NCBI RefSeq assembly: GCF_000092845.1
Contig: NC_014150.1
Coordinates: 3,168,704 to 3,232,703, forward strand
Source: Brachyspira murdochii DSM 12563
Lineage (GTDB): Bacteria > Spirochaetota > Brachyspiria > Brachyspirales > Brachyspiraceae
Reading direction: 5' to 3'
DNA length: 64,000 bases
A program made the position numbers and the translations under genes. Every line of letters begins with the position of its first letter. Positions within the stretch are counted from its first letter, which is position 1. Under the pieces are notes generated by a model. That model ran no database searches, was not told the origin of the DNA, and was given only the letters and a program-made list of their open reading frames with translations. This document shows, one piece after another, positions 1-64,000 of the stretch.

Positions 1-58
1 TATGAATTACCTTACATTTAAGACGATTTTAGTATGATTTAGTATTAATTTTATACTT

Positions 59-128
59 GCACTTTCGCGAAGCGTGCCTACGGCAGCAACTTTGGCGAAG
101 CCCACCTGCGGTGTGCGGCGGGAAAAAG
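59..128. repeat. GC-rich intergenic island, repeat family 2
   Basis: A sharp GC-rich block inside very AT-rich DNA upstream of the first DUF285 gene. Its segment TTCGCGAAGCGTGCCT (about 66-81) recurs exactly, in reverse complement, near 62371-62386. The adjoining ACTTTGGCGAAGCCC also recurs there with one change (ACTTTGGCTAAGCCC on the opposite strand). No reading frame is visible in it. I take it as a dispersed non-coding repeat; its function is unknown. Confidence 0.55.
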
Positions 129-141
129 TTGAATAAAAAAA

Positions 142-170
142 TTGACAAACTTAAAAATTTTCAGTATATA
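142..170 (+). promoter_or_regulatory. sigma-70-type promoter for the DUF285 gene cluster
   Basis: A perfect -35 TTGACA (142-147) is followed after a 17-base spacer by a -10 TATATA (165-170), 79 bases before the first gene of the tandem cluster. The GC-rich island ends just upstream. No comparable promoter is obvious before the second to fourth paralogues, so they may be co-transcribed, but I cannot show this. Confidence 0.55.
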
Positions 171-248
171 TAAATAAGTATTATTATTAGTAGTTAATTT
201 AGTGCTGCTATTTATATATATTAAAATTTATAATGAGGATATGAGATG

Positions 249-2837
249 ATGAAAAAATATAAACCAACAACAAAAGAAGAATTAAAAAGATTAGTATTCA
301 CCAACAACGGTATAAAACTTAGTTGTATTGATACAAGTCTTATTACAGATATGAGCGACCTTTTTAATAAAAGTGAAAGAAAAGATTTTGATGGCATAGA
401 AGAGTGGGATACTTCTAATGTTGAGAATATGGCTTATATGTTTGCATATATGGACTACAATGTTTTGGGACAATATTCAATGACAGAGTTTAATTCTAAT
501 TTAAATAATTGGAATGTATCAAAAGTGAAAAACATGATTTATATGTTTGCTTATTGTACATATTTTAATCAGCCTTTAAATAAATGGGACGTTTCAAATG
601 TGGAAAATATGTCTGGCATGTTTTTGGGTGCTAAAAAGTTTAATCAGCCTTTAAATAATTGGAATGTATCTAAAGTGAAAGATATGAGCGATATGTTTCA
701 TAGCTGTGAAGTATTTAATAGACCTTTGGACAAATGGGATGTTTCTAATGTTAAAGATATGTCTAATATGTTTAATGTGGCTTTGAAATTTAATCAGAAT
801 ATAAATAATTGGAATGTATCTAATGTTGAAGATTTATCAAAGACGTTTCGTTATTGTAAAGCTTTTGATCAGCCTCTTAATGATTGGGACGTATCTAATG
901 TGAAAAATATGCAACATATATTTTCGGACTGTGAAAATTTTAATCAGCCTTTAGATAAATGGGATACTTCTAATGTTGAAAGTATGGAATTTGCATTTAG
1001 AGCATGCGGTAAATTTAATCAGCCTTTAAATAGCTGGAATATGTCTAAAGTAACAAATATAGAGCATATGTTTGCTTTTACACACGAATTTAATCAGCCT
1101 CTTGATAAATGGGATACAAGAAATGTCATTAGTGTAATGCTGTTGTTTGCCTATGCACACAAGTTTGATCATTATGAATCTTTAGCAAATTGGAATTTAG
1201 ACAGTTTACAAGCTATAAATATAATTTGTGATGATAAGGATATGGATAAATTACCTACAAGAATTCAAGTATATAGGCAGGCATTTTTTCCTAAGGCCGA
1301 TATTATAAGTATAACAAAATTTAATGTTAAAGAAATATATGAGCTTATTGCAGATGATAAAAATAAAAAAGTTGTAAGATTGAAAAAAAGACTTGAAAGT
1401 GATTTCTCATCAGAGCTTTCATTTGTTACAAATAATTATAATTTCAAAACTATAGAAAAAGCAGAAAAGTATGCTGAAAGAAATTACAATGCTAAAAAAT
1501 ATGATAAGAAACTTGAATTTATAAAAAAGTGCCATGTATTAATAAAAGATAAATCAAGAGAAGTGAATATAAATCTTATAAAGTATATATATTCAGAATA
1601 TTTGTCTTTAAAGAAAACTATTAAAAAATTAGAAAAAATTGATAATATGGTTAATTTGCTTGATTTAAAATCATTTGTGAATTTTACTAAAGAGATTTAT
1701 TTAAAAAATCAAGATGAAGTTATCACTGCTTTTGTTTATGCTATGTACGGAGGAGATAAAGCTTTAAAGAAAATATCAGAATTAATGTATACTATTGAAT
1801 CAAAAAATCTCCTTACAATGATAAGCTTCAATATAGAAAGCAGATATGCTCAGAGTTTATTATATAAAATATATATAAATTCAACTAAAAGTGCAATTCG
1901 TAAAGAAGCAGTAGAAATGATTAATGACTTACTTGAAAAAATTAATATAGGCTATACTGAATTTAGATTAAGATGTATGCCTAATTTGGGATTTAATTCT
2001 AAAGGTGAAAAAGAATTAAATAAAGATTATAAATTAATTGTCAATAATGATTATACTTTAACTTTATTCGATATAAAAAATAATAAAGAATTAAAAAAAG
2101 TACCTCAAAGTATTGATAAAAAATTAAAAGAAGAAATAAAAGAATTAGGTAAAGAAGTAGATAAGTTTATTAATCATATCTCACATATTTTAGGTATTAT
2201 GTTAATAAACGGCGATATATTAAGCTGCGATTTATTTAAAGAAGTTTTTATTGATAATTATTTAATGAATAAATTTAGTTCTGGTTTAATATGGAACTTG
2301 TATGATAAAGATAAAAACTTTATAACAACTTTCAGATATACAAGCGATGGAACTTATACAAATTCTGAAAATGAAAAAATAAAAATTAATGCTGATAATT
2401 TTATAAGTTTGGCAAGTCCTATAGAAATGGACGATGAAACTATAGATAAATGGAGAAAACAGCTTGAAGATTGCCAATTATCACAGCCTATAAATCAATT
2501 AACACTTATAAAATTAGATAAAGATAATTTGAAAAAAGAAATAAAAAAGATAAAAAATATAGATACAAGCTACGGAGCTTTTAAATTCTTTGCTAAAAAA
2601 TATGAAATGCATAGCAATGATGTATTAGAAGATAATGTAACATATACATTTACATCAAATGATGGAGATATTTTTACAATGTCTGCAAAAGTTGATGAGG
2701 ATATAGAATATGATGATTTAGTAAATATTACTATCGATTTTAAAAAAGATAAAAATAAAAAAGAAATAAGTAAAAGATTTGTTTATACATTTTTAGTATT
2801 TATCATTTTGGATTTTAGACTTACAGATTTATTTTAA
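249..2837 (+). CDS. DUF285 (BspA-like) repeat protein with DUF4132-like C-terminus, paralogue 1
   Basis: 862 residues. Residues ~1-45 form a conserved cap (KPTTKEELKRLVF, then DTSLITDMSDLF). About ten 25-residue DUF285 units follow (FNQPLxxWDxSNVxxMxxMF), alternating between a DKWDTSNV type and an NNWNVSKV type, plus one degenerate unit. The C-terminal ~450 residues end in a block typical of DUF4132/MolR proteins: IWNLYD, TFRY, SLASPIEMD, IDKWRKQLED, then QPINQL. There is no signal peptide or lipobox, unlike classical BspA surface proteins, so a cytoplasmic location is inferred. ATG 249 is preferred to ATG 246 because AGGA (236-239) then sits nine bases from the start, exactly as in paralogue 3. 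It heads four tandem paralogues. Function unknown; annotation as a surface protein on repeat similarity alone would be doubtful. Confidence 0.85.
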   Translation: MKKYKPTTKEELKRLVFTNNGIKLSCIDTSLITDMSDLFNKSERKDFDGIEEWDTSNVENMAYMFAYMDYNVLGQYSMTEFNSNLNNWNVSKVKNMIYMFAYCTYFNQPLNKWDVSNVENMSGMFLGAKKFNQPLNNWNVSKVKDMSDMFHSCEVFNRPLDKWDVSNVKDMSNMFNVALKFNQNINNWNVSNVEDLSKTFRYCKAFDQPLNDWDVSNVKNMQHIFSDCENFNQPLDKWDTSNVESMEFAFRACGKFNQPLNSWNMSKVTNIEHMFAFTHEFNQPLDKWDTRNVISVMLLFAYAHKFDHYESLANWNLDSLQAINIICDDKDMDKLPTRIQVYRQAFFPKADIISITKFNVKEIYELIADDKNKKVVRLKKRLESDFSSELSFVTNNYNFKTIEKAEKYAERNYNAKKYDKKLEFIKKCHVLIKDKSREVNINLIKYIYSEYLSLKKTIKKLEKIDNMVNLLDLKSFVNFTKEIYLKNQDEVITAFVYAMYGGDKALKKISELMYTIESKNLLTMISFNIESRYAQSLLYKIYINSTKSAIRKEAVEMINDLLEKINIGYTEFRLRCMPNLGFNSKGEKELNKDYKLIVNNDYTLTLFDIKNNKELKKVPQSIDKKLKEEIKELGKEVDKFINHISHILGIMLINGDILSCDLFKEVFIDNYLMNKFSSGLIWNLYDKDKNFITTFRYTSDGTYTNSENEKIKINADNFISLASPIEMDDETIDKWRKQLEDCQLSQPINQLTLIKLDKDNLKKEIKKIKNIDTSYGAFKFFAKKYEMHSNDVLEDNVTYTFTSNDGDIFTMSAKVDEDIEYDDLVNITIDFKKDKNKKEISKRFVYTFLVFIILDFRLTDLF

Positions 2838-2937
2838 TTATAACAAATAATTTTTAGGCATCATAGTTTTGTGTCTTCTATAAAAATATAATTGATTTTT
2901 ATAATATTATATATCCATATTGAAATTAGGGGAATTG

Positions 2938-5340
2938 ATGAATAAACATAAACCAGCAGCAAAAGAAGAACTTAAAAAATTAGTATTTACTGACGGTATA
3001 AAACTTAGCGATGTAGATACAAGCCTTATTACAGATATTAGTGAACTTTTTCAGAAAAGTGAAAGAAAAGATTTTGAAGGCATAGAGGACTGGGATACTT
3101 CTAATGTTGAAAATATGTCTTGGATGTTTAGAGAATGTTTAAGTTTTAATCAGCCTTTAGACAAATGGGATACTTCTAATGTTACAAATATGAGCGGTAT
3201 GTTTAGTCTTGCTAAAACTTTTAATCAGAATATAAATAATTGGAATGTTAGTAAAGTTGAAGATATGAGTTATATGTTTAATGCATGTGGCTCTTTTAAT
3301 CAGCCTCTTAATAATTGGGACGTATCCAATGTAAAAACTATGGAGGCTATGTTTCATTCCGCCATTTCTTTTAATCAGCCTTTAGATAAATGGAATACTT
3401 CAAAAGTTGAAAACATGCATGATATGTTTTGCCGATGTAAACAATTTAATCAGCCTTTAAATAGCTGGAATGTATCCAATGTAAAAACTATGGAATCTAT
3501 GTTTTATTCTGCCGATTCTTTTAATCAGCCGCTTGATAAATGGAATACAAAAAGATTAAGTAAAATGTACTCAATGTTTAAATATACTGACAGTTATGAC
3601 TCTTATGACTCATTAGCAAATTGGGATTTAAGTAAAGTATCAGATATTAGTGATTTCTGTTCTAACTATGAAAGATTCTATGAAAAATTGCCTTTAAGAC
3701 TTAGAGTATATATGCAGGCATTTTATGGTTCTCACAAAGTTTATGTACCTATAGAAAATAATGAAGAATATGATGATGATTTTATATCAGAAGAATATGA
3801 TTTAGTATCAAGAGATTATATAACTATCACAAAAGAGAATGTCAAAGAAGTATATAATGCAATATTAAAAGATACAAATAAAAAAGTTATGGCATTAAAA
3901 AAGAAATTAGAAACAGAGTTTAGTGAAGAACTTTCATCTGTTACTGATGATTATAATTTCAAAACTATAGAAGAAGCAGAAAAGTATGTGGAAAACAATT
4001 ATAATAAAAAAGATGATAAGAAGGTAAGCTTTATAAGTAATTATAAGGTTTTGATAAAGGGTAAATCAAGAGAAGTTGAAAATAAAGTTTTAAAATATAT
4101 ATATTTAGAGTATTTGGTTCTAAAAAGAGATGTTAAAAAATTAACACAAATTGACAATATAGTTAATTTACTTGATAAAGAATCATTTATAGAGTTTATC
4201 AAAAATATTTATAATGAAACGAATAAAGAAACCTCTGCTTTTATTTACGGAATATATGGAGGAGATAAAGCCGTAAAAAATATATATAAAAAAGAAAAAG
4301 ATACTAAACTTTCACTTTTAATAATTAAATTAAATATAGAAAGCAAATATGCACTTAGATTATTATATGAAATATATTCAAGTACAAAAAAATCTGAAAT
4401 ACGTTATGAAGCTTATAATCTAATTGAGGAAGTGATTAAAAAAATGAATATTAGCTATGAGGAGTTTGAATTAAGATTTTCTCCTGATTTCAGCTTTAAT
4501 TCTCAAGGTGAGAGACTATTAAATGAAGATTATAAATTAATTTTGAATGGTGATTATTCTTTGAGTCTTTTTGATATAAAAAATAATAAAGAATTAAAAA
4601 AGATTCCTCAAAACTTTAATGAAGATTTAAAAGATGAAATAACAAAGTTAAGAAAAAAAATTCCTTCTTTTATGAAAGATACTTCTTCTCTTTTAGCGAT
4701 TTTATTAGCAAGCGGAGAGAAATACAATTATGATGTATTCAAAGATGTTTTCATTGATAATGCTATGATGAATAGATTTGCTTCATCTTTTATATGGAAT
4801 TTATATGATAATAACAATAATTTCATAACTACTTTCAGATATTCAGGCGACGGAAGTTATTCAAACTGTGAAGATGAAGAAGTAAAAATTGATGATAATA
4901 GTTTTGTAAGTTTGGCAAGCCCTGTAGAAATGGACGAACACACTATAGATAAATGGAGAAAGCAGCTTGAAGATTATGAAATAGCACAGCCTTTACAGCA
5001 ATTAACTGTTATAAAATTAGATAAAGATAATTTGAAAAGTGAAATAGAAAAAATAGATAATTCAGAAATAGCCTATGGTACTTTTAAGGCTTTTGGTGCA
5101 AGATATGAAATGTATTCTGAGTATATAGGATACGATGTCGTTAAAAGCTATTCATTAAAAACAAAGAATGGAGATACTTTTACTATAGATGCAGATGTTA
5201 ATTCTAAAACCGATTTTCATGACAGAGTAAAAATTAATATTTATTTTGATAATGAAAATGGTGAAGAGGTGAGTAAAAGATTTATTTATACTTTATTGGT
5301 ATTAATGATTTGGGATTTTAGACTTACAGATTTATTTTGA
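2938..5340 (+). CDS. DUF285 repeat protein with DUF4132-like C-terminus, paralogue 2 (fewer repeats)
   Basis: 800 residues with the same architecture as paralogue 1: N-terminal cap, DUF285 repeats, then a DUF4132-like region ending in FRLTDLF. It has only about seven full repeat units plus a degenerate one, against ten in the others, so three units have been lost or never gained. It also carries an acidic insert (EEYDDDFISEEYD) after the repeats. The start at ATG 2938 follows AGGGGAA at 2928-2934; the upstream in-frame TTG at 2920 would put that ribosome site inside the gene. The block IDKWRKQLEDYEIAQPLQQL is the clearest DUF4132 signature in the cluster. No signal peptide. The gap to the preceding gene is 100 bases. 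Confidence 0.85.
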   Translation: MNKHKPAAKEELKKLVFTDGIKLSDVDTSLITDISELFQKSERKDFEGIEDWDTSNVENMSWMFRECLSFNQPLDKWDTSNVTNMSGMFSLAKTFNQNINNWNVSKVEDMSYMFNACGSFNQPLNNWDVSNVKTMEAMFHSAISFNQPLDKWNTSKVENMHDMFCRCKQFNQPLNSWNVSNVKTMESMFYSADSFNQPLDKWNTKRLSKMYSMFKYTDSYDSYDSLANWDLSKVSDISDFCSNYERFYEKLPLRLRVYMQAFYGSHKVYVPIENNEEYDDDFISEEYDLVSRDYITITKENVKEVYNAILKDTNKKVMALKKKLETEFSEELSSVTDDYNFKTIEEAEKYVENNYNKKDDKKVSFISNYKVLIKGKSREVENKVLKYIYLEYLVLKRDVKKLTQIDNIVNLLDKESFIEFIKNIYNETNKETSAFIYGIYGGDKAVKNIYKKEKDTKLSLLIIKLNIESKYALRLLYEIYSSTKKSEIRYEAYNLIEEVIKKMNISYEEFELRFSPDFSFNSQGERLLNEDYKLILNGDYSLSLFDIKNNKELKKIPQNFNEDLKDEITKLRKKIPSFMKDTSSLLAILLASGEKYNYDVFKDVFIDNAMMNRFASSFIWNLYDNNNNFITTFRYSGDGSYSNCEDEEVKIDDNSFVSLASPVEMDEHTIDKWRKQLEDYEIAQPLQQLTVIKLDKDNLKSEIEKIDNSEIAYGTFKAFGARYEMYSEYIGYDVVKSYSLKTKNGDTFTIDADVNSKTDFHDRVKINIYFDNENGEEVSKRFIYTLLVLMIWDFRLTDLF

Positions 5341-5383
5341 TTATAATAAATAATTTTTAAATTTATAATTAGGATATTAGATT

Positions 5384-6571
5384 ATGAAAAAATACAAACC
5401 AGCAACAAAAGAAGAACTCAAAAAATTAGTATTTACTGACGGTATAAAGCTTAATTGTGTTGATACAAGTCTTATAACGGATATGAGCAATCTTTTTCAT
5501 GAAAGTAAAAGAAAAGATTTTAAAGGCATAGAAGATTGGGACGTTTCTAATGTTGAGGATATGTCTTATATGTTTGCATATATGGACTATAATTTTATTT
5601 TAGACTTATCAAAAATAGATTTTAATCCTAATTTAAATAATTGGAATGTATCTAAAGTTAAAAAGATGAGTAATATGTTTGCCTATTGTTCTAATTTTAA
5701 TCAGCCTTTAGATAAGTGGGATACTTCTAATGTTTCCGATATGTCATTTATGTTTTTGGGGGCAAAAGTTTTTAATCAGCCTCTTAATGATTGGAATGTT
5801 TCTAATGTTAAAGATATGAGAGGTATGTTTAAGTTAGCAGAAAGTTTTAATCAGCCTTTGGATAAATGGGATACTTCTAATGTTGAAGATATGTCTTGTA
5901 TGTTTAATCTGGCAAAAAACTTTAATCAGCCTTTAAATAATTGGAATATATCTAAAGTTGAAGATTTATCAAATATGTTTAGTTATTGTACTATTTTTAA
6001 TCAGCCTCTTAACGATTGGGACGTATCTAATGTAAAAAATATGGAATCTTTGTTTGATAGTTGTTCTAATTTTAATCAGCCTTTAGATAATTGGGATACT
6101 TCTAATGTTGAAAATATGTTTAGAATGTTTGATGATTGTAAAAACTTTAATCAGCCTTTAAATAGCTGGAATGTATCCAATGTAACAAATATTGCATACA
6201 TGTTTATGTTGGCAAAAAGTTTTAATCAGCCGCTTGATAAATGGAATACAAAAAAAGTAATTAGTATAGCATTTTTATTTCAATATGCCGATAAGTTTGA
6301 TCATTATGAATCTTTAGAACATTGGAATTTAGATAAATTAAAAGATATAACTTTAATTTGTGATGATGAAAATAAATTGCATACAAGACTTAAAGTATAT
6401 ATGCAAGTTTTTTATCCTAAAGAAGATTATATAACTATAACAAAAGATAATGTTAAAGAAATATATAATCTTATTGCGAAAGACAAAAATAGAAGAATCT
6501 CTAGATTAAGAAAAAAACTTGAAAGTGATTTTTCTAAGGAGCTTTCATCTATTACAAAAAATTCTGATTAA
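5384..6571 (+). pseudogene. C-terminally truncated DUF285 repeat protein, paralogue 3
   Basis: 395 codons with an intact N-terminal cap and ten DUF285 units plus a degenerate one. It ends at SSITKNSD, where the full-length paralogues continue for about 460 residues with SSVTDDYNFKTIEEAEKY and the DUF4132-like region. DNA after the stop (about 6572-6600) still resembles the paralogues' continuation (ACTATAAAAAAATAATG against ACTATAGAAAAAGCAGA). The next gene's ribosome site starts at 6617, so the rest of the domain is deleted. The repeat part is open and has a normal ribosome site (AGGA 5371-5374), so a repeat-only protein may still be made. I class it as a truncated gene because the whole C-terminal domain is missing. 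Confidence 0.75.
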
Positions 6572-6626
6572 AAAACTATAAAAAAATAATGAAAAATGCT
6601 ATATTAAAATCAATTTGGAGAGAATT

Positions 6627-9215
6627 ATGAGAAAATACAAACCAGAAACAAAAAAAGAATTAAAAAAATTAGTATTTACTGATGGTATAAAACTTTGTTA
6701 TATTGATACAAGTCTTATCACAGATATGAGCAAACTTTTTTATGAAAGCAAAAGAAAAGATTTTGAAGGTATAGAAGATTGGGACGTTTCTAATGTTACA
6801 AATATGGATATGATGTTTGCCTATATGGGCTATAATGCGTTGGTAAGATATTCAAATATAGATTTTAATCCTGATTTAAGTAATTGGAATGTATCTAAAG
6901 TAAAAAGTATGAATAATATGTTTGCTCATTGTTCTAATTTTGACCAGCCTTTGGAGAAATGGGACGTTTCAAATGTTGAAGATATGTCCTTTATGTTTTA
7001 TGGTGCGAATGAGTTTAATCAGCCTTTAAATAATTGGAATGTATCAAAAGTTAAAAATATGAGAGGTATGTTTCAGGAATGCGAAAATTTTAATCAGCCT
7101 TTGAATAAATGGGATACTTCTAATGTTGAAGATATGTCTAATATGTTTACTCGGGCAAAAGTTTTTAATAAGCCTTTAAATAAATGGAATACTTCTAAAG
7201 TTAAAGATTTATCAAGTATGTTTGCATATTGTGATATTTTTAATCAGAACATTAATGATTGGGACGTTTCTAATGTTACAAATATGGATTCTTTGTTTAG
7301 GCAATGCGAAAAATTAAATCAGCCTTTTGATAAATGGGATACTTCTAATGTTGTAAACATGGAAAAGACATTTTTCTCATGCATGAAATTTGATCAGCCT
7401 TTAAATAGTTGGAATGTGTCTAATGTAGAAAATATGGATATGATGTTTTATATGGCACAAACTTTTAATCAGCCTCTTGATAAATGGAATACACAAAAAC
7501 TAATCACTGCTGCGGGACTATTTAGATTTGCCTATAAGTTTGATAATTATGAGTCTTTAGAAAATTGGAATTTAGATAATTTAGAAGAAGTTGGTACTTT
7601 TTGCGATGATGAGGATAAATTACATACAAGACTTAAAGTATATATGCAGGCCTTTTATCCTAAAGAAGATTATATAACTATAACAAAATTTAATGTTAAA
7701 GAAATATATAATCTTATTGCAAAAGATAAAAATAAAAGAATTGTAAGATTGAGAAAAAGAATTGAAAGTGATTTTTCTAATGAGCTTTCATTTGTTACAA
7801 ATGATTATAATTTCAAAACTATAGAAAAAGCAGAAAAGTATGCTCAAAAAAAATATAATGCTAAAAAAGAAGATAAAAAACTTGAATTTATAAAAGATTG
7901 CCATGTTCTAGTAAAAGATAAATCAAGAGAGGTAAATATTACAGTGATAAAGTATATATATTCAGAGTATTTATCTTTAAAAAGAATGATTAACAGATTA
8001 GAAAAAATTGATAATATAGTTAACTTGCTTGACTTTGAATCATTTTTTAAGTTCATTAGAGAAATTTATTTAGAAAATCAAAACACAGAGATTGCAGGTT
8101 TTATTTATGCTATGTACGGAGGAGATGAAGCTTTAAAAGAGATATCTGAATTAATATTATTAGGTATTGATTCAAAAGTTTTCCTTATAATGATAAAATT
8201 CAATATAGAAAGCAGATATGCTCAAAGTTTATTATATGAAATATATTCAGATACAAAGAAAAATGAAGTTCTCAAAGAAGCTGGAAAAATGATTAATGAA
8301 TTGATTGAAAAAATGAATATTGGTTATACTGAATTTAGATTAAGATGTATGCCTAATTACGGATTTACTTCTCAAGGTGAAAAAATATTAAATGATGATT
8401 ATAAATTAATTTTGAATAATGATTATTCTGTAACCTTATTTGATATAAAAAATAATAAAGAATTAAAAAAGATTCCTCAAAACCTTGATGAAAAATTAAA
8501 AGAAGAAGTCAAAGAATTGAAAAAAGAAATACCAAAGTTTATTAACCATAGCACTTCTATTTTGAGTATTACATTAATAGACGGTGATATATACAGCTAT
8601 GATTTGTTTAAAGAAGTTTTTATTGATAATTATTTAATGAATAAATTAGCATCTTCTTTGATATGGAATCTGTATGATAAAGATAAAAAAATTATAACAA
8701 CTTTTAGATATTCAGCTGATGGGAGTTATTCAAATTGTGATGATGAAGATGTAAAGATTAATTCTAACAATTTTATAAGTTTGGCAACTCCTGCAGAAAT
8801 GGATAATAAGACTATAGATAAATGGAGAAAAAAGCTTGAGAATTATGAGTTATCACAGTCAATAAATCAATTGACACTTATAAAATTGGATAAAAAGAAT
8901 TTGAAAAAAGAAATAAAAAAGATAAAAAGTATAGAAGCAAGTTACGGAGCTTTTAAGGCATTTGCTAAAAGATATGATATGTATACCAATGATGTATTTG
9001 GATATAATGATACTATAACATATACATTTCCTGCAAATGACGGAGATATTTTTACAATGTCTTCAAAAGTCGATGCAGATACAGAATACGATGAGCCAGT
9101 AGATATAACTATTGATTTTAAAAAGAGTGAAAATAAAAAAGAAATCAGTAATAGATTTGTTTATACTTTTTTGGTATTTATAATTTCAGATTTTAGGCTT
9201 ACTGATTTATTTTAG
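6627..9215 (+). CDS. DUF285 repeat protein with DUF4132-like C-terminus, paralogue 4
   Basis: 862 residues, the same length and layout as paralogue 1: cap (YKPETKKELKKLVFTDGIKL), ten DUF285 units plus one degenerate unit, a helical linker, and the DUF4132-like block (SLIWNLYDKDKK, TFRYSADGSYSN, IDKWRKKLENYELSQ) with the shared terminus FRLTDLF. ATG 6627 is chosen because GGAGAG lies at 6617-6622; an upstream TTG (6615) would begin before that site. No signal peptide. Clusters of this kind usually arise by tandem duplication, and the near-identical repeats make unequal exchange likely. Function unknown. Confidence 0.85.
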   Translation: MRKYKPETKKELKKLVFTDGIKLCYIDTSLITDMSKLFYESKRKDFEGIEDWDVSNVTNMDMMFAYMGYNALVRYSNIDFNPDLSNWNVSKVKSMNNMFAHCSNFDQPLEKWDVSNVEDMSFMFYGANEFNQPLNNWNVSKVKNMRGMFQECENFNQPLNKWDTSNVEDMSNMFTRAKVFNKPLNKWNTSKVKDLSSMFAYCDIFNQNINDWDVSNVTNMDSLFRQCEKLNQPFDKWDTSNVVNMEKTFFSCMKFDQPLNSWNVSNVENMDMMFYMAQTFNQPLDKWNTQKLITAAGLFRFAYKFDNYESLENWNLDNLEEVGTFCDDEDKLHTRLKVYMQAFYPKEDYITITKFNVKEIYNLIAKDKNKRIVRLRKRIESDFSNELSFVTNDYNFKTIEKAEKYAQKKYNAKKEDKKLEFIKDCHVLVKDKSREVNITVIKYIYSEYLSLKRMINRLEKIDNIVNLLDFESFFKFIREIYLENQNTEIAGFIYAMYGGDEALKEISELILLGIDSKVFLIMIKFNIESRYAQSLLYEIYSDTKKNEVLKEAGKMINELIEKMNIGYTEFRLRCMPNYGFTSQGEKILNDDYKLILNNDYSVTLFDIKNNKELKKIPQNLDEKLKEEVKELKKEIPKFINHSTSILSITLIDGDIYSYDLFKEVFIDNYLMNKLASSLIWNLYDKDKKIITTFRYSADGSYSNCDDEDVKINSNNFISLATPAEMDNKTIDKWRKKLENYELSQSINQLTLIKLDKKNLKKEIKKIKSIEASYGAFKAFAKRYDMYTNDVFGYNDTITYTFPANDGDIFTMSSKVDADTEYDEPVDITIDFKKSENKKEISNRFVYTFLVFIISDFRLTDLF

Positions 9216-9420
9216 TATTTACTGTCTTAAATATTATATAAGTTAATTATGTGTATTTTGTTTTATATTTTTTTATTTATTCTTTTAAATTGCTTATAAT
9301 TTATTACAGCAATTATTAAGAATTCCGATTTTATAAAACATGAGATAATAATTATATTATGATAACTTTATATAATTTTATAAAAAATATATTATTTTTA
9401 TAAATTTTATAATATAATAA

Positions 9421-9448
9421 TTGCATTAAAATTTTAATGAGTTATAAT
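9421..9448 (+). promoter_or_regulatory. candidate sigma-70 promoter of the flagellin-like gene
   Basis: TTGCAT (9421-9426), a 16-base spacer and TATAAT (9443-9448), 41 bases before the flagellin-like start. I saw no clear sigma-28 motif (TAAA...GCCGATAA) in the 274-base gap, which would be unusual for a FliA-dependent flagellin. Confidence 0.4.
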
Positions 9449-9489
9449 TTTTATTGCGGGTTTTTGGGGGATAGTTATTGGAGTAATTT

Positions 9490-10293
9490 ATGATAATAAC
9501 TAATAATTTAAATGCTATAACAGCAAATAGGTTTTTAAAAGTTAATGCTAATGACAGCAGAAAAAAATTTCCAAAATTGTTTGCAAGCGAAAAAGGTCCT
9601 TTAGTACAGGCAAGATATTTGATGCGTGCTGAAAAAAATACTCAGGATGGAATATCATTTGTTCAAACAGCTGACGGATATATAGAAGAGACTATGAGTA
9701 TACTGCAGCGTATAAGAGAATTATCTATAAAAGCTTCAAACGGAGTATACAGCAATACTGACAGATTATATATGCAGACAGAGGTATCTAGTTTGATAGA
9801 TGAAATAGATAAAATAGCAAGTCAGTCACAGTTTAATACTTTAAAAATATTTACAGGAAGATTTGCAAATTCTGAAAATGCTTCAGCAAGTATGTGGATA
9901 CATATAGGAGCAGGAAGATATCAAAGAAAAAGAGTTTATATTGCTACAATTACAGCAAATTCTCTAAAATTAAAAAATGAGTTTAACAGTTATATCTCTA
10001 TATCTTCGGTAAGCAATGCAAATAAAAGTATAGGCATAATATATGAGGCTATCAAACATGTTATAAAACAAAGATCAGATTTGGGAGCATATCAGAATAG
10101 ATTTGATGAATACACTCATGGACTTATGACTTATTATGAAAATATGGTTTCTTACGGAAGTAAAAAAATGGATAAGGATATAGCAGAGGCCTCTATTTAT
10201 GAAACAATAAGTTCTATAAAATCTCAAGCGGCTTTGGCTATGATTGTTCATTCAAATAATATGCCTCAGAATGCTTTGATATTATTACAGTAG
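9490..10293 (+). CDS. divergent FlaB-type flagellin paralogue
   Basis: 267 residues. The N-terminus MIITNNLNAITANRFLK and the segment NTQDGISFVQTADGYIEETMSILQRIRELSIKASNG match the flagellin D0/D1 helices. The C-terminus keeps KQRSDLGAYQNRFDEYTHGL and ends in LILLQ, as flagellins do. Spirochaete FlaB forms the core of the periplasmic flagellar filament. The usual LSSGxRINRAxDDAxG motif (residues ~25-45) is replaced by KKFPKLFASEKGPLVQARYL. The helix near the C-terminus is also off-consensus (YGSKKMDKDIAEASIYETISSIKSQAALAM). It stands alone, not in a flagellar operon. The ribosome site GGAG is at 9480-9483. It may be a minor filament subunit or a diverging copy; function is not certain. Confidence 0.75.
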   Translation: MIITNNLNAITANRFLKVNANDSRKKFPKLFASEKGPLVQARYLMRAEKNTQDGISFVQTADGYIEETMSILQRIRELSIKASNGVYSNTDRLYMQTEVSSLIDEIDKIASQSQFNTLKIFTGRFANSENASASMWIHIGAGRYQRKRVYIATITANSLKLKNEFNSYISISSVSNANKSIGIIYEAIKHVIKQRSDLGAYQNRFDEYTHGLMTYYENMVSYGSKKMDKDIAEASIYETISSIKSQAALAMIVHSNNMPQNALILLQ

Positions 10294-10332
10294 TTTTTTA
10301 AAGTTTAATATCAATTCTAATGAATATTCTTT

Positions 10333-10380
10333 TTTATAACAAATTTTTAATATGAACAAATATTAAAAATTTGTTATAAA
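10333..10380. terminator. 21-bp perfect inverted repeat after the flagellin-like gene
   Basis: Arms 10333-10353 and 10360-10380 are perfectly complementary with a six-base loop (GAACAA). The stem is nearly all A/T. It lies 40 bases after the flagellin-like stop and 130 bases before a ferritin. It may work as a terminator or an mRNA-stabilising hairpin, although the U tract after it is weak (TGTTTT). Confidence 0.5.
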
Positions 10381-10511
10381 TGTTTTAATTTCTATAATAA
10401 TATTTACAAAAATCAAAAAAAATGTAGCCTTTATTTATTATTAGTATATTGTAATAAATGTTAGAATAATATAAAATAATGTTAGTAAAATCTAAAAAAT
10501 GGAGTTTTTAT

Positions 10512-11027
10512 ATGTCAATAATAAAAGAAGAAACAGTAAAATTATTAAATGAGCATTTAAATTTGGAACATTATTCAGCTAATTTGTATTTTAACATGGC
10601 TGGCTGGTGTGAGAAAGAAGGCTTAAAAGGCTGCAGTGCTTTTTTATATAATCATTCAGCTGAAGAGCATACACATTTGGAGAAGTTTAGAGAGTTTATA
10701 AATAAAGCTGGCGGGCAGGCTATAATGGGTGAGATGAAAGCTCCGGAGTTTAGTTTTAATAATGTAGGAGAGCTTTTTGAAAAGATAGTTAAGCATGAAG
10801 AGTATATTACTTCTTGTATTAATAAACTCGTTGGTATAGCTATTGATAATAAAGACTATGTTACATTAAAGTTTTTGGAGTGGTTTGTTGAAGAGCAATT
10901 AGAAGAGGAAGAATTATTTAATGATATTATTAAAAAGATAAAGATTTTAGGAGATTTAAAAGGTAGAAATCTTTATACATTTGATAAATATATAGGTAAT
11001 TTAGATTCTAAAGAACATAATTCATAA
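10512..11027 (+). CDS. ftnA: non-haem ferritin, copy 1
   Basis: 171 residues of a bacterial ferritin four-helix bundle, which stores iron by oxidising Fe2+ in a 24-mer shell. Ferroxidase-type residues are visible: LNLEHYSANLYFNMAGWC (Glu and Tyr of helix A), SAEEHTHLEKF (the ExxH of helix B) and VEEQLEEEELF (ExxxQ-type helix D). The length is normal for FtnA. ATG 10512 follows GGAG at 10501-10504; an in-frame upstream start would add eleven residues with no ribosome site. A second copy at 15608 shares most of the sequence, and the two flank the polyamine operon. No Fur-like operator is obvious. Confidence 0.9.
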   Translation: MSIIKEETVKLLNEHLNLEHYSANLYFNMAGWCEKEGLKGCSAFLYNHSAEEHTHLEKFREFINKAGGQAIMGEMKAPEFSFNNVGELFEKIVKHEEYITSCINKLVGIAIDNKDYVTLKFLEWFVEEQLEEEELFNDIIKKIKILGDLKGRNLYTFDKYIGNLDSKEHNS

Positions 11028-11040
11028 ATATTTAATAAAA

Positions 11041-11071
11041 TGGGTATATTAAATATTAGTTAATATACCCA
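11041..11071. terminator. hairpin between convergent ferritin and speB
   Basis: TGGGTATATTAA (11041-11052) pairs perfectly with TTAATATACCCA (11060-11071). It sits between two convergent genes. On the minus strand the stem is followed by TTTTATT, so it most likely ends the spe operon and possibly ferritin transcripts too. Confidence 0.6.
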
Positions 11072-11081
11072 ATTATTATAA

Positions 11082-11924
11082 TCATATTATCATAAGCATT
11101 TCTCTTATAACCTTGCATGCTGTTATAGTTGATACTTTACTCCCATCATAATCTGGTGAAAGCTCATTAACATCTGCTCCTACTATATTTAATCCTCTCA
11201 TATCAAGTATAGCTTTCTGAAGTTCCTTATAAGTAAGTCCGCCTGCTTCTGGAGTTCCAGTTCCTGAAAATATAGAAGGGTCTAAAACATCTAGGTCTAT
11301 TGTAATATATACTGGTTTATCTTTTATTTTTTCTTTTGCTTCTAATATAGTATTTGCTGAAAACTTTTCTAATATAGTATGCTTTTTAGCAAATTCATGT
11401 TCTTCTTTAGTCATAGACCTTATGCCAAATTGATATAATTCTTTACTTTTCATAAGCTGATAACATCTTTGCATAACGCATGCATGACTTAAACCTTCAC
11501 CTAAATAATCATCTCTTAAATCAGCATGGGCATCGAATTGTATTAATACTATATCATTATATTTTTCAAATACAGCCTTAAATGCAGGCAGGGTTACTAA
11601 ATGTTCCCCGCCAATCATAAAAGGTATTTTGCTGCTTTCTACAATTTTTTTAGAAGTTTGATATATGATATCAAGAGCCTTCTCTCTATTTCCCATAGGA
11701 AGCTCTAAATCTCCATAATCAAAAACTTTCAAATCTTCCAAATCTTTTTCCTGATAAGGAGAATAAGTTTCTATACCAAAAGATTCTTGTCTTATAGATT
11801 GAGGTGCAAATCTTGTTCCCGGTCTGTAGCTAACAGTTCCATCATAAGGAGCACCGAATACCACTATATTGCTTTCTTCAAAACTACAATCCAATGCCAT
11901 AAATATATTAGGCTGATTATTCAT
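11082..11924 (-). CDS. speB: agmatinase (arginase/agmatinase family)
   Basis: 280 residues. It hydrolyses agmatine to putrescine and urea with two Mn2+ ions in the cytoplasm. The metal-binding motifs of the ureohydrolase family are present: GGEHL, then FDAHADLRDDYLGEGLSHAC, and ITIDLDVLDPSIFSGTGTPE. It is the last gene of the speD-ADC-speE-speB operon. Its start overlaps the speE stop by eight bases (ATGAATAA), implying translational coupling. An arginase is less likely, because a decarboxylase making agmatine lies in the same operon. Confidence 0.92.
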   Translation of the reverse strand: MNNQPNIFMALDCSFEESNIVVFGAPYDGTVSYRPGTRFAPQSIRQESFGIETYSPYQEKDLEDLKVFDYGDLELPMGNREKALDIIYQTSKKIVESSKIPFMIGGEHLVTLPAFKAVFEKYNDIVLIQFDAHADLRDDYLGEGLSHACVMQRCYQLMKSKELYQFGIRSMTKEEHEFAKKHTILEKFSANTILEAKEKIKDKPVYITIDLDVLDPSIFSGTGTPEAGGLTYKELQKAILDMRGLNIVGADVNELSPDYDGSKVSTITACKVIREMLMII

Positions 11925-12777
11925 GATGAGACTGCTCCAATAGTTTTTTTACATAAGTAGGCAAAGCAAAACAGCCCTTATGTATATCAAGATTATAATA
12001 TTTTGTATCCAAATTATGTTTAAGCCACTCTTCTTCTTTGAGGTCTTTTATAGGGTCTATAGTTTTTGAGGCAAATCCGAAAAGCCAATGTCCGCTAGGG
12101 TAGGTTGGTATATGAGCCTGATATACTTTAGCTATATTAAATGTTTCGTATATATTTCTGTGAGCCCTTTGCATATTGTAGGCATAATCACTGTAATAAG
12201 GACATTCATGCTGATTTACGAGTATTCCGTCTTTACTTAATGCTTTATGACAGTTGCCGTAAAACTCTCTTGTGAATAATCCTTCACCAGGTCCAAATGG
12301 ATCTGTGGAGTCTACTATTATTAAATCGTATTCTCCTTCTTTAGCATCTCTTACAAACTTTAATCCGTCCTGAAAATATAAACTTACTCTTTTATCGCTT
12401 AATCCAGATGTTGTTGATGGAAAATATTTTTTGCATACTTCTACAACTTGTTCATCTATTTCTACCATGTCAATCTTTTCTATAGTTTTGTAGCGTGTTA
12501 ATTCTCTTACAGTGCCTCCGTCTCCGCCTCCTATTACAAGTACATTTTTTATATTGCTGTTGCTTGCCATTGGGATATGCACTATCATATCATGATAAAT
12601 AAACTCATCTTTTTCCGTTACCATAATAAGACCGTCTAGTGTGAAGAACTTGCCGAATTCTTTTGATTCAAATACATCTATTCTTTGAAAATTAGTCTGT
12701 GCTGAATATAATTGTTTTTCTACTTTGATTGAAAATTTTGATTCCTCAGTATGATTTTCTGTATACCAAAGCTCCAT
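11917..12777 (-). CDS. speE: spermidine synthase
   Basis: 286 residues. It transfers the aminopropyl group of decarboxylated SAM to putrescine. It begins with the WYTENHTEESKFSIKVEKQL tetramerisation strand region typical of the family. The Rossmann glycine loop is VLVIGGGDGGTVREL, and the catalytic region is LIIVDSTDPFGPGEGLFTREFY, with the conserved Asp. Its product, spermidine, ends the pathway encoded by this operon. It starts one base after the decarboxylase stop and overlaps speB by eight bases. Confidence 0.95.
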   Translation of the reverse strand: MELWYTENHTEESKFSIKVEKQLYSAQTNFQRIDVFESKEFGKFFTLDGLIMVTEKDEFIYHDMIVHIPMASNSNIKNVLVIGGGDGGTVRELTRYKTIEKIDMVEIDEQVVEVCKKYFPSTTSGLSDKRVSLYFQDGLKFVRDAKEGEYDLIIVDSTDPFGPGEGLFTREFYGNCHKALSKDGILVNQHECPYYSDYAYNMQRAHRNIYETFNIAKVYQAHIPTYPSGHWLFGFASKTIDPIKDLKEEEWLKHNLDTKYYNLDIHKGCFALPTYVKKLLEQSHHE

Positions 12778-12778
12778 T

Positions 12779-14224
12779 TTATTCCTCCATTACTTGTATA
12801 TTATTTAATTCTATATCTTCTGTGCCTTGCATTACACAGCCTTTTTCTTTTGCATATTTTATATATGTTATAATCTCTTGAGTGATTTCTTCCCCCGGGG
12901 CTATTATAGGTATACCGGGAGGATATGCCATTACAAACTCTGCTGAAGTTTTGCCTATTGAGTTATCTAATTTTACAGAATGCTTATTACTATAAAATGC
13001 CTTTTGAGGGCTATATTTTACTATCGGATTAATATATTCATGATCAAATAAATGAGTATAGTCTTTTTTATACTTTCTTTTTAATTCAGCCAATGCTGCT
13101 ATAAGTCGTTCAAGCTCAAGATTTCTGTCGCCTACTGATATTATAGCCAAAACATTTCCTATATCTCCAAACTCTATTTGTATATTATATTCATCACGCA
13201 ATTTATCATAAACTTCAATTCCAGCAAGACCTATTTTTCTAGTATGTATGCATAGCTTTGTATTATCAAAAGAATATATATCATCATTATTTATTATCTC
13301 TTCACCGAATGCATAATAATCGCCTATTTTATTAACTTCTTTTCTAGCATAGTCTGCCATATTAATAACTGTTTTAAAAATTTCTTTACCGTTAATAGCC
13401 AATTCGCTTCTTGCTATGTCCAAACTGCTCATAAGTATATAGCTTGGGCTTGTAGTCATAGTAAGATTGATTATCTGCCTGACATGATTACCATTGACAT
13501 TATTATTTATTAAAAGTGCCGATGACTGAGTGAGAGAGCCTCCTGTTTTATGGAGACTTACACAGCTCATATCGGCACCTGCCTCCATAGCACTTATTGG
13601 AAGATTATCTCCAAAATAAAAATGTGTGCCATGTGCTTCATCTGCTAGGACAAGCATGTTGTTTTTATGAGCTAATTCTACTATTTTTTTTAAGTCAGAG
13701 CATATTCCATAGTAGGTGGGGTTATTAACAAATATAGCCTTAGCATCAGGATTTTTCTCTATTGCTTTTTTTATATTTTCTACAGACATTCCCAAAGATA
13801 TACCCAATTCCTTATTAACCCCCGGATTTACATATATAGGCACAGCACCGCATAAGACAAGAGCATTAATAGCACTTTTATGCACATTTCTAGGAAGTAT
13901 TATTTTATCTCCGTATTTGCAGGCAGTAAATATCATAGCCTGAACAGCTGATGTAGTGCCTCCAACCATGAAAAATGATTCTTTAGCTTTGAATGCTTCA
14001 GCCATTAATTCCTGAGCTTCTTTTATAACTCCTATAGGATGAGTAGCATTGTCTAAAGGCTTTGATGAATTATAATCTATTTGAACGCATTTTTCTCCGA
14101 GTACATCTATTAAAACTTTGGTGCTTTTTCCCTGCTTATGTCCCGGTACATCGAAACTTACTATTCTTTTTTTTCTGTATTGTTTTAATGCTTCAACAAT
14201 AGGAGTTCTCTCTTGTCTATTCAT
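12779..14224 (-). CDS. speA: PLP-dependent arginine decarboxylase (Orn/Lys/Arg decarboxylase family)
   Basis: About 481 residues, of the short, fold-I aspartate-aminotransferase type found in Bacillus SpeA. Visible motifs are DVPGHKQG near the N-terminus, the PLP aspartate in [14 protein letters not shown], and the PLP-binding lysine in SLHKTGG. A C-terminal domain follows ([18 protein letters not shown]). Arginine is the likely substrate because agmatinase is encoded downstream; lysine or ornithine cannot be excluded by sequence alone. Start: ATG 14224 overlaps the speD stop by eight bases (ATGAATAG), the same pattern as at the speE-speB junction. ATG 14236 is also open, but its AGGAAG site lies only two bases away. 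Confidence 0.85.
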
Positions 14225-15029
14225 TATCGTATACATTGCTTCCTGAATATATTTCTATCATTTCCTGACGAAGATCATTAGATATTTTTAGTCGTTCTTT
14301 AGGGGTAAACTCATTAACATCTTTTCCAAAGAGATAATTACTGAGATTAAGTTCTTTAATTATCATCATAGTATGAAATATATTTGCACTATATATATTT
14401 ATGTCATGAGCATCGTATCTTTCTTGAATTTCTTCGCTTATATAATCCTGTATACTTGTTATTTTATGATCTATAAAGCATTTTTTTCCGTCTATTGTAC
14501 GGGTAAATCCTCTGACTCTGTAGTCTATGGATATTATATCAGAATCAAAGCATTGTATTAAATAGTTAAGTGTTTTAAGAGGTGATATTTTACCGCAAGT
14601 AGATACATCAATATCAACTCTGAATGATGATATGCTCTTATTTGGGTGATACTCTGGGTATGTATGTACTGTTATATGGCTTTTGTCCAAATGTGCACAT
14701 ACTGTTTCTTTTTCTACAAATGAAATATTGCCTTTATTGCAGGTTTCATCAAGCACAGTATCATTTAAAGGTTCTTCTGATATTAATATAGTTACGCTTG
14801 CCCCTTGAGGATCATAATCCTGCTTTGATATGTTTAGTATATGAGCACCTATTAAATCAGTTACATTGCAAAGTATTTCTGTTAATCTTTTAGAGTTATA
14901 CTGCTCATCAATATAATCTATATATTTTCTTTGCTCTGGTTCTGTTTTGGCATAGCAGACATCGTAGATATTGAAACTTAAACTTTTTGTAAGATTATTA
15001 AATCCATATAGCTTAATCTTGTCTGGCAT
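14217..15029 (-). CDS. speD: S-adenosylmethionine decarboxylase proenzyme (E. coli type)
   Basis: 270 residues, close to the 264-residue E. coli enzyme (class 1A). The proenzyme cleaves itself to form a pyruvoyl group. The processing site is visible as [13 protein letters not shown], with the Ser as the future pyruvoyl residue. The N-terminus [17 protein letters not shown] also matches the family. It makes decarboxylated SAM, the aminopropyl donor for SpeE. ATG 15029 has a perfect AGGAGG seven bases upstream; an in-frame GTG at 15044 would overlap that site. It heads the polyamine operon and has a ~350-base structured leader. Confidence 0.93.
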
Positions 15030-15380
15030 AAAAATCCTCCTCACATCTTGTGCAGAAGGAAATCTTATATAAAAAAATACAATTATTTTTCTAACATAAG
15101 TTTCCTTACATAAAGATAAATAATTGTACTTGATTAGATCTTTAACTATTTTTTAGTTTATTTGAGCCTATACAGTAATTTTATACTTTTACTGCTCATG
15201 TTGATCATTCACAAGTACGTTTATTCCTTATAAATAATTTAACACGATTGAATCGCAAATCGGCTTTTGACCCGGCTGTCCGTATGGCCTCTTTTCCCCT
15301 TTTTTGAAGGTTAAGGTCAAAATAATTTTACCAAAATGGATGCAATAGCAATCAAATAAACCACTCGATTTTCTATTACG
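15030..15380 (-). promoter_or_regulatory. structured 5' leader of the polyamine operon (candidate riboswitch)
   Basis: About 350 bases lie between the promoter and speD. The part at 15240-15380 is unusually complex for this genome. In the minus-strand RNA, TTTTGACC (plus 15315-15322) pairs perfectly with GGTCAAAA (plus 15265-15272). This closes a region holding a CCTT/AAGG hairpin and a GGCC...AGCC hairpin (plus 15274-15289), in other words a three-way-junction-like fold. CGATT/AATCG forms another stem (plus 15245-15262 region), and CAGTAA/TTACTG one further downstream. The attenuator-like hairpin closes the leader. I could not match it to SAM, lysine, guanidine, cobalamin, TPP, THF or T-box consensus features. 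No leader peptide with a good ribosome site was seen. Confidence 0.5.
15071..15128 (-). terminator. attenuator-like hairpin just upstream of speD
   Basis: In the minus-strand transcript, an 11-bp perfect stem (15118-15128 with 15078-15088) encloses a second small hairpin with a GAAA loop. It is followed directly by seven U residues (15071-15077). It lies ~30 bases before the speD ribosome site, where a transcription attenuator would sit. The stem is AT-rich, so its strength in vivo is uncertain. Confidence 0.5.
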
Positions 15381-15386
15381 CGACTT

Positions 15387-15414
15387 ATTATATACTTTTT
15401 TTATTTTTCTGCAA
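15387..15414 (-). promoter_or_regulatory. promoter of the spe operon leader
   Basis: On the minus strand TTGCAG (plus 15409-15414), a 16-base spacer and a perfect TATAAT (plus 15387-15392) predict a start near 15380. That is about 350 bases before the speD start codon. Confidence 0.6.
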
Positions 15415-15607
15415 GTGTTTTATTAATAAAAAATAAATTTATAATATTATAAAAGTTATTAATACATGATATTTTTAGAAAATATGTTATAATATATAAA
15501 CATATTACTAATCTTTCATTCATTTTAAGTATTGTAAAGATTAATACATTAATATAAAATAAAAAAGGTTATAAAATATATATTTATTAAAAAAAGGAGT
15601 TTTTATT

Positions 15608-16138
15608 ATGTCTATAATCAATAATGAAGAAACAATTAAAGCATTGAATGTTCAATTAAATAAAGAATTGTATTCAGCAAGTCTTTATTTTAATATGGCT
15701 AGCTGGTGTGATAAACAAGGACTTAAAGGCTGCAGTAAATTCTTATACGGCCATTACAGAGAAGAGCTAGAACATTTTGAAAAGTTTAGAGATTTTATTA
15801 ATAAAGTAGGAGGACAAGCTACTATCGGAGAAATGCATGCCCCTCAGAATGATTTTAAATCAGTAGAAGACTTATTTGAAACTGTAGTTAAACATGAAGA
15901 ATATATTACTTCATGCATAAATGAACTTGTAGGATATTCTTTTGATAAAAAAGATTATATTACTTTAAGATTCTTAGATTGGTTTATACAAGAGCAGCTT
16001 GAAGAACAGGAATTATTTAATGATATTCTTGATAAAATAAAAATCTTGGGTGATTTAAAAGGCAGAAATTTATATACATTTGATAAAGCCATTGGTAATT
16101 TGGATGCTGAAAAACATGGTACAAGTGTAAGTTTATAA
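15608..16138 (+). CDS. ftnA: non-haem ferritin, copy 2
   Basis: 176 residues, a paralogue of the ferritin at 10512 with the same iron-site pattern: LNKELYSASLYFNMASWC, HYREELEHFEKF, IQEQLEEQELF. The sequence upstream of both starts is nearly the same (GGAGTTTTTAT), which points to duplication of gene plus translation signal. An extended -10 (TGTTATAAT, 15485-15493) lies upstream, and a TAATCTTT/AAAGATTA stem could form in the leader. lptB follows 32 bases later on the same strand, so the two may be co-transcribed. Confidence 0.92.
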   Translation: MSIINNEETIKALNVQLNKELYSASLYFNMASWCDKQGLKGCSKFLYGHYREELEHFEKFRDFINKVGGQATIGEMHAPQNDFKSVEDLFETVVKHEEYITSCINELVGYSFDKKDYITLRFLDWFIQEQLEEQELFNDILDKIKILGDLKGRNLYTFDKAIGNLDAEKHGTSVSL

Positions 16139-16170
16139 TTTTAGAATAAAAAATAAAATAGAGAGGGTGT

Positions 16171-17004
16171 ATGCTTGGTAAATTTTTAAATATTTTCAAA
16201 AAAAAAGATGATGTCAGTAATATACCCTCTGATAATCCAATAACTGCGGAAAATTTCTTCAATTATGATAAAGCAAATCCTTATGAAATTCGTGCTGTTA
16301 ATCTTACAAAATATTATGGTAAAAGAAAAATAATAGGAGATATTTCCTATAGTGTAAAACAAGGTGAGATTGTAGGGCTTTTAGGACCTAATGGTGCTGG
16401 TAAAACTACTAGTTTTTATATTACAGTAGGGTTTGTTAAAGCTACTGCAGGAAATGTATATTTAAATGATTTAGATATTACAAATCTTCATATGCATCAG
16501 AGAGCTACACTTGGTATAGGATATCTTCCTCAGGAGGCGTCTATTTTCCGCAAGATGTCGGTAGAAGATAATTTGCTTTCAATACTTGAATATAATAAAG
16601 CATTATCTGCAAAGGATAGAATGGATATAACTGATATGCTTCTTGCTGAGTTTAATATTACACATGTAAGAAAACAAAACGGATATACTCTTTCAGGAGG
16701 AGAAAGAAGAAGATGTGAGATAGCAAGGGCACTCACTGTTAATCCAAAGTTTATATTATTAGATGAGCCTTTTGCAGGAGTTGACCCTATTGCCGTTATA
16801 GATATACAAAATATTATAGCTTCTCTTAAAGATAAAGGTTTGGGAATATTAATTACCGACCACAATGTACGCGAAACTTTGAGAATTACAGACAGAGCAT
16901 ATATTATGGGTAATGGTCAAATATTGGTAAAAGGTACTCCTGAAGAGATAGTTAATAACCCATTGGCACGTAAAGTATATTTGGGTGAATCTTTCACTAT
17001 GTAA
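16171..17004 (+). CDS. lptB: LPS-export-type ABC transporter ATPase (LptB)
   Basis: 277 residues. Walker A is GLLGPNGAGKTTSFY, the Q-loop GIGYLPQEASIFRKMSVEDN, the signature LSGGERRRCEIARAL, Walker B FILLDEPFAGVDPIAV, and the switch histidine ITDHNVRETL. The Q-loop and DEPFAGVDPIAV segments are characteristic of LptB, which powers LptFG to extract lipopolysaccharide from the inner membrane. A ~40-residue N-terminal extension (starting MLGKFLNIFKKKDD) precedes the ATPase domain and is unusual. No permease genes are nearby. Brachyspira makes lipooligosaccharide, which fits. Confidence 0.9.
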   Translation: MLGKFLNIFKKKDDVSNIPSDNPITAENFFNYDKANPYEIRAVNLTKYYGKRKIIGDISYSVKQGEIVGLLGPNGAGKTTSFYITVGFVKATAGNVYLNDLDITNLHMHQRATLGIGYLPQEASIFRKMSVEDNLLSILEYNKALSAKDRMDITDMLLAEFNITHVRKQNGYTLSGGERRRCEIARALTVNPKFILLDEPFAGVDPIAVIDIQNIIASLKDKGLGILITDHNVRETLRITDRAYIMGNGQILVKGTPEEIVNNPLARKVYLGESFTM

Positions 17005-17068
17005 TTATATATAAATAAGGCTTCACATTTTTACATGCAAAGCCGTTATTATGAATATCTTTTAATAA

Positions 17069-17998
17069 TTATTTTGTTATATTATTAATTGCCTCTATAA
17101 AAGTATTAAATGAGCTTTCTGTCATATAATATCGGTTATTATCATTATTTTTAACTATTTCATAATTATTGTCATCTAGTTTGTTTAATATCTCATATGT
17201 TTTATTATTGTTGTCAGAAGTTTTTATATTTATTTTATATAGTGCATCATTTTTATTTATATTTTCATTAGTTATTAAGCCGTCAGCATTTAAATTAGCT
17301 AATGTAAATATGCTTGTATAAACATCATTGGCTTTTACTTCTGTATTATTCCATGTTTTAATCCATACATTGTTCGTATTATCTTTAGGTTTTTCTAAAG
17401 TATATGCATTGTTATTATATTCTATAGTTATATTTTCTATATCATCATTTTTGATTTTTGAAATAGTTTTATTTATCAAGTCATTTTCATTTTTATCAAA
17501 AATATCTTTAGGATTAGAAGATGTATTTCCAAGAAGATATATATTTTTATCATTATTTATTTTAGCATATACGCTATTTCCGAATGCAGATTTCATACCA
17601 AACTTTATATTTCTTACATTTTTTGAAGAACTGTCAAATGCTTCAACTGATAATACTTCATCATCAGATAATTTATATTTTAATATAGCTTCATCATCAC
17701 CCCTAGAAACTATCTCTACAGGCTGAATGATATTTAATGCATTTGTCATAGCTTCTATAAGTGAATTGTCAGCATTATATTTATCATTAACAGTCCATTT
17801 ATTATCATTATATTTTATTGATATAGCTTCATTAGCTCCTCTATTTATAATAATTTCGGATATATTTGAATTTATTGCTTTTAGGGTAGGTAAGGAGTAA
17901 CCTTTATTTTTTAATAGAATTACAGCTATTAATATTATTATTAATACTGCTATTATAGATGATAATGTTATATATTTTTTAGTTATATTTTGATTCAT
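17069..17998 (-). CDS. DUF4340 membrane-anchored protein
   Basis: 309 residues. An N-terminal membrane helix (residues ~10-30, IIAVLIIILIAVILL) is followed by an Asn/Asp/Lys-rich extracytoplasmic region. This contains DUF4340-like strands: ISEIIINRGANEAISIKYND, KWTVNDKYNAD, and FGNSVYAKINNDKNIYLLG. DUF4340 proteins often accompany ABC-2 exporters, and a second one at 31849 in this window does. This copy instead follows ruvX, 72 bases downstream on the same strand, with no transporter beside it. Its partner and role are unknown. Confidence 0.75.
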   Translation of the reverse strand: MNQNITKKYITLSSIIAVLIIILIAVILLKNKGYSLPTLKAINSNISEIIINRGANEAISIKYNDNKWTVNDKYNADNSLIEAMTNALNIIQPVEIVSRGDDEAILKYKLSDDEVLSVEAFDSSSKNVRNIKFGMKSAFGNSVYAKINNDKNIYLLGNTSSNPKDIFDKNENDLINKTISKIKNDDIENITIEYNNNAYTLEKPKDNTNNVWIKTWNNTEVKANDVYTSIFTLANLNADGLITNENINKNDALYKINIKTSDNNNKTYEILNKLDDNNYEIVKNNDNNRYYMTESSFNTFIEAINNITK

Positions 17999-18070
17999 AT
18001 TTTATTACCTTTTTATTATATTTTGAAAACTTATAATATATAACTATTTAATTATAAAAATAGTAAATAA

Positions 18071-18496
18071 TTATACGTTATCATTTTTATTATTCATATT
18101 TAAAACGTTTAAATAATTTTCTAATATTAAAGCAGCAGCTATTAAATCATTAGCTTTTTTTTTAACATTCTTTTTTCTGCCTCTCAATATATAATCGGCT
18201 TCTTTTGAAGTGCCGTATTCATCAACAAAAACAACATTCACTTTTACACTTTTTAGAAGAAAGTCTGAAAAACGTCTTATTTCAGAGCACCATTCACTTT
18301 CTTTACCTTCATCAGATAAAGGAAGCCCGAATACAACAGTATCAATATTTTTTTCTTCTATTATGTCCATCAAAGCACGCTTAACTTTTTTTGCATTGCT
18401 TTCTTCTATAAGAAGCAAAGGAAAAGGGATTTTTATATTCATATCCATAAAAGCAGTGCCAGTCTTTTTGCGTCCGAAATCTACACCAAGTACCAT
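18071..18496 (-). CDS. ruvX: RuvX/YqgF family RNase H-fold nuclease
   Basis: 141 residues, normal for the family. The catalytic Asp lies in VLGVDFGRKKTGTAF, the middle motif is TVVFGLPLSDEGKESEW, and the C-terminal Asp is in KKKANDLIAAALILENYL. YqgF acts in 16S rRNA 5'-end maturation, and a Holliday-junction role has been proposed. It lies 16 bases after the U32 gene, so the two are probably co-transcribed. Confidence 0.9.
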   Translation of the reverse strand: MVLGVDFGRKKTGTAFMDMNIKIPFPLLLIEESNAKKVKRALMDIIEEKNIDTVVFGLPLSDEGKESEWCSEIRRFSDFLLKSVKVNVVFVDEYGTSKEADYILRGRKKNVKKKANDLIAAALILENYLNVLNMNNKNDNV

Positions 18497-18512
18497 ATTT
18501 TTTAATATTCTC

Positions 18513-19748
18513 TTAATCTTCTTCTATAGTTATAATATCATATTTTTTGAAATTATGTGCCCCTGATTTTATATAAGCATTGTCTATATTTCTAATGTTA
18601 TCAACTTCTACAAACTCATTATCTTCTGTTTTTATAAATAGTTTGAAGCGGTTATCATTATGATTAATAAAATCTTTGCCTATGTATACTAAATTATCTC
18701 CATTTTTTATAGTGTTGTATACTGTAATTTTAGCATATTCTTCACTGTCATCAGAAATCATACCCATAAGTCTTCTGCCTTTCAAATATCCTTTTAATGT
18801 AGGCTTAATATTATCTCTTCCGAAATAAAAACCAGTATCGCTTTCTCTTCTGCTTATAGTATCAAGTTCTTTTAAATAGCTTGCAATAGGTTCTTTTTTT
18901 ATTGCTTCAGGATAAGAATCGTATCCTATTCTGTCAAGCAAATCTAATAATACTCTATAAACCCTTACAGTGTTAGCAACATAATATACGCTTTTCATTC
19001 TTCCTTCTATCTTTATGGAATCAATACCTGCTTTTTGAAGTAAATGCAAATACTCCGCCATCTGCAAATCTTTGCTGCTTAGTATTGTAGAATGATTTTC
19101 TCCTTCTTCTATTTCCATAAACTCTCCGGGTCTTGTTTTTTCTTCTATATATGTTTTGAAATTCCATCTGCAAACCTGTGAGCATTCTCCGCTATTTGCA
19201 TCTCTGTTATTTAGGAAGTTTGATAATAAACATCTTCCAGAATAAGACATACATACTGCCCCATGTACAAAAGTTTCTAATTCCAAGTCGGTATTATCTC
19301 TGATTTCTTTTATCTCATCTAATGATAATTCTCTTGCAAGTATTATTCTGCTTGCTCCTAATGTTTCATACATTTTGCAGGAATAGCTGTTAGTTACAGA
19401 AGCCTGAGTACTTATATGAATATTAGCATTTGGTATTATTTCTTTAACTATTCCTAATACTCCTAAATCTGAAACTATAAAAGCATCTATATTTAAATTT
19501 TGAATTTCTTTTAAATATTCTTTTAAATTATCTTTATCATATTCATGCAAAAAAGCATTTAAAGTTAAATACATTTTTTTATTTAATTTTTTTGCAAGAT
19601 TTCTGCATTCAGAAAGCTCTTCTATAGTTGTATTTTTACTTTGATGTCTTAAATTAAATAATGCTCCGCCTATATATGCTGCATCTGCTCCGTAATGATA
19701 TGCTACTTCTAATTTTTCTTTATTTCCAGCTGGTGCTAAAAGTTCCAT
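18513..19748 (-). CDS. U32-family protein, probable tRNA U34 hydroxylase TrhP
   Basis: 411 residues. It opens with MELLAPAGNKEKLEVAYHYG, and the U32 signature is present (ETFVHGAVCMSYSGRCLLS, then Cys residues in GECSQVCRW that would bind an iron-sulfur cluster). The length is close to the single-domain YegQ/TrhP type that makes 5-hydroxyuridine at tRNA position 34, and shorter than RlhA. It was historically called a collagenase-like peptidase, and protease activity is doubtful. It is first in a likely operon with ruvX. I cannot exclude a different hydroxylation target. Confidence 0.85.
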   Translation of the reverse strand: MELLAPAGNKEKLEVAYHYGADAAYIGGALFNLRHQSKNTTIEELSECRNLAKKLNKKMYLTLNAFLHEYDKDNLKEYLKEIQNLNIDAFIVSDLGVLGIVKEIIPNANIHISTQASVTNSYSCKMYETLGASRIILARELSLDEIKEIRDNTDLELETFVHGAVCMSYSGRCLLSNFLNNRDANSGECSQVCRWNFKTYIEEKTRPGEFMEIEEGENHSTILSSKDLQMAEYLHLLQKAGIDSIKIEGRMKSVYYVANTVRVYRVLLDLLDRIGYDSYPEAIKKEPIASYLKELDTISRRESDTGFYFGRDNIKPTLKGYLKGRRLMGMISDDSEEYAKITVYNTIKNGDNLVYIGKDFINHNDNRFKLFIKTEDNEFVEVDNIRNIDNAYIKSGAHNFKKYDIITIEED

Positions 19749-20234
19749 TATTTATATATCCTATTAGTTTTTTATTTTATCTATTTTATATTAAAATTGA
19801 TAAAAAGTATATATCAGTTTTATATAGTTTTTATTTTTTAAAATAAAGGCTATTTATTCATATACTAAATATAAATTAATAAAATGCCTTCAGATATTTA
19901 TAATTATGATGTAGCTATATATTCATAGTTATTGATTATAAAGAACATCTCATACTTTTATTTATTAATAATATAGTCTTGAAAATATTATAAAATATAC
20001 TTATCAAAAAATCTAATTAATATATTTATACTATTATTAATTTTCAAAAAACATAAAAATATTTCACATACGCTATAAATTAGAAATTTAATTTACAAAA
20101 TAGCAATATTTTTGCTTCTTTTTCTCATAATACAATCATAAAGTAATCTTTGAAAATCTAAAAGTTTCAATTATAAAAAATACTAAGAAATAAAACAGGG
20201 TAAACACTTATCAGTTTTGAGACTAGTATATTAA
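19749..20234. other. intergenic gap with no recognised feature
   Basis: 486 bases of very AT-rich sequence between the murE stop and the U32 start, both on the minus strand. It should hold the U32 promoter, but I see no convincing -35/-10 pair, no strong murE terminator and no open frame with a ribosome site. Confidence 0.5.
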
Positions 20235-21761
20235 TTAAATATTTTTATAACGTTTTTTTAAAGCCTCTCTTGCTATTTCTCTGTCATCAAAATGTATTGT
20301 TTTATCTGGAAATATCTGATAAGTTTCATGACCTTTGCCTGCTATTATAACTATATCATTTTCTTTTGCTTCTTTTATAGCTTCAAATATTGCTTCTTTT
20401 CTGTCTATAATTTTTTTATAATCTTTATTTTTAAATCCTTTTTCAATATCATTCATTATTTGATTAATATCTTCTGTTCTTTGATTGTCAGCAGTGAGTA
20501 TAGATATATCCGAATATTTTTCTGCAATGCTTGCCATTATAGGACGTTTTTTTCTGTCTCTGTCTCCGCCGCATCCAAATACGACTATTACTCGTTTGGG
20601 ATTTAATTTTCTAGCCTCTTTTAATATATTTTCTAAGCTGTCTGGAGTATGGGAATAATCAACAGCAGCAATAAATGGGTGTTTTTCTTTTGTTACTATT
20701 TCAAATCTTCCAGCCACCTGAACCTTTCTCATAGCTTTAATTGATTTTTCTATGTCTAGTTTATATTCAGAAACATAAGCTAATACTGATAAAGAGTTTA
20801 AAATATTAAATCTTCCAAGCATTGATAATTTTACTTTTGATATAAACTTACCCTTAGAATAAAACTCATATTCTGTGTTTTTTGAATTAAGAGAAATTAT
20901 TTTTCCGTAATAATCAGCTTTTTCATTAAGTCCGTAAGTAACCATTTTTATGCCAAGTTTTTTTATGTAATTTGATATTTGCTTAAAGTTATCAGTATCT
21001 ATATTAACTATTGCTAATTTTTTATTTTTAGAGCTTTCTTTTAGAAGTGAGAATAATTTTAATTTTGCTTTAAGATAATTTTGCATATCTCCATGATAAT
21101 CAAGATGGTCTTCTGTGATATTGGTAAAAATAGCTGTATCATAATTTAAATAATCGCATCTGTCCATCGCAAGTGCCTGAGATGATGCTTCCATAACTAT
21201 ATGAGACACTTCTTTTTTTAATGCCTTATCAAATATATTCTCTAAGTCAATAGATTCTGGAGTTGTGAGGTTAGTTTTTATTTCTGTTTTTCCTATCATA
21301 TTTTTAATTGTACCTATTAAAGCAGTTTTATTTTTATTTGCTTCAAGTACTGATTTCAATAAATATGTTGTAGTTGTTTTTCCGTTAGTACCAGTGATTG
21401 CTATAGTGTTAATCTTTTTAGTAGGCTCATCAAAAAACTTTGCCGAAATATAAGCTAAACATTCTCTTGGATTTTTTACTGCTATAAAATATACATATGT
21501 GTGTTTATCTTCTAATTCTTTTATAAAGTTTTTATCAGCTGAATTATCATATATTATGATAGCCGCTTTATTGTTAATGGCACTTTCTATATATTTATGT
21601 CCGTCATCTTTTAATCCCTTTATAGCTACAAAAATATATTTATTTTTTATTAATTTAGAATTATATGCTATGCCTCTTATTTCTATATTTAAACATTCTT
21701 TAGTTAATTGCTTTTCTTTTGATACTTTATATCCTTTGATAATTTCTTTAAAAAGTTTCAT
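20235..21761 (-). CDS. murE: UDP-MurNAc-tripeptide synthetase (Mur ligase MurE)
   Basis: 508 residues. It adds the third (diamino) residue to UDP-MurNAc-L-Ala-D-Glu in peptidoglycan synthesis. The ATP loop is TIAITGTNGKTTTTYLL. The central domain has TNITEDHLDYHGDMQNYLKAK, with the carbamylated lysine region. The C-terminal domain has FGCGGDRDRKKRPIM and IIAGKGHETYQ. The diamino-acid selectivity motif, DNPR in meso-DAP enzymes, reads DNQR here (residues ~425-428). The Arg that contacts DAP is kept but the Pro is replaced. Whether the substrate is DAP, ornithine or lysine is open. It is divergent from glgA. Confidence 0.92.
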   Translation of the reverse strand: MKLFKEIIKGYKVSKEKQLTKECLNIEIRGIAYNSKLIKNKYIFVAIKGLKDDGHKYIESAINNKAAIIIYDNSADKNFIKELEDKHTYVYFIAVKNPRECLAYISAKFFDEPTKKINTIAITGTNGKTTTTYLLKSVLEANKNKTALIGTIKNMIGKTEIKTNLTTPESIDLENIFDKALKKEVSHIVMEASSQALAMDRCDYLNYDTAIFTNITEDHLDYHGDMQNYLKAKLKLFSLLKESSKNKKLAIVNIDTDNFKQISNYIKKLGIKMVTYGLNEKADYYGKIISLNSKNTEYEFYSKGKFISKVKLSMLGRFNILNSLSVLAYVSEYKLDIEKSIKAMRKVQVAGRFEIVTKEKHPFIAAVDYSHTPDSLENILKEARKLNPKRVIVVFGCGGDRDRKKRPIMASIAEKYSDISILTADNQRTEDINQIMNDIEKGFKNKDYKKIIDRKEAIFEAIKEAKENDIVIIAGKGHETYQIFPDKTIHFDDREIAREALKKRYKNI

Positions 21762-21869
21762 AATTTAATCCCATTTTTATATTTCTTATATAGAAAATAA
21801 AACAATTTTTTAAATTTTATAGTAAAAAATATATTTTATTTTCTGTACCATATTATACAAATAAATAGC

Positions 21870-21898
21870 TTGATTTTTAGGCGTAAAAGATATATAAC
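21870..21898 (+). promoter_or_regulatory. candidate glgA promoter
   Basis: TTGATT (21870-21875), a 17-base spacer and TATAAC (21893-21898), 40 bases before the glgA start in the murE-glgA divergent gap. Confidence 0.45.
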
Positions 21899-21938
21899 TA
21901 TATTGTAGTAAAACTTTTTTCTTATATGGAATTATATT

Positions 21939-23441
21939 ATGAATATATTTATGGTATCCAGTGAAGCCTACCCATTTTCTAAAACAGGAGGGCTGGGTGA
22001 TATTGCAGGAAGTCTGCCTTTGGAGCTTTCTTCCATAAATACTGGAAAGACTACCTCTTCAAATATTAATGCTTCTATGGTTGTGCCATTATATAAACAA
22101 AATTATAAACTTATAAATAAAAAAGATATATTAACTACATTAGAAATAGAACATGGTAAAAATATAGTTAAAGTTGATATTGCTAGAATTAAACACCCAA
22201 ATAATAATAATATAAATGTTTATTTTATAAAAGAAGATAATTCATTTAAGAGAAATGGTATTTATTCAGAAAATGGTATTGATTATAATGATAATGCAGG
22301 CAGATTTATATTGTTTTCAAAGGCGGCAGTTAAACTTATAATATATTTATACGAAAAAGAAAATTTTAGGCTTGATATAGTACATATTCATGATTGGCAG
22401 ACTGCTTTAATAGCTTTATACATAAAAGAAGTATTTAATGAAGAGGAAGCATTAAAAAAATTAAAAGTAATTTTTACTATACATAATTTGGCATATCAGG
22501 GTAATTTTTCTGTTGATATTTATAGTCTTTTAAATGTTTCTTGGAAGTTTTTTGTACATAGCAGATTAGAGTTTTATGGTAATGTTAGTTTTATAAAGGC
22601 TGGAATTATACTGTCTGATATCGTTACAACTGTAAGTCCGTCATATGCTAAGGAGATACAGGGTGAAGAGTTCGGATGCGGACTTAATAATTTGCTTTCA
22701 GATTTATCTTCAAAATTATACGGTATACTTAATGGCGGTCATTATAAAGATTGGGACCCTAAAACAGATAAATATATAAAAAATAATTATGATATAAATA
22801 CTGTTTCTAAGAAAAAACTTATAAGAAGTTCATTATATAAAGAGTTTGGTTTTGTTAATAAATCTTGTCCTCTTGTAACTATGATTTCTAGGTTTGATCC
22901 TCAGAAAGGGCTTGATTTGATATATCAGTCTTTTTTTGAACTTTCAGCTTATGATGCTAATTTTATTTTTCTTTTCAGCAAGAATAATTATTTTAAAGAT
23001 TTTGAAGAAGATTTTATAGAAAGATCTGTCAGAGCAAAAAATATAAAGGTGCTGTTTACATTTGATGAATCATTAGCACATAGGCTTACAGCAGGAAGCG
23101 ATATGTATTTGATGCCAAGCAGATTTGAGCCTTGCGGACTTAATCAGATATATAGTATGAAATATGGAAGTATTCCCATAGTGCATGCTGTTGGAGGGCT
23201 TAAAGATACTGTTATAAATTATAATGGGACAAAAAATATTAATAAGGCAACTGGGTTTGTGTTTAATGAATATTGTATTAAAAGTTTTGTACGCACTATG
23301 GATTTAGCTTTTGATTTATATTATAATAAGAGAGATATATGGGATAGATTAGTAGTTAATGCTATGAGTAAGGATTATTCTATTCATAAATGTGCTTTGG
23401 AATATACTAAACTTTATAAAAAAATGCTGAGTAATAAATAA
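21939..23441 (+). CDS. glgA: glycogen synthase (GT5, ADP-glucose type)
   Basis: 500 residues. It extends alpha-1,4-glucan from ADP-glucose. The N-terminal donor-binding KTGGL motif is in MVSSEAYPFSKTGGLGDIAG. Then come HIHDWQTALI, TTVSPSYAKEI and MISRFDPQKGLDLI. The C-terminal catalytic region is PSRFEPCGLNQIYSMKYG followed by VHAVGGLKDTV. The length is normal for the family. No other glycogen genes lie next to it. yajQ follows 42 bases later. Confidence 0.93.
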   Translation: MNIFMVSSEAYPFSKTGGLGDIAGSLPLELSSINTGKTTSSNINASMVVPLYKQNYKLINKKDILTTLEIEHGKNIVKVDIARIKHPNNNNINVYFIKEDNSFKRNGIYSENGIDYNDNAGRFILFSKAAVKLIIYLYEKENFRLDIVHIHDWQTALIALYIKEVFNEEEALKKLKVIFTIHNLAYQGNFSVDIYSLLNVSWKFFVHSRLEFYGNVSFIKAGIILSDIVTTVSPSYAKEIQGEEFGCGLNNLLSDLSSKLYGILNGGHYKDWDPKTDKYIKNNYDINTVSKKKLIRSSLYKEFGFVNKSCPLVTMISRFDPQKGLDLIYQSFFELSAYDANFIFLFSKNNYFKDFEEDFIERSVRAKNIKVLFTFDESLAHRLTAGSDMYLMPSRFEPCGLNQIYSMKYGSIPIVHAVGGLKDTVINYNGTKNINKATGFVFNEYCIKSFVRTMDLAFDLYYNKRDIWDRLVVNAMSKDYSIHKCALEYTKLYKKMLSNK

Positions 23442-23483
23442 TAATAGAAAAATTAAATTTACAAATTTACAAAGGAGTTAATT

Positions 23484-23981
23484 ATGGCAAAAGATCCAAG
23501 TTTTGATATAGTTTCTGAGGTTGATATGCAGGTTATTGATGACTGCGTTAATGTTGCTGCCAAAGAAATAGATAATAGATTTGATTTTAAAGGACAAAAT
23601 ATACAAATAGAACTTAATAAAGGAGAAAAAACTATTACTATAGTAGCCCCTGCAGATTTTGTACTTAATCAGGTAAAAGATATTTTATTTCAGAAATTTA
23701 TTAAAAGAGGCTTAAATCAAAAATGCCTTAGAGAGAAGAAAAAAGAAAAAGCAGCAGGAGATGCAGTTAGAGAGATTAATGAAATAGTGCATGGTATAGA
23801 TAAAGATTTGGCTAAACAGATAGTAAAAGATATTAAAGATATGAAATTAAAAGTACAGGCAAGCATACAAGATGAGCAGGTAAGGGTGTCTGGTGCTAAA
23901 AAAGATGATTTGCAGTCTGTAATAACTATGCTTAAAGGTAAAGATTATCCTATACCTTTGCAGTTTACAAATTATAGATAA
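23484..23981 (+). CDS. yajQ: YajQ family (UPF0234) nucleotide-binding protein
   Basis: 165 residues covering the full family length: [19 protein letters not shown] at the start, NRFDFKG in the middle, LRVSG-like [11 protein letters not shown] and the terminus PLQFTNYR. Some members bind cyclic di-GMP; others have been linked to nucleic-acid binding. The ribosome site AAAGGAG lies eight bases ahead. A strong terminator follows. Confidence 0.92.
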
Positions 23982-24020
23982 TTGATTTTATATCATTATA
24001 TATAATTATTATGAAATAAA

Positions 24021-24050
24021 AAAGAGGGACTATAAAGCCCTCTTTTTAAT
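24021..24050. terminator. bidirectional terminator between yajQ and lexA
   Basis: AAAGAGGG (24021-24028) pairs with CCCTCTTT (24038-24045), with T or A runs on both sides. It separates the convergent yajQ and lexA genes. Confidence 0.85.
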
Positions 24051-24061
24051 AAGATATATAA

Positions 24062-24688
24062 TCATACTTTTAACCTTATAAGTCCTACAACTTTTCCAAC
24101 TAAAGCAACACTTTCTTTTATTATAGGCTGATAATTTTTATTTTCTGATATAAGTTTTATATGATCTTTTTCTCTGAAAAATCTTTTAATTGTTATCTCT
24201 TCATTTCCGTTATCATCAATTTTTGCTACTACTATATCTCCGTTATCAGCCTGATTAGTAGGGTGTACTAGCACCATATCGCCTTCTTTTATATGGGCAT
24301 TTATCATAGAATCGCCTATAACTTTCATAAGGAAATTACCTTCATCTTGAGCTATTGATTTTGGAAGAGAGTATGTTTCTTCTACAGTTTCATCAGCTAC
24401 GTCCATTAAAAGACCTGCTTTAACTTCATTTGATAAAAGCGGTATTCTTACCATATTATGATTGCCTTTTTCTGATGTATCTATAGGTACACTTCCTCTT
24501 GCTCTTTTACCAGTTTTTTTTACGTACCCCTTTTTTTCCAAAGCTGTAAGATGTGTTGTTACTGCTGTTGGAGAAGCAAAGTTAAAATGAACCATAATTT
24601 CTTTTACTGTTGGGGGATATCCGTTTTCATTTGTAAATCTTTGTAAAAAATTAAAAATATCTCTTTGTTTATCAGTTAATTCAGTCAT
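24062..24688 (-). CDS. lexA: LexA SOS repressor
   Basis: 208 residues. The N-terminal winged helix is TDKQRDIFNFLQRFTNENGY, then PTVKEIMVHFNFASPTAVTTHL. The self-cleavage Ala-Gly is in NEVKAGLLMD, the catalytic Ser in VIGDSMINAHIKEGD, and the Lys in DIVVAKID. All parts needed for RecA-stimulated autoproteolysis are therefore present. It represses DNA-damage genes, probably including itself. It stands as a single gene with its own promoter. Confidence 0.95.
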   Translation of the reverse strand: MTELTDKQRDIFNFLQRFTNENGYPPTVKEIMVHFNFASPTAVTTHLTALEKKGYVKKTGKRARGSVPIDTSEKGNHNMVRIPLLSNEVKAGLLMDVADETVEETYSLPKSIAQDEGNFLMKVIGDSMINAHIKEGDMVLVHPTNQADNGDIVVAKIDDNGNEEITIKRFFREKDHIKLISENKNYQPIIKESVALVGKVVGLIRLKV

Positions 24689-24707
24689 ATTTATACCTCT
24701 TTATATT

Positions 24708-24752
24708 TGCATGCAGTATTTGTTATTATACTATATAAAAATATGATGTCAA
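24708..24752 (-). promoter_or_regulatory. lexA promoter with palindromic operator candidate
   Basis: On the minus strand TTGACA (plus 24747-24752), a 16-base spacer and TATAAT (plus 24725-24730) form a near-consensus promoter. The perfect palindrome TGCATGCA (24708-24715) lies just downstream, at about the transcription start, where a repressor would block initiation. It is neither the E. coli nor the Bacillus SOS box, so a LexA role is only a suggestion from position. Confidence 0.5.
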
Positions 24753-24860
24753 GTTATAATGTGAAAAAAATAATATTTTTATAAATTATCATAAAATTTA
24801 TAATAATATATTAAATATAAATATCTGTATAAAATAATTCTTGAATAATAATTATTTAAA

Positions 24861-25511
24861 TTATTTGTTTATCCTAAGTTTATTAATAGTATCTTTTTTA
24901 TTATCACTGTCAATTATAGCACTTCCTGCCACAAGAAAATTTGCTCCTGCTTCAATTACCATATTGCATGTATTAAGATTAATTCCTCCATCTACTGCAA
25001 GAACTATATCTCTATTACCAATTAATTTTTTAGCCTCTTTTATTTTTTTTACAGATGATTCTATAAACTTTTGTCCGCCAAATCCCGGATTTACACTCAT
25101 TATAAGTATATAATCAATATCATCTATAATAGGCTCTATAAAATCAACTCTTGTATGAGGATTTAATACTATACCTGCTTTTATATTATGTGCTTTTATT
25201 TGATAAATAAGTCTGTGAATATGAATATTGCCTTCATAATGTACACTTATAATATCAGCACCAGCTTTAGCAAAATCATCGATATGTTTTTCTGGATTTA
25301 CTATCATAAGATGAACATCAAGCGGAATACGGCTTGCTTTTTTTATATCAGAAACTATTTTGGCACCGAATGTAATTTGCGGAACAAATACTCCATCCAT
25401 TATATCCAAATGAAGATAATCGCTTCCAGCTTCTTCAAGTTCTTTTATGGTATTTTCTAAATTTGAGAAAGATGCTGTAAGTATTGAAGGAGCTATCATA
25501 ATTTTATTCAT
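24861..25511 (-). CDS. rpe: ribulose-phosphate 3-epimerase
   Basis: 216 residues, a TIM barrel that interconverts ribulose-5-P and xylulose-5-P in the pentose phosphate pathway. Motifs: IAPSILTASFSNLE, YLHLDIMDGVFVPQITFG (metal His and catalytic Asp), PLDVHLMIVNPEKHI, ILIMSVNPGFGGQKFI, and LAVDGGINLNT with the second catalytic Asp. Full length. Confidence 0.95.
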   Translation of the reverse strand: MNKIMIAPSILTASFSNLENTIKELEEAGSDYLHLDIMDGVFVPQITFGAKIVSDIKKASRIPLDVHLMIVNPEKHIDDFAKAGADIISVHYEGNIHIHRLIYQIKAHNIKAGIVLNPHTRVDFIEPIIDDIDYILIMSVNPGFGGQKFIESSVKKIKEAKKLIGNRDIVLAVDGGINLNTCNMVIEAGANFLVAGSAIIDSDNKKDTINKLRINK

Positions 25512-25550
25512 ATGTTTTCCTTATATTGTATTTTTATTAAAATTATATTA

Positions 25551-26291
25551 TTACTTATTTTGTTTATTTTTCTTTATTGTTCTGCTTACTCTTTCTATAT
25601 TTTCTAACGCTTTTTTAGCAGCTTCAGTTTCTGCTTCTTTTTTGCTTTTTCCTATTCCAGAAGAAAAGTTTTTATCATTAACATAAACTTCTGATTTAAA
25701 CATCTCATGATTATTTTCATCATGGTATTCATAAGATTTATATACTGGGCTTGTTTTATGTTTTTTTTGTATAAGTTCCTGAAATATAGTTTTATAGTCT
25801 TTATCAAAGTTTTCTATATCGAGATTATTAAGTCTGTTTTTATATGCTTTCATAACGAATTGGGCAGCATTATTAATACCAGAATCCAAATATATAGCAC
25901 CTACTATTGCCTCAAATAAATCTTCAAGCATATTATCTCTATAGCGTCCCCCGGAAACCTCTTCTCCATGTCCTAAAAGAATAAAATCTCCAAGTTTTAA
26001 TTCTTTTGAAATATCAGCTAAACTTTTCTGAGAAACCAAAGATGATTTTACTTTGGAAAGCAAGCCTTCTTTGCTTGTATTGTATTTTTTAAACAAATAA
26101 TCTGATATAATAAGAGAAAGAACAGAGTCTCCCAAAAACTCAAGCCTTTGATTGTATTTCATCTTCTTTTTAGATTCATTGGCATAAGTTCTATGGGTAA
26201 TAGCCTCTAAAAGATATGATTTATTTCTAAACTCATATTTTATAACTTCCTGACAATTATTTAATATCTCTTCTATATTTATAATGTTCAT
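25551..26291 (-). CDS. rnc: ribonuclease III
   Basis: 246 residues. The RNase III signature is NQRLEFLGDSVLSLIISDYL, with the second catalytic set in DNMLEDLFEAIVGAIYLDSG. A C-terminal double-stranded-RNA-binding domain follows (DYKTIFQELIQKKHKTSPVY, then GIGKSKKEAETEAAKKAL). It processes rRNA and structured mRNAs. It lies upstream of rpe on the same strand, 39 bases apart. Confidence 0.95.
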   Translation of the reverse strand: MNIINIEEILNNCQEVIKYEFRNKSYLLEAITHRTYANESKKKMKYNQRLEFLGDSVLSLIISDYLFKKYNTSKEGLLSKVKSSLVSQKSLADISKELKLGDFILLGHGEEVSGGRYRDNMLEDLFEAIVGAIYLDSGINNAAQFVMKAYKNRLNNLDIENFDKDYKTIFQELIQKKHKTSPVYKSYEYHDENNHEMFKSEVYVNDKNFSSGIGKSKKEAETEAAKKALENIERVSRTIKKNKQNK

Positions 26292-26387
26292 AATACTTTC
26301 TGCCTAACAATATAAGCATTATAATACAATGAAAAAAAATACAGTCAAGAAAATATTATTATTTTTTTATAATTTTATATATAAATA

Positions 26388-27977
26388 TTAAATATTAAAG
26401 ATATTTGAATACATATTTTCAGTAATCTCTTTAACAGAACCTCTTGAAGAATCATAACACCAATTATAATCAAATATGCTATTTTTTACATTAAAGAGAG
26501 GAGTACTTCCTATTATAAGAGAATAGAATCTATTTTCATTTTTCTTTTGGGCTTCAGCCAATTTATAATCATCATCAGTAAAACCATTAAATACAAAGTC
26601 AGAAATAAAAAGCAAATCAGACTTTTTATAATTCTCAGTATTCATAGTTTTTATGGCATGCCTCAATGCAGGTACAGCATCAGTTCCTCCATTAAAGCTT
26701 AATCTTAAAAACTCAATCAAATTATCCATAGTATTAGGATATGTTAAATCCATAGTTTCTATTTGCGTACTAAAATTTATAAGATAACAGTTTCTTTTCT
26801 GCTTCATTGCACGACTAGCCAAATATAATGTAACAGCCTTTGCAACGGTTTCTGGCACTCCGCTCATAGAACCGCTTGTATCAACGCATATTATAATAGG
26901 ACCTTTTTTATCATCTTCTACAACCTTCATCTCATCTTCAATCATTTCATCATAATAATAATCAGTATAACCCTCTTTCTTAAAAGTTAAAAGTCTGTTT
27001 TCAAAATATTTAACTCCAAATAAAGTTTCAAGTACACCTTCAGCTAGAAGCAGTTTTTCCTGCGGAAGTATATTATGTATATCCCTAGAATAAGTTATTC
27101 CAACAATCTCATCTTCTGAATTAATATCTCTTACACTTGTATGAAAAGTTTCCTTTCTTAAAACTTTTTCTATTCTATAACTTTCCTCTTCCTTTACAAA
27201 TCTTCCTAACATATCACATAATTTTTTTATATTTTCATTGCTTTTTATAAGATTGGCAAGCTGTTTTATATATTCAATATCTCTTTTTAATAAATTTCCT
27301 AAACTCAAATCAAATAAACTTCCTGTCTCTTCTCCTAAAGCATTCTCAAGCTCCATTATATCTTTTAAATAATCAAGAAACTCTTTTATTTGTTTAAAAA
27401 ACTCTTCTCTAAATTTATCTATTTCATTTAAAGACCAGTCAATATACTTATTGTCCAAAGAATTTTTCCAATTATCCAAAACAGATTTTCTTATAGCCTT
27501 TATATCAGTATCTTTTTGTATTTTAATATCTTCTGAATCTTGATTATTTTCTGTTTCTTTGTAGTAGTTATTTTTATCAGTATCAAACTCTTCTTTTTCT
27601 ATTTTTTGCTTTATTTCTGTTTGTTTAATTTTTGGCTTTTTATTATATTTGTTTTTAAAATCTTCTAGTTTACTTTTAAAAAATTGAGTATCAGCATTTG
27701 AATCTATTTTTTTATAATGATTAATATCATCTAAAATAGATTTTTCATCAGCACCATTATATTTAAAATCATTATAAGATTTTCTATAATCTCTATAAGC
27801 ATTTTCAAAAGGGTTTTTATCTTCTATATGAGATTTTATTTTATTTTCAAACTCTTCTAGTCTTTTATCTATCTCTTTTTCTACATTAGAATTATTGAGA
27901 AAATTAAAAGCATTAGAAAATTTTTTTATAAATACATCTTTAGTACTTTTTATACTGTTAAAAACATCTTCAAACAT
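26388..27977 (-). CDS. viaA: ViaA-like VWA-domain protein, partner of RavA
   Basis: About 529 residues. A charged, helical N-terminal region (residues 1-330) precedes a von Willebrand A domain. The MIDAS motif is GPIIICVDTSGSMSG, with the later Thr/Asp in FNGGTDAVPALRHA and DLLFISDFVF. E. coli ViaA (483 residues) has the same layout and stimulates the RavA ATPase. The gene follows the RavA-type ATPase by 31 bases. ATG 27977 follows GGAAG nine bases upstream; an upstream in-frame TTG (28007) would cover that site and extend into the linker. Substrates in this organism are unknown. Confidence 0.85.
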   Translation of the reverse strand: MFEDVFNSIKSTKDVFIKKFSNAFNFLNNSNVEKEIDKRLEEFENKIKSHIEDKNPFENAYRDYRKSYNDFKYNGADEKSILDDINHYKKIDSNADTQFFKSKLEDFKNKYNKKPKIKQTEIKQKIEKEEFDTDKNNYYKETENNQDSEDIKIQKDTDIKAIRKSVLDNWKNSLDNKYIDWSLNEIDKFREEFFKQIKEFLDYLKDIMELENALGEETGSLFDLSLGNLLKRDIEYIKQLANLIKSNENIKKLCDMLGRFVKEEESYRIEKVLRKETFHTSVRDINSEDEIVGITYSRDIHNILPQEKLLLAEGVLETLFGVKYFENRLLTFKKEGYTDYYYDEMIEDEMKVVEDDKKGPIIICVDTSGSMSGVPETVAKAVTLYLASRAMKQKRNCYLINFSTQIETMDLTYPNTMDNLIEFLRLSFNGGTDAVPALRHAIKTMNTENYKKSDLLFISDFVFNGFTDDDYKLAEAQKKNENRFYSLIIGSTPLFNVKNSIFDYNWCYDSSRGSVKEITENMYSNIFNI

Positions 27978-28008
27978 AATAAAAAACTTCCATTTTTTAA
28001 TAAACAAA

Positions 28009-29589
28009 TTAATTATTTATAGTCTGGCACTGCTCTACTTTATTTTTTTCCTGCTCTACTTCAAGTCTTTTAGATTTAAAATCAGCTATGTAATCTTCAT
28101 AGCTTTTTAATATTATATTTCTATAGCATTCAGCAACAAAAGGAGAATCTATTTTTTCGTTTTGATTTTTTAAATCTTCTTCAGACTTTTTTACAGCATT
28201 GTCTATTTTTTCTGTTAATTCATCACAGCTTTTTATATAATTATCTTTTGTTCTTGAAGTAATTGTTTTATATGTACCTTTTTCAGATTTTATTGGTAAT
28301 TTTACTAATAATTCTTTATCACCATTATTGAAATAATAATATCTATTATCAGAAGTAATTTTTATTATTTCAGAATTTTCAAATAAGCAATCAAAATCAA
28401 TAATAACTTTATTTTTCTCATCTAAAGGTTTAAAATTATCTTTTGTATTAATTTTATCAATAGGTATAAACAAATTTATAGTATGTTCATGTCTTCTAGT
28501 ATTATAATAATTATCTTTCTCAAAATAATCTATATGTATTTTACAGAACTCTTCTCCATCTATTACTTCTGTATCATAAACATTTTTATCATTTATACAA
28601 TCAGATTGTATATCTTTTTTTAAGGTATTAACTTCACTTGACAGCATTTCAAAATCTTTTCTGCTTATTTGTGAAAAACTTTTAATAGATTTTTCAACTA
28701 TTTTTTTCACTGCCTCAATATTTTCTTCAAGCGTCCATATACAATGAGTTATTAAAAAACAGTCTACTGGAAGTATTTCTTCTCTGTCACATAAATATGC
28801 TGCTGTTTTTAATATATAAACAATATTTTTCCATCTTCTGTCTGAAATATATATTGTATCATTATTGCCTTTATTGTATTCATCTATTTCATCTTTTATA
28901 GAGCATATTATATTAAGTACATTTTCAGGAACTTTTATATCTTCTATAATACTTTTTAACTTTTCCAAATATTGTGTAGATATTTTTTCATCATCATTAA
29001 AACTAGCATCAAAAGCAACATCTTTATCAGATATTAACTTTACAAAATTATCAACATCTTTAGCAGTATCAACAAATAAACGCATTATAAATCTGTCATA
29101 CATTGCCTCAAGTCCCTGACCTTTAGGAGGAGTCTCATTGCTTGCTGAAACTAATGCCTTTAATGGCACTTTCTCTTCCGCACTTCCGTTTCTATACACT
29201 TTTTCATTTATTATAGTTAATAATGTATTTAATATAGCAGGACTGCTTTTCCAAATTTCATCTAAAAATACAAAATCGGCTTTAGGTAAATATCCTTCAG
29301 TCTGTCTTTCAAATTTATCTTCTTTTAATTTAGATAAGCTCACAGGTCCGAATACATCTTCAGGAGTTGTAAACCTATTCATAAGCTGCCCGAAATATGT
29401 AGAATCTTTAAAAGCTGAAGCTATTCTTCGTACTATCAAACTTTTAGCAGTGCCCGGAGGACCGTATAAAAATACTGATTTTCCAGCCAAAGCACATAAA
29501 AAAGTTAAGGCAATAACTTCATCTTTTTCATATAACCCTTCAGAAAGTTTTTTTATTATATAATTTACTTTTTCTTTATTTAATTCCAT
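28009..29589 (-). CDS. ravA: RavA-like MoxR-family AAA+ ATPase
   Basis: 526 residues. Walker A is FLYGPPGTAKSLIVRR, with FGQLMNRFTTPEDVFGPVSL, Walker B ADFVFLDEIWKSSPAILNTL, sensor ALVSASNETP and the arginine region LEAMYDRFIMRL. The segments GLYEKDEVIALTFLCALAG and YISDRRWKNIVYILKTAAYL align well with E. coli RavA. MoxR ATPases act as chaperone-like remodelers with VWA partners. RavA-ViaA has been tied to respiratory complexes and aminoglycoside sensitivity in E. coli. The C-terminal ~200 residues are Lys/Asp-rich and little conserved. Confidence 0.88.
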   Translation of the reverse strand: MELNKEKVNYIIKKLSEGLYEKDEVIALTFLCALAGKSVFLYGPPGTAKSLIVRRIASAFKDSTYFGQLMNRFTTPEDVFGPVSLSKLKEDKFERQTEGYLPKADFVFLDEIWKSSPAILNTLLTIINEKVYRNGSAEEKVPLKALVSASNETPPKGQGLEAMYDRFIMRLFVDTAKDVDNFVKLISDKDVAFDASFNDDEKISTQYLEKLKSIIEDIKVPENVLNIICSIKDEIDEYNKGNNDTIYISDRRWKNIVYILKTAAYLCDREEILPVDCFLITHCIWTLEENIEAVKKIVEKSIKSFSQISRKDFEMLSSEVNTLKKDIQSDCINDKNVYDTEVIDGEEFCKIHIDYFEKDNYYNTRRHEHTINLFIPIDKINTKDNFKPLDEKNKVIIDFDCLFENSEIIKITSDNRYYYFNNGDKELLVKLPIKSEKGTYKTITSRTKDNYIKSCDELTEKIDNAVKKSEEDLKNQNEKIDSPFVAECYRNIILKSYEDYIADFKSKRLEVEQEKNKVEQCQTINN

Positions 29590-29733
29590 ATTATAATACC
29601 TTAATAATTACTGATTAATTATGATAACATATATATTAATCAGTAACAAGTATAAAAATATATTTTTAGATTTTATAATTGTTTTTTTACTTTATATATA
29701 TTATAATGTTTTTCTACTTATATATTTTTGTAT

Positions 29734-30045
29734 TAGACTTGTTTCAAAACTACTTGACAAGATTATATATAAAATTTTTATAATTTATAAATTATAAAAG
29801 CAATGTTTTACATGTTGTATAACTTATTATTTTAGTATATAAATATGCAGTCCTTCGCTACTACGGGCTGTGCCTGCTTCTCGCCGAAGGCGTACTTCGT
29901 ATGGGGCACCACCGAGTAGGTGCCTAGGCGGCAAAAGAAGTGGGGGCTGGCACGACTGTGTGCTTCGCAGCAAAGCCCCAGTTATAAAAATACTAAAAAT
30001 TGAAATAGTATAAATATTTCTTAATTTAGTTTTGAAACAAGTCTA
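29734..30045. mobile_element. 312-bp non-coding inverted-repeat element, copy A
   Basis: Bounded by perfect 18-bp inverted repeats: TAGACTTGTTTCAAAACT (29734-29751) and its complement (30028-30045). Both ends carry TA, as expected if TA is the target. A conserved TTGACA lies just inside the left end. The AT-rich arms enclose a GC-rich core (~29850-29980) with hairpins such as GGCACC/GGTGCC and TGGGGGCT/AGCCCCA. It shares ends and a ~40-base near-identical core segment with copy B at 33532. No open frame is present. It looks like a MITE, inserted between ravA and a divergent ABC gene. Confidence 0.75.
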
Positions 30046-30118
30046 TTATCAAATTTTAAATAATGATTTAACAAAAAATTATTTTTTTAAATTTTAAAAC
30101 TATTAAAAAAGGAATAAA

Positions 30119-31066
30119 ATGATATCTGTAGAAAATTTAAACAAATACTACGGCGATTTTCATGCTTTAAAAGGTGTGAGCTTTGAAATAAATGCAGGAG
30201 AAATAGTAGGTATACTAGGTCCAAATGGTGCTGGCAAATCTACTACTTTGAGAATACTTACTTGCTATCTCTCTCCTACAAGCGGAAATGCTGTTATTGA
30301 CGGAAAAAGTATATTAGATAATGAGATGGAAGTAAAAAAAGTTATAGGATATTTACCAGAATCAGCACCACTTTATGATGATATGAGTGTGTTTGATTAT
30401 TTAGTTTATATGGCGGAAATTCAGGAACTTGAAAGAAGCAGATTAAATGAAAGACTTAAATATGTTGTAGAAGCATGCAGTTTGAAAGATGTTATATCAA
30501 AGTCAATAGGGGAGCTTTCTAAAGGTTATAAACAGCGTGTAGGTATTGCAGGTGCTATAATACATGATCCTAAAATACTTATATTAGATGAACCTACAAA
30601 CGGACTTGACCCAAATCAGATAGTAGAAATTAGGGAACTTATAAAAGAACTAGGTAAAGAAAAAACTGTTCTTATATCAACACATATATTAAGTGAGGTT
30701 GAAGCTACTTGTTCTAGGGCCATTATTATTAATCAGGGTAATGTTATTGCTGATGCTGATCCTAAACATTTAACTTTAAATAACGGCAAAGAAAATAAAA
30801 TATCTTCAAGAATAAAATTATCTGTTAAAACTAATGATGATAATAATAAGATAATAGAAAAACTCAAAAAAATAGAAAATGTTTATGATGTGGAAATAGA
30901 AAACAATGATAATTTGAAAGATATAATAGTATATTCCAATGATGAAGAGCCTAGAGAAAAAATTTATGCTTTTATAAAAAGTACAGATTGGATAATATAT
31001 GAAATGATAAAAGAAAGAGAAAATTTAGAAGAGGTGTTCCATACACTTACAAAAGGAGATAAATAA
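30119..31066 (+). CDS. ABC-2 type transporter ATP-binding protein
   Basis: 315 residues. Walker A is GILGPNGAGKSTTLRI, the Q-loop GYLPESAPLYDDMSV, the signature ELSKGYKQRVGIAGAI, Walker B LILDEPTNGLDPNQIV, and the H-loop STHILSEVE. A C-terminal ~80-residue extension follows, typical of the GldA/CcmA-like export group. It is the first gene of a three-gene unit with a permease (directly abutting) and a DUF4340 protein. The GldA-type label rests on this gene order; the cargo is unknown. Confidence 0.9.
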   Translation: MISVENLNKYYGDFHALKGVSFEINAGEIVGILGPNGAGKSTTLRILTCYLSPTSGNAVIDGKSILDNEMEVKKVIGYLPESAPLYDDMSVFDYLVYMAEIQELERSRLNERLKYVVEACSLKDVISKSIGELSKGYKQRVGIAGAIIHDPKILILDEPTNGLDPNQIVEIRELIKELGKEKTVLISTHILSEVEATCSRAIIINQGNVIADADPKHLTLNNGKENKISSRIKLSVKTNDDNNKIIEKLKKIENVYDVEIENNDNLKDIIVYSNDEEPREKIYAFIKSTDWIIYEMIKERENLEEVFHTLTKGDK

Positions 31067-31810
31067 GTGGAGAATGTTTTTTCAGTAAATAAAATAAATC
31101 ATATTATAAATAAGTCTATTGTTATACTAAAAAAAGAATTAAGACATATTTTCTTTTCGCCTATAGCATATATATTTTCAGCAATATTTTTGATAGTAAG
31201 CGGAGTATATTTTTTCTCAAGATTTTTTATACTTCAGCAAAATGACATGCAGGATTTTTTCAGCATTCTGCCTTTAATACTTTCTTTAATAATACCTCCT
31301 ATAACAATGGGACTATTATCAAGTGAGTTTTCAAGCGGTTCTTATGAGCTTATAAGTACTCAGTCAGTTTCTCCTTTAGAAATTATAATAGGCAAATTTT
31401 TATCAGCTGTTATATTTATGCTTTTTGCCTTAATTCCTACTATACTATATCCTATTACATTAATGTTTTTAGGAAGGCTTGATATAGGACCTGTAATAGC
31501 TGGGTATATTGGGAGTATATTTCTTATTATGGCATTATGTGCTATTGGTATATTTGCATCATCAACAACCAAAAATCAGATAGTGGCTTTGATAGTAGGA
31601 CTTGCTATTATGATATCATTAAATATGTTTTTAAGATATTTAACCTTGCTTTTTCCCGCCTCTGTTAATATTATAGAAGTTATAAGCGGGGATTATCATT
31701 TTGCTAATATTGCAAGAGGGGTATTAGATTTGAGGGATATTGTTTATTTCTTGTCTGTTACAGTGATATTTTTGTATTTGTCAAATATTATGCTGGAAAA
31801 CAAGAAATAA
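31067..31810 (+). CDS. ABC-2 type permease (GldF-like)
   Basis: 247 residues with about six membrane helices. It includes KELRHIFFSPIAYIFSAIFL, characteristic of the GldF/ABC-2 family (cytoplasmic KEL then FFSPIAY). It starts with GTG at 31067, directly after the ATPase stop; the ribosome site AAAGGAG is inside the end of the ATPase gene, so translation is coupled. It forms the membrane part of the exporter encoded by 30119-32877. Confidence 0.85.
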   Translation: MENVFSVNKINHIINKSIVILKKELRHIFFSPIAYIFSAIFLIVSGVYFFSRFFILQQNDMQDFFSILPLILSLIIPPITMGLLSSEFSSGSYELISTQSVSPLEIIIGKFLSAVIFMLFALIPTILYPITLMFLGRLDIGPVIAGYIGSIFLIMALCAIGIFASSTTKNQIVALIVGLAIMISLNMFLRYLTLLFPASVNIIEVISGDYHFANIARGVLDLRDIVYFLSVTVIFLYLSNIMLENKK

Positions 31811-31848
31811 TTTACGATATTAAAAATTAAAATAGGGATTATGTAAAA

Positions 31849-32877
31849 ATGAAAAAAAATATTACAAAAATTATAGTTTTACTTGTTATATTGGCTGCAA
31901 TAAGTATTATAGCTTTTATTACTACAAAACAAAAACGTTTGCAAATTGAAGCCAATAAGCCAAGAACTCAGCTTTTTGAACTTAATGAAACAAATGTTAC
32001 AAAATATGAATTAAAATATGCTGAAGAGCCGATTATTGTAGAAAAAATAGATGAAACTTGGAAGGTAATTTCTCCTTCTAATAATTATAAAATAGATCAA
32101 TTAGAGGCTTTTGCTAATGTTAAAAATTTCAATACTTTGAATATTGATATGACTATTACTAATCTTTCAGAGCTTGAATCATTCGGACTTGAAAATCCTA
32201 GCAATGAGTTTACAGTTTGGGAAGGAAATAAAGAATATAAAATATTTGTAGGAAATAAAACTCCAGATGAAGAAAGATACTATGTAAAATATAATGATGA
32301 ATATTTTAGTGTTGAGCTTATATATATAGAGGCATTAAAGAAAACTATTGATATGCTAAGAGATAAGCAGATATTTGACAGACCTATATATATAGATTCA
32401 GTAATTAGAACAGAAAGCAATGTAAGAGATTATACTAATATCATAAGAAAAGAAAACAGAACTAATTGGGTTGTTGATGGAGTAGAGGATGAGGTTAATT
32501 TAGATAAGGCTTATAGAGATTTTGAAACTTTATCTTTAGTTAAGGCTGTTGGATTTGTGTATGATGATAATATGATAAAATATTTGGAGAGATTATTTAG
32601 AATACCAGATGCTGCTATTACAATATACATGGAAGATAATACTAAAAAAAGTTATGAAATAGTATATGATAATAATGATAATAGGGTATATGTAAAACCA
32701 GAAAGCGGAGTAATATATGAAGCTGATTATTCTATATATGCTGCTGCTATGCGTGACAAAAACTACTATATAAAGACAGAAGATGATGATAAAGAAATGA
32801 ATAATTCAGATGATGAAGTTTATAATGACAATATGTCAGAAGATAATATGAGATTAGATGAAAATATTCAGCAATAA
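31849..32877 (+). CDS. DUF4340 protein of the ABC-2 exporter unit
   Basis: 342 residues. One N-terminal membrane helix (ITKIIVLLVILAAISIIAFI) precedes an extracytoplasmic DUF4340 region: EEPIIVEKIDETWKVISPSN, then ESFGLENPSNEFTVWEGN, then YKIFVGNKTPDEERYYVKYN. An acidic tail follows. It follows the permease by 38 bases. In related loci a GldG-type (ABC auxiliary) protein normally lies between permease and DUF4340; none is present here, so DUF4340 may be the only external partner. Confidence 0.85.
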   Translation: MKKNITKIIVLLVILAAISIIAFITTKQKRLQIEANKPRTQLFELNETNVTKYELKYAEEPIIVEKIDETWKVISPSNNYKIDQLEAFANVKNFNTLNIDMTITNLSELESFGLENPSNEFTVWEGNKEYKIFVGNKTPDEERYYVKYNDEYFSVELIYIEALKKTIDMLRDKQIFDRPIYIDSVIRTESNVRDYTNIIRKENRTNWVVDGVEDEVNLDKAYRDFETLSLVKAVGFVYDDNMIKYLERLFRIPDAAITIYMEDNTKKSYEIVYDNNDNRVYVKPESGVIYEADYSIYAAAMRDKNYYIKTEDDDKEMNNSDDEVYNDNMSEDNMRLDENIQQ

Positions 32878-32893
32878 ATTATAGGAGCAAATT

Positions 32894-33451
32894 ATGAAAA
32901 AGCAAATACCTAATTTACTAAGTATTAGCAGAATAGTTTTATCACCGCTTGTTATATTTTTATATTTTTATAATTCTATGATAAGTGCAGTACTTGCATT
33001 AATATTTCTGATAATATTAGAGATAACTGATGCTTTAGATGGAGCTATGGCTAGAAAACTGAATTTAGTTAGTGATTTAGGTAAGGTATTAGACCCTTTT
33101 GCGGATACTGTATTTCATATAACTATGTTTACAATATTTTTGTATGAAGGTTCCATGCCTATATGGATGTATATAATTTCGCTTTATAGGGATATGTTTT
33201 CTATGTTTATAAGAATATTAGGAGGACTTAGAGGGTTTGCAGTCGCTGCTAAGTTTAGCGGAAAACTAAAAACTGCTTCAAGGGCTGCTGCTGTTGTTAT
33301 AATATTCTTAATAAAAATATTAAAGCATACTTCCATAGTTTTACCATATAATGAAATAATATACTATAGCTTATTAGTTGTAACAATAATAACTATATAT
33401 TCATTCTTTGATTATATGCCTTTAATAACTGGAAAGTCGGCTAAAAAATAA
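32894..33451 (+). CDS. pgsA: CDP-alcohol phosphatidyltransferase, probable phosphatidylglycerophosphate synthase
   Basis: 185 residues. The full CDP-OH-P motif D-x2-DG-x2-AR-x8-G-x3-D-x3-D is visible, beginning DALDGAMARK and ending GKVLDPFAD. PNLLSISRIVLSPLVI at the N-terminus is typical of PgsA. Several membrane helices are predicted by eye. It makes PGP from CDP-diacylglycerol and glycerol-3-P for anionic phospholipids. It lies 16 bases after the DUF4340 gene and may share its transcript. A strong terminator follows. Confidence 0.88.
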   Translation: MKKQIPNLLSISRIVLSPLVIFLYFYNSMISAVLALIFLIILEITDALDGAMARKLNLVSDLGKVLDPFADTVFHITMFTIFLYEGSMPIWMYIISLYRDMFSMFIRILGGLRGFAVAAKFSGKLKTASRAAAVVIIFLIKILKHTSIVLPYNEIIYYSLLVVTIITIYSFFDYMPLITGKSAKK

Positions 33452-33485
33452 TTTAACTCATTTAATTAATTTTTAGTATTACAAT

Positions 33486-33526
33486 AAAAGCTGATAACTT
33501 ATTATTTGAGTTGTCAGCTTTTTTAT
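33486..33526 (+). terminator. terminator after pgsA
   Basis: AAAAGCTGATAACT (33486-33499) pairs with AGTTGTCAGCTTTT (33509-33522) with one G-U pair, followed by a T run. Element copy B begins ten bases downstream. Confidence 0.85.
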
Positions 33527-33531
33527 TATAA

Positions 33532-33823
33532 TAGACTTGTTTCAAAAGTACTTGACAAGATTATGTATAAAATTAATGTTTTAAATGTTGTATAATTTAT
33601 TATTTAAGTATATAAATATGCAGTCTTTCGCGACTGCGGGCTGTGCCTGCTTCTTTGGGTCACCACCGAGTAGGTGCCTAGGCGGCAAAAGAAGTGGGGT
33701 TTTGCGTAAGCACGCAGAGCGGCACTCTGTGTACTTCGTAAGGGCAAAGCCCCAACTATAATTAAAAAATATTAAATAAAAATTTATAAATATTAATAAA
33801 AATTTAGTTTTGAAACAAGTCTA
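33532..33823. mobile_element. 292-bp non-coding inverted-repeat element, copy B
   Basis: The second copy of the element at 29734, in the same orientation. The left end TAGACTTGTTTCAAAAGT (33532-33549) differs at one base from the complement of the right end (33806-33823). It lacks about 27 AT-rich bases found in copy A. The core segment CACCACCGAGTAGGTGCCTA and its continuation are shared with copy A. The terminal core hairpin differs in sequence but keeps pairing (GGGGTTTTGC with GCAAAGCCCC), which suggests selection on RNA or DNA structure. No open frame. Confidence 0.75.
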
Positions 33824-33862
33824 ATTATACCCATTTATAATTGTTTAGGTATATATAAAAAT

Positions 33863-33898
33863 AAAACCGCCTATAAAATATTTTATAGACGGCTTTTT
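33863..33898. terminator. terminator of the DAACS transporter gene
   Basis: CTATAAAA (33871-33878) pairs with TTTTATAG (33881-33888), extended by CCG/CGG across one mismatch and by outer A-T pairs. T and A runs on both sides allow bidirectional use. The transporter gene ends at 33933 on the minus strand. Confidence 0.75.
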
Positions 33899-33932
33899 AT
33901 TAATTATATGGCAATTTTATTATATGTCAGTT

Positions 33933-35135
33933 TTATTCTGATTTTACAACTTTTTTCTTGTATATAGTATCCACTATAACACCTAAAGCATTATCGCCAG
34001 ATACATTGCATGCAGTACCGAATGAATCTTGAGTAATGTATAAAGCAACCATTATAGCACTTAAAGGACTGTCAGGACCGCCAAGACCAACCATATAAAG
34101 GAAAGGCAAAGCTGTCATTATAGAACCGCCCGGAGCACCAGGAGAAGCTATCATAGCTATGCCAAGCATGGCAATGAAAGGAAGTACTGTAGTGTAAGTT
34201 ATAGGTATTTGATGCATTAAGCATACAGCAGTAGCACAGGCTGTAATTGTTATCATAGATCCTGCCATGTGTATATTAGCACAAAGAGGTACTACAAAGT
34301 TTCTTATTTGTTCAGATATTCCATCTTTTTCAGCACATTGTAAATTTACAGGTATTGTAGCAGCTGATGACTGAGTACCTAAAGCTGTTGCATATCCGGC
34401 TATTTGGTTTTTCATAAGCATAAAAGGATTTTTCTTTCCTATTGTTCCGGATACTAAGAATGCTATTAATAAATAAAGTAAATGCATTATTATTACCACT
34501 ATAAATACTTTCCATAATATTCCTAAAATTACAAAAGTTTTTCCAGACCTAGTCATATCTACAAAAGTACCACAAATATAAAGAGGCAAAAGAGGAATTA
34601 TAGATACGCGTAAAACTTTATCTATTATAGTTGATAATTCTTTAAAAACATTGTACAAATAATCACCTATTTCTTTTCCTCTCATAGTGGAAATACCAAG
34701 TCCTATTATGAAAGCAAATAAAACTGCCGCTAAAGTATCTAATAGAGGTGTTACAGTTATTGATAGATAAGGTGCAACAGAATTTCCAGCAGCAGCAGAT
34801 ATTTTTTGAATATCATCAGGATTCATAAAACTAGGAAATAGATTATAAGCTACTAAAAAAGATGCTGAGCCTGCAATTAATGTAGAACCATAAGCCAATA
34901 GACAAGTTACAAGAAGCAAAAACCCCGAGCCTTCTTTTAAGTCAGCTATACCCATAGACACATAGGAAACTATCATTAAAGGTATTACAAACTTCAAATA
35001 CGAACTAAATATTCCAGATGCTGTAACAATAATTCTAGATATTACTTCTGGTATAAAGTGCTGCCCAAAGAATATACCAAGCAGAATTCCTATGATTAGT
35101 CTAGGTACTAATCCAAGTTTAAATTTTTTTTCCAT
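33933..35135 (-). CDS. dicarboxylate/amino acid:cation symporter (DAACS family)
   Basis: 400 residues with the GltP/SstT fold: many hydrophobic helices, the re-entrant-loop serine motif GTQSSAATIPV, the cation and substrate helix region LCANIHMAGSMITITACATA, and the second hairpin ASPGAPGGSIMTALPFLY. The C-terminal binding helix DSFGTACNVSGDNALGVIVD matches the family's D-x-x-x-T-x-x-NVxGD. It imports a dicarboxylate or amino acid with Na+ or H+. The substrate-defining helix differs from the glutamate type (no NMDGT), so the substrate is uncertain. The ribosome site TAGGAGA precedes ATG 35135. Confidence 0.88.
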   Translation of the reverse strand: MEKKFKLGLVPRLIIGILLGIFFGQHFIPEVISRIIVTASGIFSSYLKFVIPLMIVSYVSMGIADLKEGSGFLLLVTCLLAYGSTLIAGSASFLVAYNLFPSFMNPDDIQKISAAAGNSVAPYLSITVTPLLDTLAAVLFAFIIGLGISTMRGKEIGDYLYNVFKELSTIIDKVLRVSIIPLLPLYICGTFVDMTRSGKTFVILGILWKVFIVVIIMHLLYLLIAFLVSGTIGKKNPFMLMKNQIAGYATALGTQSSAATIPVNLQCAEKDGISEQIRNFVVPLCANIHMAGSMITITACATAVCLMHQIPITYTTVLPFIAMLGIAMIASPGAPGGSIMTALPFLYMVGLGGPDSPLSAIMVALYITQDSFGTACNVSGDNALGVIVDTIYKKKVVKSE

Positions 35136-35563
35136 GCATTTCTCCTAAATTAATGTTTATACTATATAATATATACAAAAATCACAACAAGTAAATAGAT
35201 GTCCACATTTTTTTTATTTTTAACTACTAATAGAAATATTAAAATTTTATTTAAAAAACTTTTACATTACATAAATTATCTTTACAAAAAATATAATAGA
35301 TTTATAGTAAAACATTATATTTTAAATACAATGTTTTAAAATATAAGATTATTATATAATATTAAAAAATATTTATATCTTAATTAAATTTATATATATT
35401 TATATGAATTTAAAATTCTAAATAAAAAAATATAATCATTATTTCTTGTATTATAATTCAATGTCTGGTATTATTGAAAATGATAAAAGATGAAAGCAGT
35501 GATTCTAGCATAGATCAATATTCATTTTGCACTTTTTAATTATAATTTTGGATTATTTTATAT
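35136..35563. other. intergenic gap with no recognised feature
   Basis: 428 AT-rich bases between the minus-strand DAACS gene and the plus-strand barrel pseudogene. It must hold promoters for both, but only weak candidates are seen. No structured element or open frame with a ribosome site was found. Confidence 0.5.
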
Positions 35564-36814
35564 ATGAAAAAAACTATTTTAATATTTTTTATAATAATTT
35601 TATCAGCATTAAATCTGCATTCTCAGTTTCCAGGGCTTAATTATAATACATTTATCAATGCATATATAGACTATACTGGAATGTATAATAATATTCCAAA
35701 AGAAACACTAGATATTTTAACTTCAAGCGAACAAATGAATAAATTATTTGATGACGGAATAAAGTCTTTTACATTCGGAGAACTCATATCAATAGCTCAA
35801 AATCCGGAAAAAATTTTGGATACTACAACTAATGAATCTGTAATATTATTGGTTGGTACTACACTTGGTTTTTTGGAAGTTGCTAATATGCAGCAAGGAA
35901 CAGCTTCTGTAGTTCTTAATGCCTTGAAAAAGAAAACGGCATTTAATGCTGCTTCCTGAAATAATACAGGTCTTCTTATACCTATGCATACTCCTATAGG
36001 AAGTTTTGGAATTAATTTATATAGTGATGTACCACTTCTTCATATTGATTATATAAGAAATTCTACAAGAACTCAAAATGATTATGAGGCTTTGTCAAAG
36101 GCATTGGATATATTGCCTATACCTCATGTTAATGCTTATTTACAGGTGAATTTAGGGGCTATACCTTTAGCTTTAACTTTTAGATGAGGTATTTCTTTAG
36201 GATTTAAAGAAATTTACGGAGCTTTTATCAATGATGTAGAAATATAATCTATGGGGTGGAATATAGGAGCTTCTCTAAAGGCTTATTTATTCAGAACTAA
36301 ATATTTTTTCGGCGATTTAAGATTTGATTTTAATTATGATGTAGGCAATTTAAATTTGGATGTGAGAAATAGAAATATATATGTACCTTTATATTTAGGA
36401 TTTAAAGGCGGTACAGAAACAGGTGTTGTTTTTAATGGAAATGCTTTTTTAAGAAGTAAGTGGAAAACTTTTGCTTTAAGTCCTAAACTGGTATTTGGAT
36501 TTAAAATGAAAGAGAAAGTACCGGTTATACAATATTTAGCAGCGTATTTTTCAGTTGGGGCAGATATAACTTTTGGAAGTATGGAATCAACAGTAGGGGT
36601 AAATGGTATTGGAAGTTATGCCAATATAGTTGGACAGGAAATAACAGCAAATGATTTATATATACCTAATTCCAGTGATAAACAATCTTATAAACTTTAT
36701 GATATGAGAATAGGGTTTCATTTTGATATATTCTATCAGTCATTAGCTATTGAATATGGTATATTTACAAAACAATTTGCAGTTTCATTTATACCTATAA
36801 ACATAAGGTTTTAA
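35564..36814 (+). pseudogene. outer-membrane barrel protein gene with three in-frame stops
   Basis: One continuous frame of ~416 codons interrupted by TGA at 35957-35959, TGA at 36185-36187 and TAA at 36245-36247, with no frameshift. It is a paralogue of the intact barrel gene at 45284. Shared blocks include LLIPMHTPIGSFGINLYSD (intact: LLIPMHFPLGSLGINVYSD), the ALSPKLVFGFKMKEKVP region and DIFYQSLAIEYGIFTKQFA. The TAA aligns with Gln in DIQSFG (CAA to TAA). A signal peptide (MKKTILIFFIIILSALNLHS) and a terminal Phe remain. Mixed TGA/TAA stops speak against selenocysteine recoding. Confidence 0.85.
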
Positions 36815-36826
36815 TAAGGCGGTATT

Positions 36827-37420
36827 ATGAAATATATAAAAATATTTTTGATTTTAATTATTCCTTTTATTTTTACTTCCTGCTTTATACCAGAAAGAAG
36901 ATTATATTTTTCTTGGAACAGACCTCATAAAGTTAAAGACAAATGTGATTATGAGTTTAATGTGAATAGTAATATTTCATTGATTAAAACAGAAAGAGGG
37001 TATTTGCTTGATACAGATAGAGAAATATATTATAGGCTCGGGGAAGAAAAGCCTTATAATATAGAAGATTATTCTTATGTTATGAATGAAGTTATGACTT
37101 TTATGAGCAATAATAGAAATAGTATTTTGATAGTAGAAGGGCATGCTGATATTACGGGGCATAATAATGGAGATATTAATTTCAGGCTATCAGAGAGAAG
37201 GGCTAGCGTTATAAGAGATGTTATACTTTCTTCAGGTTTTTCATATAAAAGAGTTCAAATTTTTGCTTATAGTGATATAATTCCTAAGTATATTACTAAT
37301 ATTTCACAAAACAGAAGAGTTGATTTTGTAGCTCTTAAATGTGAGAGAGAATTAAGTAATTATCTTAATTATTATAGTAATTATTACAGCAATATTACAG
37401 CAAGTAATATTACTGAGTAA
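36827..37420 (+). CDS. OmpA-family lipoprotein
   Basis: 197 residues. The signal peptide ends in a lipobox (PFIFTSC, Cys ~20). The C-terminal OmpA-like peptidoglycan-binding domain shows ILIVEGHADITG, LSERRASVIRDVI, and NISQNRRVDFVAL. Such proteins tether the outer membrane to peptidoglycan. It lies 12 bases after the barrel pseudogene. This matches the order barrel gene then OmpA gene at 46789-44102, so the two loci look like copies of one module. Confidence 0.85.
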   Translation: MKYIKIFLILIIPFIFTSCFIPERRLYFSWNRPHKVKDKCDYEFNVNSNISLIKTERGYLLDTDREIYYRLGEEKPYNIEDYSYVMNEVMTFMSNNRNSILIVEGHADITGHNNGDINFRLSERRASVIRDVILSSGFSYKRVQIFAYSDIIPKYITNISQNRRVDFVALKCERELSNYLNYYSNYYSNITASNITE

Positions 37421-37437
37421 TTGTTAGGAGTTATATT

Positions 37438-38104
37438 ATGTTAAAATTATCGAAGATTGTTCTAATAAGCAGTTTATTGGTATTAGTTCAGCAAATTTCA
37501 TACGCTAAAATCGGCGGATTTGAATTGATAGTTAATGTTCCTATAGGTGCCGGTATTACTTTAGTTAATAAAAATGTATCAGTTGCCGGCAATCCTAAAT
37601 TAGGCGGAAATTTTCAAATAGGGCTAGAGGCTAATATAGGGTATATGTTTCAAATAATGGATAATATGGGAGTAAGTCTTCTTGGTTCTCTTGGATATGA
37701 TTTTACTGGTTTTAGTTATTCTAAAAATAATAATACTGAAAACTATAAAAATACAGTTCATGATATATATAGGTTTTTATCCTAAATTCAATATATCTGG
37801 ATTTTCTATTGGTATTAATACTGGAGTGAGATTCGATGTAAGTTCAAAATTACATTATGAAACTTCATCTGCTTCTGAAAATATTAATAATGAAGTTAAG
37901 CCGAGAACATATATAAGAGGTACTTTTGATTATTCTGTATTTTTCAAAGATAACATGGCTATTAATGTCGGACTGTATATAGGATATGACTGGGGATTTG
38001 CATGGTCAGATACATATGCTAATGCTGATGTTGTAAAAAATGAATCATTTGGAAATTTAGATTTGGGTATTCAGGTGGGATACAGATTTGGACCTAAGTT
38101 TTAA
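37438..38104 (+). pseudogene. outer-membrane protein gene interrupted by a frameshift at an (AT) repeat
   Basis: The first frame (37438-37785) has a signal peptide (LISSLLVLVQQISYA) and barrel-like strands, then runs into HDIYRFLS and a stop. The next frame (from ~37766) continues HDIYIGFYPKF, GFSIGINTGVRFDVS, and ends GIQVGYRFGPKF with terminal Phe, giving a ~222-residue barrel protein. The switch point is GATATATATAGG (37762-37773). Adding one AT unit would restore the frame exactly. It may be a phase-variable site, a fixed mutation or a sequencing error. It follows the OmpA lipoprotein by 17 bases. Confidence 0.75.
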
Positions 38105-38145
38105 TTAATACATAATCAATAATCATATTTCTGTTTTTTTATAAA

Positions 38146-38172
38146 GGGCATACTGTTAAAAATAGCATGCCC
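38146..38172. terminator. hairpin between convergent genes
   Basis: GGGCAT (38146-38151) pairs with ATGCCC (38167-38172) with additional inner pairs, between the plus-strand barrel pseudogene and the minus-strand SAM-hydrolase-family gene. Confidence 0.55.
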
Positions 38173-38207
38173 AACTTATTTTATATTTGAAACATAAAGT
38201 AGATATA

Positions 38208-39107
38208 TTATTTTTTTATTATTTCCATACTCCAATCTGGACCGCTGTAAACTTTGTACTTATCAGAGAAATTTCCCATATTTACAGCAATAGAGAAATT
38301 AAGTTCTGAATTAAAATATGCCATATTATCACCTTCAGCTGCATCTCCAAAAGTATTAACAAGTTTAACATCTCCATTCCATATTAAATTTCCTTCATTG
38401 TATATAGAAACATTTAAAATATCTCCAACCTTTATTCCATTATCAAGCATTAATTGACGAGGAAGAGAAGACCATACATTTCCGTACTGCACATCAAGTA
38501 TAGGAATATTTGCAAAGAATTTACCTTCTTCATATCTTGGTTTTTGATAATCTATTTTTGTTATATTAGTTCCCAATGATTTTCCCGCCTGTTCAAAAGT
38601 TATTTGTTTTGAGGCTAGTCTTGCTCCAGTATATACATAAACATCTCTGCCATGAAAAGTGTATGATTCCTGAGAGTTAGTAAGTCTGTTTACTGCCTCA
38701 TCAATTTCTCTTACTTCTTCTATTCCTAAACTTTCAGCAACAAAAGTTAAAGATCCGTTATCAGGAGTTACAAAATAATAGTTATTAGTAGTTTTCATAA
38801 CAACCGATTTCCTTTCGGTACCAACTCCGGGGTCTACAACATTAACAAATACTGTTCCTTCAGGCCAATATCTTGCAGTTTGATCTAATCTCAAAGCAGC
38901 TTCCCATATATTAAATGCAGGTATTTCATGAGTAAGGTCATAAACTTTTAAATCTTTATCTACAGTTAAAGCTACTCCATACATGCTTGCAACGGCGTTG
39001 TCTTTTCTTCCAAAATCTGTTTGAAGTGCAAGCGGAGATTTATCAATTTGTTTTTCGCATGATATAATTAGAATAAATAATGATATTATTAATATATACT
39101 TTTTCAT
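38208..39107 (-). CDS. lipoprotein of the SAM hydrolase/adenosyltransferase (DUF62) family
   Basis: 299 residues. The N-terminus is a lipoprotein signal (MKKYILIISLFILIISC, lipobox IISC). The rest is the SAM hydroxide adenosyltransferase fold: LQTDFGRKDNAVASMYG, DLTHEIPAFNIWEAALRL, FVNVVDPGVGTERKSV, YFVTPDNGSLTFVAE and YTFHGRDVYVYTGARLA. Known members are usually described as cytoplasmic and split SAM to adenosine and methionine. A lipidated, exported form is unexpected, because SAM is a cytoplasmic metabolite. It may act on an external nucleoside substrate or on host SAM. It stands alone, with ribosome site AAAGGAA. Confidence 0.85.
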   Translation of the reverse strand: MKKYILIISLFILIISCEKQIDKSPLALQTDFGRKDNAVASMYGVALTVDKDLKVYDLTHEIPAFNIWEAALRLDQTARYWPEGTVFVNVVDPGVGTERKSVVMKTTNNYYFVTPDNGSLTFVAESLGIEEVREIDEAVNRLTNSQESYTFHGRDVYVYTGARLASKQITFEQAGKSLGTNITKIDYQKPRYEEGKFFANIPILDVQYGNVWSSLPRQLMLDNGIKVGDILNVSIYNEGNLIWNGDVKLVNTFGDAAEGDNMAYFNSELNFSIAVNMGNFSDKYKVYSGPDWSMEIIKK

Positions 39108-39150
39108 TTTATTTCCTTTTTTAATTATATATATTTTTTATTTTGTTAAA

Positions 39151-39184
39151 AAAATTAAGGGCATAAGAATAAACTCATACCCTT
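39151..39184 (-). terminator. terminator of the small basic protein gene
   Basis: In the minus-strand transcript, AAGGGTATGAG (plus 39174-39184) pairs with CTTATGCCCTT (plus 39157-39167) with two G-U pairs, followed by a run of U (AATTTTTTT). Confidence 0.8.
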
Positions 39185-39216
39185 GAATATTTTTTTAATA
39201 ATTATTGATTTAATAA

Positions 39217-39309
39217 TTATTTAGTTTTAGCATTTAGAGCGTCTTTTTGTCTTCTTATTCTTCTTAAAGCTCTTTTGCGTTTAACTACTTTTCTATGCTG
39301 TTTTCCCAC
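39217..39309 (-). CDS. 30-residue highly basic protein
   Basis: A short gene starting with GTG at 39309, with a perfect AAAGGAG site seven bases upstream and its own terminator. The product, beginning MGKQHRKVVKRKRALRRIRR, has 15 Lys/Arg residues out of 30 and no acidic residue except one Asp. The composition resembles small ribosome-associated or RNA-binding proteins (for example bTHX-like or COX24-like peptides), but I do not recognise a family. It lies between fba and the SAM-hydrolase-family gene on the same strand. Good translation signals and a terminator make it likely to be real. Confidence 0.7.
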   Translation of the reverse strand: MGKQHRKVVKRKRALRRIRRQKDALNAKTK

Positions 39310-39355
39310 GTTATCTCCTTTAATTTAAATTTTTTATTTTATTTATATTTTAAAA

Positions 39356-40318
39356 TTATATTTTTCCGTTAGAACCTAATACATTATTAATTTTATGTAT
39401 GTATAATTTTTTCATTTCATCACGAGCAGGTCCTAAATATTTTCTAGGATCGAATTCTTTAGGATTGTCGTGGAATACTTTTCTAATAGCTGCAGTCATA
39501 GCAAGTCTTGAATCGCTGTCAATATTAATTTTACAAACAGCACTTTTTGAAGCTTCTCTTAATTGTTCTTCTGGTATACCTATAGCATCATCTAATTTAC
39601 CGCCGTATTCATTAATCATTTTAACATATTCCTGAGGTACACTTGAAGAACCATGTAAAACGATAGGGAATCCCGGAATTTTTTTCTCAATTTCTTTAAG
39701 AATATCTAATCTTATTTCTGGGTTTTGACCAGGTTTAAATTTATAAGCACCATGACTAGTACCTATAGAAATAGCAAGAGAGTCAACACCTGTTTTTTTA
39801 ACGAAATCTTCAACTTCTTCAGGCTGAGTGTAAGTGTGATGCTCAGCAGAAACATCATCTTCAACACCAGCAAGTACACCTAATTCACCTTCTACAGTAA
39901 CGTCATATTTATGAGCATACTCAACAACACTTCTAGTAAGTTCTACGTTTTTATTGTAATCATAATGGCTTCCGTCTATCATAACAGAAGAAAAACCATA
40001 TTCTATACAGCTTTTACAAAGTTCTAAACTATCGCCATGGTCAAGGTGTAAAACTATAGGAACATTAACACCTAATTCTTTAGCATATTCAACAGCACCT
40101 TGAGCCATATATCTTAATAATGTTTGATTGGCATATTTTCTAGCTCCGGAAGATACTTGAATAATGACAGGGCTTTTAGTTTCTACACAAGCCTGAACTA
40201 TAGCTTGAAGTTGTTCCATATTATTAAAGTTAAATGCTGGTATTGCATAACCGCCGCTTATAGCTTTTTTAAAAAGGTCTCTGCTATTAACAAGACCTAA
40301 ATCTGAGAATTTAACCAT
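39356..40318 (-). CDS. fba: class II fructose-bisphosphate aldolase
   Basis: 320 residues, zinc-dependent aldolase of glycolysis. Motifs: AIPAFNFNNMEQLQAI, PIVLHLDHGDSLELCK (catalytic Asp and Zn His), SVMIDGSHYDYNKNVELTR, VEGELGVLAGVEDD, LAISIGTSHGAYKF, and PIVLHGSSSVP. Full length with a good ribosome site (AAGGAG). Confidence 0.95.
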   Translation of the reverse strand: MVKFSDLGLVNSRDLFKKAISGGYAIPAFNFNNMEQLQAIVQACVETKSPVIIQVSSGARKYANQTLLRYMAQGAVEYAKELGVNVPIVLHLDHGDSLELCKSCIEYGFSSVMIDGSHYDYNKNVELTRSVVEYAHKYDVTVEGELGVLAGVEDDVSAEHHTYTQPEEVEDFVKKTGVDSLAISIGTSHGAYKFKPGQNPEIRLDILKEIEKKIPGFPIVLHGSSSVPQEYVKMINEYGGKLDDAIGIPEEQLREASKSAVCKINIDSDSRLAMTAAIRKVFHDNPKEFDPRKYLGPARDEMKKLYIHKINNVLGSNGKI

Positions 40319-40575
40319 ATTCTTCTCCTTAATTATTTTTTTATTCTTAATTCTTATTTAAAAGATATAAAAAATACTTTATTAATAATATAGTAAAAAT
40401 AATATTTTTTCAATAAAAATACTAATTTTTTATATAATTAGAATTCAAAAAAATATTATTTAAAAATCAAATAAAATATTAAAAATGACAGCATACAAAT
40501 TATACACAAAATAAAAACCATATTACTAATTTAAATTATTTTTGTATAATTTTAATAATTGACTTATATGATTTG

Positions 40576-40604
40576 TTGACTATTGTTTTTATATATGTTA
40601 TAAT
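40576..40604 (+). promoter_or_regulatory. promoter of the thrS-infC-rpmI-rplT operon
   Basis: TTGACT (40576-40581), a 17-base spacer and TATAAT (40599-40604) preceded by TG, an extended -10. The ~60-base leader contains a small hairpin (TGCATAA 40618-40624 with TTATGCA 40631-40637). No T-box features (no GGTGG/T-box sequence) were found in the 351-base gap. Confidence 0.7.
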
Positions 40605-40669
40605 ATTTCAAAATATCTGCATAAGTTTTTTTATGCAAATATAAGTATCAATTCAAAAGAGGTGTTATA

Positions 40670-42601
40670 ATGTCAAAAATTAATTACTTAGGACAATCCT
40701 ATGAATTGTCCGATGGAGAGTCTCTGTTAGACTTTCTTAAACAAAATGCTAAAAAAGATTCCAAAGATGCAGTAGCTGCTAAATTTAATGGAACAGAAGT
40801 TGACCTTACATATACGCCTGAAACAGACGGCGATTTAGAATTGATACTTACAACCACCAATGAGGGGCTTGAGGTCTTGAGACACTCTACAAGTCATTTA
40901 ATGGCACAGGCAGTTAGAAGACTTTATCCTAATACTCAGGTTACTATAGGTCCTGCTATTAAAGACGGTTTCTACTATGACTTTGATGCAGAAAAACCTT
41001 TTACAGAAGAGGATCTTCCTAAAATAGAAGATGAGATGAAAAAAATCATCAAAGAAAATATACCTGTAGTAAGAAAAGTTATGAATAAAAATGAGGCTAT
41101 AGAGTATTTTAAAAAAGCTAACGAGCCTTATAAAGTTGAAATTATTGAAGGTATAGATGCTGATACTGTATCTTTTTATGAACAGGGCGATTTTATAGAT
41201 CTTTGCCGCGGTCCTCATGTTCCTTCTACAGGATATATAAAATCATATAAACTTATGTCTGTAGCTGGAAGTTATTGGAGAGGAGATTCTAATAATAAAA
41301 TGCTTTCCCGTATATATGGAACAGCATTTGAAAGTAAAGAAGCTTTGGATAAATATCTTAAAAGACTCAAAGAAGCAAAAGAAAGAGATCATAGAAAATT
41401 AGGTAAAGAACTTAATTTATTTAGTTTTCATGAGGAAGGTCCCGGTTTTCCTTTCTGGCATCCTAGAGGAATGGTTATTTATAAAGCAGTAGAATCATAT
41501 ATAAGAAATGAAAATGATAAACGCGGATACGTTGAAATAAAAACTCCTGCTATTCTTAATGAAGAGTTATGGCATAGAAGCGGACACTGGGATAATTATA
41601 AAGAAAATATGTATTTTACAGAGATTGATGAAACTAAATACGCTGTAAAACCTATGAACTGTCCGGGCGGTTTGATTGTTTATAATTCTAATATACATAG
41701 CTATAGAGATTTACCTTTAAGAGTTGCCGAATTAGGTTTTGTTCACAGACATGAGCTTTCCGGAGCTTTGCATGGACTTTTTAGAGTTAGAGCATTTACT
41801 CAAGATGATGCTCATATATTCTGTACTGAAGAGCAGCTAGGTGATGAGATTATTAATACTATTGAATATTATTTATCTGTATATAAAGACTTTGGTTTCG
41901 AGAACTTTGAAATATTTGTTTCTACAAGACCAGCAAAATCAATCGGAAGCGATGAGATTTGGGAGCTTGCTACTAAATCATTAATTAATGCTTTGGATAA
42001 ACTTGGTATAAAGTATAAAATTAATGAAGGAGACGGAGCTTTCTATGGTCCTAAAATAGATTTTAATATTAAAGATGTTCTTGATAGAAACTGGCAATGC
42101 GGTACTTTACAAGTTGACTTCTCACTTCCTATGAGATTTGAAATAAGCTATGAAGGTAAAGATGGAAGAAAACATACTCCTGTAATGCTTCACAGAGCTA
42201 TACTTGGTTCAATGGAGCGTTTTATAGGTATATTAGTTGAACATTATAATGGTAAGTTTCCATTGTGGCTTTCTCCTTTACAGGTAGCTGTTGTTAATGT
42301 TCTTGATGAAAAATCTCAGATAGACAGAGTTAATGAAGTTGCTAAAGCATTAAAAGATGCAGGATTTAGAGTTGAAACAGATGAAGGAAATGAAAATTTA
42401 GGTACTAAGATAAAAAAATACCGCTTGCAAAGAACTCCATATACAGTTATAATAGGAGCAGAAGAGGTTTCTAATGGTAAATTATCTATTAGAACACGTT
42501 CTTCGCAAGAAATTAAAGATATGGATTTAAATGAGTTTATAGAGAAGCTCAAAAAAGAATCTAAGGAGAGAATGAATGATTCTATATTTACTACTAAATG
42601 A
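40670..42601 (+). CDS. thrS: threonyl-tRNA synthetase
   Basis: 643 residues in the standard four-domain order. The TGS domain (~1-60) is followed by the editing domain (HSTSHLMAQAVRRLYP; DLCRGPHVPSTG), the class II core (FPFWHPRGMVIY; Zn Cys in KPMNCPGGLIVY; VHRHELSGALHGLFRVRAFT; motif 3 LHRAILGSMERFIGI), and the anticodon-binding domain (PLWLSPLQVAVVNV). It charges tRNA-Thr. It is the first gene of the classical thrS-infC-rpmI-rplT unit. Confidence 0.97.
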   Translation: MSKINYLGQSYELSDGESLLDFLKQNAKKDSKDAVAAKFNGTEVDLTYTPETDGDLELILTTTNEGLEVLRHSTSHLMAQAVRRLYPNTQVTIGPAIKDGFYYDFDAEKPFTEEDLPKIEDEMKKIIKENIPVVRKVMNKNEAIEYFKKANEPYKVEIIEGIDADTVSFYEQGDFIDLCRGPHVPSTGYIKSYKLMSVAGSYWRGDSNNKMLSRIYGTAFESKEALDKYLKRLKEAKERDHRKLGKELNLFSFHEEGPGFPFWHPRGMVIYKAVESYIRNENDKRGYVEIKTPAILNEELWHRSGHWDNYKENMYFTEIDETKYAVKPMNCPGGLIVYNSNIHSYRDLPLRVAELGFVHRHELSGALHGLFRVRAFTQDDAHIFCTEEQLGDEIINTIEYYLSVYKDFGFENFEIFVSTRPAKSIGSDEIWELATKSLINALDKLGIKYKINEGDGAFYGPKIDFNIKDVLDRNWQCGTLQVDFSLPMRFEISYEGKDGRKHTPVMLHRAILGSMERFIGILVEHYNGKFPLWLSPLQVAVVNVLDEKSQIDRVNEVAKALKDAGFRVETDEGNENLGTKIKKYRLQRTPYTVIIGAEEVSNGKLSIRTRSSQEIKDMDLNEFIEKLKKESKERMNDSIFTTK

Positions 42602-42613
42602 GGTAGATAAATA

Positions 42614-43192
42614 ATGGCAACAGTAAAAAAAGAAGGAGAGAGAATTAATCAATTTATTACTGCACCAGAAGTTAGAGTTGTGCATGATGAGAGAGGAAGC
42701 CTTGGCGTAATGAGTATTAAAGATGCTCTCGCACTGGCAAAAGAGGAAGGTTCAGATTTAGTAGAGATTGTTCCAACAGCAGAACCTCCTGTTTGTAAGA
42801 TTATCAATTATGGTAAGTATAAATTTGATATTCAAAAAAAGAGTAAAGAAGCTAAGAAAAAGCAGAAATTAGTGCAGCTTAAAGAAATCAAGATGCGACC
42901 TCAGATAAGCATACATGATTATAACTTTAAAATGAAGCATATTCGTGAATTCTTAGAGGAAGGTAATAAGGTAAAAATTACTATAATGTTTAGGGGTAGG
43001 GAAATGGCTCATACGGAATTTGGCTATGACCTTATCAATAAGATTATACAGGATTTGGAGAATGAAGCAGCTACAGAAAAACCTGCTAAATTAGAAGGTA
43101 AAAATCTATCAGCAGTGCTTAATCCAGTAAAAATGAAAAAAACTTCTTCTGATTCGGAAAAAAATGAAGTTTCTGAAAATACAGAAGACTGA
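42614..43192 (+). CDS. infC: translation initiation factor IF-3
   Basis: 192 residues. N-domain: NQFITAPEVRVVHDERGSLG and PPVCKIINYGKYKF. Basic linker KKSKEAKKKQKLVQLKEIKM. C-domain: QISIHDYNFKMKHIREFLEE, KITIMFRGREMAHTEFG. It starts with ATG, not the AUU used for autoregulation in E. coli, so that mode of control is not expected here. A Ser/Glu-rich tail extends the C-terminus. It lies 12 bases after thrS. Confidence 0.97.
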   Translation: MATVKKEGERINQFITAPEVRVVHDERGSLGVMSIKDALALAKEEGSDLVEIVPTAEPPVCKIINYGKYKFDIQKKSKEAKKKQKLVQLKEIKMRPQISIHDYNFKMKHIREFLEEGNKVKITIMFRGREMAHTEFGYDLINKIIQDLENEAATEKPAKLEGKNLSAVLNPVKMKKTSSDSEKNEVSENTED

Positions 43193-43220
43193 TTATTTTA
43201 TCAATTAAATAGCCCACTAG

Positions 43221-43245
43221 CTATGCGTACTTATCATACGTATAG
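43221..43245 (+). promoter_or_regulatory. hairpin between infC and rpmI, possible L20 control site
   Basis: CTATGCGTA (43221-43229) pairs with TACGTATAG (43237-43245), nine pairs with one G-U, in the 94-base gap ahead of rpmI. In E. coli, L20 represses rpmI-rplT through a structure in the same position. No U run follows, so this is not a terminator. The L20 link is inferred from position only. Confidence 0.4.
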
Positions 43246-43286
43246 ATTGAGCATACAGTAAATATAATTTTAAAGGATATTAATTT

Positions 43287-43490
43287 ATGAAACAAAAATT
43301 AAAAACAAAAAGCGGTGCAAAAAAACGTTTTAGATTTTCTAAGACAGGTAAAGTAAAATTTGCTCATGCATTTGGCAGCCACAAATTCTTAAGCAAAAGA
43401 CCTGACACTAAAAGAAAGTATCGTAAAGCTAGAATAGCTGATGATACTAATATGTTAGAAATGCCAAGATTAATGCCTTACGGCAGATAA
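43287..43490 (+). CDS. rpmI: 50S ribosomal protein L35
   Basis: 67 residues, typical L35: KLKTKSGAKKRFRFSKTGKV, HKFLSKRPDTKRKYRKARI, ending RLMPYGR. The ribosome site AAAGGA lies upstream. It is part of the large-subunit proteins assembled early and co-transcribed with rplT, 15 bases away. Confidence 0.97.
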   Translation: MKQKLKTKSGAKKRFRFSKTGKVKFAHAFGSHKFLSKRPDTKRKYRKARIADDTNMLEMPRLMPYGR

Positions 43491-43505
43491 TAAAAGGAGA
43501 GCAGA

Positions 43506-43859
43506 ATGAGAGCAGTTAGCGGTGTAGTAAGAAAGAAAAAAGTTAAAAAAATATTAAAGATGGCTAAAGGTTACTATGGTTCTCATAGTAAACAAATGAA
43601 ACAGGCTAAAGAAGCTGTAATAAGAGGATTAAAATACGCTTATCGTGATAGAAGACAGAAAAAAAGAATGATGAGACGTCTATGGACTTTAAGAATCAAT
43701 GCAGCATGCAGACCTTTAGGTATATCTTACAGCAAGTTCATTAACGGACTTAAAAAAGCTAATGTTATAATAGACAGAAAGGCTTTATCTAATTTGGCTA
43801 TTGATGATTATAAAGCATTTGAAGCTGTAGTTGAAGTAGCTAAAAAAGCACTTGCTTAA
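43506..43859 (+). CDS. rplT: 50S ribosomal protein L20
   Basis: 117 residues, full-length L20: [40 protein letters not shown], and [20 protein letters not shown]. It binds 23S rRNA early in assembly and usually controls its own operon. The ribosome site is AAAAGGAG. Two terminator hairpins follow. Confidence 0.97.
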
Positions 43860-43896
43860 AATAAATTAAAAAATATTTACTTATGTGTAAAAGTTG

Positions 43897-43928
43897 CCGC
43901 TAGTATTTATTAATACTAGCGGTTTTTT
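43897..43928 (+). terminator. terminator of the thrS-rplT operon
   Basis: CCGCTAGTATT (43897-43907) and AATACTAGCGG (43912-43922) form a perfect 11-bp stem with a four-base loop, then six T. Confidence 0.93.
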
Positions 43929-44031
43929 ATTGTTTAAAATATTTTTTTAATTAAGTTATTGAAATTTATATTGATTAGAAATATGCAAAGTTATTAATTT
44001 AAAGCTATAAGTTTTAAGAATATAAAAAATT

Positions 44032-44070
44032 ACCGTTAGTATACAAATTAATGAATACTAACGGTTTTTT
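44032..44070. terminator. second, similar terminator between convergent genes
   Basis: ACCGTTAGTAT (44032-44042) pairs perfectly with ATACTAACGGT (44055-44065), followed by a T run; on the minus strand a T run follows too. Its stem resembles that of the terminator 130 bases earlier (CCGCTAGTATT), which suggests a local duplication. It also serves the minus-strand OmpA gene. Confidence 0.85.
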
Positions 44071-44101
44071 ATGTGGATACCTAGTAATTATGGAATTGTC
44101 A

Positions 44102-45265
44102 TTATTTATATATATTAAAGTTAACAGTATTTACCCCGATAGGATTATACTTCTTTTTAACTTTACTTATATAGCTTCTTACAGCATATTTAGATGAGTA
44201 TGGTATAATTTTAAACTCTAATCTTCTATTTTCTTTAATGCGGTTTGTATTTTTTATAAATTGTTCCTCATATCCTAAAGCTATAATTCTATTAGTATAG
44301 TTTCCATATTTATTTATGGATTGCAGAAAATTAAGTGATCTTTTGTACGACATGTATTTACTTTCATTAAAGCTATGACCTTCTACTATAACTAATAAAT
44401 CAGGATTAACATCTAAAAACATAGATATATATTGTATAATATTATCGCTGTTGTTATCAAATGAGTATGAGTTTTTATTAAATAATATTTCGCTGCTATT
44501 TTTAGTTTGTAAAGATATACCTCTATCTGAATAATCTAATTGAAATATATTTAATGTGTTTATGTTATAAGATTTCATTGCATCTTTTATTTTTATTTCT
44601 GGGCTAAAAGTATATTGTCTGTATGTATATTTTTTTATATTATTATTTATATTTTTATATGTGTTATTTTTCTTTTTTACATTATTTGTAATGCTGTTTG
44701 TATTATAATCAGTGATTAATAGAGATTTTTTAGTATTTTCTATATCTTTTGAATAGAATTTCAAATCTTTTTTTGATTCAACAACTATAAATTCAAGCCT
44801 TCTATTTTTTGTATGATCATAATAATCATCTCTTTCAGTATATTTAGGGTTAGTGTATCCGTAGCCTAATGGTATTAATCTGTCTTTTAAATTTGCTCCA
44901 TATTCATTTATTTGCTGAGAAAATGCTAATGCTCTATAGTATGAAAGCATAACATTACTTGTTCCGTTTGGAGTTTCATTATAAAATGGTCTGTAATCGG
45001 AATGTCCTTCTACAATTAAATATGTATTAGGATTAGCCTGCAGAAACATCGCTACTTGTTTTACTTTTTCTAAATTAAATCTGTCAAAACCATAGCTTCC
45101 TAATCTAAAATTAATATCTGTATTGTCAAGAAAATATAATTTGTCTCCTATATCTGTTTTAGATATGTAAAAAGAATTGAGTAAATTATATCTGTTTGTA
45201 TATACTGCAGGATACATACAAAGGCTCATATTTATCATTAATATAATAGTAAAAAAATATTTCAT
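44102..45265 (-). CDS. protein with two OmpA-like peptidoglycan-binding domains
   Basis: 387 residues. A signal peptide (residues ~1-20) is followed by OmpA-like domain 1 (INFRLGSYGFDRFNLEKVKQ, LIVEGHSDYRPFYNE, TKNRRLEFIVVE) and an Asn/Lys-rich linker. Domain 2 follows (SSEILFNKNSYSFDNNSDNI, LVIVEGHSFNESKYM, ENRRLEFKII). Tandem OmpA domains in one protein are uncommon. It is probably periplasmic, linking envelope layers through peptidoglycan. It is the last gene of the surface operon, 18 bases after the barrel protein gene. Confidence 0.82.
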   Translation of the reverse strand: MKYFFTIILMINMSLCMYPAVYTNRYNLLNSFYISKTDIGDKLYFLDNTDINFRLGSYGFDRFNLEKVKQVAMFLQANPNTYLIVEGHSDYRPFYNETPNGTSNVMLSYYRALAFSQQINEYGANLKDRLIPLGYGYTNPKYTERDDYYDHTKNRRLEFIVVESKKDLKFYSKDIENTKKSLLITDYNTNSITNNVKKKNNTYKNINNNIKKYTYRQYTFSPEIKIKDAMKSYNINTLNIFQLDYSDRGISLQTKNSSEILFNKNSYSFDNNSDNIIQYISMFLDVNPDLLVIVEGHSFNESKYMSYKRSLNFLQSINKYGNYTNRIIALGYEEQFIKNTNRIKENRRLEFKIIPYSSKYAVRSYISKVKKKYNPIGVNTVNFNIYK

Positions 45266-45283
45266 TTTAAATTATACTCCCAA

Positions 45284-46789
45284 TTAGAATTTAAATATAA
45301 AAGGCATAAATGTTATTGCAAATCTCTTTGTTCTTATATAATATTCAACAGTAAGCGACTGATAGAATATATCCAAAGTAGCTGAAACTTTATAATCATA
45401 GTAGAAATAATCTCCCTTTGACTGAGCGGTAGGGGCTATTAAATCTTTTATGGTATCATTATTTCCTGCTATGTTAGCGTATATATAAGGGAATTTTATA
45501 TCACCTTGATATGATAGTAAACCGTAAGTAAGATCTACACCGCCCGAAAAGTATAAAGCAAAATAATGTATATAAGGAATTTTTTCCTGTGATTTGAACC
45601 CTACTGTTAATTTAGGACTTAAAGAAAAAGTATGCCATTTTGTTTTACTTCTAAAATCACCATTGAAAACTAATCCTGTATCAACCTTATCTTCTCCCAT
45701 TTGTACAGGGTAATAGAAGGTATTATTAAATCCGAAATCTAAATAACCCATATCATAATTAGCATTCAGACGTAAATCTGTAAAGAACCAGCTATTTCTG
45801 TATATTAAAGTTTTGAATTCCAATCCGGCATGAAAACCGAAAGATTGTATATCAAGGTCTGTTATAAACATTTTGTATAGTTCTTTAAACCCTAAAAGAC
45901 CTCCCACTCTAAACCCCAATGAAAATGGAGCAGTCCAAGTATTTACTTCTCCTACAAGCTGTAAATATGGCAGAGGAACAGCATCTATTGCATCAAGAAC
46001 AACATCATAATTTCCTGAAGATATATCTTTATCTGAGGCACTAAGTTTATTTATATTAGCAGGAAAATCAGAATATACATTAATACCTAAAGAACCTAAA
46101 GGAAAATGCATAGGTATTAATAATCCGTAGTTTTCACCTGCTGTTGATATATTGGCAAATTTAGTTTTTAATCTGTCTACGGCTTTACTGGCTATTTGAT
46201 AATTTCCATTAACTGCTTCCATATATAATAGAGATGTACCTATAAATGAAAGAGCAGCAGCATTTGTAGTATAATTTAGTATATCAGCAGGATTTTTAAA
46301 TACTGTTATAAGCTGAAGAGGATTAAAACTATCTATTGTTTTTTTATAAAGATCATTTAATTGCTGATTTTCTCCGATAAAGTCTTTGATATTCTGTTTT
46401 AGAGGGTCTGAGTATCCTCTTTCATTCATATATAAATCCAAAATATCAGTATATTTTAATTGTTCTACAAACTTATCAGAATTAACATTAAAATCTGTAA
46501 TACCTACTGTTTGACCTAAAATCATATCCGTAGCAGATGGAATAGATATTGTTATTTCTACAGATTCTTTTATCCCGTCCTCCGTATTATTTAATATATC
46601 TTTTATATCCTGTGGTAATACCGTACCAATAGCAGGATTAGTACTTATAAATCCTTCTATATCTAATAGAGTTCCGCTAACAGTTCCGCCATTTATGGTA
46701 TCATAATTATCAACTAGTTCTGCTTGTAATTTAGCTATTGATGTAAAAAATAGCATAAAAAATATAGTCATTATTTTTGTATTTTTCAC
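45284..46789 (-). CDS. large outer-membrane beta-barrel protein
   Basis: 501 residues starting at GTG 46789, with AAGGAGA eight bases upstream. A signal peptide (TIFFMLFFTSIAKLQA) is followed by a helical N-terminal part and, from ~240, alternating strand segments (FSLGFRVGGLLGFKELY, WHTFSLSPKLTVGFKSQEK, TVEYYIRTKRFAITFMPFIF). It ends in Phe, the usual barrel-assembly signal. No family is recognised; it is paralogous to the broken gene at 35564. It lies between three lipoproteins and an OmpA-domain protein, so it is likely a surface-exposed porin-like or antigenic protein. Confidence 0.8.
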   Translation of the reverse strand: MKNTKIMTIFFMLFFTSIAKLQAELVDNYDTINGGTVSGTLLDIEGFISTNPAIGTVLPQDIKDILNNTEDGIKESVEITISIPSATDMILGQTVGITDFNVNSDKFVEQLKYTDILDLYMNERGYSDPLKQNIKDFIGENQQLNDLYKKTIDSFNPLQLITVFKNPADILNYTTNAAALSFIGTSLLYMEAVNGNYQIASKAVDRLKTKFANISTAGENYGLLIPMHFPLGSLGINVYSDFPANINKLSASDKDISSGNYDVVLDAIDAVPLPYLQLVGEVNTWTAPFSLGFRVGGLLGFKELYKMFITDLDIQSFGFHAGLEFKTLIYRNSWFFTDLRLNANYDMGYLDFGFNNTFYYPVQMGEDKVDTGLVFNGDFRSKTKWHTFSLSPKLTVGFKSQEKIPYIHYFALYFSGGVDLTYGLLSYQGDIKFPYIYANIAGNNDTIKDLIAPTAQSKGDYFYYDYKVSATLDIFYQSLTVEYYIRTKRFAITFMPFIFKF

Positions 46790-46815
46790 TTTTTTTATTC
46801 TCCTTCACTTTTTAT

Positions 46816-48039
46816 TTAATCTTTTTGAATATCTACTATATCTATGACATAGTGTGTTATTGGTTTGCTTGAAGTAGCGTATACTGTTGTTCCAAAATTT
46901 ACTTTTGCTCCCATTTTATCAATGACATCTAAAAAATATTTATTTGCTTTGTAGTTGGCGTCATTTAATATCGATTCATAGCAGGCGTCTTCTATTGCTG
47001 AAGTGTCTCCTCCGCTTGCAGCCAAAGACAATGCTTTAGTCAAAGACTCCTGAGCTTTTGTTTGATAGGTATTCATATCATTTTGTAAATCTGATATTAT
47101 ATATAATTCCGGACCGCCATGTTCAGGCAAACGTACTAGATAATCTTTTCCATTTTTTTTGACAGGTAGTAGCCATAATTGACCAGCAGCATCAGTGGCA
47201 CCCATATATACATAATTAGTATCATTGTTCAAATAATTTGTTGGGTTTAGTCTAAAGTCCGGATTAGAACTTCCGTTTTCATTTAAGCCTATGTCAAACA
47301 TATGATGATTATTAAAATCTTCTTCTTTGAAGTCAAATTTAGTTTCTAATCTTTTTGCTAACTGTTTCATTCTGTCGGATAATCTTGATATGCTGAACTC
47401 TCTTGCTCCGCTTGCATATACATAAGTGTATGTTTTACCGTTCTGAGCAGTTATAGGTATTTTATATTGATCTGTAGCTTCTTTTTTTGAGGCATCTGAT
47501 GGTATTTGAGATATTTCAGTCCAAGTTATAATATTTTTACTTGAGTAGTATTTACCGCCGTCTTGTATAAATATAGTATCCGCATTTGTATATGCTTCTC
47601 CATTAACTATCTTTGTAAATGCGTTTATTATTCTGTTGTCATCAGGAATTGAACTATCAATATTTGTTCTTATCTCTTTCATATAGAAATTATCATTTAC
47701 ATCTATTTCCAATAAGTTATAATATGAATTGTTTGTAATTATCATAGTTTTATTTGCCGAGTCATAAGAACATTTATCTCTGGCAGTTAAATAATATTTT
47801 CCATTAAAATCAAAGAAGTGAATATACCAATTATAAATTAGGCTTGTTTGTCCGGTTTTGTATATGCTTTCAACAGGGATAACCTCTACGGCGGCATCTT
47901 TAGAAGGTATGCTCAAATTTGCTATAGGGTCTTCTACAAACTGAGTTCTATTTGGTATGGAAGGATTGAAAACATTTCTTCTGCAGGAAACAGAAGTTAG
48001 TATAATTAAACTTGTAATTATAAATATTTTTATTTTCAT
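46816..48039 (-). CDS. surface lipoprotein, paralogue C
   Basis: 407 residues. The signal peptide has a lipobox ending in Cys ~19 (LILTSVSC), then the family's near-constant stretch RRNVFNPSIPNRTQFVED and PIANLSIPSKDAAVE. The middle varies. A conserved block DFNNHHMFDIGLNENG, DFRLNPTNYLNNDTNYVYMG precedes the C-terminus THYVIDIVDIQ. I do not recognise a wider family; it looks Brachyspira-specific. It is third of three tandem paralogues and is followed by the barrel gene. Confidence 0.8.
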   Translation of the reverse strand: MKIKIFIITSLIILTSVSCRRNVFNPSIPNRTQFVEDPIANLSIPSKDAAVEVIPVESIYKTGQTSLIYNWYIHFFDFNGKYYLTARDKCSYDSANKTMIITNNSYYNLLEIDVNDNFYMKEIRTNIDSSIPDDNRIINAFTKIVNGEAYTNADTIFIQDGGKYYSSKNIITWTEISQIPSDASKKEATDQYKIPITAQNGKTYTYVYASGAREFSISRLSDRMKQLAKRLETKFDFKEEDFNNHHMFDIGLNENGSSNPDFRLNPTNYLNNDTNYVYMGATDAAGQLWLLPVKKNGKDYLVRLPEHGGPELYIISDLQNDMNTYQTKAQESLTKALSLAASGGDTSAIEDACYESILNDANYKANKYFLDVIDKMGAKVNFGTTVYATSSKPITHYVIDIVDIQKD

Positions 48040-48079
48040 ATATAGTCCTTTAATAAATAATTTTTATTAAATATTTTAC

Positions 48080-49300
48080 CTACTGAATATCCACTATTTC
48101 TATTACATAATGAGTTAAAGCATAATTAGGTACAACATATGCAGTTGGAGTAGAAGTTTTAAATACACTCTCATACTTACCTATAAAATAGTTTCTTACT
48201 TCATATTCCAAATTATTTCTTATAGACTGATAACATGCTTCTGCAATTTCTGCTTTACTAGAATTAGGATTTGACACAAGAGCAAGGGCCTGAGTTAGGG
48301 CAGTATCAGCTTTTGTTTTTGCTGAGTCTCTTTCTGTTTTTAAGGTGTTAATATTATACATACCAGAACAATATTCAACAAATCTTATTAAATAATCTTT
48401 TTCTCCGTCATTAAAAGGCATTATCCATACCTGATGCGGAGTTTGCATGCCTATCCAAGAATAATCTGTATCATTTTCTATATAGTTTGTTGGATTCATT
48501 CTATAATCTATTTGATTGTCTCCGTCTGTATCCATTCCTATATCAAACATATGAAGGTTATTAAAATCTGCTTCATTAAACACCATTTTTGTTTCATATC
48601 TTTCAGCAGCCTGTCTCATTCTGTCTTCAAGTCTGTTTATACTAAACTGCAGACCTCCGCCGTTATACATATAAGTGTATTTTCCAACTGTTATTCTTGA
48701 AGTGTCCATAACTTCAATTTTTGTAAGACCTAGACCTGCAACATCTAAAGCAGTATTATTATTAGTAGTCCATTTGGATAGATCCGCACTGCTGCTTTGA
48801 TAATATCCTTTACTTAAATCTGCCATGTTTATAGGAACATATATATCAGAGCCTTTTATATAAGCATTGCCTTGAGCTATTGTTGTATATCTTGCATATA
48901 ATCCCGGGTGATCCTGATTAAGGTTTACAGCAACCTCCTGATATTTCATGCTTTTACCTATTTTTATTAAATGATAGTTTCCTCCGGGAGCAGTTTCAGC
49001 ATAAGTTCCAGCCTGAGTGTCGTATATATATCTTCTAAAAAATATTATATAGTACTCACCGTTAAACTTAAAAAATCTCTCAACATGTGCATATACTCTT
49101 CCCGAAGTACCTTCAAATGTATATGGTGTAACTTTGATAGCAGCATCTTTAGAAGGTATACTCAAGTTCGCTATAGGATCTTCTATAAACTGAGTTCTAT
49201 TTGGTATAGATGGATTAAATACGTTTCTTTTGCATGAAACAATAAATAAAGTGAATATAATTAATACAAAAGATATACTTATTAATATTTTAGTTTTCAT
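48080..49300 (-). CDS. surface lipoprotein, paralogue B
   Basis: 406 residues. Lipobox LFIVSC, then the shared KRNVFNPSIPNRTQFIED start. The middle block reads DFNNLHMFDIGMDTDGDNQI, DYRMNPTNYIENDTDYSWIG, HQVWIMPFNDGEKDYLIRFV, and the end is LTHYVIEIVDIQ. DGDNQI is EF-hand-like in composition, but no full loop is seen. The variable region between residues ~50 and 220 differs strongly from the other two copies. Function unknown. Confidence 0.8.
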   Translation of the reverse strand: MKTKILISISFVLIIFTLFIVSCKRNVFNPSIPNRTQFIEDPIANLSIPSKDAAIKVTPYTFEGTSGRVYAHVERFFKFNGEYYIIFFRRYIYDTQAGTYAETAPGGNYHLIKIGKSMKYQEVAVNLNQDHPGLYARYTTIAQGNAYIKGSDIYVPINMADLSKGYYQSSSADLSKWTTNNNTALDVAGLGLTKIEVMDTSRITVGKYTYMYNGGGLQFSINRLEDRMRQAAERYETKMVFNEADFNNLHMFDIGMDTDGDNQIDYRMNPTNYIENDTDYSWIGMQTPHQVWIMPFNDGEKDYLIRFVEYCSGMYNINTLKTERDSAKTKADTALTQALALVSNPNSSKAEIAEACYQSIRNNLEYEVRNYFIGKYESVFKTSTPTAYVVPNYALTHYVIEIVDIQ

Positions 49301-49315
49301 TTTACTTTCCTATTT

Positions 49316-50530
49316 TTAATTATCTTCTTGAATGTCAATAAATTCTATTACATAATGAGTTAATGCTTTATTAGGTGAAATATATTCATTACCTTGTAAT
49401 CCTCCCATTTTTGTTGCAACATCATAAAAGTATTGATTAACTTTATAATTAGCATCAGCTTTTATAGATTCATAGCAGGCTTGTTCTATTTCTGATTGAG
49501 GTTTGTCTGAAGCAACGGCAGCCAATGCCTTTGATAATGCATTTTGAGCTTCTGTTTTATATTTATCTATCTCTGTTTGTAATCCTGATTTAGTATATGA
49601 ACCAGGACTACAATGTTCTACAAATCTGATTAAATAATCTTTACCGTCTTTTTTTACAGGCATTAACCATATTTGATGCGGAGATTGTTTTCCTATCCAT
49701 ACATAATTTGTATCATTTTCAATATATTCTGTAGGGTTTATTCTAAAATCAGCAGTAGTTCCTGTTGAAATGTTTATTCCTATATCAAACATATGATGAT
49801 TATTAAAATCTTCTTCATTAAATGTGAACTTTGTTTCTAATCTTTGAGCTAACTGCTTCATTCTATCATCAAGTCTTTCTATACTGAATTGAAGTCCTCC
49901 TCCTGTGTAAACGTAAGTATAAGTTACACCGTTATCAGCTTTAATCTGTACTCTATTTAAATCTACAGCTTCCATTTTTGTAGTTCCTGCAGGTTGCGTG
50001 CTGCTTCCTGTATCAGTCCAGTTTTTGAAGTCGGAAGTTTTAAAATAATTTCCTGCTGATGAGTCCTGCACATATACGTATGAAGAATCTTTATATGCAT
50101 TGCCTTGAGATATTTTAGCTATCCTTGTATATTCATTATTATTTCTGCCTACTTTTATATTAACTTCTTTCATTTTGAAATTATCATTAACATCTATTTC
50201 TAATATATGCCCGTCAACTCTTCCATTTAGTGTATCAACAATTACTTGATTGTTTGCATCATAGTAATATCTGTATGCAGCAGTAAGATAATAATGCCCG
50301 TTAAACTCAAAATAATGTTCAAAGTGTCCGTAAACAATATCTCTGCTAATTGATGTTTTTACAGGTGTAACCTTAACTGTTGCATCTTTAGAAGGTATGC
50401 TCAAATTTGCTATAGGAGCTTCTACAAATTCCGTTCTATTTGGTATAGATGGATTAAATATATTTCTTTTGCATGAAACTCCAGTTAGTATAATTAATAT
50501 ACAAGATATAGTTATCAGTATTCTATTCAT
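49316..50530 (-). CDS. surface lipoprotein, paralogue A
   Basis: 404 residues. Lipobox LTGVSC, then KRNIFNPSIPNRTEFVEA and PIANLSIPSKDATVKVTPV. The conserved block is DFNNHHMFDIGINISTG, DFRINPTEYIENDTNYVWIG, HQIWLMPVKKDGKDYLIRFV; the end is LTHYVIEFIDIQ. First of three tandem paralogues. DNA coding for the SIPSKDA region is nearly identical in all three, which would favour gene conversion. Confidence 0.8.
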   Translation of the reverse strand: MNRILITISCILIILTGVSCKRNIFNPSIPNRTEFVEAPIANLSIPSKDATVKVTPVKTSISRDIVYGHFEHYFEFNGHYYLTAAYRYYYDANNQVIVDTLNGRVDGHILEIDVNDNFKMKEVNIKVGRNNNEYTRIAKISQGNAYKDSSYVYVQDSSAGNYFKTSDFKNWTDTGSSTQPAGTTKMEAVDLNRVQIKADNGVTYTYVYTGGGLQFSIERLDDRMKQLAQRLETKFTFNEEDFNNHHMFDIGINISTGTTADFRINPTEYIENDTNYVWIGKQSPHQIWLMPVKKDGKDYLIRFVEHCSPGSYTKSGLQTEIDKYKTEAQNALSKALAAVASDKPQSEIEQACYESIKADANYKVNQYFYDVATKMGGLQGNEYISPNKALTHYVIEFIDIQEDN

Positions 50531-50542
50531 TTATTTATCCTG

Positions 50543-50770
50543 TCAATTTTCAATATTTTCATCATGTTTATTAATTAAATAAGAATATTTATTGATAGAG
50601 CAAGTATTTGTAACTTTTTCATTATTGAGAATATCGATACTTATAGATTTAACTTCTTCTTGTAAAATAAAGATTGAAATTATTGATACAATTATTATAA
50701 CTGTAAATAATACAATAAGCATCAGACCCCTTAATATAATAATCAATGATAATAAAACTTTTCTAAACAT
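50543..50770 (-). CDS. small single-pass membrane protein
   Basis: 75 residues with an AGGAGA ribosome site nine bases ahead of ATG 50770 and a gap of only 12 bases to the first lipoprotein. Residues ~5-35 are strongly hydrophobic (RGLMLIVLFTVIIIVSIISI), followed by a polar tail. There is no lipobox. It appears to be the first gene of the lipoprotein operon. No family recognised. The good ribosome site and tight spacing support it as a real gene. Confidence 0.6.
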   Translation of the reverse strand: MFRKVLLSLIIILRGLMLIVLFTVIIIVSIISIFILQEEVKSISIDILNNEKVTNTCSINKYSYLINKHDENIEN

Positions 50771-51045
50771 TATTATAATCTCCTAAAATAAAATATTTAT
50801 ATATAAAATTATTTATTATCAGAATTTGATATGCTTTTTTCTTAATGGAGAAATATACGATTACTTTATTATAATTTTTGTGTTTTACATTATTGGTATA
50901 TATTAGTTTTAATTTGTCTAATATTAGAGGTTTTATCGGTTTCAGATTGTTTATATATATTTTTGATAATAAGAAATAATAGTAATATGATTTTTTGAAA
51001 AAATGCTTATGGTTTGTTAATGAAAAAATAAAGTTTAAAGAATTA

Positions 51046-51099
51046 GCTGTGCTGTGCTGTGCTGTGCTGTGCTGTGCTGTGCTGTGCTGTGCTGTGCTG
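51046..51099. repeat. pentanucleotide array (GCTGT)10
   Basis: Ten perfect GCTGT copies (51046-51095) plus a partial copy. The flanks (TAATGAAAAAATAAAGTTTAAA before; ACAAGTATTTTT after) resemble those of the second array, so the two are related units. It lies ~275 bases upstream of the minus-strand lipoprotein operon. Five-base units change the local spacing rather than a reading frame. Likely variable in length between strains. Confidence 0.95.
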
Positions 51100-51305
51100 C
51101 ATATTTACTCCTAAAAACTATATTTTAAAAATATATCATATTACATATATTTTACAAGTATTTTTTTCTTATCAATATATAAAATGTATTATATGTAAGA
51201 TGATTAACATATATTTTTATATCTGTTATGTAATTATCTAAAATTTTGCAATATGGATAGATATAATAATTTTTTAATGAAAAAAGAAAATTTAAAATAT
51301 TAGAT

Positions 51306-51384
51306 GTTCTGTTCTGTTCTGTTCTGTTCTGTTCTGTTCTGTTCTGTTCTGTTCTGTTCTGTTCTGTTCTGTTCTGTTCTGTTC
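51306..51384. repeat. pentanucleotide array (GTTCT)15
   Basis: Fifteen perfect GTTCT copies (51306-51380) plus GTTC. It is embedded in a unit (about 51262-51455) whose flanks match those of the GCTGT array ~250 bases away (TAATGAAAAAAGAAAATTTAAA before; TCAAGTATTTT after). It lies ~535 bases upstream of the lipoprotein operon. This is the kind of locus used in variable-number repeat typing of Brachyspira hyodysenteriae. Confidence 0.95.
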
Positions 51385-51567
51385 ATATTAAGAATCTCGT
51401 AAAAAAAATTTATTTTATTATATCACATAGTAAATATTTTTCAAGTATTTTAAAATTCATTTACATATTAAATAATATATTTATTTTTTCTTACTTTAAT
51501 TTTTATACATCTTATTATTTTACTGAAAATAATAAGAAATTTGATAAAATTACTAAAGTTAATTTCC

Positions 51568-51668
51568 AAGCGGCCGATAATATATCTAGTTGATTGGACT
51601 ACCCCCCAATAACTATATTTGTAATAAGCCGCTTTGTTCATCCCACAAAAGCGGTTTATTTTTTTATA
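51568..51668 (+). ncRNA. candidate structured RNA with terminator (uncharacterised)
   Basis: On the plus strand AAGCGGC (51568-51574) can pair perfectly with GCCGCTT (51628-51634), enclosing a hairpin built on ATTGG (51592-51596) and CCAAT (51606-51610). Alternatively, the same GCCGCTT pairs with AAAGCGGT downstream to form a terminator followed by TTTATTTTTTTA (to 51668). Two exclusive folds sharing one strand resemble attenuators. No plus-strand gene follows for ~1.8 kb, so it may be a small RNA. I see no clear promoter and no match to tRNA or known riboswitches. It may also partly end truB transcripts coming from the other side. Confidence 0.4.
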
Positions 51669-51687
51669 AATAAAGCTTTCAAATTTA

Positions 51688-52563
51688 TCAGACATCTATA
51701 AAAGAGTAGACATTCTTATCTTTTTTTTCTATAATTGCTAGAAGATTTTCTTTATTATCGGTCAATGATAAATATCTATTTTTTATTTTTATATTTTCTA
51801 TCATTTTGGTATTGCCGCATAGTATTTGTTTTATTGTATTATCATCTTCAATAATTTCCTTCTCAAAGTTATTAAACATTTCAAAGAATGAGAGCATTTT
51901 TCCTTTTTTTATATCTTCTATACTGCAGGCTGTATCAATATTATAATTTCCTATAGATACTCTTGTTAATTCTTTTGTATAAGCTAAGTTACCTGTTATA
52001 TTTCCTATATCCCTTATTATAGACCTTATATAAGTACCTTTGCTTACTGAAGTTTTTATTTTGAAATATGGATAATCATATTCTAATAATTCAATGTTGT
52101 TAATACATACTTCAGCATCTTTTAATTGAAAACTTTGATTATTTCTTGCCAAATCATAAGCTCTTTTTCCATTAATTTTTTTAGCACTGTATATAGGAGG
52201 TTTCTGCAAAATATTTCCTTTAAAATTTTTTTTTATAATTTTTTCTAATTCTTCAAAACTTAATTTATTATTGATATCAGATTTTTTTATTATATTTCCT
52301 TCTATATCATCAGTATCTCTCATTTCGCCAAATACTCCTAATGCAATGTATTCTTTAGGCATATCATCAAATAAGAAAAATAATTTGGTATATCTTCCAA
52401 ATGCCAGTATTAAAACCCCGTTTGCAAAAGGATCTAATGTTCCTGCATGACCTATTTTTTTTTCTATAATATTTTCTTTTTCTCTTAATGTTTTTTTTAC
52501 CTGTTTTATAGCATCAAAAGAAGTTATGCCTATAGGTTTATTTAAGATACAAAAACCTTTCAT
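51688..52563 (-). CDS. truB: tRNA pseudouridine-55 synthase
   Basis: 291 residues. The catalytic Asp is in KIGHAGTLDPFANGVLIL; other motifs are LNKPIGITSFDAIKQVKK at the start, PPIYSAKKINGKRAYDLAR and VSKGTYIRSIIRDIG. It modifies U55 in the T loop of most tRNAs. A short C-terminal extension follows the catalytic domain. The ribosome site is AGGGAT. Confidence 0.95.
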   Translation of the reverse strand: MKGFCILNKPIGITSFDAIKQVKKTLREKENIIEKKIGHAGTLDPFANGVLILAFGRYTKLFFLFDDMPKEYIALGVFGEMRDTDDIEGNIIKKSDINNKLSFEELEKIIKKNFKGNILQKPPIYSAKKINGKRAYDLARNNQSFQLKDAEVCINNIELLEYDYPYFKIKTSVSKGTYIRSIIRDIGNITGNLAYTKELTRVSIGNYNIDTACSIEDIKKGKMLSFFEMFNNFEKEIIEDDNTIKQILCGNTKMIENIKIKNRYLSLTDNKENLLAIIEKKDKNVYSFIDV

Positions 52564-52604
52564 AAATATTTATCCCTTATATTATTTATTATGGATTATA
52601 TATT

Positions 52605-53348
52605 TTAGCCTCTTATTATTTGCAGAGAGTTAAAATATATATTTAGAATATTTTCAGATATACTTGATATATTACTATATTTTTTTGAGAACAAATCATT
52701 TCCTATTGATTTAACTAAATCATCTATAGTTTCTATATTATGTTTAAGTGTCCCAAGCTGCTGCTGAGAAAGATGAAGCAGATGTATATTGCTTTTATCA
52801 AATTCGGCTATTGTGGTTTTAGTAGCTTCATCAAGCAGATAATAAACCACTATTAATTTTTCTTCTTCTTCCTGAGTAAGCACTGTATTAGATGTATTAT
52901 ATATTTTTGAGAGTTCTCCCATTCTATATGCTATTTTGTATATTGAGTTTAAATTATCAAAAAACCAATTAACATTATTTCTTTTTCTTAAATCGGATAA
53001 TACATATTTGATATCATGCAGTATAGAATATCCTGCACTTTCATCTTCCTTGCTTGATATATAATAGTGAGAGCGTATTAATATATCCTGCAAGCTGTCA
53101 AAATCGGTTTTCCATTGTGGGTCTTCGGTATTAATATTGTAGTATTTTTTTTTAAAATCATTCCATACTATAATAAATTTTTCTATAGCTCCTTTTCTGT
53201 CAGTATTATTAACATCTCTTATAATTAATAATGTATCCATATACTCTTTATCCAAAGAAGCCATATCTTCTAAAAAATTATCCTGTTTCTTTTGACAAGA
53301 TGTAAACATAATTAATAATAATAATAAAATAAATGCTTTAATATTCAA
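52605..53348 (-). CDS. lipoprotein of unknown function
   Basis: 247 residues beginning at TTG 53348, seven bases after GGAGA; no in-frame ATG gives a complete signal peptide. The signal (AFILLLLLIMFTSC) has lipobox FTSC. The mature part is mostly helical and charged (FKKKYYNINTEDPQWKTDF, EEEEKLIVVYYLLDEATKTT), without a domain I recognise. It lies 41 bases upstream of truB on the same strand and is divergent from another lipoprotein. Confidence 0.75.
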   Translation of the reverse strand: MNIKAFILLLLLIMFTSCQKKQDNFLEDMASLDKEYMDTLLIIRDVNNTDRKGAIEKFIIVWNDFKKKYYNINTEDPQWKTDFDSLQDILIRSHYYISSKEDESAGYSILHDIKYVLSDLRKRNNVNWFFDNLNSIYKIAYRMGELSKIYNTSNTVLTQEEEEKLIVVYYLLDEATKTTIAEFDKSNIHLLHLSQQQLGTLKHNIETIDDLVKSIGNDLFSKKYSNISSISENILNIYFNSLQIIRG

Positions 53349-53465
53349 TATAAAGTCTCCAATTATTTATATAATTTTTATCTCTATTTTAAATTATGAT
53401 TTTACAAATAGTAACTATGATAAGTTAAAATAATTAATACATTAAAGGATAATTTATTATAAATC

Positions 53466-54089
53466 ATGAAAAAAAACAAGCTATATATTTTTATTATATT
53501 GATAATTCTAATATCATGTTCAGGCAATAATATCAGAAGAGGATCACTACATTCAAAAGCATATACAGATATAAGTTTTGAAGTAAGCAGAATGAAGGCA
53601 GAAGATGCTATGTATTATTATATAGCCGAACAAACTGCTCCTTTAATCAATAGAAATGATTTTAATATAGTTGCCGTTTCATTGAAAGACAGTAATCTTA
53701 TAGATTTTTCTAATGAGGATATTGTAGCTTTTAAAGAATATAAAAAAGATGATAATTTTTATACGGAGATAAAATTGAAAGATGATACTATATATGATAG
53801 AACTATAGAGGTATTAAACAGATTAAAAAAAGAGGGCAGTATAGATGATAAAATATTCAGAGCAAATGCCTCAATAGAAATATCAGAAAATGCCAAATTA
53901 AATGCATATACCAGACAAATGCTCACACAAAATGCTTTAAAAAGGGCATATGAATCTTTATTTAAAGTATTGCTTAGTAATAATATAGAAGTTAATAAAG
54001 CAGTAAGTTTAACTAACGAGGCTTATATATTAGAAGAAAGCTACAGTTCTAATGAATATAATGTAGTTGTAGAAACTATTAATGATTGA
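53466..54089 (+). CDS. lipoprotein of unknown function
   Basis: 207 residues. The signal peptide has lipobox LISC (Cys ~18). The mature part includes ISENAKLNAYTRQMLTQNAL and KRAYESLFKVL, helices that recall LPP20-like lipoproteins, but the resemblance is weak. It stands alone, divergent from the lipoprotein at 53348. AAAGGA lies ~20 bases upstream, a long spacing. Confidence 0.72.
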   Translation: MKKNKLYIFIILIILISCSGNNIRRGSLHSKAYTDISFEVSRMKAEDAMYYYIAEQTAPLINRNDFNIVAVSLKDSNLIDFSNEDIVAFKEYKKDDNFYTEIKLKDDTIYDRTIEVLNRLKKEGSIDDKIFRANASIEISENAKLNAYTRQMLTQNALKRAYESLFKVLLSNNIEVNKAVSLTNEAYILEESYSSNEYNVVVETIND

Positions 54090-54146
54090 TTATATAAGCA
54101 GACTATATATTATTATATAGTATGCTCTAAATTTATTAACTTTATT

Positions 54147-55319
54147 TTAAGCTAATGATTTTTTAATATATTTTTTATCAATTAAAAGTCTTATTATTAT
54201 AGATATAAATGTTAATATCAAAAATATTATTCCGCATATAGGCAGATTATTAATTGTTGTATTTGTTATAAATAGTCCGCCTAAAGAAGTTCCTATTGTT
54301 ATTCCAAGATTTCCAAAAGATATAAAAAGTCCATTTGAAAATTCAGGAGCTTGAGGAATTGCTGATGTAATCCAATACTGCTGAATATTGTTACCCATTC
54401 CGTATACTATTCCCCAAATAAATGATATTGTAAACATTAAAGCAGATATACCTCCTAAAATAAATACTAAAATATATATTAGAATAAATATAAATGGATA
54501 TGCTGTAACAAATTTTATAGCATTTTTAGATAAAAACTTTCCTGCTAAAAAATTTCCTACTATGCTTGATATACCAAATATAAAAAGTATAATGCTTGAA
54601 TATTTTCCAGTAATATTTGATATATCTTTTATATATTGAGCAAAATAACTGTATACTGATGACATAGAAGCTGCAATCAAAGCAACAGCTGCAAGTGATA
54701 TCCAAGTTATAGGAAGTTTTAATACTGAAAGCTGAGAGCCATAAGAAAGTTTTTTGCTTACAGGCATTGATGGAACTAAAAATATTATAGCTATAAATGA
54801 TACTATATTTAAAGCTGCCGCAAACAACATTGATGCTTTATAAGAATAAGTTTCAGCAAAAAAATTTGATGCAGGAGTTCCTATTACTATTCCAGCAGAA
54901 ACTCCCATCATTATTATAGATACAACTTTAGGAATATCTTTTTCTTCAGCAGTTTCTGAAGCTACAGTAAATGACATAGAGCAGTATATAGGGTGAAAAA
55001 TAGCTGGTATTATTCTAAATATTAAAAGAATATTAAAACTATTTGTAAATGCTGATACTATATTGCTTATTATAAATACTCCAATTACTATAAGCATGGA
55101 TATTTTTTTATTGATACCAGAAAATAATAAAGGCATTATTATACCAGATATAGCTATTGTAAAGGCAAAAGCACTAACTAAAATTCCTGATTTTTCTATA
55201 GTTACATTAAAAGTTTCTGCAATTATAGGAAGCACTCCTACTATTCCTATTTCTGTATTTAATATTGCAAATATAGCAAATGCCAATATTAATACTAAAA
55301 TATTATTTTGTTTTTTCAT
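54147..55319 (-). CDS. MFS transporter, DHA1-type (drug or sugar efflux)
   Basis: 390 residues, about twelve membrane helices. The N-terminus (ILVLILAFAIFAILNTEIGI, VGVLPIIAETFNVTIEKSGI) resembles AraJ/YdhP-type efflux proteins, as does SGIIMPLLFSGINKKISMLI. The ribosome site AGGAG precedes ATG 55319. Its substrate cannot be told from sequence. It stands alone. Confidence 0.88.
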   Translation of the reverse strand: MKKQNNILVLILAFAIFAILNTEIGIVGVLPIIAETFNVTIEKSGILVSAFAFTIAISGIIMPLLFSGINKKISMLIVIGVFIISNIVSAFTNSFNILLIFRIIPAIFHPIYCSMSFTVASETAEEKDIPKVVSIIMMGVSAGIVIGTPASNFFAETYSYKASMLFAAALNIVSFIAIIFLVPSMPVSKKLSYGSQLSVLKLPITWISLAAVALIAASMSSVYSYFAQYIKDISNITGKYSSIILFIFGISSIVGNFLAGKFLSKNAIKFVTAYPFIFILIYILVFILGGISALMFTISFIWGIVYGMGNNIQQYWITSAIPQAPEFSNGLFISFGNLGITIGTSLGGLFITNTTINNLPICGIIFLILTFISIIIRLLIDKKYIKKSLA

Positions 55320-55440
55320 TATAATAATTCTCCTAGTATTATTAATTTTTGAGAATTATATCATTGAAGTTAACTCAAGGGGCAATATGTAAATTAGAAT
55401 TTTCTTTGATATTATAGAAATAAATTATATATAAATAAAA

Positions 55441-55484
55441 AAGTTCTCATACTAAAAAATGATTATAGTATAAGAACTTTTTAT
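55441..55484 (-). terminator. terminator of the pst-phoU operon
   Basis: AAGTTCTCATACT (55441-55453) pairs with AGTATAAGAACTT (55467-55479) with one mismatch; A and T runs flank it on both sides. It lies 20 bases after the phoU stop. Confidence 0.85.
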
Positions 55485-55503
55485 AGCATATTAAATAACT
55501 ATA

Positions 55504-56148
55504 TTATTTAAATCTTTCGCCTGTTGTATAGTAGTAAACCCATTTGGCTATATTTTCAGCATGGTCTCCCATTTTCTCAAAATATTTTGCTATCATCATT
55601 AAATATATAGCTTGGTCAGCATTCTCAGCTCCGCTTTTTATCAGATCAACCATAGAATCACGCATTTTATAAAATAGTTTATCCACTTTATCATCGCTTT
55701 CTATAACATCTCTTGACAAGTTAGAATCTTTTTCTCTAAAAGCCTTGAGGCAGTTTGTAACCATATAGTCTATTATTTTTGACATCTCTATTATGGTATC
55801 AATATTATTTTTATATAGATTTCCTTCTAGTAAAAATCTAATCAAATCGCATATATCTTTAGCCTGATCTCCTATCCTCTCTAGGTCAGTGGCTATTTTT
55901 AATGCAGCAGAAACTATCCTCAAATCTGTTGCTACAGGGTGTTCTAATAAAAGCATTTTTAAAGATGCACTTTCTATTTTGTATGATATTCTGTTTATAT
56001 TTCTGTCATTTTCTATTACATTATTAGCAAGTTCAATATCTCCGTTTATCAAGGCATTAGATGAGTTTCTTAAAGCCTCGAGTATCATATCTCCAGCTTC
56101 AGCAACATAATCAGTTAATTTATTTAATTCTTCTTCAAATTTTTTCAT
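55504..56148 (-). CDS. phoU: phosphate-transport regulator PhoU
   Basis: 214 residues, two PhoU helical repeats. Metal-binding acidic motifs: IASDLERIGDQAKDICDL-like ATDLERIGDQAKDICDLI in the first half and YFEKMGDHAENIAKWVYYY in the second. It links Pst transport state to phosphate signalling and limits uptake. Last gene of the pst operon. Confidence 0.95.
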   Translation of the reverse strand: MKKFEEELNKLTDYVAEAGDMILEALRNSSNALINGDIELANNVIENDRNINRISYKIESASLKMLLLEHPVATDLRIVSAALKIATDLERIGDQAKDICDLIRFLLEGNLYKNNIDTIIEMSKIIDYMVTNCLKAFREKDSNLSRDVIESDDKVDKLFYKMRDSMVDLIKSGAENADQAIYLMMIAKYFEKMGDHAENIAKWVYYYTTGERFK

Positions 56149-56199
56149 TTATTATTTCTCCATTTGTTTTTATAAAATAAATAATATAAAAAATATAAA

Positions 56200-56997
56200 T
56201 TATCCGAATCTTCCAGTAATATATTTTTCTGTTCTTTCATCTTTTGGTTTAGAAAATATTTCTTCTGTATTATCGTATTCTACTATTTCACCAAATAGGA
56301 AGAATGCTGTTTTATCGGATACTCTCATAGCCTGCTGCATATTATGAGTAACTATTACTATAGTATATTCATTTTTAAGTTCATTAATAAGTTCTTCTAT
56401 CTTACCTGTACTTATAGGGTCCAATGCACTTGTAGGCTCGTCCATAAGAAGTATTTTAGGATTTACTGACAATGCTCTTGCTATGCATAATCTCTGCTGC
56501 TGCCCTCCGGAAAGTCCTAAAGCATTTTTATTAAGCCTATCTTTTATATCGTCCCAAATAGCTGCTTTTGTTAAACTGTATTCTACTATGCCATCTAGTT
56601 CTGATTTCTTTTTTATTCCGAATGTTCTAGGTCCGTAAGCTATATTATCATAAACACTCATAGCAAAAAGATTTGACTTTTGAAATACCATTCCTACATT
56701 CTTTCTTAAATATGAGACATTAATATTTTTATTGTAAATATTAACTCCTGCTATTTCTATATCACCTTCTATTTTGCAGTTGGCAATTAAATCATTCATT
56801 CTGTTAAAAGTTTTTAGTAGGGTAGATTTACCGCAGCCTGAAGGACCTATAAATGCAGTTGTGCTGTTTTTATTTATATCTATATTAATATTTTTTAAAG
56901 CCTGAAAACTTTCATAATACAGATTTAGATTCTGAGTTCTTATAACTTTATCAATATTAAAATCAAAGTTTATATTAGGGTTTAATTCTTTAGTCAT
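56200..56997 (-). CDS. pstB: phosphate ABC transporter ATPase
   Basis: 265 residues. Walker A is [20 protein letters not shown], the signature [20 protein letters not shown], Walker [15 protein letters not shown], and the H-loop [19 protein letters not shown], all diagnostic for PstB. It drives the PstCA channel. It lies 32 bases after the fused permease gene. Confidence 0.96.
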
Positions 56998-57029
56998 ATG
57001 AATATATTAACCTCCATTTCTTAATATTC

Positions 57030-58820
57030 TTAATAATCTTTTTTTAGCTTTTTATTTACAAAGAATAATAAAGCATTAAGAAATATAACCATAATAAGAA
57101 GAATACTAGCCGTAGCAAAAGTTTGATTTATATAAAGCCCCTCGCTTGAAAACATCCACATCATAACAGAAAATGTACTTCCAGAGCTTAAATATCCTCT
57201 AGGCATATATCTTACTGCACCAGCAGTATATATTAATGCCGCACTTTCTCCGACTATTCTTCCAATGCTTAGTATAACCGAAGTCATTATTCCAGAAAAA
57301 CCGCAAGGAAGTACTATCTTAAATATAGTTCTCACTTTAGAAGCCCCAAGTGCCAAACTTCCCTCACGAAGGCTTGAAGGAATTGATAATAATGTTTCTT
57401 CAGTCTGCCTTATTATAGAAGGAAGTATTATCAAAACTAAGGTTAAAGAACCTGCTAATATACTTCTTCCTATACCAAAAAGATTGGCAAATACCAGCAT
57501 ACCAAAAAGCCCGAATACTATTGAAGGTATGCCGGATAAACTATCAGTAAATATTCTTATAACTGATATTAATTTGCTTTTAGCTTTTGAATATTCTGTC
57601 AAATAAATAGCCGCAAAAACTCCAAGAGGTATTGCTATTATTAATGACATAAAAAGTATCATAGCAGTAGAAACTATAGCGGGTAGAAGCGTCATTTGAG
57701 AATTGTTGCTTTTTCCAAATAAGAGATTAAAGTTAATATGAGGCAATCCTCTTACAAGTATAAATACTACTATAAATACAAGAAAAAGTGTTGCTATTAT
57801 AGAAGCTATTATTGAAATATATTTGAGTATATCCGCTTTTACTGCTGATACTTGCATTTTTATATTTTTAAAAGAGAAATTACTTATATCATTTTGTAAT
57901 TCTTTATTTTTATTAAATAAACTGCTTAAAGAAAATGAAAAATATAAATTATTTCTTTTTAATAGAGAAAGTATTATATTTATTATAAGTATAAAAATGA
58001 GAAGCACAAATGCCGTTGCAATCAATGCAGATCTATGAATACCAGTAGCATATCCCATTTCCAAAGCTATATTAATAGTCATAGTTCTAAAATACGAGAA
58101 TAAATCTTTAGGTATAAAAGGAGCATTTCCAGCCACCATCATAACAGCCATAGTTTCTCCTATAGCTCTTCCCATACCAAGCACTATAGCCGAAAATATA
58201 CCGGATTTTGCAGCTTTTACTATAACGCCGAAAACAGCCTGAGAATGAGTGCTGCCTAATGCTATAGCTCCGTCATAATAATATTTGTATACTGCCTCTA
58301 AATTATATTTTGTAATAGATGTTATTGTAGGAAGTATCATAACTGCAAGTATTATAGAACCTGCTAAAACTCCTTCGCCGATGTTATTTGGAGATATGTT
58401 TTTTAGAAAGGGCACTAATACTGCCATTCCAAAAAATCCGTAAACTATTGATGGTATTCCTGCAAGCAAATCTATAACCTGCGATAGTATTGTTTTTAAT
58501 TTTGACGGTGCAAACATCGATATATAAACTGCTGTAAAAAATCCGAATCCTCCTCCAAGAATTGTAGAGAGAATTGTTATATATACAGAGCCTACTATCA
58601 TCGGAAATATTCCAAACTCTTTTGATGAAGGCGACCAATTCATACCAAAAACAAAATTTAAAAATCCTACTTCTTTAAATATTGGAATACTGTAGATAAA
58701 TATAAAAATACATATTGAAAATACAACTATAACTGAAAATATAGAACATATAAAAAATATATATCTCATAATATTATCTGCAATTTCATTAAATATATGT
58801 TTATTAATATTGCTGTTCAA
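57030..58820 (-). CDS. fused phosphate permease PstC-PstA
   Basis: 596 residues, about twice the usual permease size. Residues ~1-290 are PstC (FGMNWSPSSKEFGIFPMIVG, AGIPSIVYGFFGMAVLVP, GMGRAIGETMAVMMVAGN). A ~50-residue linker follows, then PstA (~330-596: AIPLGVFAAIYLTEYSK, SGIPSIVFGLFGMLVF, SIGRIVGESAALIYTAGAVR). Each half carries its own EAA-like cytoplasmic loop (ALGSTHSQAVFGV; ALGASKVRTIFKIV). It starts at TTG 58820, eight bases after AGGA. It replaces the two separate permeases normally found; no separate pstC or pstA is present here. Confidence 0.93.
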   Translation of the reverse strand: MNSNINKHIFNEIADNIMRYIFFICSIFSVIVVFSICIFIFIYSIPIFKEVGFLNFVFGMNWSPSSKEFGIFPMIVGSVYITILSTILGGGFGFFTAVYISMFAPSKLKTILSQVIDLLAGIPSIVYGFFGMAVLVPFLKNISPNNIGEGVLAGSIILAVMILPTITSITKYNLEAVYKYYYDGAIALGSTHSQAVFGVIVKAAKSGIFSAIVLGMGRAIGETMAVMMVAGNAPFIPKDLFSYFRTMTINIALEMGYATGIHRSALIATAFVLLIFILIINIILSLLKRNNLYFSFSLSSLFNKNKELQNDISNFSFKNIKMQVSAVKADILKYISIIASIIATLFLVFIVVFILVRGLPHINFNLLFGKSNNSQMTLLPAIVSTAMILFMSLIIAIPLGVFAAIYLTEYSKAKSKLISVIRIFTDSLSGIPSIVFGLFGMLVFANLFGIGRSILAGSLTLVLIILPSIIRQTEETLLSIPSSLREGSLALGASKVRTIFKIVLPCGFSGIMTSVILSIGRIVGESAALIYTAGAVRYMPRGYLSSGSTFSVMMWMFSSEGLYINQTFATASILLIMVIFLNALLFFVNKKLKKDY

Positions 58821-58892
58821 AATATATATCCTATTTTGTTATTAATTTTTATATTAGAAGAATTTATATAAAAAAATTTTGTAATAATAAAA

Positions 58893-58931
58893 AAGCCGAT
58901 ATACAAATATTAATTGCCTGTATACCGACTT
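58893..58931 (-). terminator. hairpin between pstS and the permease gene
   Basis: In the minus-strand transcript AAGTCGGTATAC (plus 58920-58931) pairs with GTATATCGGCTT (plus 58893-58904) with G-U pairs, followed by a U run. It lies just after pstS and would let pstS be expressed above the membrane components. Confidence 0.8.
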
Positions 58932-58940
58932 TGCTTTTTA

Positions 58941-59747
58941 TTAACTAGCTACATACCCATTTTCATTTATAACCGTTTTTCCTGTTTCACTGTTTATGAA
59001 ATTTAGGAAAGCCTTAGTCCCAGCATCAAGCTCAATTCCCTTTTTGGTGAATATGTAAAAAGGACGGTAAAGTTTATATGAATTATTCTGTATATTCTCT
59101 ACAGAAGCCGTAACATATTCATTTTGTCCTTTTGCTTTGTATGCCAGAGGCTTTATTGTATCATCAATAGAACCTAGAGATATATAGCCTATTTTTGATG
59201 CATCGCTCATAATAGAAGTTTTTACCTTTCCGGTAGCATCAAGTATTTCTACTGTTGATGGAAGAGGATTATCTTTGCCTATCAAAGTTAAATCTGTAAA
59301 AGCACTTCTAGTACCAGAACCGTCTTCTCTTGATATTGATTTTGTTATACCATTTACTGCGGTATTCATCATATAAAGATTATACAGCTCTTCTTCGCTT
59401 ATCTGACTTATATCAGCATCTTTATTTGCTATAATTACTATGCCGTCCTGACATAATAAGTAAGTATCAAGACCAGAAAGCTCATCTTCTTTCAAATTTC
59501 TTGAAGCCATTCCTATATTGTTATTTCCGTTTACAGTGTCTTGAATTCCTATAGTAGAATCAGAAGTCTCTACTATGACTGTATAATCAGGATTAAGCTC
59601 TTCAAACTTTGCAGCCAATTTAAACATTAGCGGAGAAACTGAAGAAGAACCTGTGATTACTATGTCATTTGGATTTGAAGCACCGCCCGAACAGGAAATA
59701 AGCATGAACATGCTTGAAAGGATTAGGAAAATCAAAATCTTTTTCAT
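58941..59747 (-). CDS. pstS: phosphate-binding lipoprotein PstS
   Basis: 268 residues. Lipobox LISC (Cys ~19). The mature protein has the PstS/PBP-like motifs ITGSSSVSPLMFKLAAKFEE, IGMASRNLKEDEL and REDGSGTRSAFTDLTLIG, whose Ser/Arg/Asp/Thr residues bind phosphate. It captures phosphate outside the inner membrane for PstCA-PstB. First gene of the operon, with its own promoter. Confidence 0.95.
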   Translation of the reverse strand: MKKILIFLILSSMFMLISCSGGASNPNDIVITGSSSVSPLMFKLAAKFEELNPDYTVIVETSDSTIGIQDTVNGNNNIGMASRNLKEDELSGLDTYLLCQDGIVIIANKDADISQISEEELYNLYMMNTAVNGITKSISREDGSGTRSAFTDLTLIGKDNPLPSTVEILDATGKVKTSIMSDASKIGYISLGSIDDTIKPLAYKAKGQNEYVTASVENIQNNSYKLYRPFYIFTKKGIELDAGTKAFLNFINSETGKTVINENGYVAS

Positions 59748-59801
59748 AATATTGATTCACTCCGAAATAGTTTTTTGTTAATTCTCAAAATTAACGCAAT
59801 T

Positions 59802-59830
59802 CTTATATACTAGAAAAAAGATTATGTCAA
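59802..59830 (-). promoter_or_regulatory. pstS promoter
   Basis: On the minus strand TTGACA (plus 59825-59830), a 17-base spacer, TATAAG (plus 59802-59807). The short leader has a GTTAATT/AATTAAC hairpin. A consensus -35 suggests it does not depend fully on an activator. Confidence 0.6.
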
Positions 59831-59896
59831 TAACAAAAATGAAATTTAATTTTAATTTTTTAATTTTTTACATAAACTATACCTAGCTATGATATG

Positions 59897-59939
59897 AATT
59901 AACATAATATTAAAATATGTTAACTATATTATGTTAATT
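59897..59939. promoter_or_regulatory. 14-bp inverted repeat upstream of pstS
   Basis: AATTAACATAATAT (59897-59910) and its exact complement (59926-59939) flank a 15-base centre that holds a third ATGTTAAC. TTAACA-type motifs recur, which resemble the TTAACA units of Gram-positive PhoP boxes, but the spacing does not match. It may be an operator for pstS, about 70-110 bases above its -35, or a hairpin ending the DUF2147 gene (stop at 59973). Confidence 0.35.
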
Positions 59940-59972
59940 TATATATGGATTTTTCAAGTATTAGTATATTTT

Positions 59973-60485
59973 TTATATTCCTTTGCCTTCTACAGTGCGA
60001 AGTTTGTTTATAGGTATATCATTATATTTTGAGGATTCCTCTTTTGATAATCTTCTCCATTTTACAGTTGCTCCTACCATACCTGATTTGTCAAGAGAAG
60101 CCTTTAATAGCAATGTATTTTTATCTTCAGTAAGATTTATATTAGCATAGTATGTACTTCCTTGATCTGTATGATATATTCTGCCAGTAGTCCACTGTCC
60201 ATTTTCAAATACTATATCATATATAAATATTAGTCCTATGAGTTCTTTGTCTCTTAAACTTTTATTAGGATTATGTATATCTAATGTGCTTTTTATATTA
60301 TCACGCAATTCTACTGCATATGCATAAACTTTATTGTCTATAACTATTATTTTTACTGTTTTCATTCTTCCTTTTGGTTTTTCAGGCATAGCCCAAAATC
60401 CTTCAGCATCTTTTGCATTATTAGCTGCATATACTGAAGATGCAAATAAAAGAGTAAATATAATTAATAATATATTTTTTTTCAT
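59973..60485 (-). CDS. DUF2147 secreted protein
   Basis: 170 residues. A cleavable signal peptide (IIFTLLFASSVYAANN) precedes the DUF2147 pattern: GFWAMPEKPKGR, DIHNPNKSLRDKELIGLIFI, GQWTTGRIYHTDQGSTYYAN, GATVKWRRLSKEE. Family members are small periplasmic proteins of unclear role. It lies upstream of pstS on the same strand but 225 bases away, with the pstS promoter between them. Confidence 0.85.
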   Translation of the reverse strand: MKKNILLIIFTLLFASSVYAANNAKDAEGFWAMPEKPKGRMKTVKIIVIDNKVYAYAVELRDNIKSTLDIHNPNKSLRDKELIGLIFIYDIVFENGQWTTGRIYHTDQGSTYYANINLTEDKNTLLLKASLDKSGMVGATVKWRRLSKEESSKYNDIPINKLRTVEGKGI

Positions 60486-60629
60486 TTTTATAACCTAAAG
60501 TAATTTTTTTATATATTTTATTATATAATTTAAATAATTTTTTACTATATATATTACTGATTTTATTGATTATTATTAATTAATTGTGTAAAATTGATTA
60601 ATAAAATTGTTTTAAGGAGTTGTGTATTT

Positions 60630-61754
60630 ATGAAAGACACAAGAATAGAGAAGCTTGCAAAAACAATAGTTAATTATTCATGCAAATTAAAAAAAGGTGA
60701 AAAAGTTCTTATAAAATCATACGGAGTAGGAGATGAGCGTAATTTAGTTACAGCTATTATAAATGAAGTCTATAAAGCAGGTGCTAGTCCCTTTGTTTGG
60801 AATCATGATCCCTATATAATGAGAGAATTATTGAAGCAGTGTAATGAAGAGCAGATGAAAATTTGGGCTAAATCAGATTTGATGCTTATGAAAGAAATGG
60901 ACGCTTATATAGGTATATGGGGCGGATTAAACAGTGCTGAAAACTCTTCTGTAAAGATAGAAAATAATAAAATATATGAAAAGTTTTATCTAAATCCAGT
61001 GCATATGAAAGAGAGAGTAAAAAATACAAAATGGGTTGTAATGAATTATCCTACACCAGCAATGGCTCAGCAGGCTTCTATGAGTACTGATGAGTTTGAA
61101 GATTTTTATTTTAAAGTTTGTAATTTAGATTATTCAAAAATGTCTAAAGCTATGGATAGTTTGGTTTCTCTTATGAATAAAACTGATAAAGTTAGAATAG
61201 TAGGAAATGGTACGGATTTGACTTTTTCTATAAAAAATATACCTGCTATAAAATGTGCAGGAGAGCTTAATATTCCAGACGGTGAAGTATTTACGGCACC
61301 TGTAAAAAATTCTGTTAATGGGGTTTTAACTTATAATACTCCTTCTTTATATAGTGATGGTTTTACTTATGAGAATGTAAGATTTGAGTTTAAAAATGGT
61401 AAAATAGTTAATGCATCTTGTAATGATACTAAAAGAATAAATAAGATATTAGATACTGACAGCGGTTCAAGATATATAGGGGAGTTTGCTATAGGGGTTA
61501 ATCCTTATATAACAGAGCCTATGAAAGATATATTATTTGATGAAAAAATTATGGGAAGTTTTCATTTTACACCAGGTGCTTGTTATGATGAAGCTCCTAA
61601 TGGAAATAATTCTTCTGTGCATTGGGATTTGGTATGTATTCAGACTAAAAAATACGGGGGCGGTGAGATTTATTTTGATGATAAGCTAATAAGAAAAGAT
61701 GGGATATTTGTTATTGACAGTTTGAAATGCTTAAATCCCAATAAGTTAAAATAA
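60630..61754 (+). CDS. M29-family aminopeptidase
   Basis: 374 residues, the normal size for the family of dimeric two-metal aminopeptidases (AmpS, aminopeptidase T). Metal and active-site residues are in AGELNIPDGEVFTAPV (Glu), IGEFAIGVNP (Glu), MGSFHFTPGACYDEA (His), and NSSVHWDLVC (His, Asp). ATG 60630 follows AAGGAG (60614-60619); an upstream in-frame start at 60594 would include that site. It is cytoplasmic and helps recycle peptides. An acetyltransferase follows 16 bases later. Confidence 0.92.
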   Translation: MKDTRIEKLAKTIVNYSCKLKKGEKVLIKSYGVGDERNLVTAIINEVYKAGASPFVWNHDPYIMRELLKQCNEEQMKIWAKSDLMLMKEMDAYIGIWGGLNSAENSSVKIENNKIYEKFYLNPVHMKERVKNTKWVVMNYPTPAMAQQASMSTDEFEDFYFKVCNLDYSKMSKAMDSLVSLMNKTDKVRIVGNGTDLTFSIKNIPAIKCAGELNIPDGEVFTAPVKNSVNGVLTYNTPSLYSDGFTYENVRFEFKNGKIVNASCNDTKRINKILDTDSGSRYIGEFAIGVNPYITEPMKDILFDEKIMGSFHFTPGACYDEAPNGNNSSVHWDLVCIQTKKYGGGEIYFDDKLIRKDGIFVIDSLKCLNPNKLK

Positions 61755-61770
61755 TATAAAAGGTTTAAAA

Positions 61771-62265
61771 ATGAGTGATAAAATAAATAATAATTTTTAT
61801 GTAAGGTTTGCATCTGTCAATGATATACCTACAATATTAAAGTTTATAAAAGAGCTTGCAGTATACGAAAAATTAGAGCATGAGGTTACTGCTACTGAGG
61901 ATCTATTAAGAGAATGGATATTTGAAAAAAATAAATGCGAAGTATTGATAGCATTAGAAAATAATACTGAAATAGGCTATGCATTATTTTTTCATAATTT
62001 TTCTACATTTTTGGGAAAAGCTGGGATATATTTAGAAGATTTATACATAACTCCAAATTACAGAGGTCTTGGATATGGAAAGAAGCTTTTAAAAGAAATT
62101 GCTAAAATTGCTGTTGAGAGAGGATGCGAAAGGCTTGATTGGCAGTGCTTGGATTGGAATAAGTCTAGCATTGATTTTTATTTATCACTCAATGCTCTTC
62201 AGATGTCTGATTGGACTTCTTACAGATTAAGTCATGATGTTTTAAAAAGATTTGCCGAAGAATAA
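61771..62265 (+). CDS. GNAT acetyltransferase of the SSAT (diamine/thialysine) type
   Basis: 164 residues. The GNAT acetyl-CoA loop is YRGLGYGKKLLKEIA, preceded by YLEDLYITPNYRG and followed by RLDWQCLDWNKSSIDFYLSL. This follows the human SSAT1/SSAT2 pattern closely (IREL, YEKLEHEV near the start). Substrates could be polyamines or lysine analogues such as thialysine; sequence does not decide. It follows the M29 aminopeptidase by 16 bases. The polyamine operon elsewhere in the window makes a polyamine substrate plausible. Confidence 0.85.
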   Translation: MSDKINNNFYVRFASVNDIPTILKFIKELAVYEKLEHEVTATEDLLREWIFEKNKCEVLIALENNTEIGYALFFHNFSTFLGKAGIYLEDLYITPNYRGLGYGKKLLKEIAKIAVERGCERLDWQCLDWNKSSIDFYLSLNALQMSDWTSYRLSHDVLKRFAEE

Positions 62266-62332
62266 TAAAATAGTCTATAATTGGACAATTTCATTTTGTC
62301 AACTGATGCACTTTATATAGAATTATAAACTT

Positions 62333-62516
62333 TTTTGCCGGGCTTAGCCAAAGTTCTTGTCACAGGCACGCTTCGCGAAAAACGCAGCTGCTAGAACTTT
62401 ATATTTAAAATATATGGCAATATTAAAAATTTAGGCTGAAAATGCAGTCTTTTCGCAGTGTATGGGCGGTCTGTAAAGAACTTGGGGTGCGGCTTAGTAT
62501 GGCTAGTCCCAAGAAA
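62333..62516. repeat. GC-rich intergenic islands related to other repeats in the window
   Basis: Two GC-rich blocks (62333-62395 and ~62440-62516) are separated by AT-rich DNA. The first is the inverted counterpart of the island at 59-128 (GGCACGCTTCGCGAA shared). The second starts ATGCAGTCTTTTCGC, close to the start of the cores of elements A and B (ATGCAGTCTTTCGC in B). It lacks their inverted ends. It looks like decayed or composite dispersed repeats between the acetyltransferase and pyrH. Confidence 0.5.
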
Positions 62517-62654
62517 TAACAAAATTTAAAAAATTTATTTTGATAAACTATAATTATTTAGGTATTAAAAATGTTACATTAACTTTGTATTGTGCTTAAA
62601 TAGTAAAATGTTATGTAGATATTTATATGTTTAAAAATTATAAATTATTTAATC

Positions 62655-62682
62655 TTGATTATTGTCAAAAAAATAGTATAAT
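62655..62682 (+). promoter_or_regulatory. pyrH promoter
   Basis: TTGATT (62655-62660), a 16-base spacer, TATAAT (62677-62682). Transcription would begin near 62689, which excludes an upstream ATG at 62683 as the pyrH start and supports ATG 62719. Confidence 0.65.
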
Positions 62683-62718
62683 ATGGCAATATCTAATATA
62701 AAAATAAGAGGTCAATTG

Positions 62719-63423
62719 ATGGAAAAAAGAGTGTTGCTTAAGATATCAGGTGAAGCACTGCTTGGAGAGAAAGAATACGGTATTGATAATAATGTTGTTG
62801 ACAGAATAGCATTAGAGATGAAAGCTGCTGGAAATGATACCCAAATAGCGGTTGTTGTTGGAGGCGGTAATATATTTAGAGGAATGCAGTTATCAAATAA
62901 AACTGGAATGGTAAGAGCTACAGCTGATTCTATGGGCATGCTCGCTACTATTATGAATGCTATCGCTTTAAAAGACAGATTTATGGCGGCAGGAACTCCT
63001 ACTCAAATATTATCAGCTTTTAATATAGAAGGTATGATAGAAGGTTTTGAGAGAGATAAAGCCATTCGTATATTAGAACGCGGTAATGTTTTGATAATAG
63101 CGGGAGGCACTTCAAATCCTTACTTCACAACTGACAGTACTGCTATATTAAGAGCTTTAGAGATAGGGGCTTCTATAGTATTAAAAGGTACTAATGTTGA
63201 CGGAGTTTATGATAAAGACCCTAAAGCAAATAAAGATGCTAAAATGTATAAAGATATTACTTTTAGAGAAGCTATTAGTCAAAATCTTCGTGTTATGGAT
63301 ATGACAGCTTTTGCAATGGCTAATGATAATGATATGCCTATAAGAGTATTTAACATGAATGAAAAAGGAAATATTACTAAGGCTATTTCCGGAGAAGATA
63401 TAGGAACTTATGTACATAATTAA
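62719..63423 (+). CDS. pyrH: UMP kinase
   Basis: 234 residues of the bacterial hexameric UMP kinase (amino-acid-kinase fold): [71 protein letters not shown] (phosphate loop), [12 protein letters not shown]. It makes UDP from UMP. AAGAGGT lies seven bases before ATG 62719. It is followed by floA 23 bases downstream; the usual frr/tsf neighbours are not seen here. Confidence 0.95.
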
Positions 63424-63446
63424 TAATATTTTTAGGAGGTTTGTAT

Positions 63447-64000
63447 ATGTTTGATTTTGGTTATATTCCAATTATTCCTATGTTTGTCGGTATTGTGGTA
63501 ATACTGATACTTCTATTTATTTTCTTACATTTTTTCCCTATGGGACTTTGGATTACAGCTTTGTTTTCTGGTGTAAGAATAAATATGATAACTTTAATTA
63601 CTATGCGTCTTAGAAGAGTTAATCCTTCGCTTATAGTATTAAATCAAATAAAGTTATGGAAAGCAGGTTTAAAAATAGGCACAAATGAGCTTGAGGCACA
63701 TTATTTAGCAGGCGGTAATCCTACTGCTGTTGCTGATGCTTTGATTGCGGCAGATAAGGCTTCTTTGGATTTAAGTTTTGAGCGTGCTGCTGCTATAGAT
63801 TTGGCTGGAAGAGATTTAGTTGATGCTATAAGAACTTCTGTTTCTCCTAGAGTTATAGCTACTCCTTTAATTGCCGCTGTTGCTAAAGACGGTATACAGG
63901 TAAAGGCTACTGCCAGAGTTACTGTTAGAACAAATATTAACCGTCTTGTTGGCGGAGCTGGCGAAGAAACTATTATTGCTAGAGTAGGCGAGGGTATAGT
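63447..64000 (+). CDS. floA: flotillin-like protein FloA (partial, runs off the window)
   Basis: The first 184 codons are visible. A hydrophobic N-terminal segment ([20 protein letters not shown]) inserts in the membrane, followed by the SPFH region ([55 protein letters not shown]), which matches FloA/YqfA (~330 residues). FloA organises membrane microdomains. The ribosome site AGGAGGT (63434-63440) is perfect. Probably co-transcribed with pyrH. Confidence 0.9.

What the first reader, a model, noticed from the sequence alone, without database searches (positions are those of the whole stretch)
249..9215. Tandem family joining DUF285 repeats to a DUF4132/MolR-like domain, with no export signal
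Four head-to-tail genes carry BspA-like 25-residue repeats, normally found on surface proteins, but lack any signal peptide or lipobox. Their last ~450 residues match the DUF4132 pattern (IWNLYD, TFRY, SPxEMD, WRKQLEDxxxxQPxxQL). DUF4132 proteins such as E. coli MolR/YehI are cytoplasmic and lie near MoxR/VWA genes. A repeat scaffold fused to this domain suggests an intracellular recognition system with a variable repeat array and a constant effector-like end. The function is open.
Basis: partly seen in the sequence, partly recalled or inferred. Interest (0 to 1): 0.75.

Follow-up and report, generated by a model that had tools for sequence, protein, structure and literature searches.

The report
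Cytoplasmic leucine-rich-repeat proteins of Brachyspira
A gut spirochaete carries a family of large proteins, apparently kept inside the cell, that join a leucine-rich-repeat arm of a kind usually called a surface repeat to a conserved domain of unknown job; in the gene cluster studied the arm is nearly the same from species to species, so each copy probably grips its own fixed partner rather than chasing changing targets.

Summary
The observation largely holds. Four head-to-tail genes at 249-9212 carry DUF285 repeats; three (g1, g2, g4) also carry DUF4132 (72-82 bits, cut-off 27). The third (g3) stops after the array. The cluster starts 6.3 kb before the window. The genome has 9 DUF285-DUF4132 fusions, 5 DUF4132 proteins without DUF285, and 16 DUF285 ORFs, none with a signal-like stretch. 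The repeats model as a leucine-rich-repeat solenoid; the C-module has no significant Foldseek hit.

Some dispersed paralogues do gain or lose whole units. Truncated g3 is kept in 7 genomes under constraint. Best reading: cytoplasmic adaptor-effectors, each array fixed on its own conserved partner, sharing one DUF4132 output module of unknown activity. An LRR-DUF4132 protein is already reported in Leptospira, so this is a new variant of a known kind. It makes a stated open question (are signal-less PARCEL/DUF285 genes real?) testable.

The parts
249..2837 (+). g1: DUF285-DUF4132 fusion, 862 aa (stop included)
   Evidence: orthologues
405..1190 (+). g1 DUF285 / leucine-rich-repeat units (residues 53-314): one of 35 aa, eight of 25, one of 27
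   Evidence: model residues 1-354 match leucine-rich repeats
1434..2834 (+). g1 C-module (residues 396-862): helical part, DUF4132 (613-751), C-terminal YugN/KA1-like domain (about 762-860)
2085..2501 (+). DUF4132 (PF13569) match in g1
2938..5340 (+). g2: DUF285-DUF4132 fusion, 800 aa, shorter array (six units of 25, one of 27)
5384..6571 (+). g3: 395 aa, DUF285 array plus linker only, no DUF4132; the same array-only form in seven genomes
6627..9215 (+). g4: DUF285-DUF4132 fusion, 862 aa
1..176 (+). end of a dispersed G+C-rich intergenic repeat between g0 and g1 (not part of the proteins)
   Evidence: 59 matches in the genome, itself included

Best explanation
g1, g2 and g4 (with g0 just upstream and five dispersed copies) are cytoplasmic adaptor-effector proteins. 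Shown or modelled: an N-terminal cap and leucine-rich-repeat solenoid of 7-10 DUF285 units in the cluster genes, linker helices, a helical half, a DUF4132 domain and a small YugN/KA1-like C-terminal domain, with no signal-like stretch; in the cluster each orthologue keeps its array nearly unchanged across species. Inferred: the array is the targeting arm and each paralogue binds its own conserved, probably endogenous partner inside the cell; the DUF4132 module supplies a shared output on that partner, more likely binding or scaffolding than catalysis because no known enzyme fold or motif was recognised. The two halves also exist apart: g3 and six other DUF285-only ORFs are arrays without the module, and a stand-alone module of about 465 aa is found in several species. 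Array-only proteins could therefore compete for or regulate the same partners.
For: Domain hits. Full-chain model pLDDT 88.6, pTM 0.61: residues 1-354 align to leucine-rich repeats of LRRC8A (Z 16.8), LRRK1 (16.0), Roco (15.7) and BT_0210 (10.0). No signal-like stretch in 16 of 16 DUF285 ORFs. Same repeat architecture in 42 of 44 orthologue arrays in 14 genomes. Array dN/dS by simple counting 0.11-0.29 in 20 of 20 comparisons outside g1 and in 7 of 8 (the eighth, g3 against L047, 0.34). Array identity at or above that of the rest in 21 of 22 comparisons; own against G013: g4 0.90 vs 0.63, g0 0.94 vs 0.78; one housekeeping yardstick, ValS, 0.95. Array-only g3 in 7 genomes, array dN/dS 0.20-0.34. 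ORFs of 461-478 aa with the module alone: 12 of 73 loci. Six of 25 unit positions take 57% of paralogue and 60% of orthologue differences, as expected of exposed residues.
Against: No partner, localisation or activity is shown by any search. The hydropathy test cannot exclude signal-independent export. pTM 0.61 leaves the relation between the halves uncertain, and Foldseek alone gave no match for the array or the module at E 0.001. Dispersed paralogues show whole-unit gains and losses, or divergent arrays, beside near-identical C-modules (L060/L061 C 0.95, array 0.71; L056/L059 0.88 and 0.59; L075/L076 0.91 and 0.79), which fits a changing target better. The g1 array has dS 0.01-0.03 in 8 of 9 comparisons (0.13 in the ninth) against 0.08-0.22 in the rest, so inter-species recombination, not only constraint, keeps it alike; its dN/dS (0.48-2.5) is then uninformative. 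Cluster arrays against G013 and G009 have dS 0.22-0.37 where ValS has 0.50-0.52, so transfer may add to array conservation outside g1 too. Broken copies in some genomes argue against an essential role.
Confidence: 0.5

Rival explanations
1. Intracellular immune-type sensors (anti-phage or anti-plasmid): the repeat arm recognises foreign proteins and the DUF4132 end acts as effector.
For: Tandem and dispersed paralogues, cross-species exchange of a g1 segment, broken copies in some genomes, array differences in some dispersed paralogues, restriction or defence-type genes near some copies; DUF285-like arrays in 113 of 50,697 phage records.
Against: No PADLOC match for g1-g4 or for three long DUF4132 proteins. 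Arrays fixed and under purifying selection across species in the cluster, g1 aside. Neighbours differ from copy to copy.
Confidence: 0.22
2. Surface or secreted host-contact proteins (BspA-like) exported by a route without a classical signal, as Brachyspira genome papers annotate their BspA-like genes.
For: PMC2897892 and PMC3532143 place bspA genes among outer-membrane proteins (passages); PARCEL/DUF285 repeats elsewhere occur in surface lipoproteins (PMC2996958, abstract).
Against: No signal-like stretch in 16 of 16 DUF285 ORFs. The papers' bspA genes were not matched to these ORFs here. E. coli yehI, a DUF4132 protein, is not annotated as exported.
Confidence: 0.12
3. Orphan immunity or decoy proteins that bind incoming toxins of competing gut bacteria.
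For: An Imm51 gene lies about 4 kb upstream of the first DUF285 ORF; a SUKH-family gene lies beside the L038 fusion.
Against: Only these two such neighbours appeared among the neighbours run through Pfam, which were a part of all neighbours; the proteins are far larger than typical immunity proteins (recall); arrays do not diversify across species in the cluster.
Confidence: 0.07
4. Mobile repeat cassettes without cellular function (pseudogenes or reservoirs of variants), one of the options left open by the PARCEL paper for signal-less ORFs.
For: Broken copies exist; g3 lacks the C-module.
Against: dN/dS well below 1 in C-modules and in arrays other than g1, also in g3; repeat architecture kept in 42 of 44 orthologue arrays.
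Confidence: 0.04

Closest known systems
Leptospira interrogans LIC_12901 (LRR + WGR + DUF4132), as tabulated in PMC11674859
   Same: Spirochaete protein joining leucine-rich repeats to DUF4132; signal peptide listed as absent there
   Different: It has a WGR domain and 1616 residues; here no WGR, a DUF285-type array, 750-900 residues and 9 fusion copies
PARCEL / DUF285 / TIGR02167 repeat proteins (PMC2996958)
   Same: 25-residue unit and family HMMs
   Different: Many described ones are membrane-targeted with variable unit number; these are untargeted (the paper's 'category H'), many are fused to DUF4132, and unit number is fixed in the cluster
E. coli YehI (DUF4132; yehF WGR-family, yehL MoxR and yehP VWA nearby)
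   Same: DUF4132 domain
   Different: No repeats in its annotation; here no adjacent MoxR and no WGR
BspA-like leucine-rich-repeat surface proteins
   Same: Leucine-rich-repeat solenoid (BT_0210 matched at Z 10.0; that it is BspA-like is recall)
   Different: No export signal; fused to DUF4132

Membership tests
DUF285 (PF03382) / PARCEL | Match to PF03382 and TIGR02167 over the curated cut-off | tested here: met
   All four genes
DUF285 (PF03382) / PARCEL | Tandem 25-residue units | tested here: met
   W-to-W spacings of 25 in all four
DUF285 (PF03382) / PARCEL | Dyad symmetry of the coding DNA | tested here: inconclusive
   Crude test only: single-strand folding of three arrays no stronger than synonymous shuffles (z +0.4 to +2.0; the C-module control gave z -3.1). 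The paper used palindrome motif discovery
DUF4132 (PF13569) | Match over the curated cut-off of 27 bits | tested here: met
   g1 72.4, g2 82.1, g4 75.3 bits
DUF4132 (PF13569), g3 | Match over the curated cut-off | tested here: not met
   No hit in g3 at E up to 1
MolR/YehI-type locus | WGR domain in the protein or beside it | tested here: not met
   No WGR hit in g1-g4 or in the genome at E 0.01 (the control rang in E. coli)
MolR/YehI-type locus | MoxR gene adjacent | tested here: not met
   Strong AAA_3 gene at C1:633398, nearest DUF4132 more than 200 kb away; a weak hit at window 29083-29475 is about 20 kb from g4
MolR/YehI-type locus | VWA gene adjacent | not tested
   No VWA search was made in this genome
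BspA-like surface proteins | Export signal | tested here: not met
   0 of 16 DUF285 ORFs by hydropathy proxy
BspA-like surface proteins | Leucine-rich-repeat solenoid | tested here: met
   Model residues 1-354, Z up to 16.8; Foldseek alone gave no hit at E 0.001
Known anti-phage defence systems (PADLOC) | Match to a PADLOC model | tested here: not met
   0 of 4 proteins at E up to 1

The most novel reading that the evidence does not exclude
DUF4132 is a general output module of bacterial cytoplasmic recognition proteins: different lineages plug different receptor scaffolds onto it (DUF285 arrays in Brachyspira, LRR-WGR in Leptospira, DUF5724 in another genus of the same family), each array being fixed on one endogenous partner whose disturbance is sensed, with array-only proteins such as g3 acting as built-in competitors.
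Probability: 0.2. Interest if true: 0.75.

Novelty: new variant of a known kind. Interest (0 to 1): 0.5.

Why it matters
The PARCEL paper left open whether signal-less DUF285 genes are pseudogenes, cytoplasmic proteins or annotation artefacts (PMC2996958, passages). Here all 16 DUF285 ORFs of one genome lack a signal-like stretch, nine are fused to a DUF4132 module, and the cluster orthologues examined (the g1 array apart) are under purifying selection, so they are very likely real and probably cytoplasmic. Genome papers that count Brachyspira bspA genes as surface proteins may need rechecking. The fixed arrays and the natural array-only and module-only relatives give a ready-made way to ask what a DUF285 array binds and what DUF4132 does.

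Tried and rejected
Positive selection on array faces: a simple count gave dN/dS 1.58 at six variable unit positions between paralogues, but those positions were picked for variability and are saturated; a codon model gave 0.31 and 0.48 in two genomes. Claim dropped. A comparison with omega fixed at 1 failed to run (attempted, error seen).

Fold of the C-module: Foldseek found nothing at E 0.001 or better. VIA-align gave middling matches for the last 100 residues (YugN-type Z 8.6-9.1, KICSTOR-GATOR1 7.6-8.5, KA1 about 5-6, RnlA 5.4-6.1) and common helical arrangements for the helical half. The DUF4132 core itself was barely tested by those matches, so no new-fold claim is made.

Long ORFs of 960-1202 aa in strain G79 looked like new architectures; those read in L067 contain runs of N, i.e. 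gaps.

A baseline from spermidine synthase failed because the query matched none of six other genomes; ValS was used instead, a single gene.

Viral contigs: no relative of the C-module confirmed. Literature searches: DUF4132 in 3 held papers; PARCEL terms; MolR/YehI/WGR (listing only beyond PMC8533742); Brachyspira with DUF285 in none; Brachyspira with leucine-rich repeat in 11, two Brachyspira genome papers opened for passages; DUF285 in 38, 20 listed, one opened; DUF5724/DUF7737/yehI/yehL/yehP. None seen to describe this fusion; most of the 38 and 645 papers were seen as listings or not at all, and the library lacks most subscription journals.

Dropped rows: of 73 loci, 12 were set aside as cut by contig ends, N-gapped or broken. 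One of the 12 stand-alone modules (L107) may be a fusion that lost its array. A3 used 44 of the 61 classed loci; A4 used 27 of 32 fusions (near-duplicates left out). The genome-contig search kept 80 of 114 confirmed stretches (73 loci) and the phylum searches saw 296 genomes of one phylum, so absence of the fusion outside Brachyspira is not proven. Of the 44 orthologue arrays, two (g1 in L077, g4 in L135) sit in interrupted ORFs but have the whole array.

Full report
WHAT IS THERE. The window lies at C1:3168704-3232703 of a 3,241,804-base single-contig genome. Of 73 related loci in named genomes 72 are Brachyspira; the size suggests B. murdochii (recall). Four ORFs run head to tail: g1 249-2834 (862 aa), g2 2938-5337 (800), g3 5384-6568 (395) and g4 6627-9212 (862). 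Pfam finds DUF285 in all four and DUF4132 in g1, g2 and g4. NCBIfam names the repeats PARCEL. The cluster begins before the window: at C1:3162440 and 3163047 start DUF285-only ORFs of 180 and 486 aa, and at 3165988-3168561 lies another fusion, g0, of 857 aa, with a peptidase-like ORF between (that name is read from sequence, not from a call).

GENOME CENSUS. PF13569 rings 14 times in the genome. Nine are fusions (g0, g1, g2, g4 and copies in L032, L036, L037, L038, L040); five have no DUF285 (L033 twice, L034, L035, L039). All 54 DUF285 matches fall in 16 ORFs: the nine fusions and seven array-only ORFs. None of the 16 has a signal-like stretch (at most 1.26 on the hydropathy scale; 11 hand-picked controls at least 2.30).

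ANATOMY. Each of g0, g1, g3 and g4 has an N-terminal cap, a first unit of 35 residues, eight units of 25 and one of 27; g2 has six of 25 and one of 27. Full-chain AlphaFold2: pLDDT 88.6, pTM 0.61. VIA-align places residues 1-354 on leucine-rich repeats (LRRC8A Z 16.8, LRRK1 16.0, Roco 15.7, Bacteroides BT_0210 10.0), though Foldseek alone gave no match at E 0.001. The C-module alone: pLDDT 88.7, pTM 0.80; a helical half, a mixed DUF4132 part and a last domain of about 100 residues like YugN and, weakly, KA1. Across 47 aligned modules the invariant residues are Y106, K271, K282, N325, W337, F350, R351, Y352, L376, W390, Q405, R498 and F499 of the model; I recognised no catalytic motif.

DISTRIBUTION. 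In the genus 25 of 26 genomes have DUF4132. With the fusion-type C-module as query, 28 of 296 genomes of the phylum match at E 1e-5: 25 Brachyspira, two of the same family, one further off; 23 of the 26 Brachyspira match at E below 1e-100. Whether DUF285 sits in the same ORF was not checked for each of these. Two genomes (G001, G019) have only weaker matches in ORFs of 495, 491 and 1074 aa, and G003 (88% complete) none. Among the 73 loci from named genomes, 32 are complete fusions, 12 ORFs of 461-478 aa hold the module alone, 17 are long DUF4132 proteins and 12 were unusable; one long protein is from a MAG labelled Ruminococcus, the rest are Brachyspira. No relative was confirmed in viral contigs. 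In two other genomes of the same family that were run through Pfam (G146, G065), DUF4132 comes with DUF7737, in G146 also with DUF5724, and without DUF285; the same DUF4132-DUF7737 pair is in G186 of the same phylum.

EVOLUTION OF THE ARRAY. The cluster is kept, with reordering, in other species. For 44 orthologue arrays of g0-g4 in 14 genomes (own included) the unit architecture is identical in 42; one g2 lost one unit and one g4 lost six (g4 of L043 has an extra W inside a unit of unchanged length). Array dN/dS by simple counting is 0.11-0.29 in 20 of 20 comparisons of g0, g2, g3 and g4. A partly overlapping set gives 0.12-0.18 for g0, g2 and g4 and 0.20 and 0.34 for g3. For g1 the ratio is 0.48-2.5 because array dS is only 0.01-0.03, 0.13 in one case. 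Array identity is at or above that of the rest in 21 of 22 comparisons of g0, g1, g2 and g4; the exception is g1 against L131 (0.88 vs 0.91). For g3, whose rest is only a linker, it is 3 of 4. ValS as a single yardstick is 0.95-0.98 identical with dS 0.15-0.52; cluster arrays have dS below it in the distant pairs (0.22-0.37 against 0.50-0.52 for G013 and G009).

RECOMBINATION. From about base 376 to 2090, g1 is mostly 93-100% identical to g1 of other species (one 100-base block at 86%, one at 92%); towards its end it is mostly 87-93% for L041-L043 (one block 96%), falling to 77-88% around the stop, while for L046 the last part stays 94-99%. A segment covering the array and half the module has therefore probably moved between species. 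Dispersed paralogues show another pattern: L060 and L061 have C-modules 95% alike but arrays 71% alike with 100 residues of unit difference; L076 and L078 differ by exactly two units at 98% and 97%; L056 and L059 by three at 88% and 59%; L075 and L076 have arrays 79% alike beside C-modules 91% alike without a unit difference. So unit gain, loss and array divergence do happen in the family, just hardly in the tandem cluster.

THE TRUNCATED g3. g3 ends just past the linker; homology to g4 runs about 15 bases beyond its stop. The same array-only form of 387-404 aa is found in seven genomes with array dN/dS of 0.20-0.34. It is a stable, probably functional protein, not a fresh wreck.

WHERE CHANGES FALL. 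Six of 25 unit positions (10, 11, 14, 15, 17, 18) take 57% of paralogue and 60% of orthologue differences against 24% expected. The ratio of paralogue to orthologue change is about the same at these as at other positions, so this marks exposed, weakly constrained positions and does not show selection for new targets. A counting estimate above 1 was not borne out by a codon model.

CONTEXT. Neighbours vary. Upstream of the own cluster are a methylase of the Eco57I type, an Imm51 gene and a TPR protein; the L038 copy has a SUKH and a GmrSD-like neighbour; in G009 the start of a type I methylase flanks the cluster and PDDEXK_2 genes lie near cluster genes in G005 and G004. No constant partner gene was seen among the loci looked at. 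The MoxR context of E. coli yehI is not reproduced; VWA was not searched.

LITERATURE. PMC2996958 (abstract and passages) defines PARCELs and leaves the status of signal-less ORFs open. PMC11674859 (passages) lists Leptospira LIC_12901 with LRR, WGR and DUF4132. PMC8533742 (passage) reports a DUF4132 gene, DRA0166, strongly upregulated on depletion of DdrO in Deinococcus. PMC2897892 and PMC3532143 (passages) place Brachyspira bspA genes among outer-membrane proteins; I did not match those genes to these ORFs. PMC9334617 (passages) only uses DUF4132 as a place name.

JUDGEMENT. The fusion is solid and the lack of a classical export signal is well supported. The adaptor-effector reading with fixed partners is the best fit at about one in two; the immune-sensor reading remains the main rival. 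Kind: new variant of a known kind.

Noticed in passing
window 1-176 (C1:3168565-3168879): A G+C-rich intergenic repeat between g0 and g1 belongs to a dispersed family: 59 matches in the genome, itself included.
   Followed up: partly
window 11917-12777: The spermidine-synthase-like protein matched none of six other Brachyspira genomes (without a positive control); the neighbouring polyamine-type genes at 11082-15044 (names read from sequence) may be a recent gain.
   Followed up: no
L045: In Brachyspira pilosicoli PC5538III the g0, g1 and g4 counterparts are all broken into several ORFs.
   Followed up: no
L060, L061, L056, L059, L057: Similar C-modules carry clearly different arrays, and C-module and array nearest neighbours disagree, suggesting array exchange among dispersed paralogues.
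   Followed up: partly
L031:5184-5528, L038:5272-8000: Imm51 lies near the own cluster, and SUKH and GmrSD-like genes lie beside the L038 fusion.
   Followed up: partly
L131:4772-5614, L136:2491-3060: PDDEXK_2 (nuclease family transposase) genes lie near cluster genes in two genomes.
   Followed up: no
window 10479-11027 and 15608-16138: Two similar ferritin-like ORFs flank the polyamine-type genes (read from sequence; name recalled).
   Followed up: no
L032:8683-10905 and 13781-15619: Two array-only ORFs each hold two DUF285 blocks in tandem with a second N-terminal cap inside.
   Followed up: no

Follow-up and report, generated by a model that had tools for sequence, protein, structure and literature searches.

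A predicted phase-variable leader with five-base repeats upstream of a surface-lipoprotein operon in Brachyspira murdochii

Contingency genes of Neisseria, Haemophilus, and Campylobacter carry repeats inside the coding sequence, and slipped-strand changes of the frame turn surface functions ON and OFF. In the stretch of Brachyspira murdochii DSM 12563 DNA analysed here (64,000 nucleotides; NC_014150.1, positions 3,168,704 to 3,232,703; hereafter the window), two 5-base arrays are located upstream of an operon for surface lipoproteins. The species, a gut spirochete, is described as non-pathogenic in the paper on the B. murdochii 56-150T genome (PMC3035287). Unlike the repeats of in-gene contingency loci, the window array lies in a leader, and a stop codon and a 75-aa ORF come before the lipoprotein gene. 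How, then, could the length of such an array affect the operon?

An earlier note on this DNA had described the arrays as (GCTGT)10 and (GTTCT)15, lying 275 and approximately 535 nt upstream of the operon. Tandem Repeats Finder confirmed both, with copy counts of 10.8 (unit 1) and 16.0 (unit 2; unit TGTTC, equal to GTTCT) and 100% matching in each case, and listed no further 5-base array in the 64-kb window. Because the window is AT-rich (37% T, 35% A, 14% G, and 13% C) and the arrays are long, these perfect G/C-containing arrays are not due to chance. The distances also hold, counted to the start of the 75-aa ORF (50768-50770); the start codon of the first lipoprotein, at 50528-50530, lies beyond this ORF.

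Table 1 Features of the two repeat units and of the downstream operon, in window coordinates.
Feature	Position	Strand	Basis or remark
Unit 2 promoter-like site	51417-51444	-	Consensus match: TTGAAA (51439-51444), 16 nt, TATAAT (51417-51422)
Unit 2 weak SD-like ACGAG	51396-51400	-	Sequence
Unit 2 leader start ATG	51384-51386	-	30 nt after the -10
Unit 2 array	51305-51384	-	16.0 copies; GTTCT on +, AGAAC on -
Unit 2 leader after array	51152-51304	-	One frame open for 153 nt
Unit 1 promoter-like site	51130-51157	-	Consensus match: TTGTAA (51152-51157), 16 nt, TATATT (51130-51135)
Unit 1 Shine-Dalgarno AGGAG	51108-51112	-	Sequence; 5 nt before the ATG
Unit 1 leader ORF start ATG	51100-51102	-	Directly adjoins the array
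Unit 1 array	51046-51099	-	10.8 copies; GCTGT on +, CAGCA/AGCAC phase on -
Unit 1 leader after array	50763-51045	-	One frame open for 283 nt
75-aa ORF, first of the operon	50543-50770	-	Own SD AGGAG; hydrophobic N-terminus; no Pfam match
Lipoprotein-like gene, 404 aa	49316-50530	-	First of three tandem paralogues
Second lipoprotein paralogue, 406 aa	48080-49300	-	Sequence comparison
Third lipoprotein paralogue, 407 aa	46816-48039	-	Sequence comparison
Exported protein, 501 aa, closing the operon	45284-46789	-	No Pfam or NCBIfam match

On the minus strand, each unit has the same order of a promoter-like site, a start codon, an array, and an open frame (Table 1). The promoter calls are sigma70-like consensus matches only, with 17 sites in the region against 13.3 expected from shuffles; the site of unit 2 was the best of the region (11 of 12), and a TG precedes the -10 of unit 1. 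The promoter-like sites of the two units lie 27-30 nt before the ATG. From codon 2 onward the leader consists of the array, encoding M(QHSTA)n in unit 1 and M(NRTEQ)n in unit 2. After the unit 1 array, stops occur in the three frames at +3, +11, and +283 nt; as computed from these frames, repeat number switches the leader peptide between a short and a long form. The long frame ends in a TAG 8 nt past the A of the ATG of the 75-aa ORF (ATG at +275). In unit 2 the stops are at +5, +13, and +153 nt, and the long frame ends inside the -35 of unit 1, approximately 50 nt before the unit 1 ATG. It is uncoupled, and unit 2 is probably a displaced duplicate.

No Pfam match was obtained among the operon proteins searched, and no solved structure was found for the lipoprotein. 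The genome has six copies of the lipoprotein, three in the window and the others at C1:2769838, 1218250, and 1020652. Matches were present in 16 of 26 Brachyspira genomes, those outside the own genome being only partial (26-40% identity), and no close relative was found in the genomes of 25 other Brachyspira species. A wider scan of genome contigs, which may omit the window's own records, gave no relatives. Near the arrays, no tRNA was found, and the only structured RNA match in Rfam was a sub-threshold one to osmY (E 0.96, 51846-51903).

Three further features of the window were recorded. A strong hairpin with a T-run lies on the plus strand at about 51627-51665, preceded by ACTACCCCCC, with no plus-strand gene nearby and no Rfam match. 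A gathering-level Rfam match to the Streptococcus sRNA model SpF59 at 15260-15319 (minus strand) is unexpected in a spirochete and is perhaps a cross-match. Positions 500-7500 hold a long series of degenerate 75-base repeats coding for surface repeats, which we take to be BspA-like.

Based on the anatomy of unit 1, we propose with a probability of roughly 0.6 that the leader is phase-variable and gates translational coupling onto the operon by its reading frame. A sigma70-type promoter would read toward the lipoprotein operon, and the message would open with an ATG directly followed by the 5-base array; since a promoter-like site and an ATG precede each array, both arrays would be transcribed and translated. 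As 5 is not a multiple of 3, slipped-strand mispairing that adds or removes one repeat would shift the ribosome from one of the three frames to another. In two frames the ribosome would stop right after the array, and in the third it would translate the entire leader, whose stop overlaps the start of the operon's first ORF. Ribosomes would thereby be delivered to that start (translational coupling), the message would be protected, or both, and the long frame would be expected to raise operon expression. Unit 1 would be the working switch, and array length probably controls the surface-lipoprotein operon. Against this proposal, coupling need not be required, since the downstream ORFs carry good SDs themselves, and unit 1 is followed first by the 75-aa ORF rather than by the lipoprotein.

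The two units were compared with each other and with the rest of the genome. As a bare pair, their flanks on the 3' side of the array (minus-strand sense) scored 41, where the best of 500 shuffles reached 40, and the promoter-side flanks scored 50, within the top of the null (49-53). Unit 1 was 76% identical to the locus at C1:1219.5k over 285 leader nt, and unit 2 was 93% identical to it over the array and the following sequence; the flanks are better supported genome-wide than as a pair. The claim of the earlier note that two related units stand upstream of the operon is accordingly upheld, with flanks that recur at paralogous loci. Its idea that matching flanks mark an element generating such arrays fared otherwise. 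A genome search with the shared flanks was positive at the paralogous lipoprotein loci and negative at other arrays; flank similarity was seen at only 4 of 15 arrays in the genome, and such arrays occur in 24 of 26 species of the genus, in most cases between different flanks. An array-generating mobile element was rejected, since the flanks recur only at lipoprotein loci. They are instead a module of putative promoter, start codon, and leader ORF, which is also found upstream of three other lipoprotein loci.

At two of these loci, L067 (array C1:1219772-1219829, 11.6 copies) and L071 (array C1:2771269-2771316, 9.6 copies), promoter, ATG, array, and leader are all present, and no intrinsic terminator was found. 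The long-frame stop lies 1 nt past the A of the lipoprotein start at L067 (TAATG) and 4 nt past it at L071 (ATGA). The leaders differ in length (283 nt in unit 1, 248 nt at L067, and 199 nt at L071), and the stop remains on the next start. In the 76% alignment of the unit 1 and L067 leaders, indels restore the frame. The spacing from SD to ATG at L067/L071 is long (15 nt). The arrays, their continuity with the ATG, the three frames, and the stop/start overlap with its repetition at two paralogous loci are thus direct observations on the sequence.

Overlaps of stop and start codons couple translation, for example between ABC-transporter genes, in the accessible part of one report (PMC3711429). 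The overlaps found here (ATGA and TAATG; stops at +8, +1, and +4 nt at unit 1, L067, and L071, in one frame of three) resemble such pairs. What sets them apart from the coupling pairs in the published passages is the hypermutable array that gates the upstream frame.

We asked how often such an overlap arises by chance. Against dinucleotide-shuffled leaders, a frame with its stop no more than 20 nt from the start had P = 0.0004 (unit 1), 0.0010 (L067), and 0.0026 (L071); the unit 1 loci were the starting point of the study, and their P values are not blind. The controls were upstream regions, taken from the same genomes, that held neither arrays nor genes. A frame open for 195 nt with a stop within 20 nt of the start occurred in 3 of 78 regions, and over 250 nt in 1 of 68; a looser gene cut-off gave 5/81 and 3/71, respectively. 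Both lists count the window lipoprotein behind the 75-aa ORF as a positive. Over 120 nt, 15 of 107 controls were positive, and short leaders therefore say little. An earlier control, in which unrecognised genes had been taken as intergenic (21-38 positives of 103-138), was discarded.

The shuffle test covered 16 leader loci, and in 14 of them a stop fell within 20 nt of the next start, six with P < 0.05; the other two, L147 and L170, showed no coupling. Leaders L127, L173, and L171 had P values of 0.015, 0.010, and 0.045, respectively. Outside this test were unit 2, L123 and L128, where the leader runs in frame into a lipoprotein, and L125, which is without a clear next gene. Folding of the leaders paired the SD and start, with an SD unpaired value of 0.10-0.20 at three loci; 21% of 89 control genes were equally low, and the value for unit 1 reversed to 0.73 when only 120 nt was folded. 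Many controls showed SD masking at least as strong as that of the window locus.

Translational coupling is the most likely predicted action on the next gene, the other being shielding from Rho. According to the latter explanation, the short frames leave about 270 nt of leader untranslated and Rho ends the transcript, whereas ribosomes in the long frame shield it. A rho gene is present, well over the cut-off, and no terminator-like site was found in 50400-51700, that is, no intrinsic terminator stands between unit 2 and the operon, while many other arrays of the genus are served by intrinsic terminators. Shielding, however, does not need the exact stop/start overlap seen at three loci, and the leader is C-poor. 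We therefore regard Rho as unlikely, though it is the strongest of the alternatives.

The leader might also matter as a protein. If the ON-frame leader were a phase-variable small protein, its overlap with the operon would be ordinary gene packing. The unit 1/L067 leader peptides gave a pN/pS of 0.54 over 81 codons, lower than the median from neutral simulations that avoided stops (P 0.003, 0.035, and 0.058 at kappa 1, 2, and 4, respectively), as this explanation would predict. On the other hand, a close pair (L127/L123) gave a dN/dS of 1.08 with six changes, leaders before homologous lipoproteins are scarcely alike (unit 1 versus L071), and leader length varies while the stop remains at the next start. 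The leader peptide seems to be only weakly conserved and the frame to be kept more than the peptide, and we consider the small-protein explanation improbable.

Slightly less probable still is that a phase-variable gene once stood here and has left the arrays and leader as functionless relics. All four array-bearing leaders (units 1 and 2, L067, and L071) are OFF, in a short frame, in the reference, and unit 2 is uncoupled. At a fourth locus, L072, 2.8 copies are left, the -10 is changed to TAGTAT, and the leader is broken by a small indel; array, promoter, and frame decayed together, which also counts in favour of the frame-gated leader. However, the arrays are perfect and the long frames intact at unit 1, L067, and L071, and OFF is expected two times in three. 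The suggestion of the earlier note that array length acts through promoter spacing or DNA bending is very improbable: the unit 2 array does lie approximately 150 bp upstream of the unit 1 promoter, but each array lies downstream of its own -10 and directly after its ATG, and this position and the frame are kept across paralogues and species.

The frame-gated leader was then considered in the whole genus, with one genome per species. The AGMMS x6 pattern was present in 24 of the 26 species genomes, with no such array in G006 and G023. The 103 arrays analysed were those of at least 25 nt in stretches from all matching genomes except G008 (103 pattern rows); shorter arrays, at L072, L074, and in L106 (5.2 copies), fell outside this set. 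Copy number ranged from 6.0 to 52.2 (median 11.0). Of these arrays, 74 are found where a longer reading frame ends and 29 close to where one starts, and the neighbour genes tested were glycosyltransferases, an oxidoreductase, and rmlC.

A hairpin with a T-run follows 20-110 nt downstream of 54 of the 103 arrays, and these hairpins are mostly terminator-like, at the 3' ends of glycan genes. Such a candidate intrinsic terminator lies at 46 of the 74 gene-3' arrays and at 8 of the 29 five-prime arrays, the latter partly SD hairpins. All 54 loci have one or more frames that enter the hairpin and one or more that stop over 10 nt upstream of it; the same was seen in 15 of 15 sequence clusters, with 8.3 expected from shuffles for reaching the hairpin (P ~2.5e-5). 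Typically the stops are at +3, +10, and +95, the hairpin at 63-98, and the next start at +132. Among gene-end hairpin loci, 13 of 27 with one such frame and 17 of 19 with two are now in a hairpin-reaching frame.

The other gene-end arrays comprise 6 without a hairpin that have a coupled stop and 22 with neither, which the frame-gate model leaves unexplained. At the rmlC junctions L068, L121, L132, and L149, which are without a hairpin, the long frame overlaps the rmlC start. At L121:2385-2645 (G001), a 52-copy AGAAG array stands at the gene end before an rmlC-sized ORF whose start is overlapped by the long frame. A subgroup of gene-end arrays (L119, L120, L122, L124, L126, L133, and L169), mostly of AGAGC units with stops at about +3/+10/+35, has a common TTATTATCG tail and fits neither hairpin nor coupling.

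Four loci in four species (L140, L142, L153, and L159) have a short leader before a protein starting MLFSSM, which was an MBOAT acyltransferase where tested (L140). The SD of this gene is held within a stem (-9 to -19 kcal/mol) that translation of the leader would cross. Separate from the window locus, these are the clearest structural case for coupling in the set. The recurrence of the same predicted logic in leaders of the genus, MBOAT loci, and hairpin loci argues for frame gating. We hold it about evenly balanced whether, throughout Brachyspira, 5-base AG-rich arrays in 5' leaders or at gene 3' ends act on operons as reading-frame gates that decide ribosome run-on to the next gene by opening a terminator hairpin, an SD-masking hairpin, or an overlapped start.

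Contingency loci of the in-gene type also exist in Brachyspira, in lipoproteins (L107, L111, and L113) and restriction-modification genes (L073, L134, and L144). At L073:3775-3824 (C1:2150774-2150823), (AGCAC)10 directly follows the ATG of an Eco57I/MmeI-like restriction-modification gene that is out of frame in the reference, and the same gene has 8.0 copies at L134 and 7.0 at L144. At L074:3640-3660 (C1:136639-136659), (CACAG)4.2 is part of a leader ORF, the open frame of which continues into a gene for a secreted protein; the leader ATG is about 6 nt after a -10-like box, and the message may be leaderless.

No description of Brachyspira 5-base arrays was found in the literature covered, most subscription journals lying outside that coverage. 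The retrieved passages of Brachyspira genome papers do not treat them, and in excerpts of Brachyspira papers that mention phase variation, the term concerns only Vsp proteins in general or stands in a reference title. The one published case of repeat-gated leader attenuation found was pil1/pil3 of Streptococcus gallolyticus. In the available text of that study (Danne et al. 2014, PMC3894217), the length of a leader peptide depends on GCAGA repeats within its ORF, and at pil1 a long leader prevents a premature stem-loop terminator located 39-49 bp past the short stop.

As far as that text describes pil1, the window arrays are similar in lying in a leader ORF with an RBS and ATG upstream of a surface operon, and in that the number of repeats determines both frame and leader length, a long leader being the form that would bring the ribosome to a control point. 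The gene-3' arrays of Brachyspira also have a hairpin that one frame crosses. Unlike pil1 as described there, the window units and lipoprotein paralogues have no terminator and the long frame ends on the next start codon, and most Brachyspira hairpin cases are at gene 3' ends inside operons. From their sequence, the window units would work like pil1 but are not members of its type, because the premature terminator is absent; the Rho explanation amounts to the same pil1 logic with Rho replacing the intrinsic terminator.

Dozens of Brachyspira sites seem to employ this logic, some of them in the terminator-free form with a stop/start overlap. If so, one type of phase-variable cassette allows individual junctions in glycan and lipoprotein operons to be switched; repeats inside a gene could do this only by changing a protein. 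Frame gating would explain how Brachyspira could vary its lipoproteins and surface sugars.
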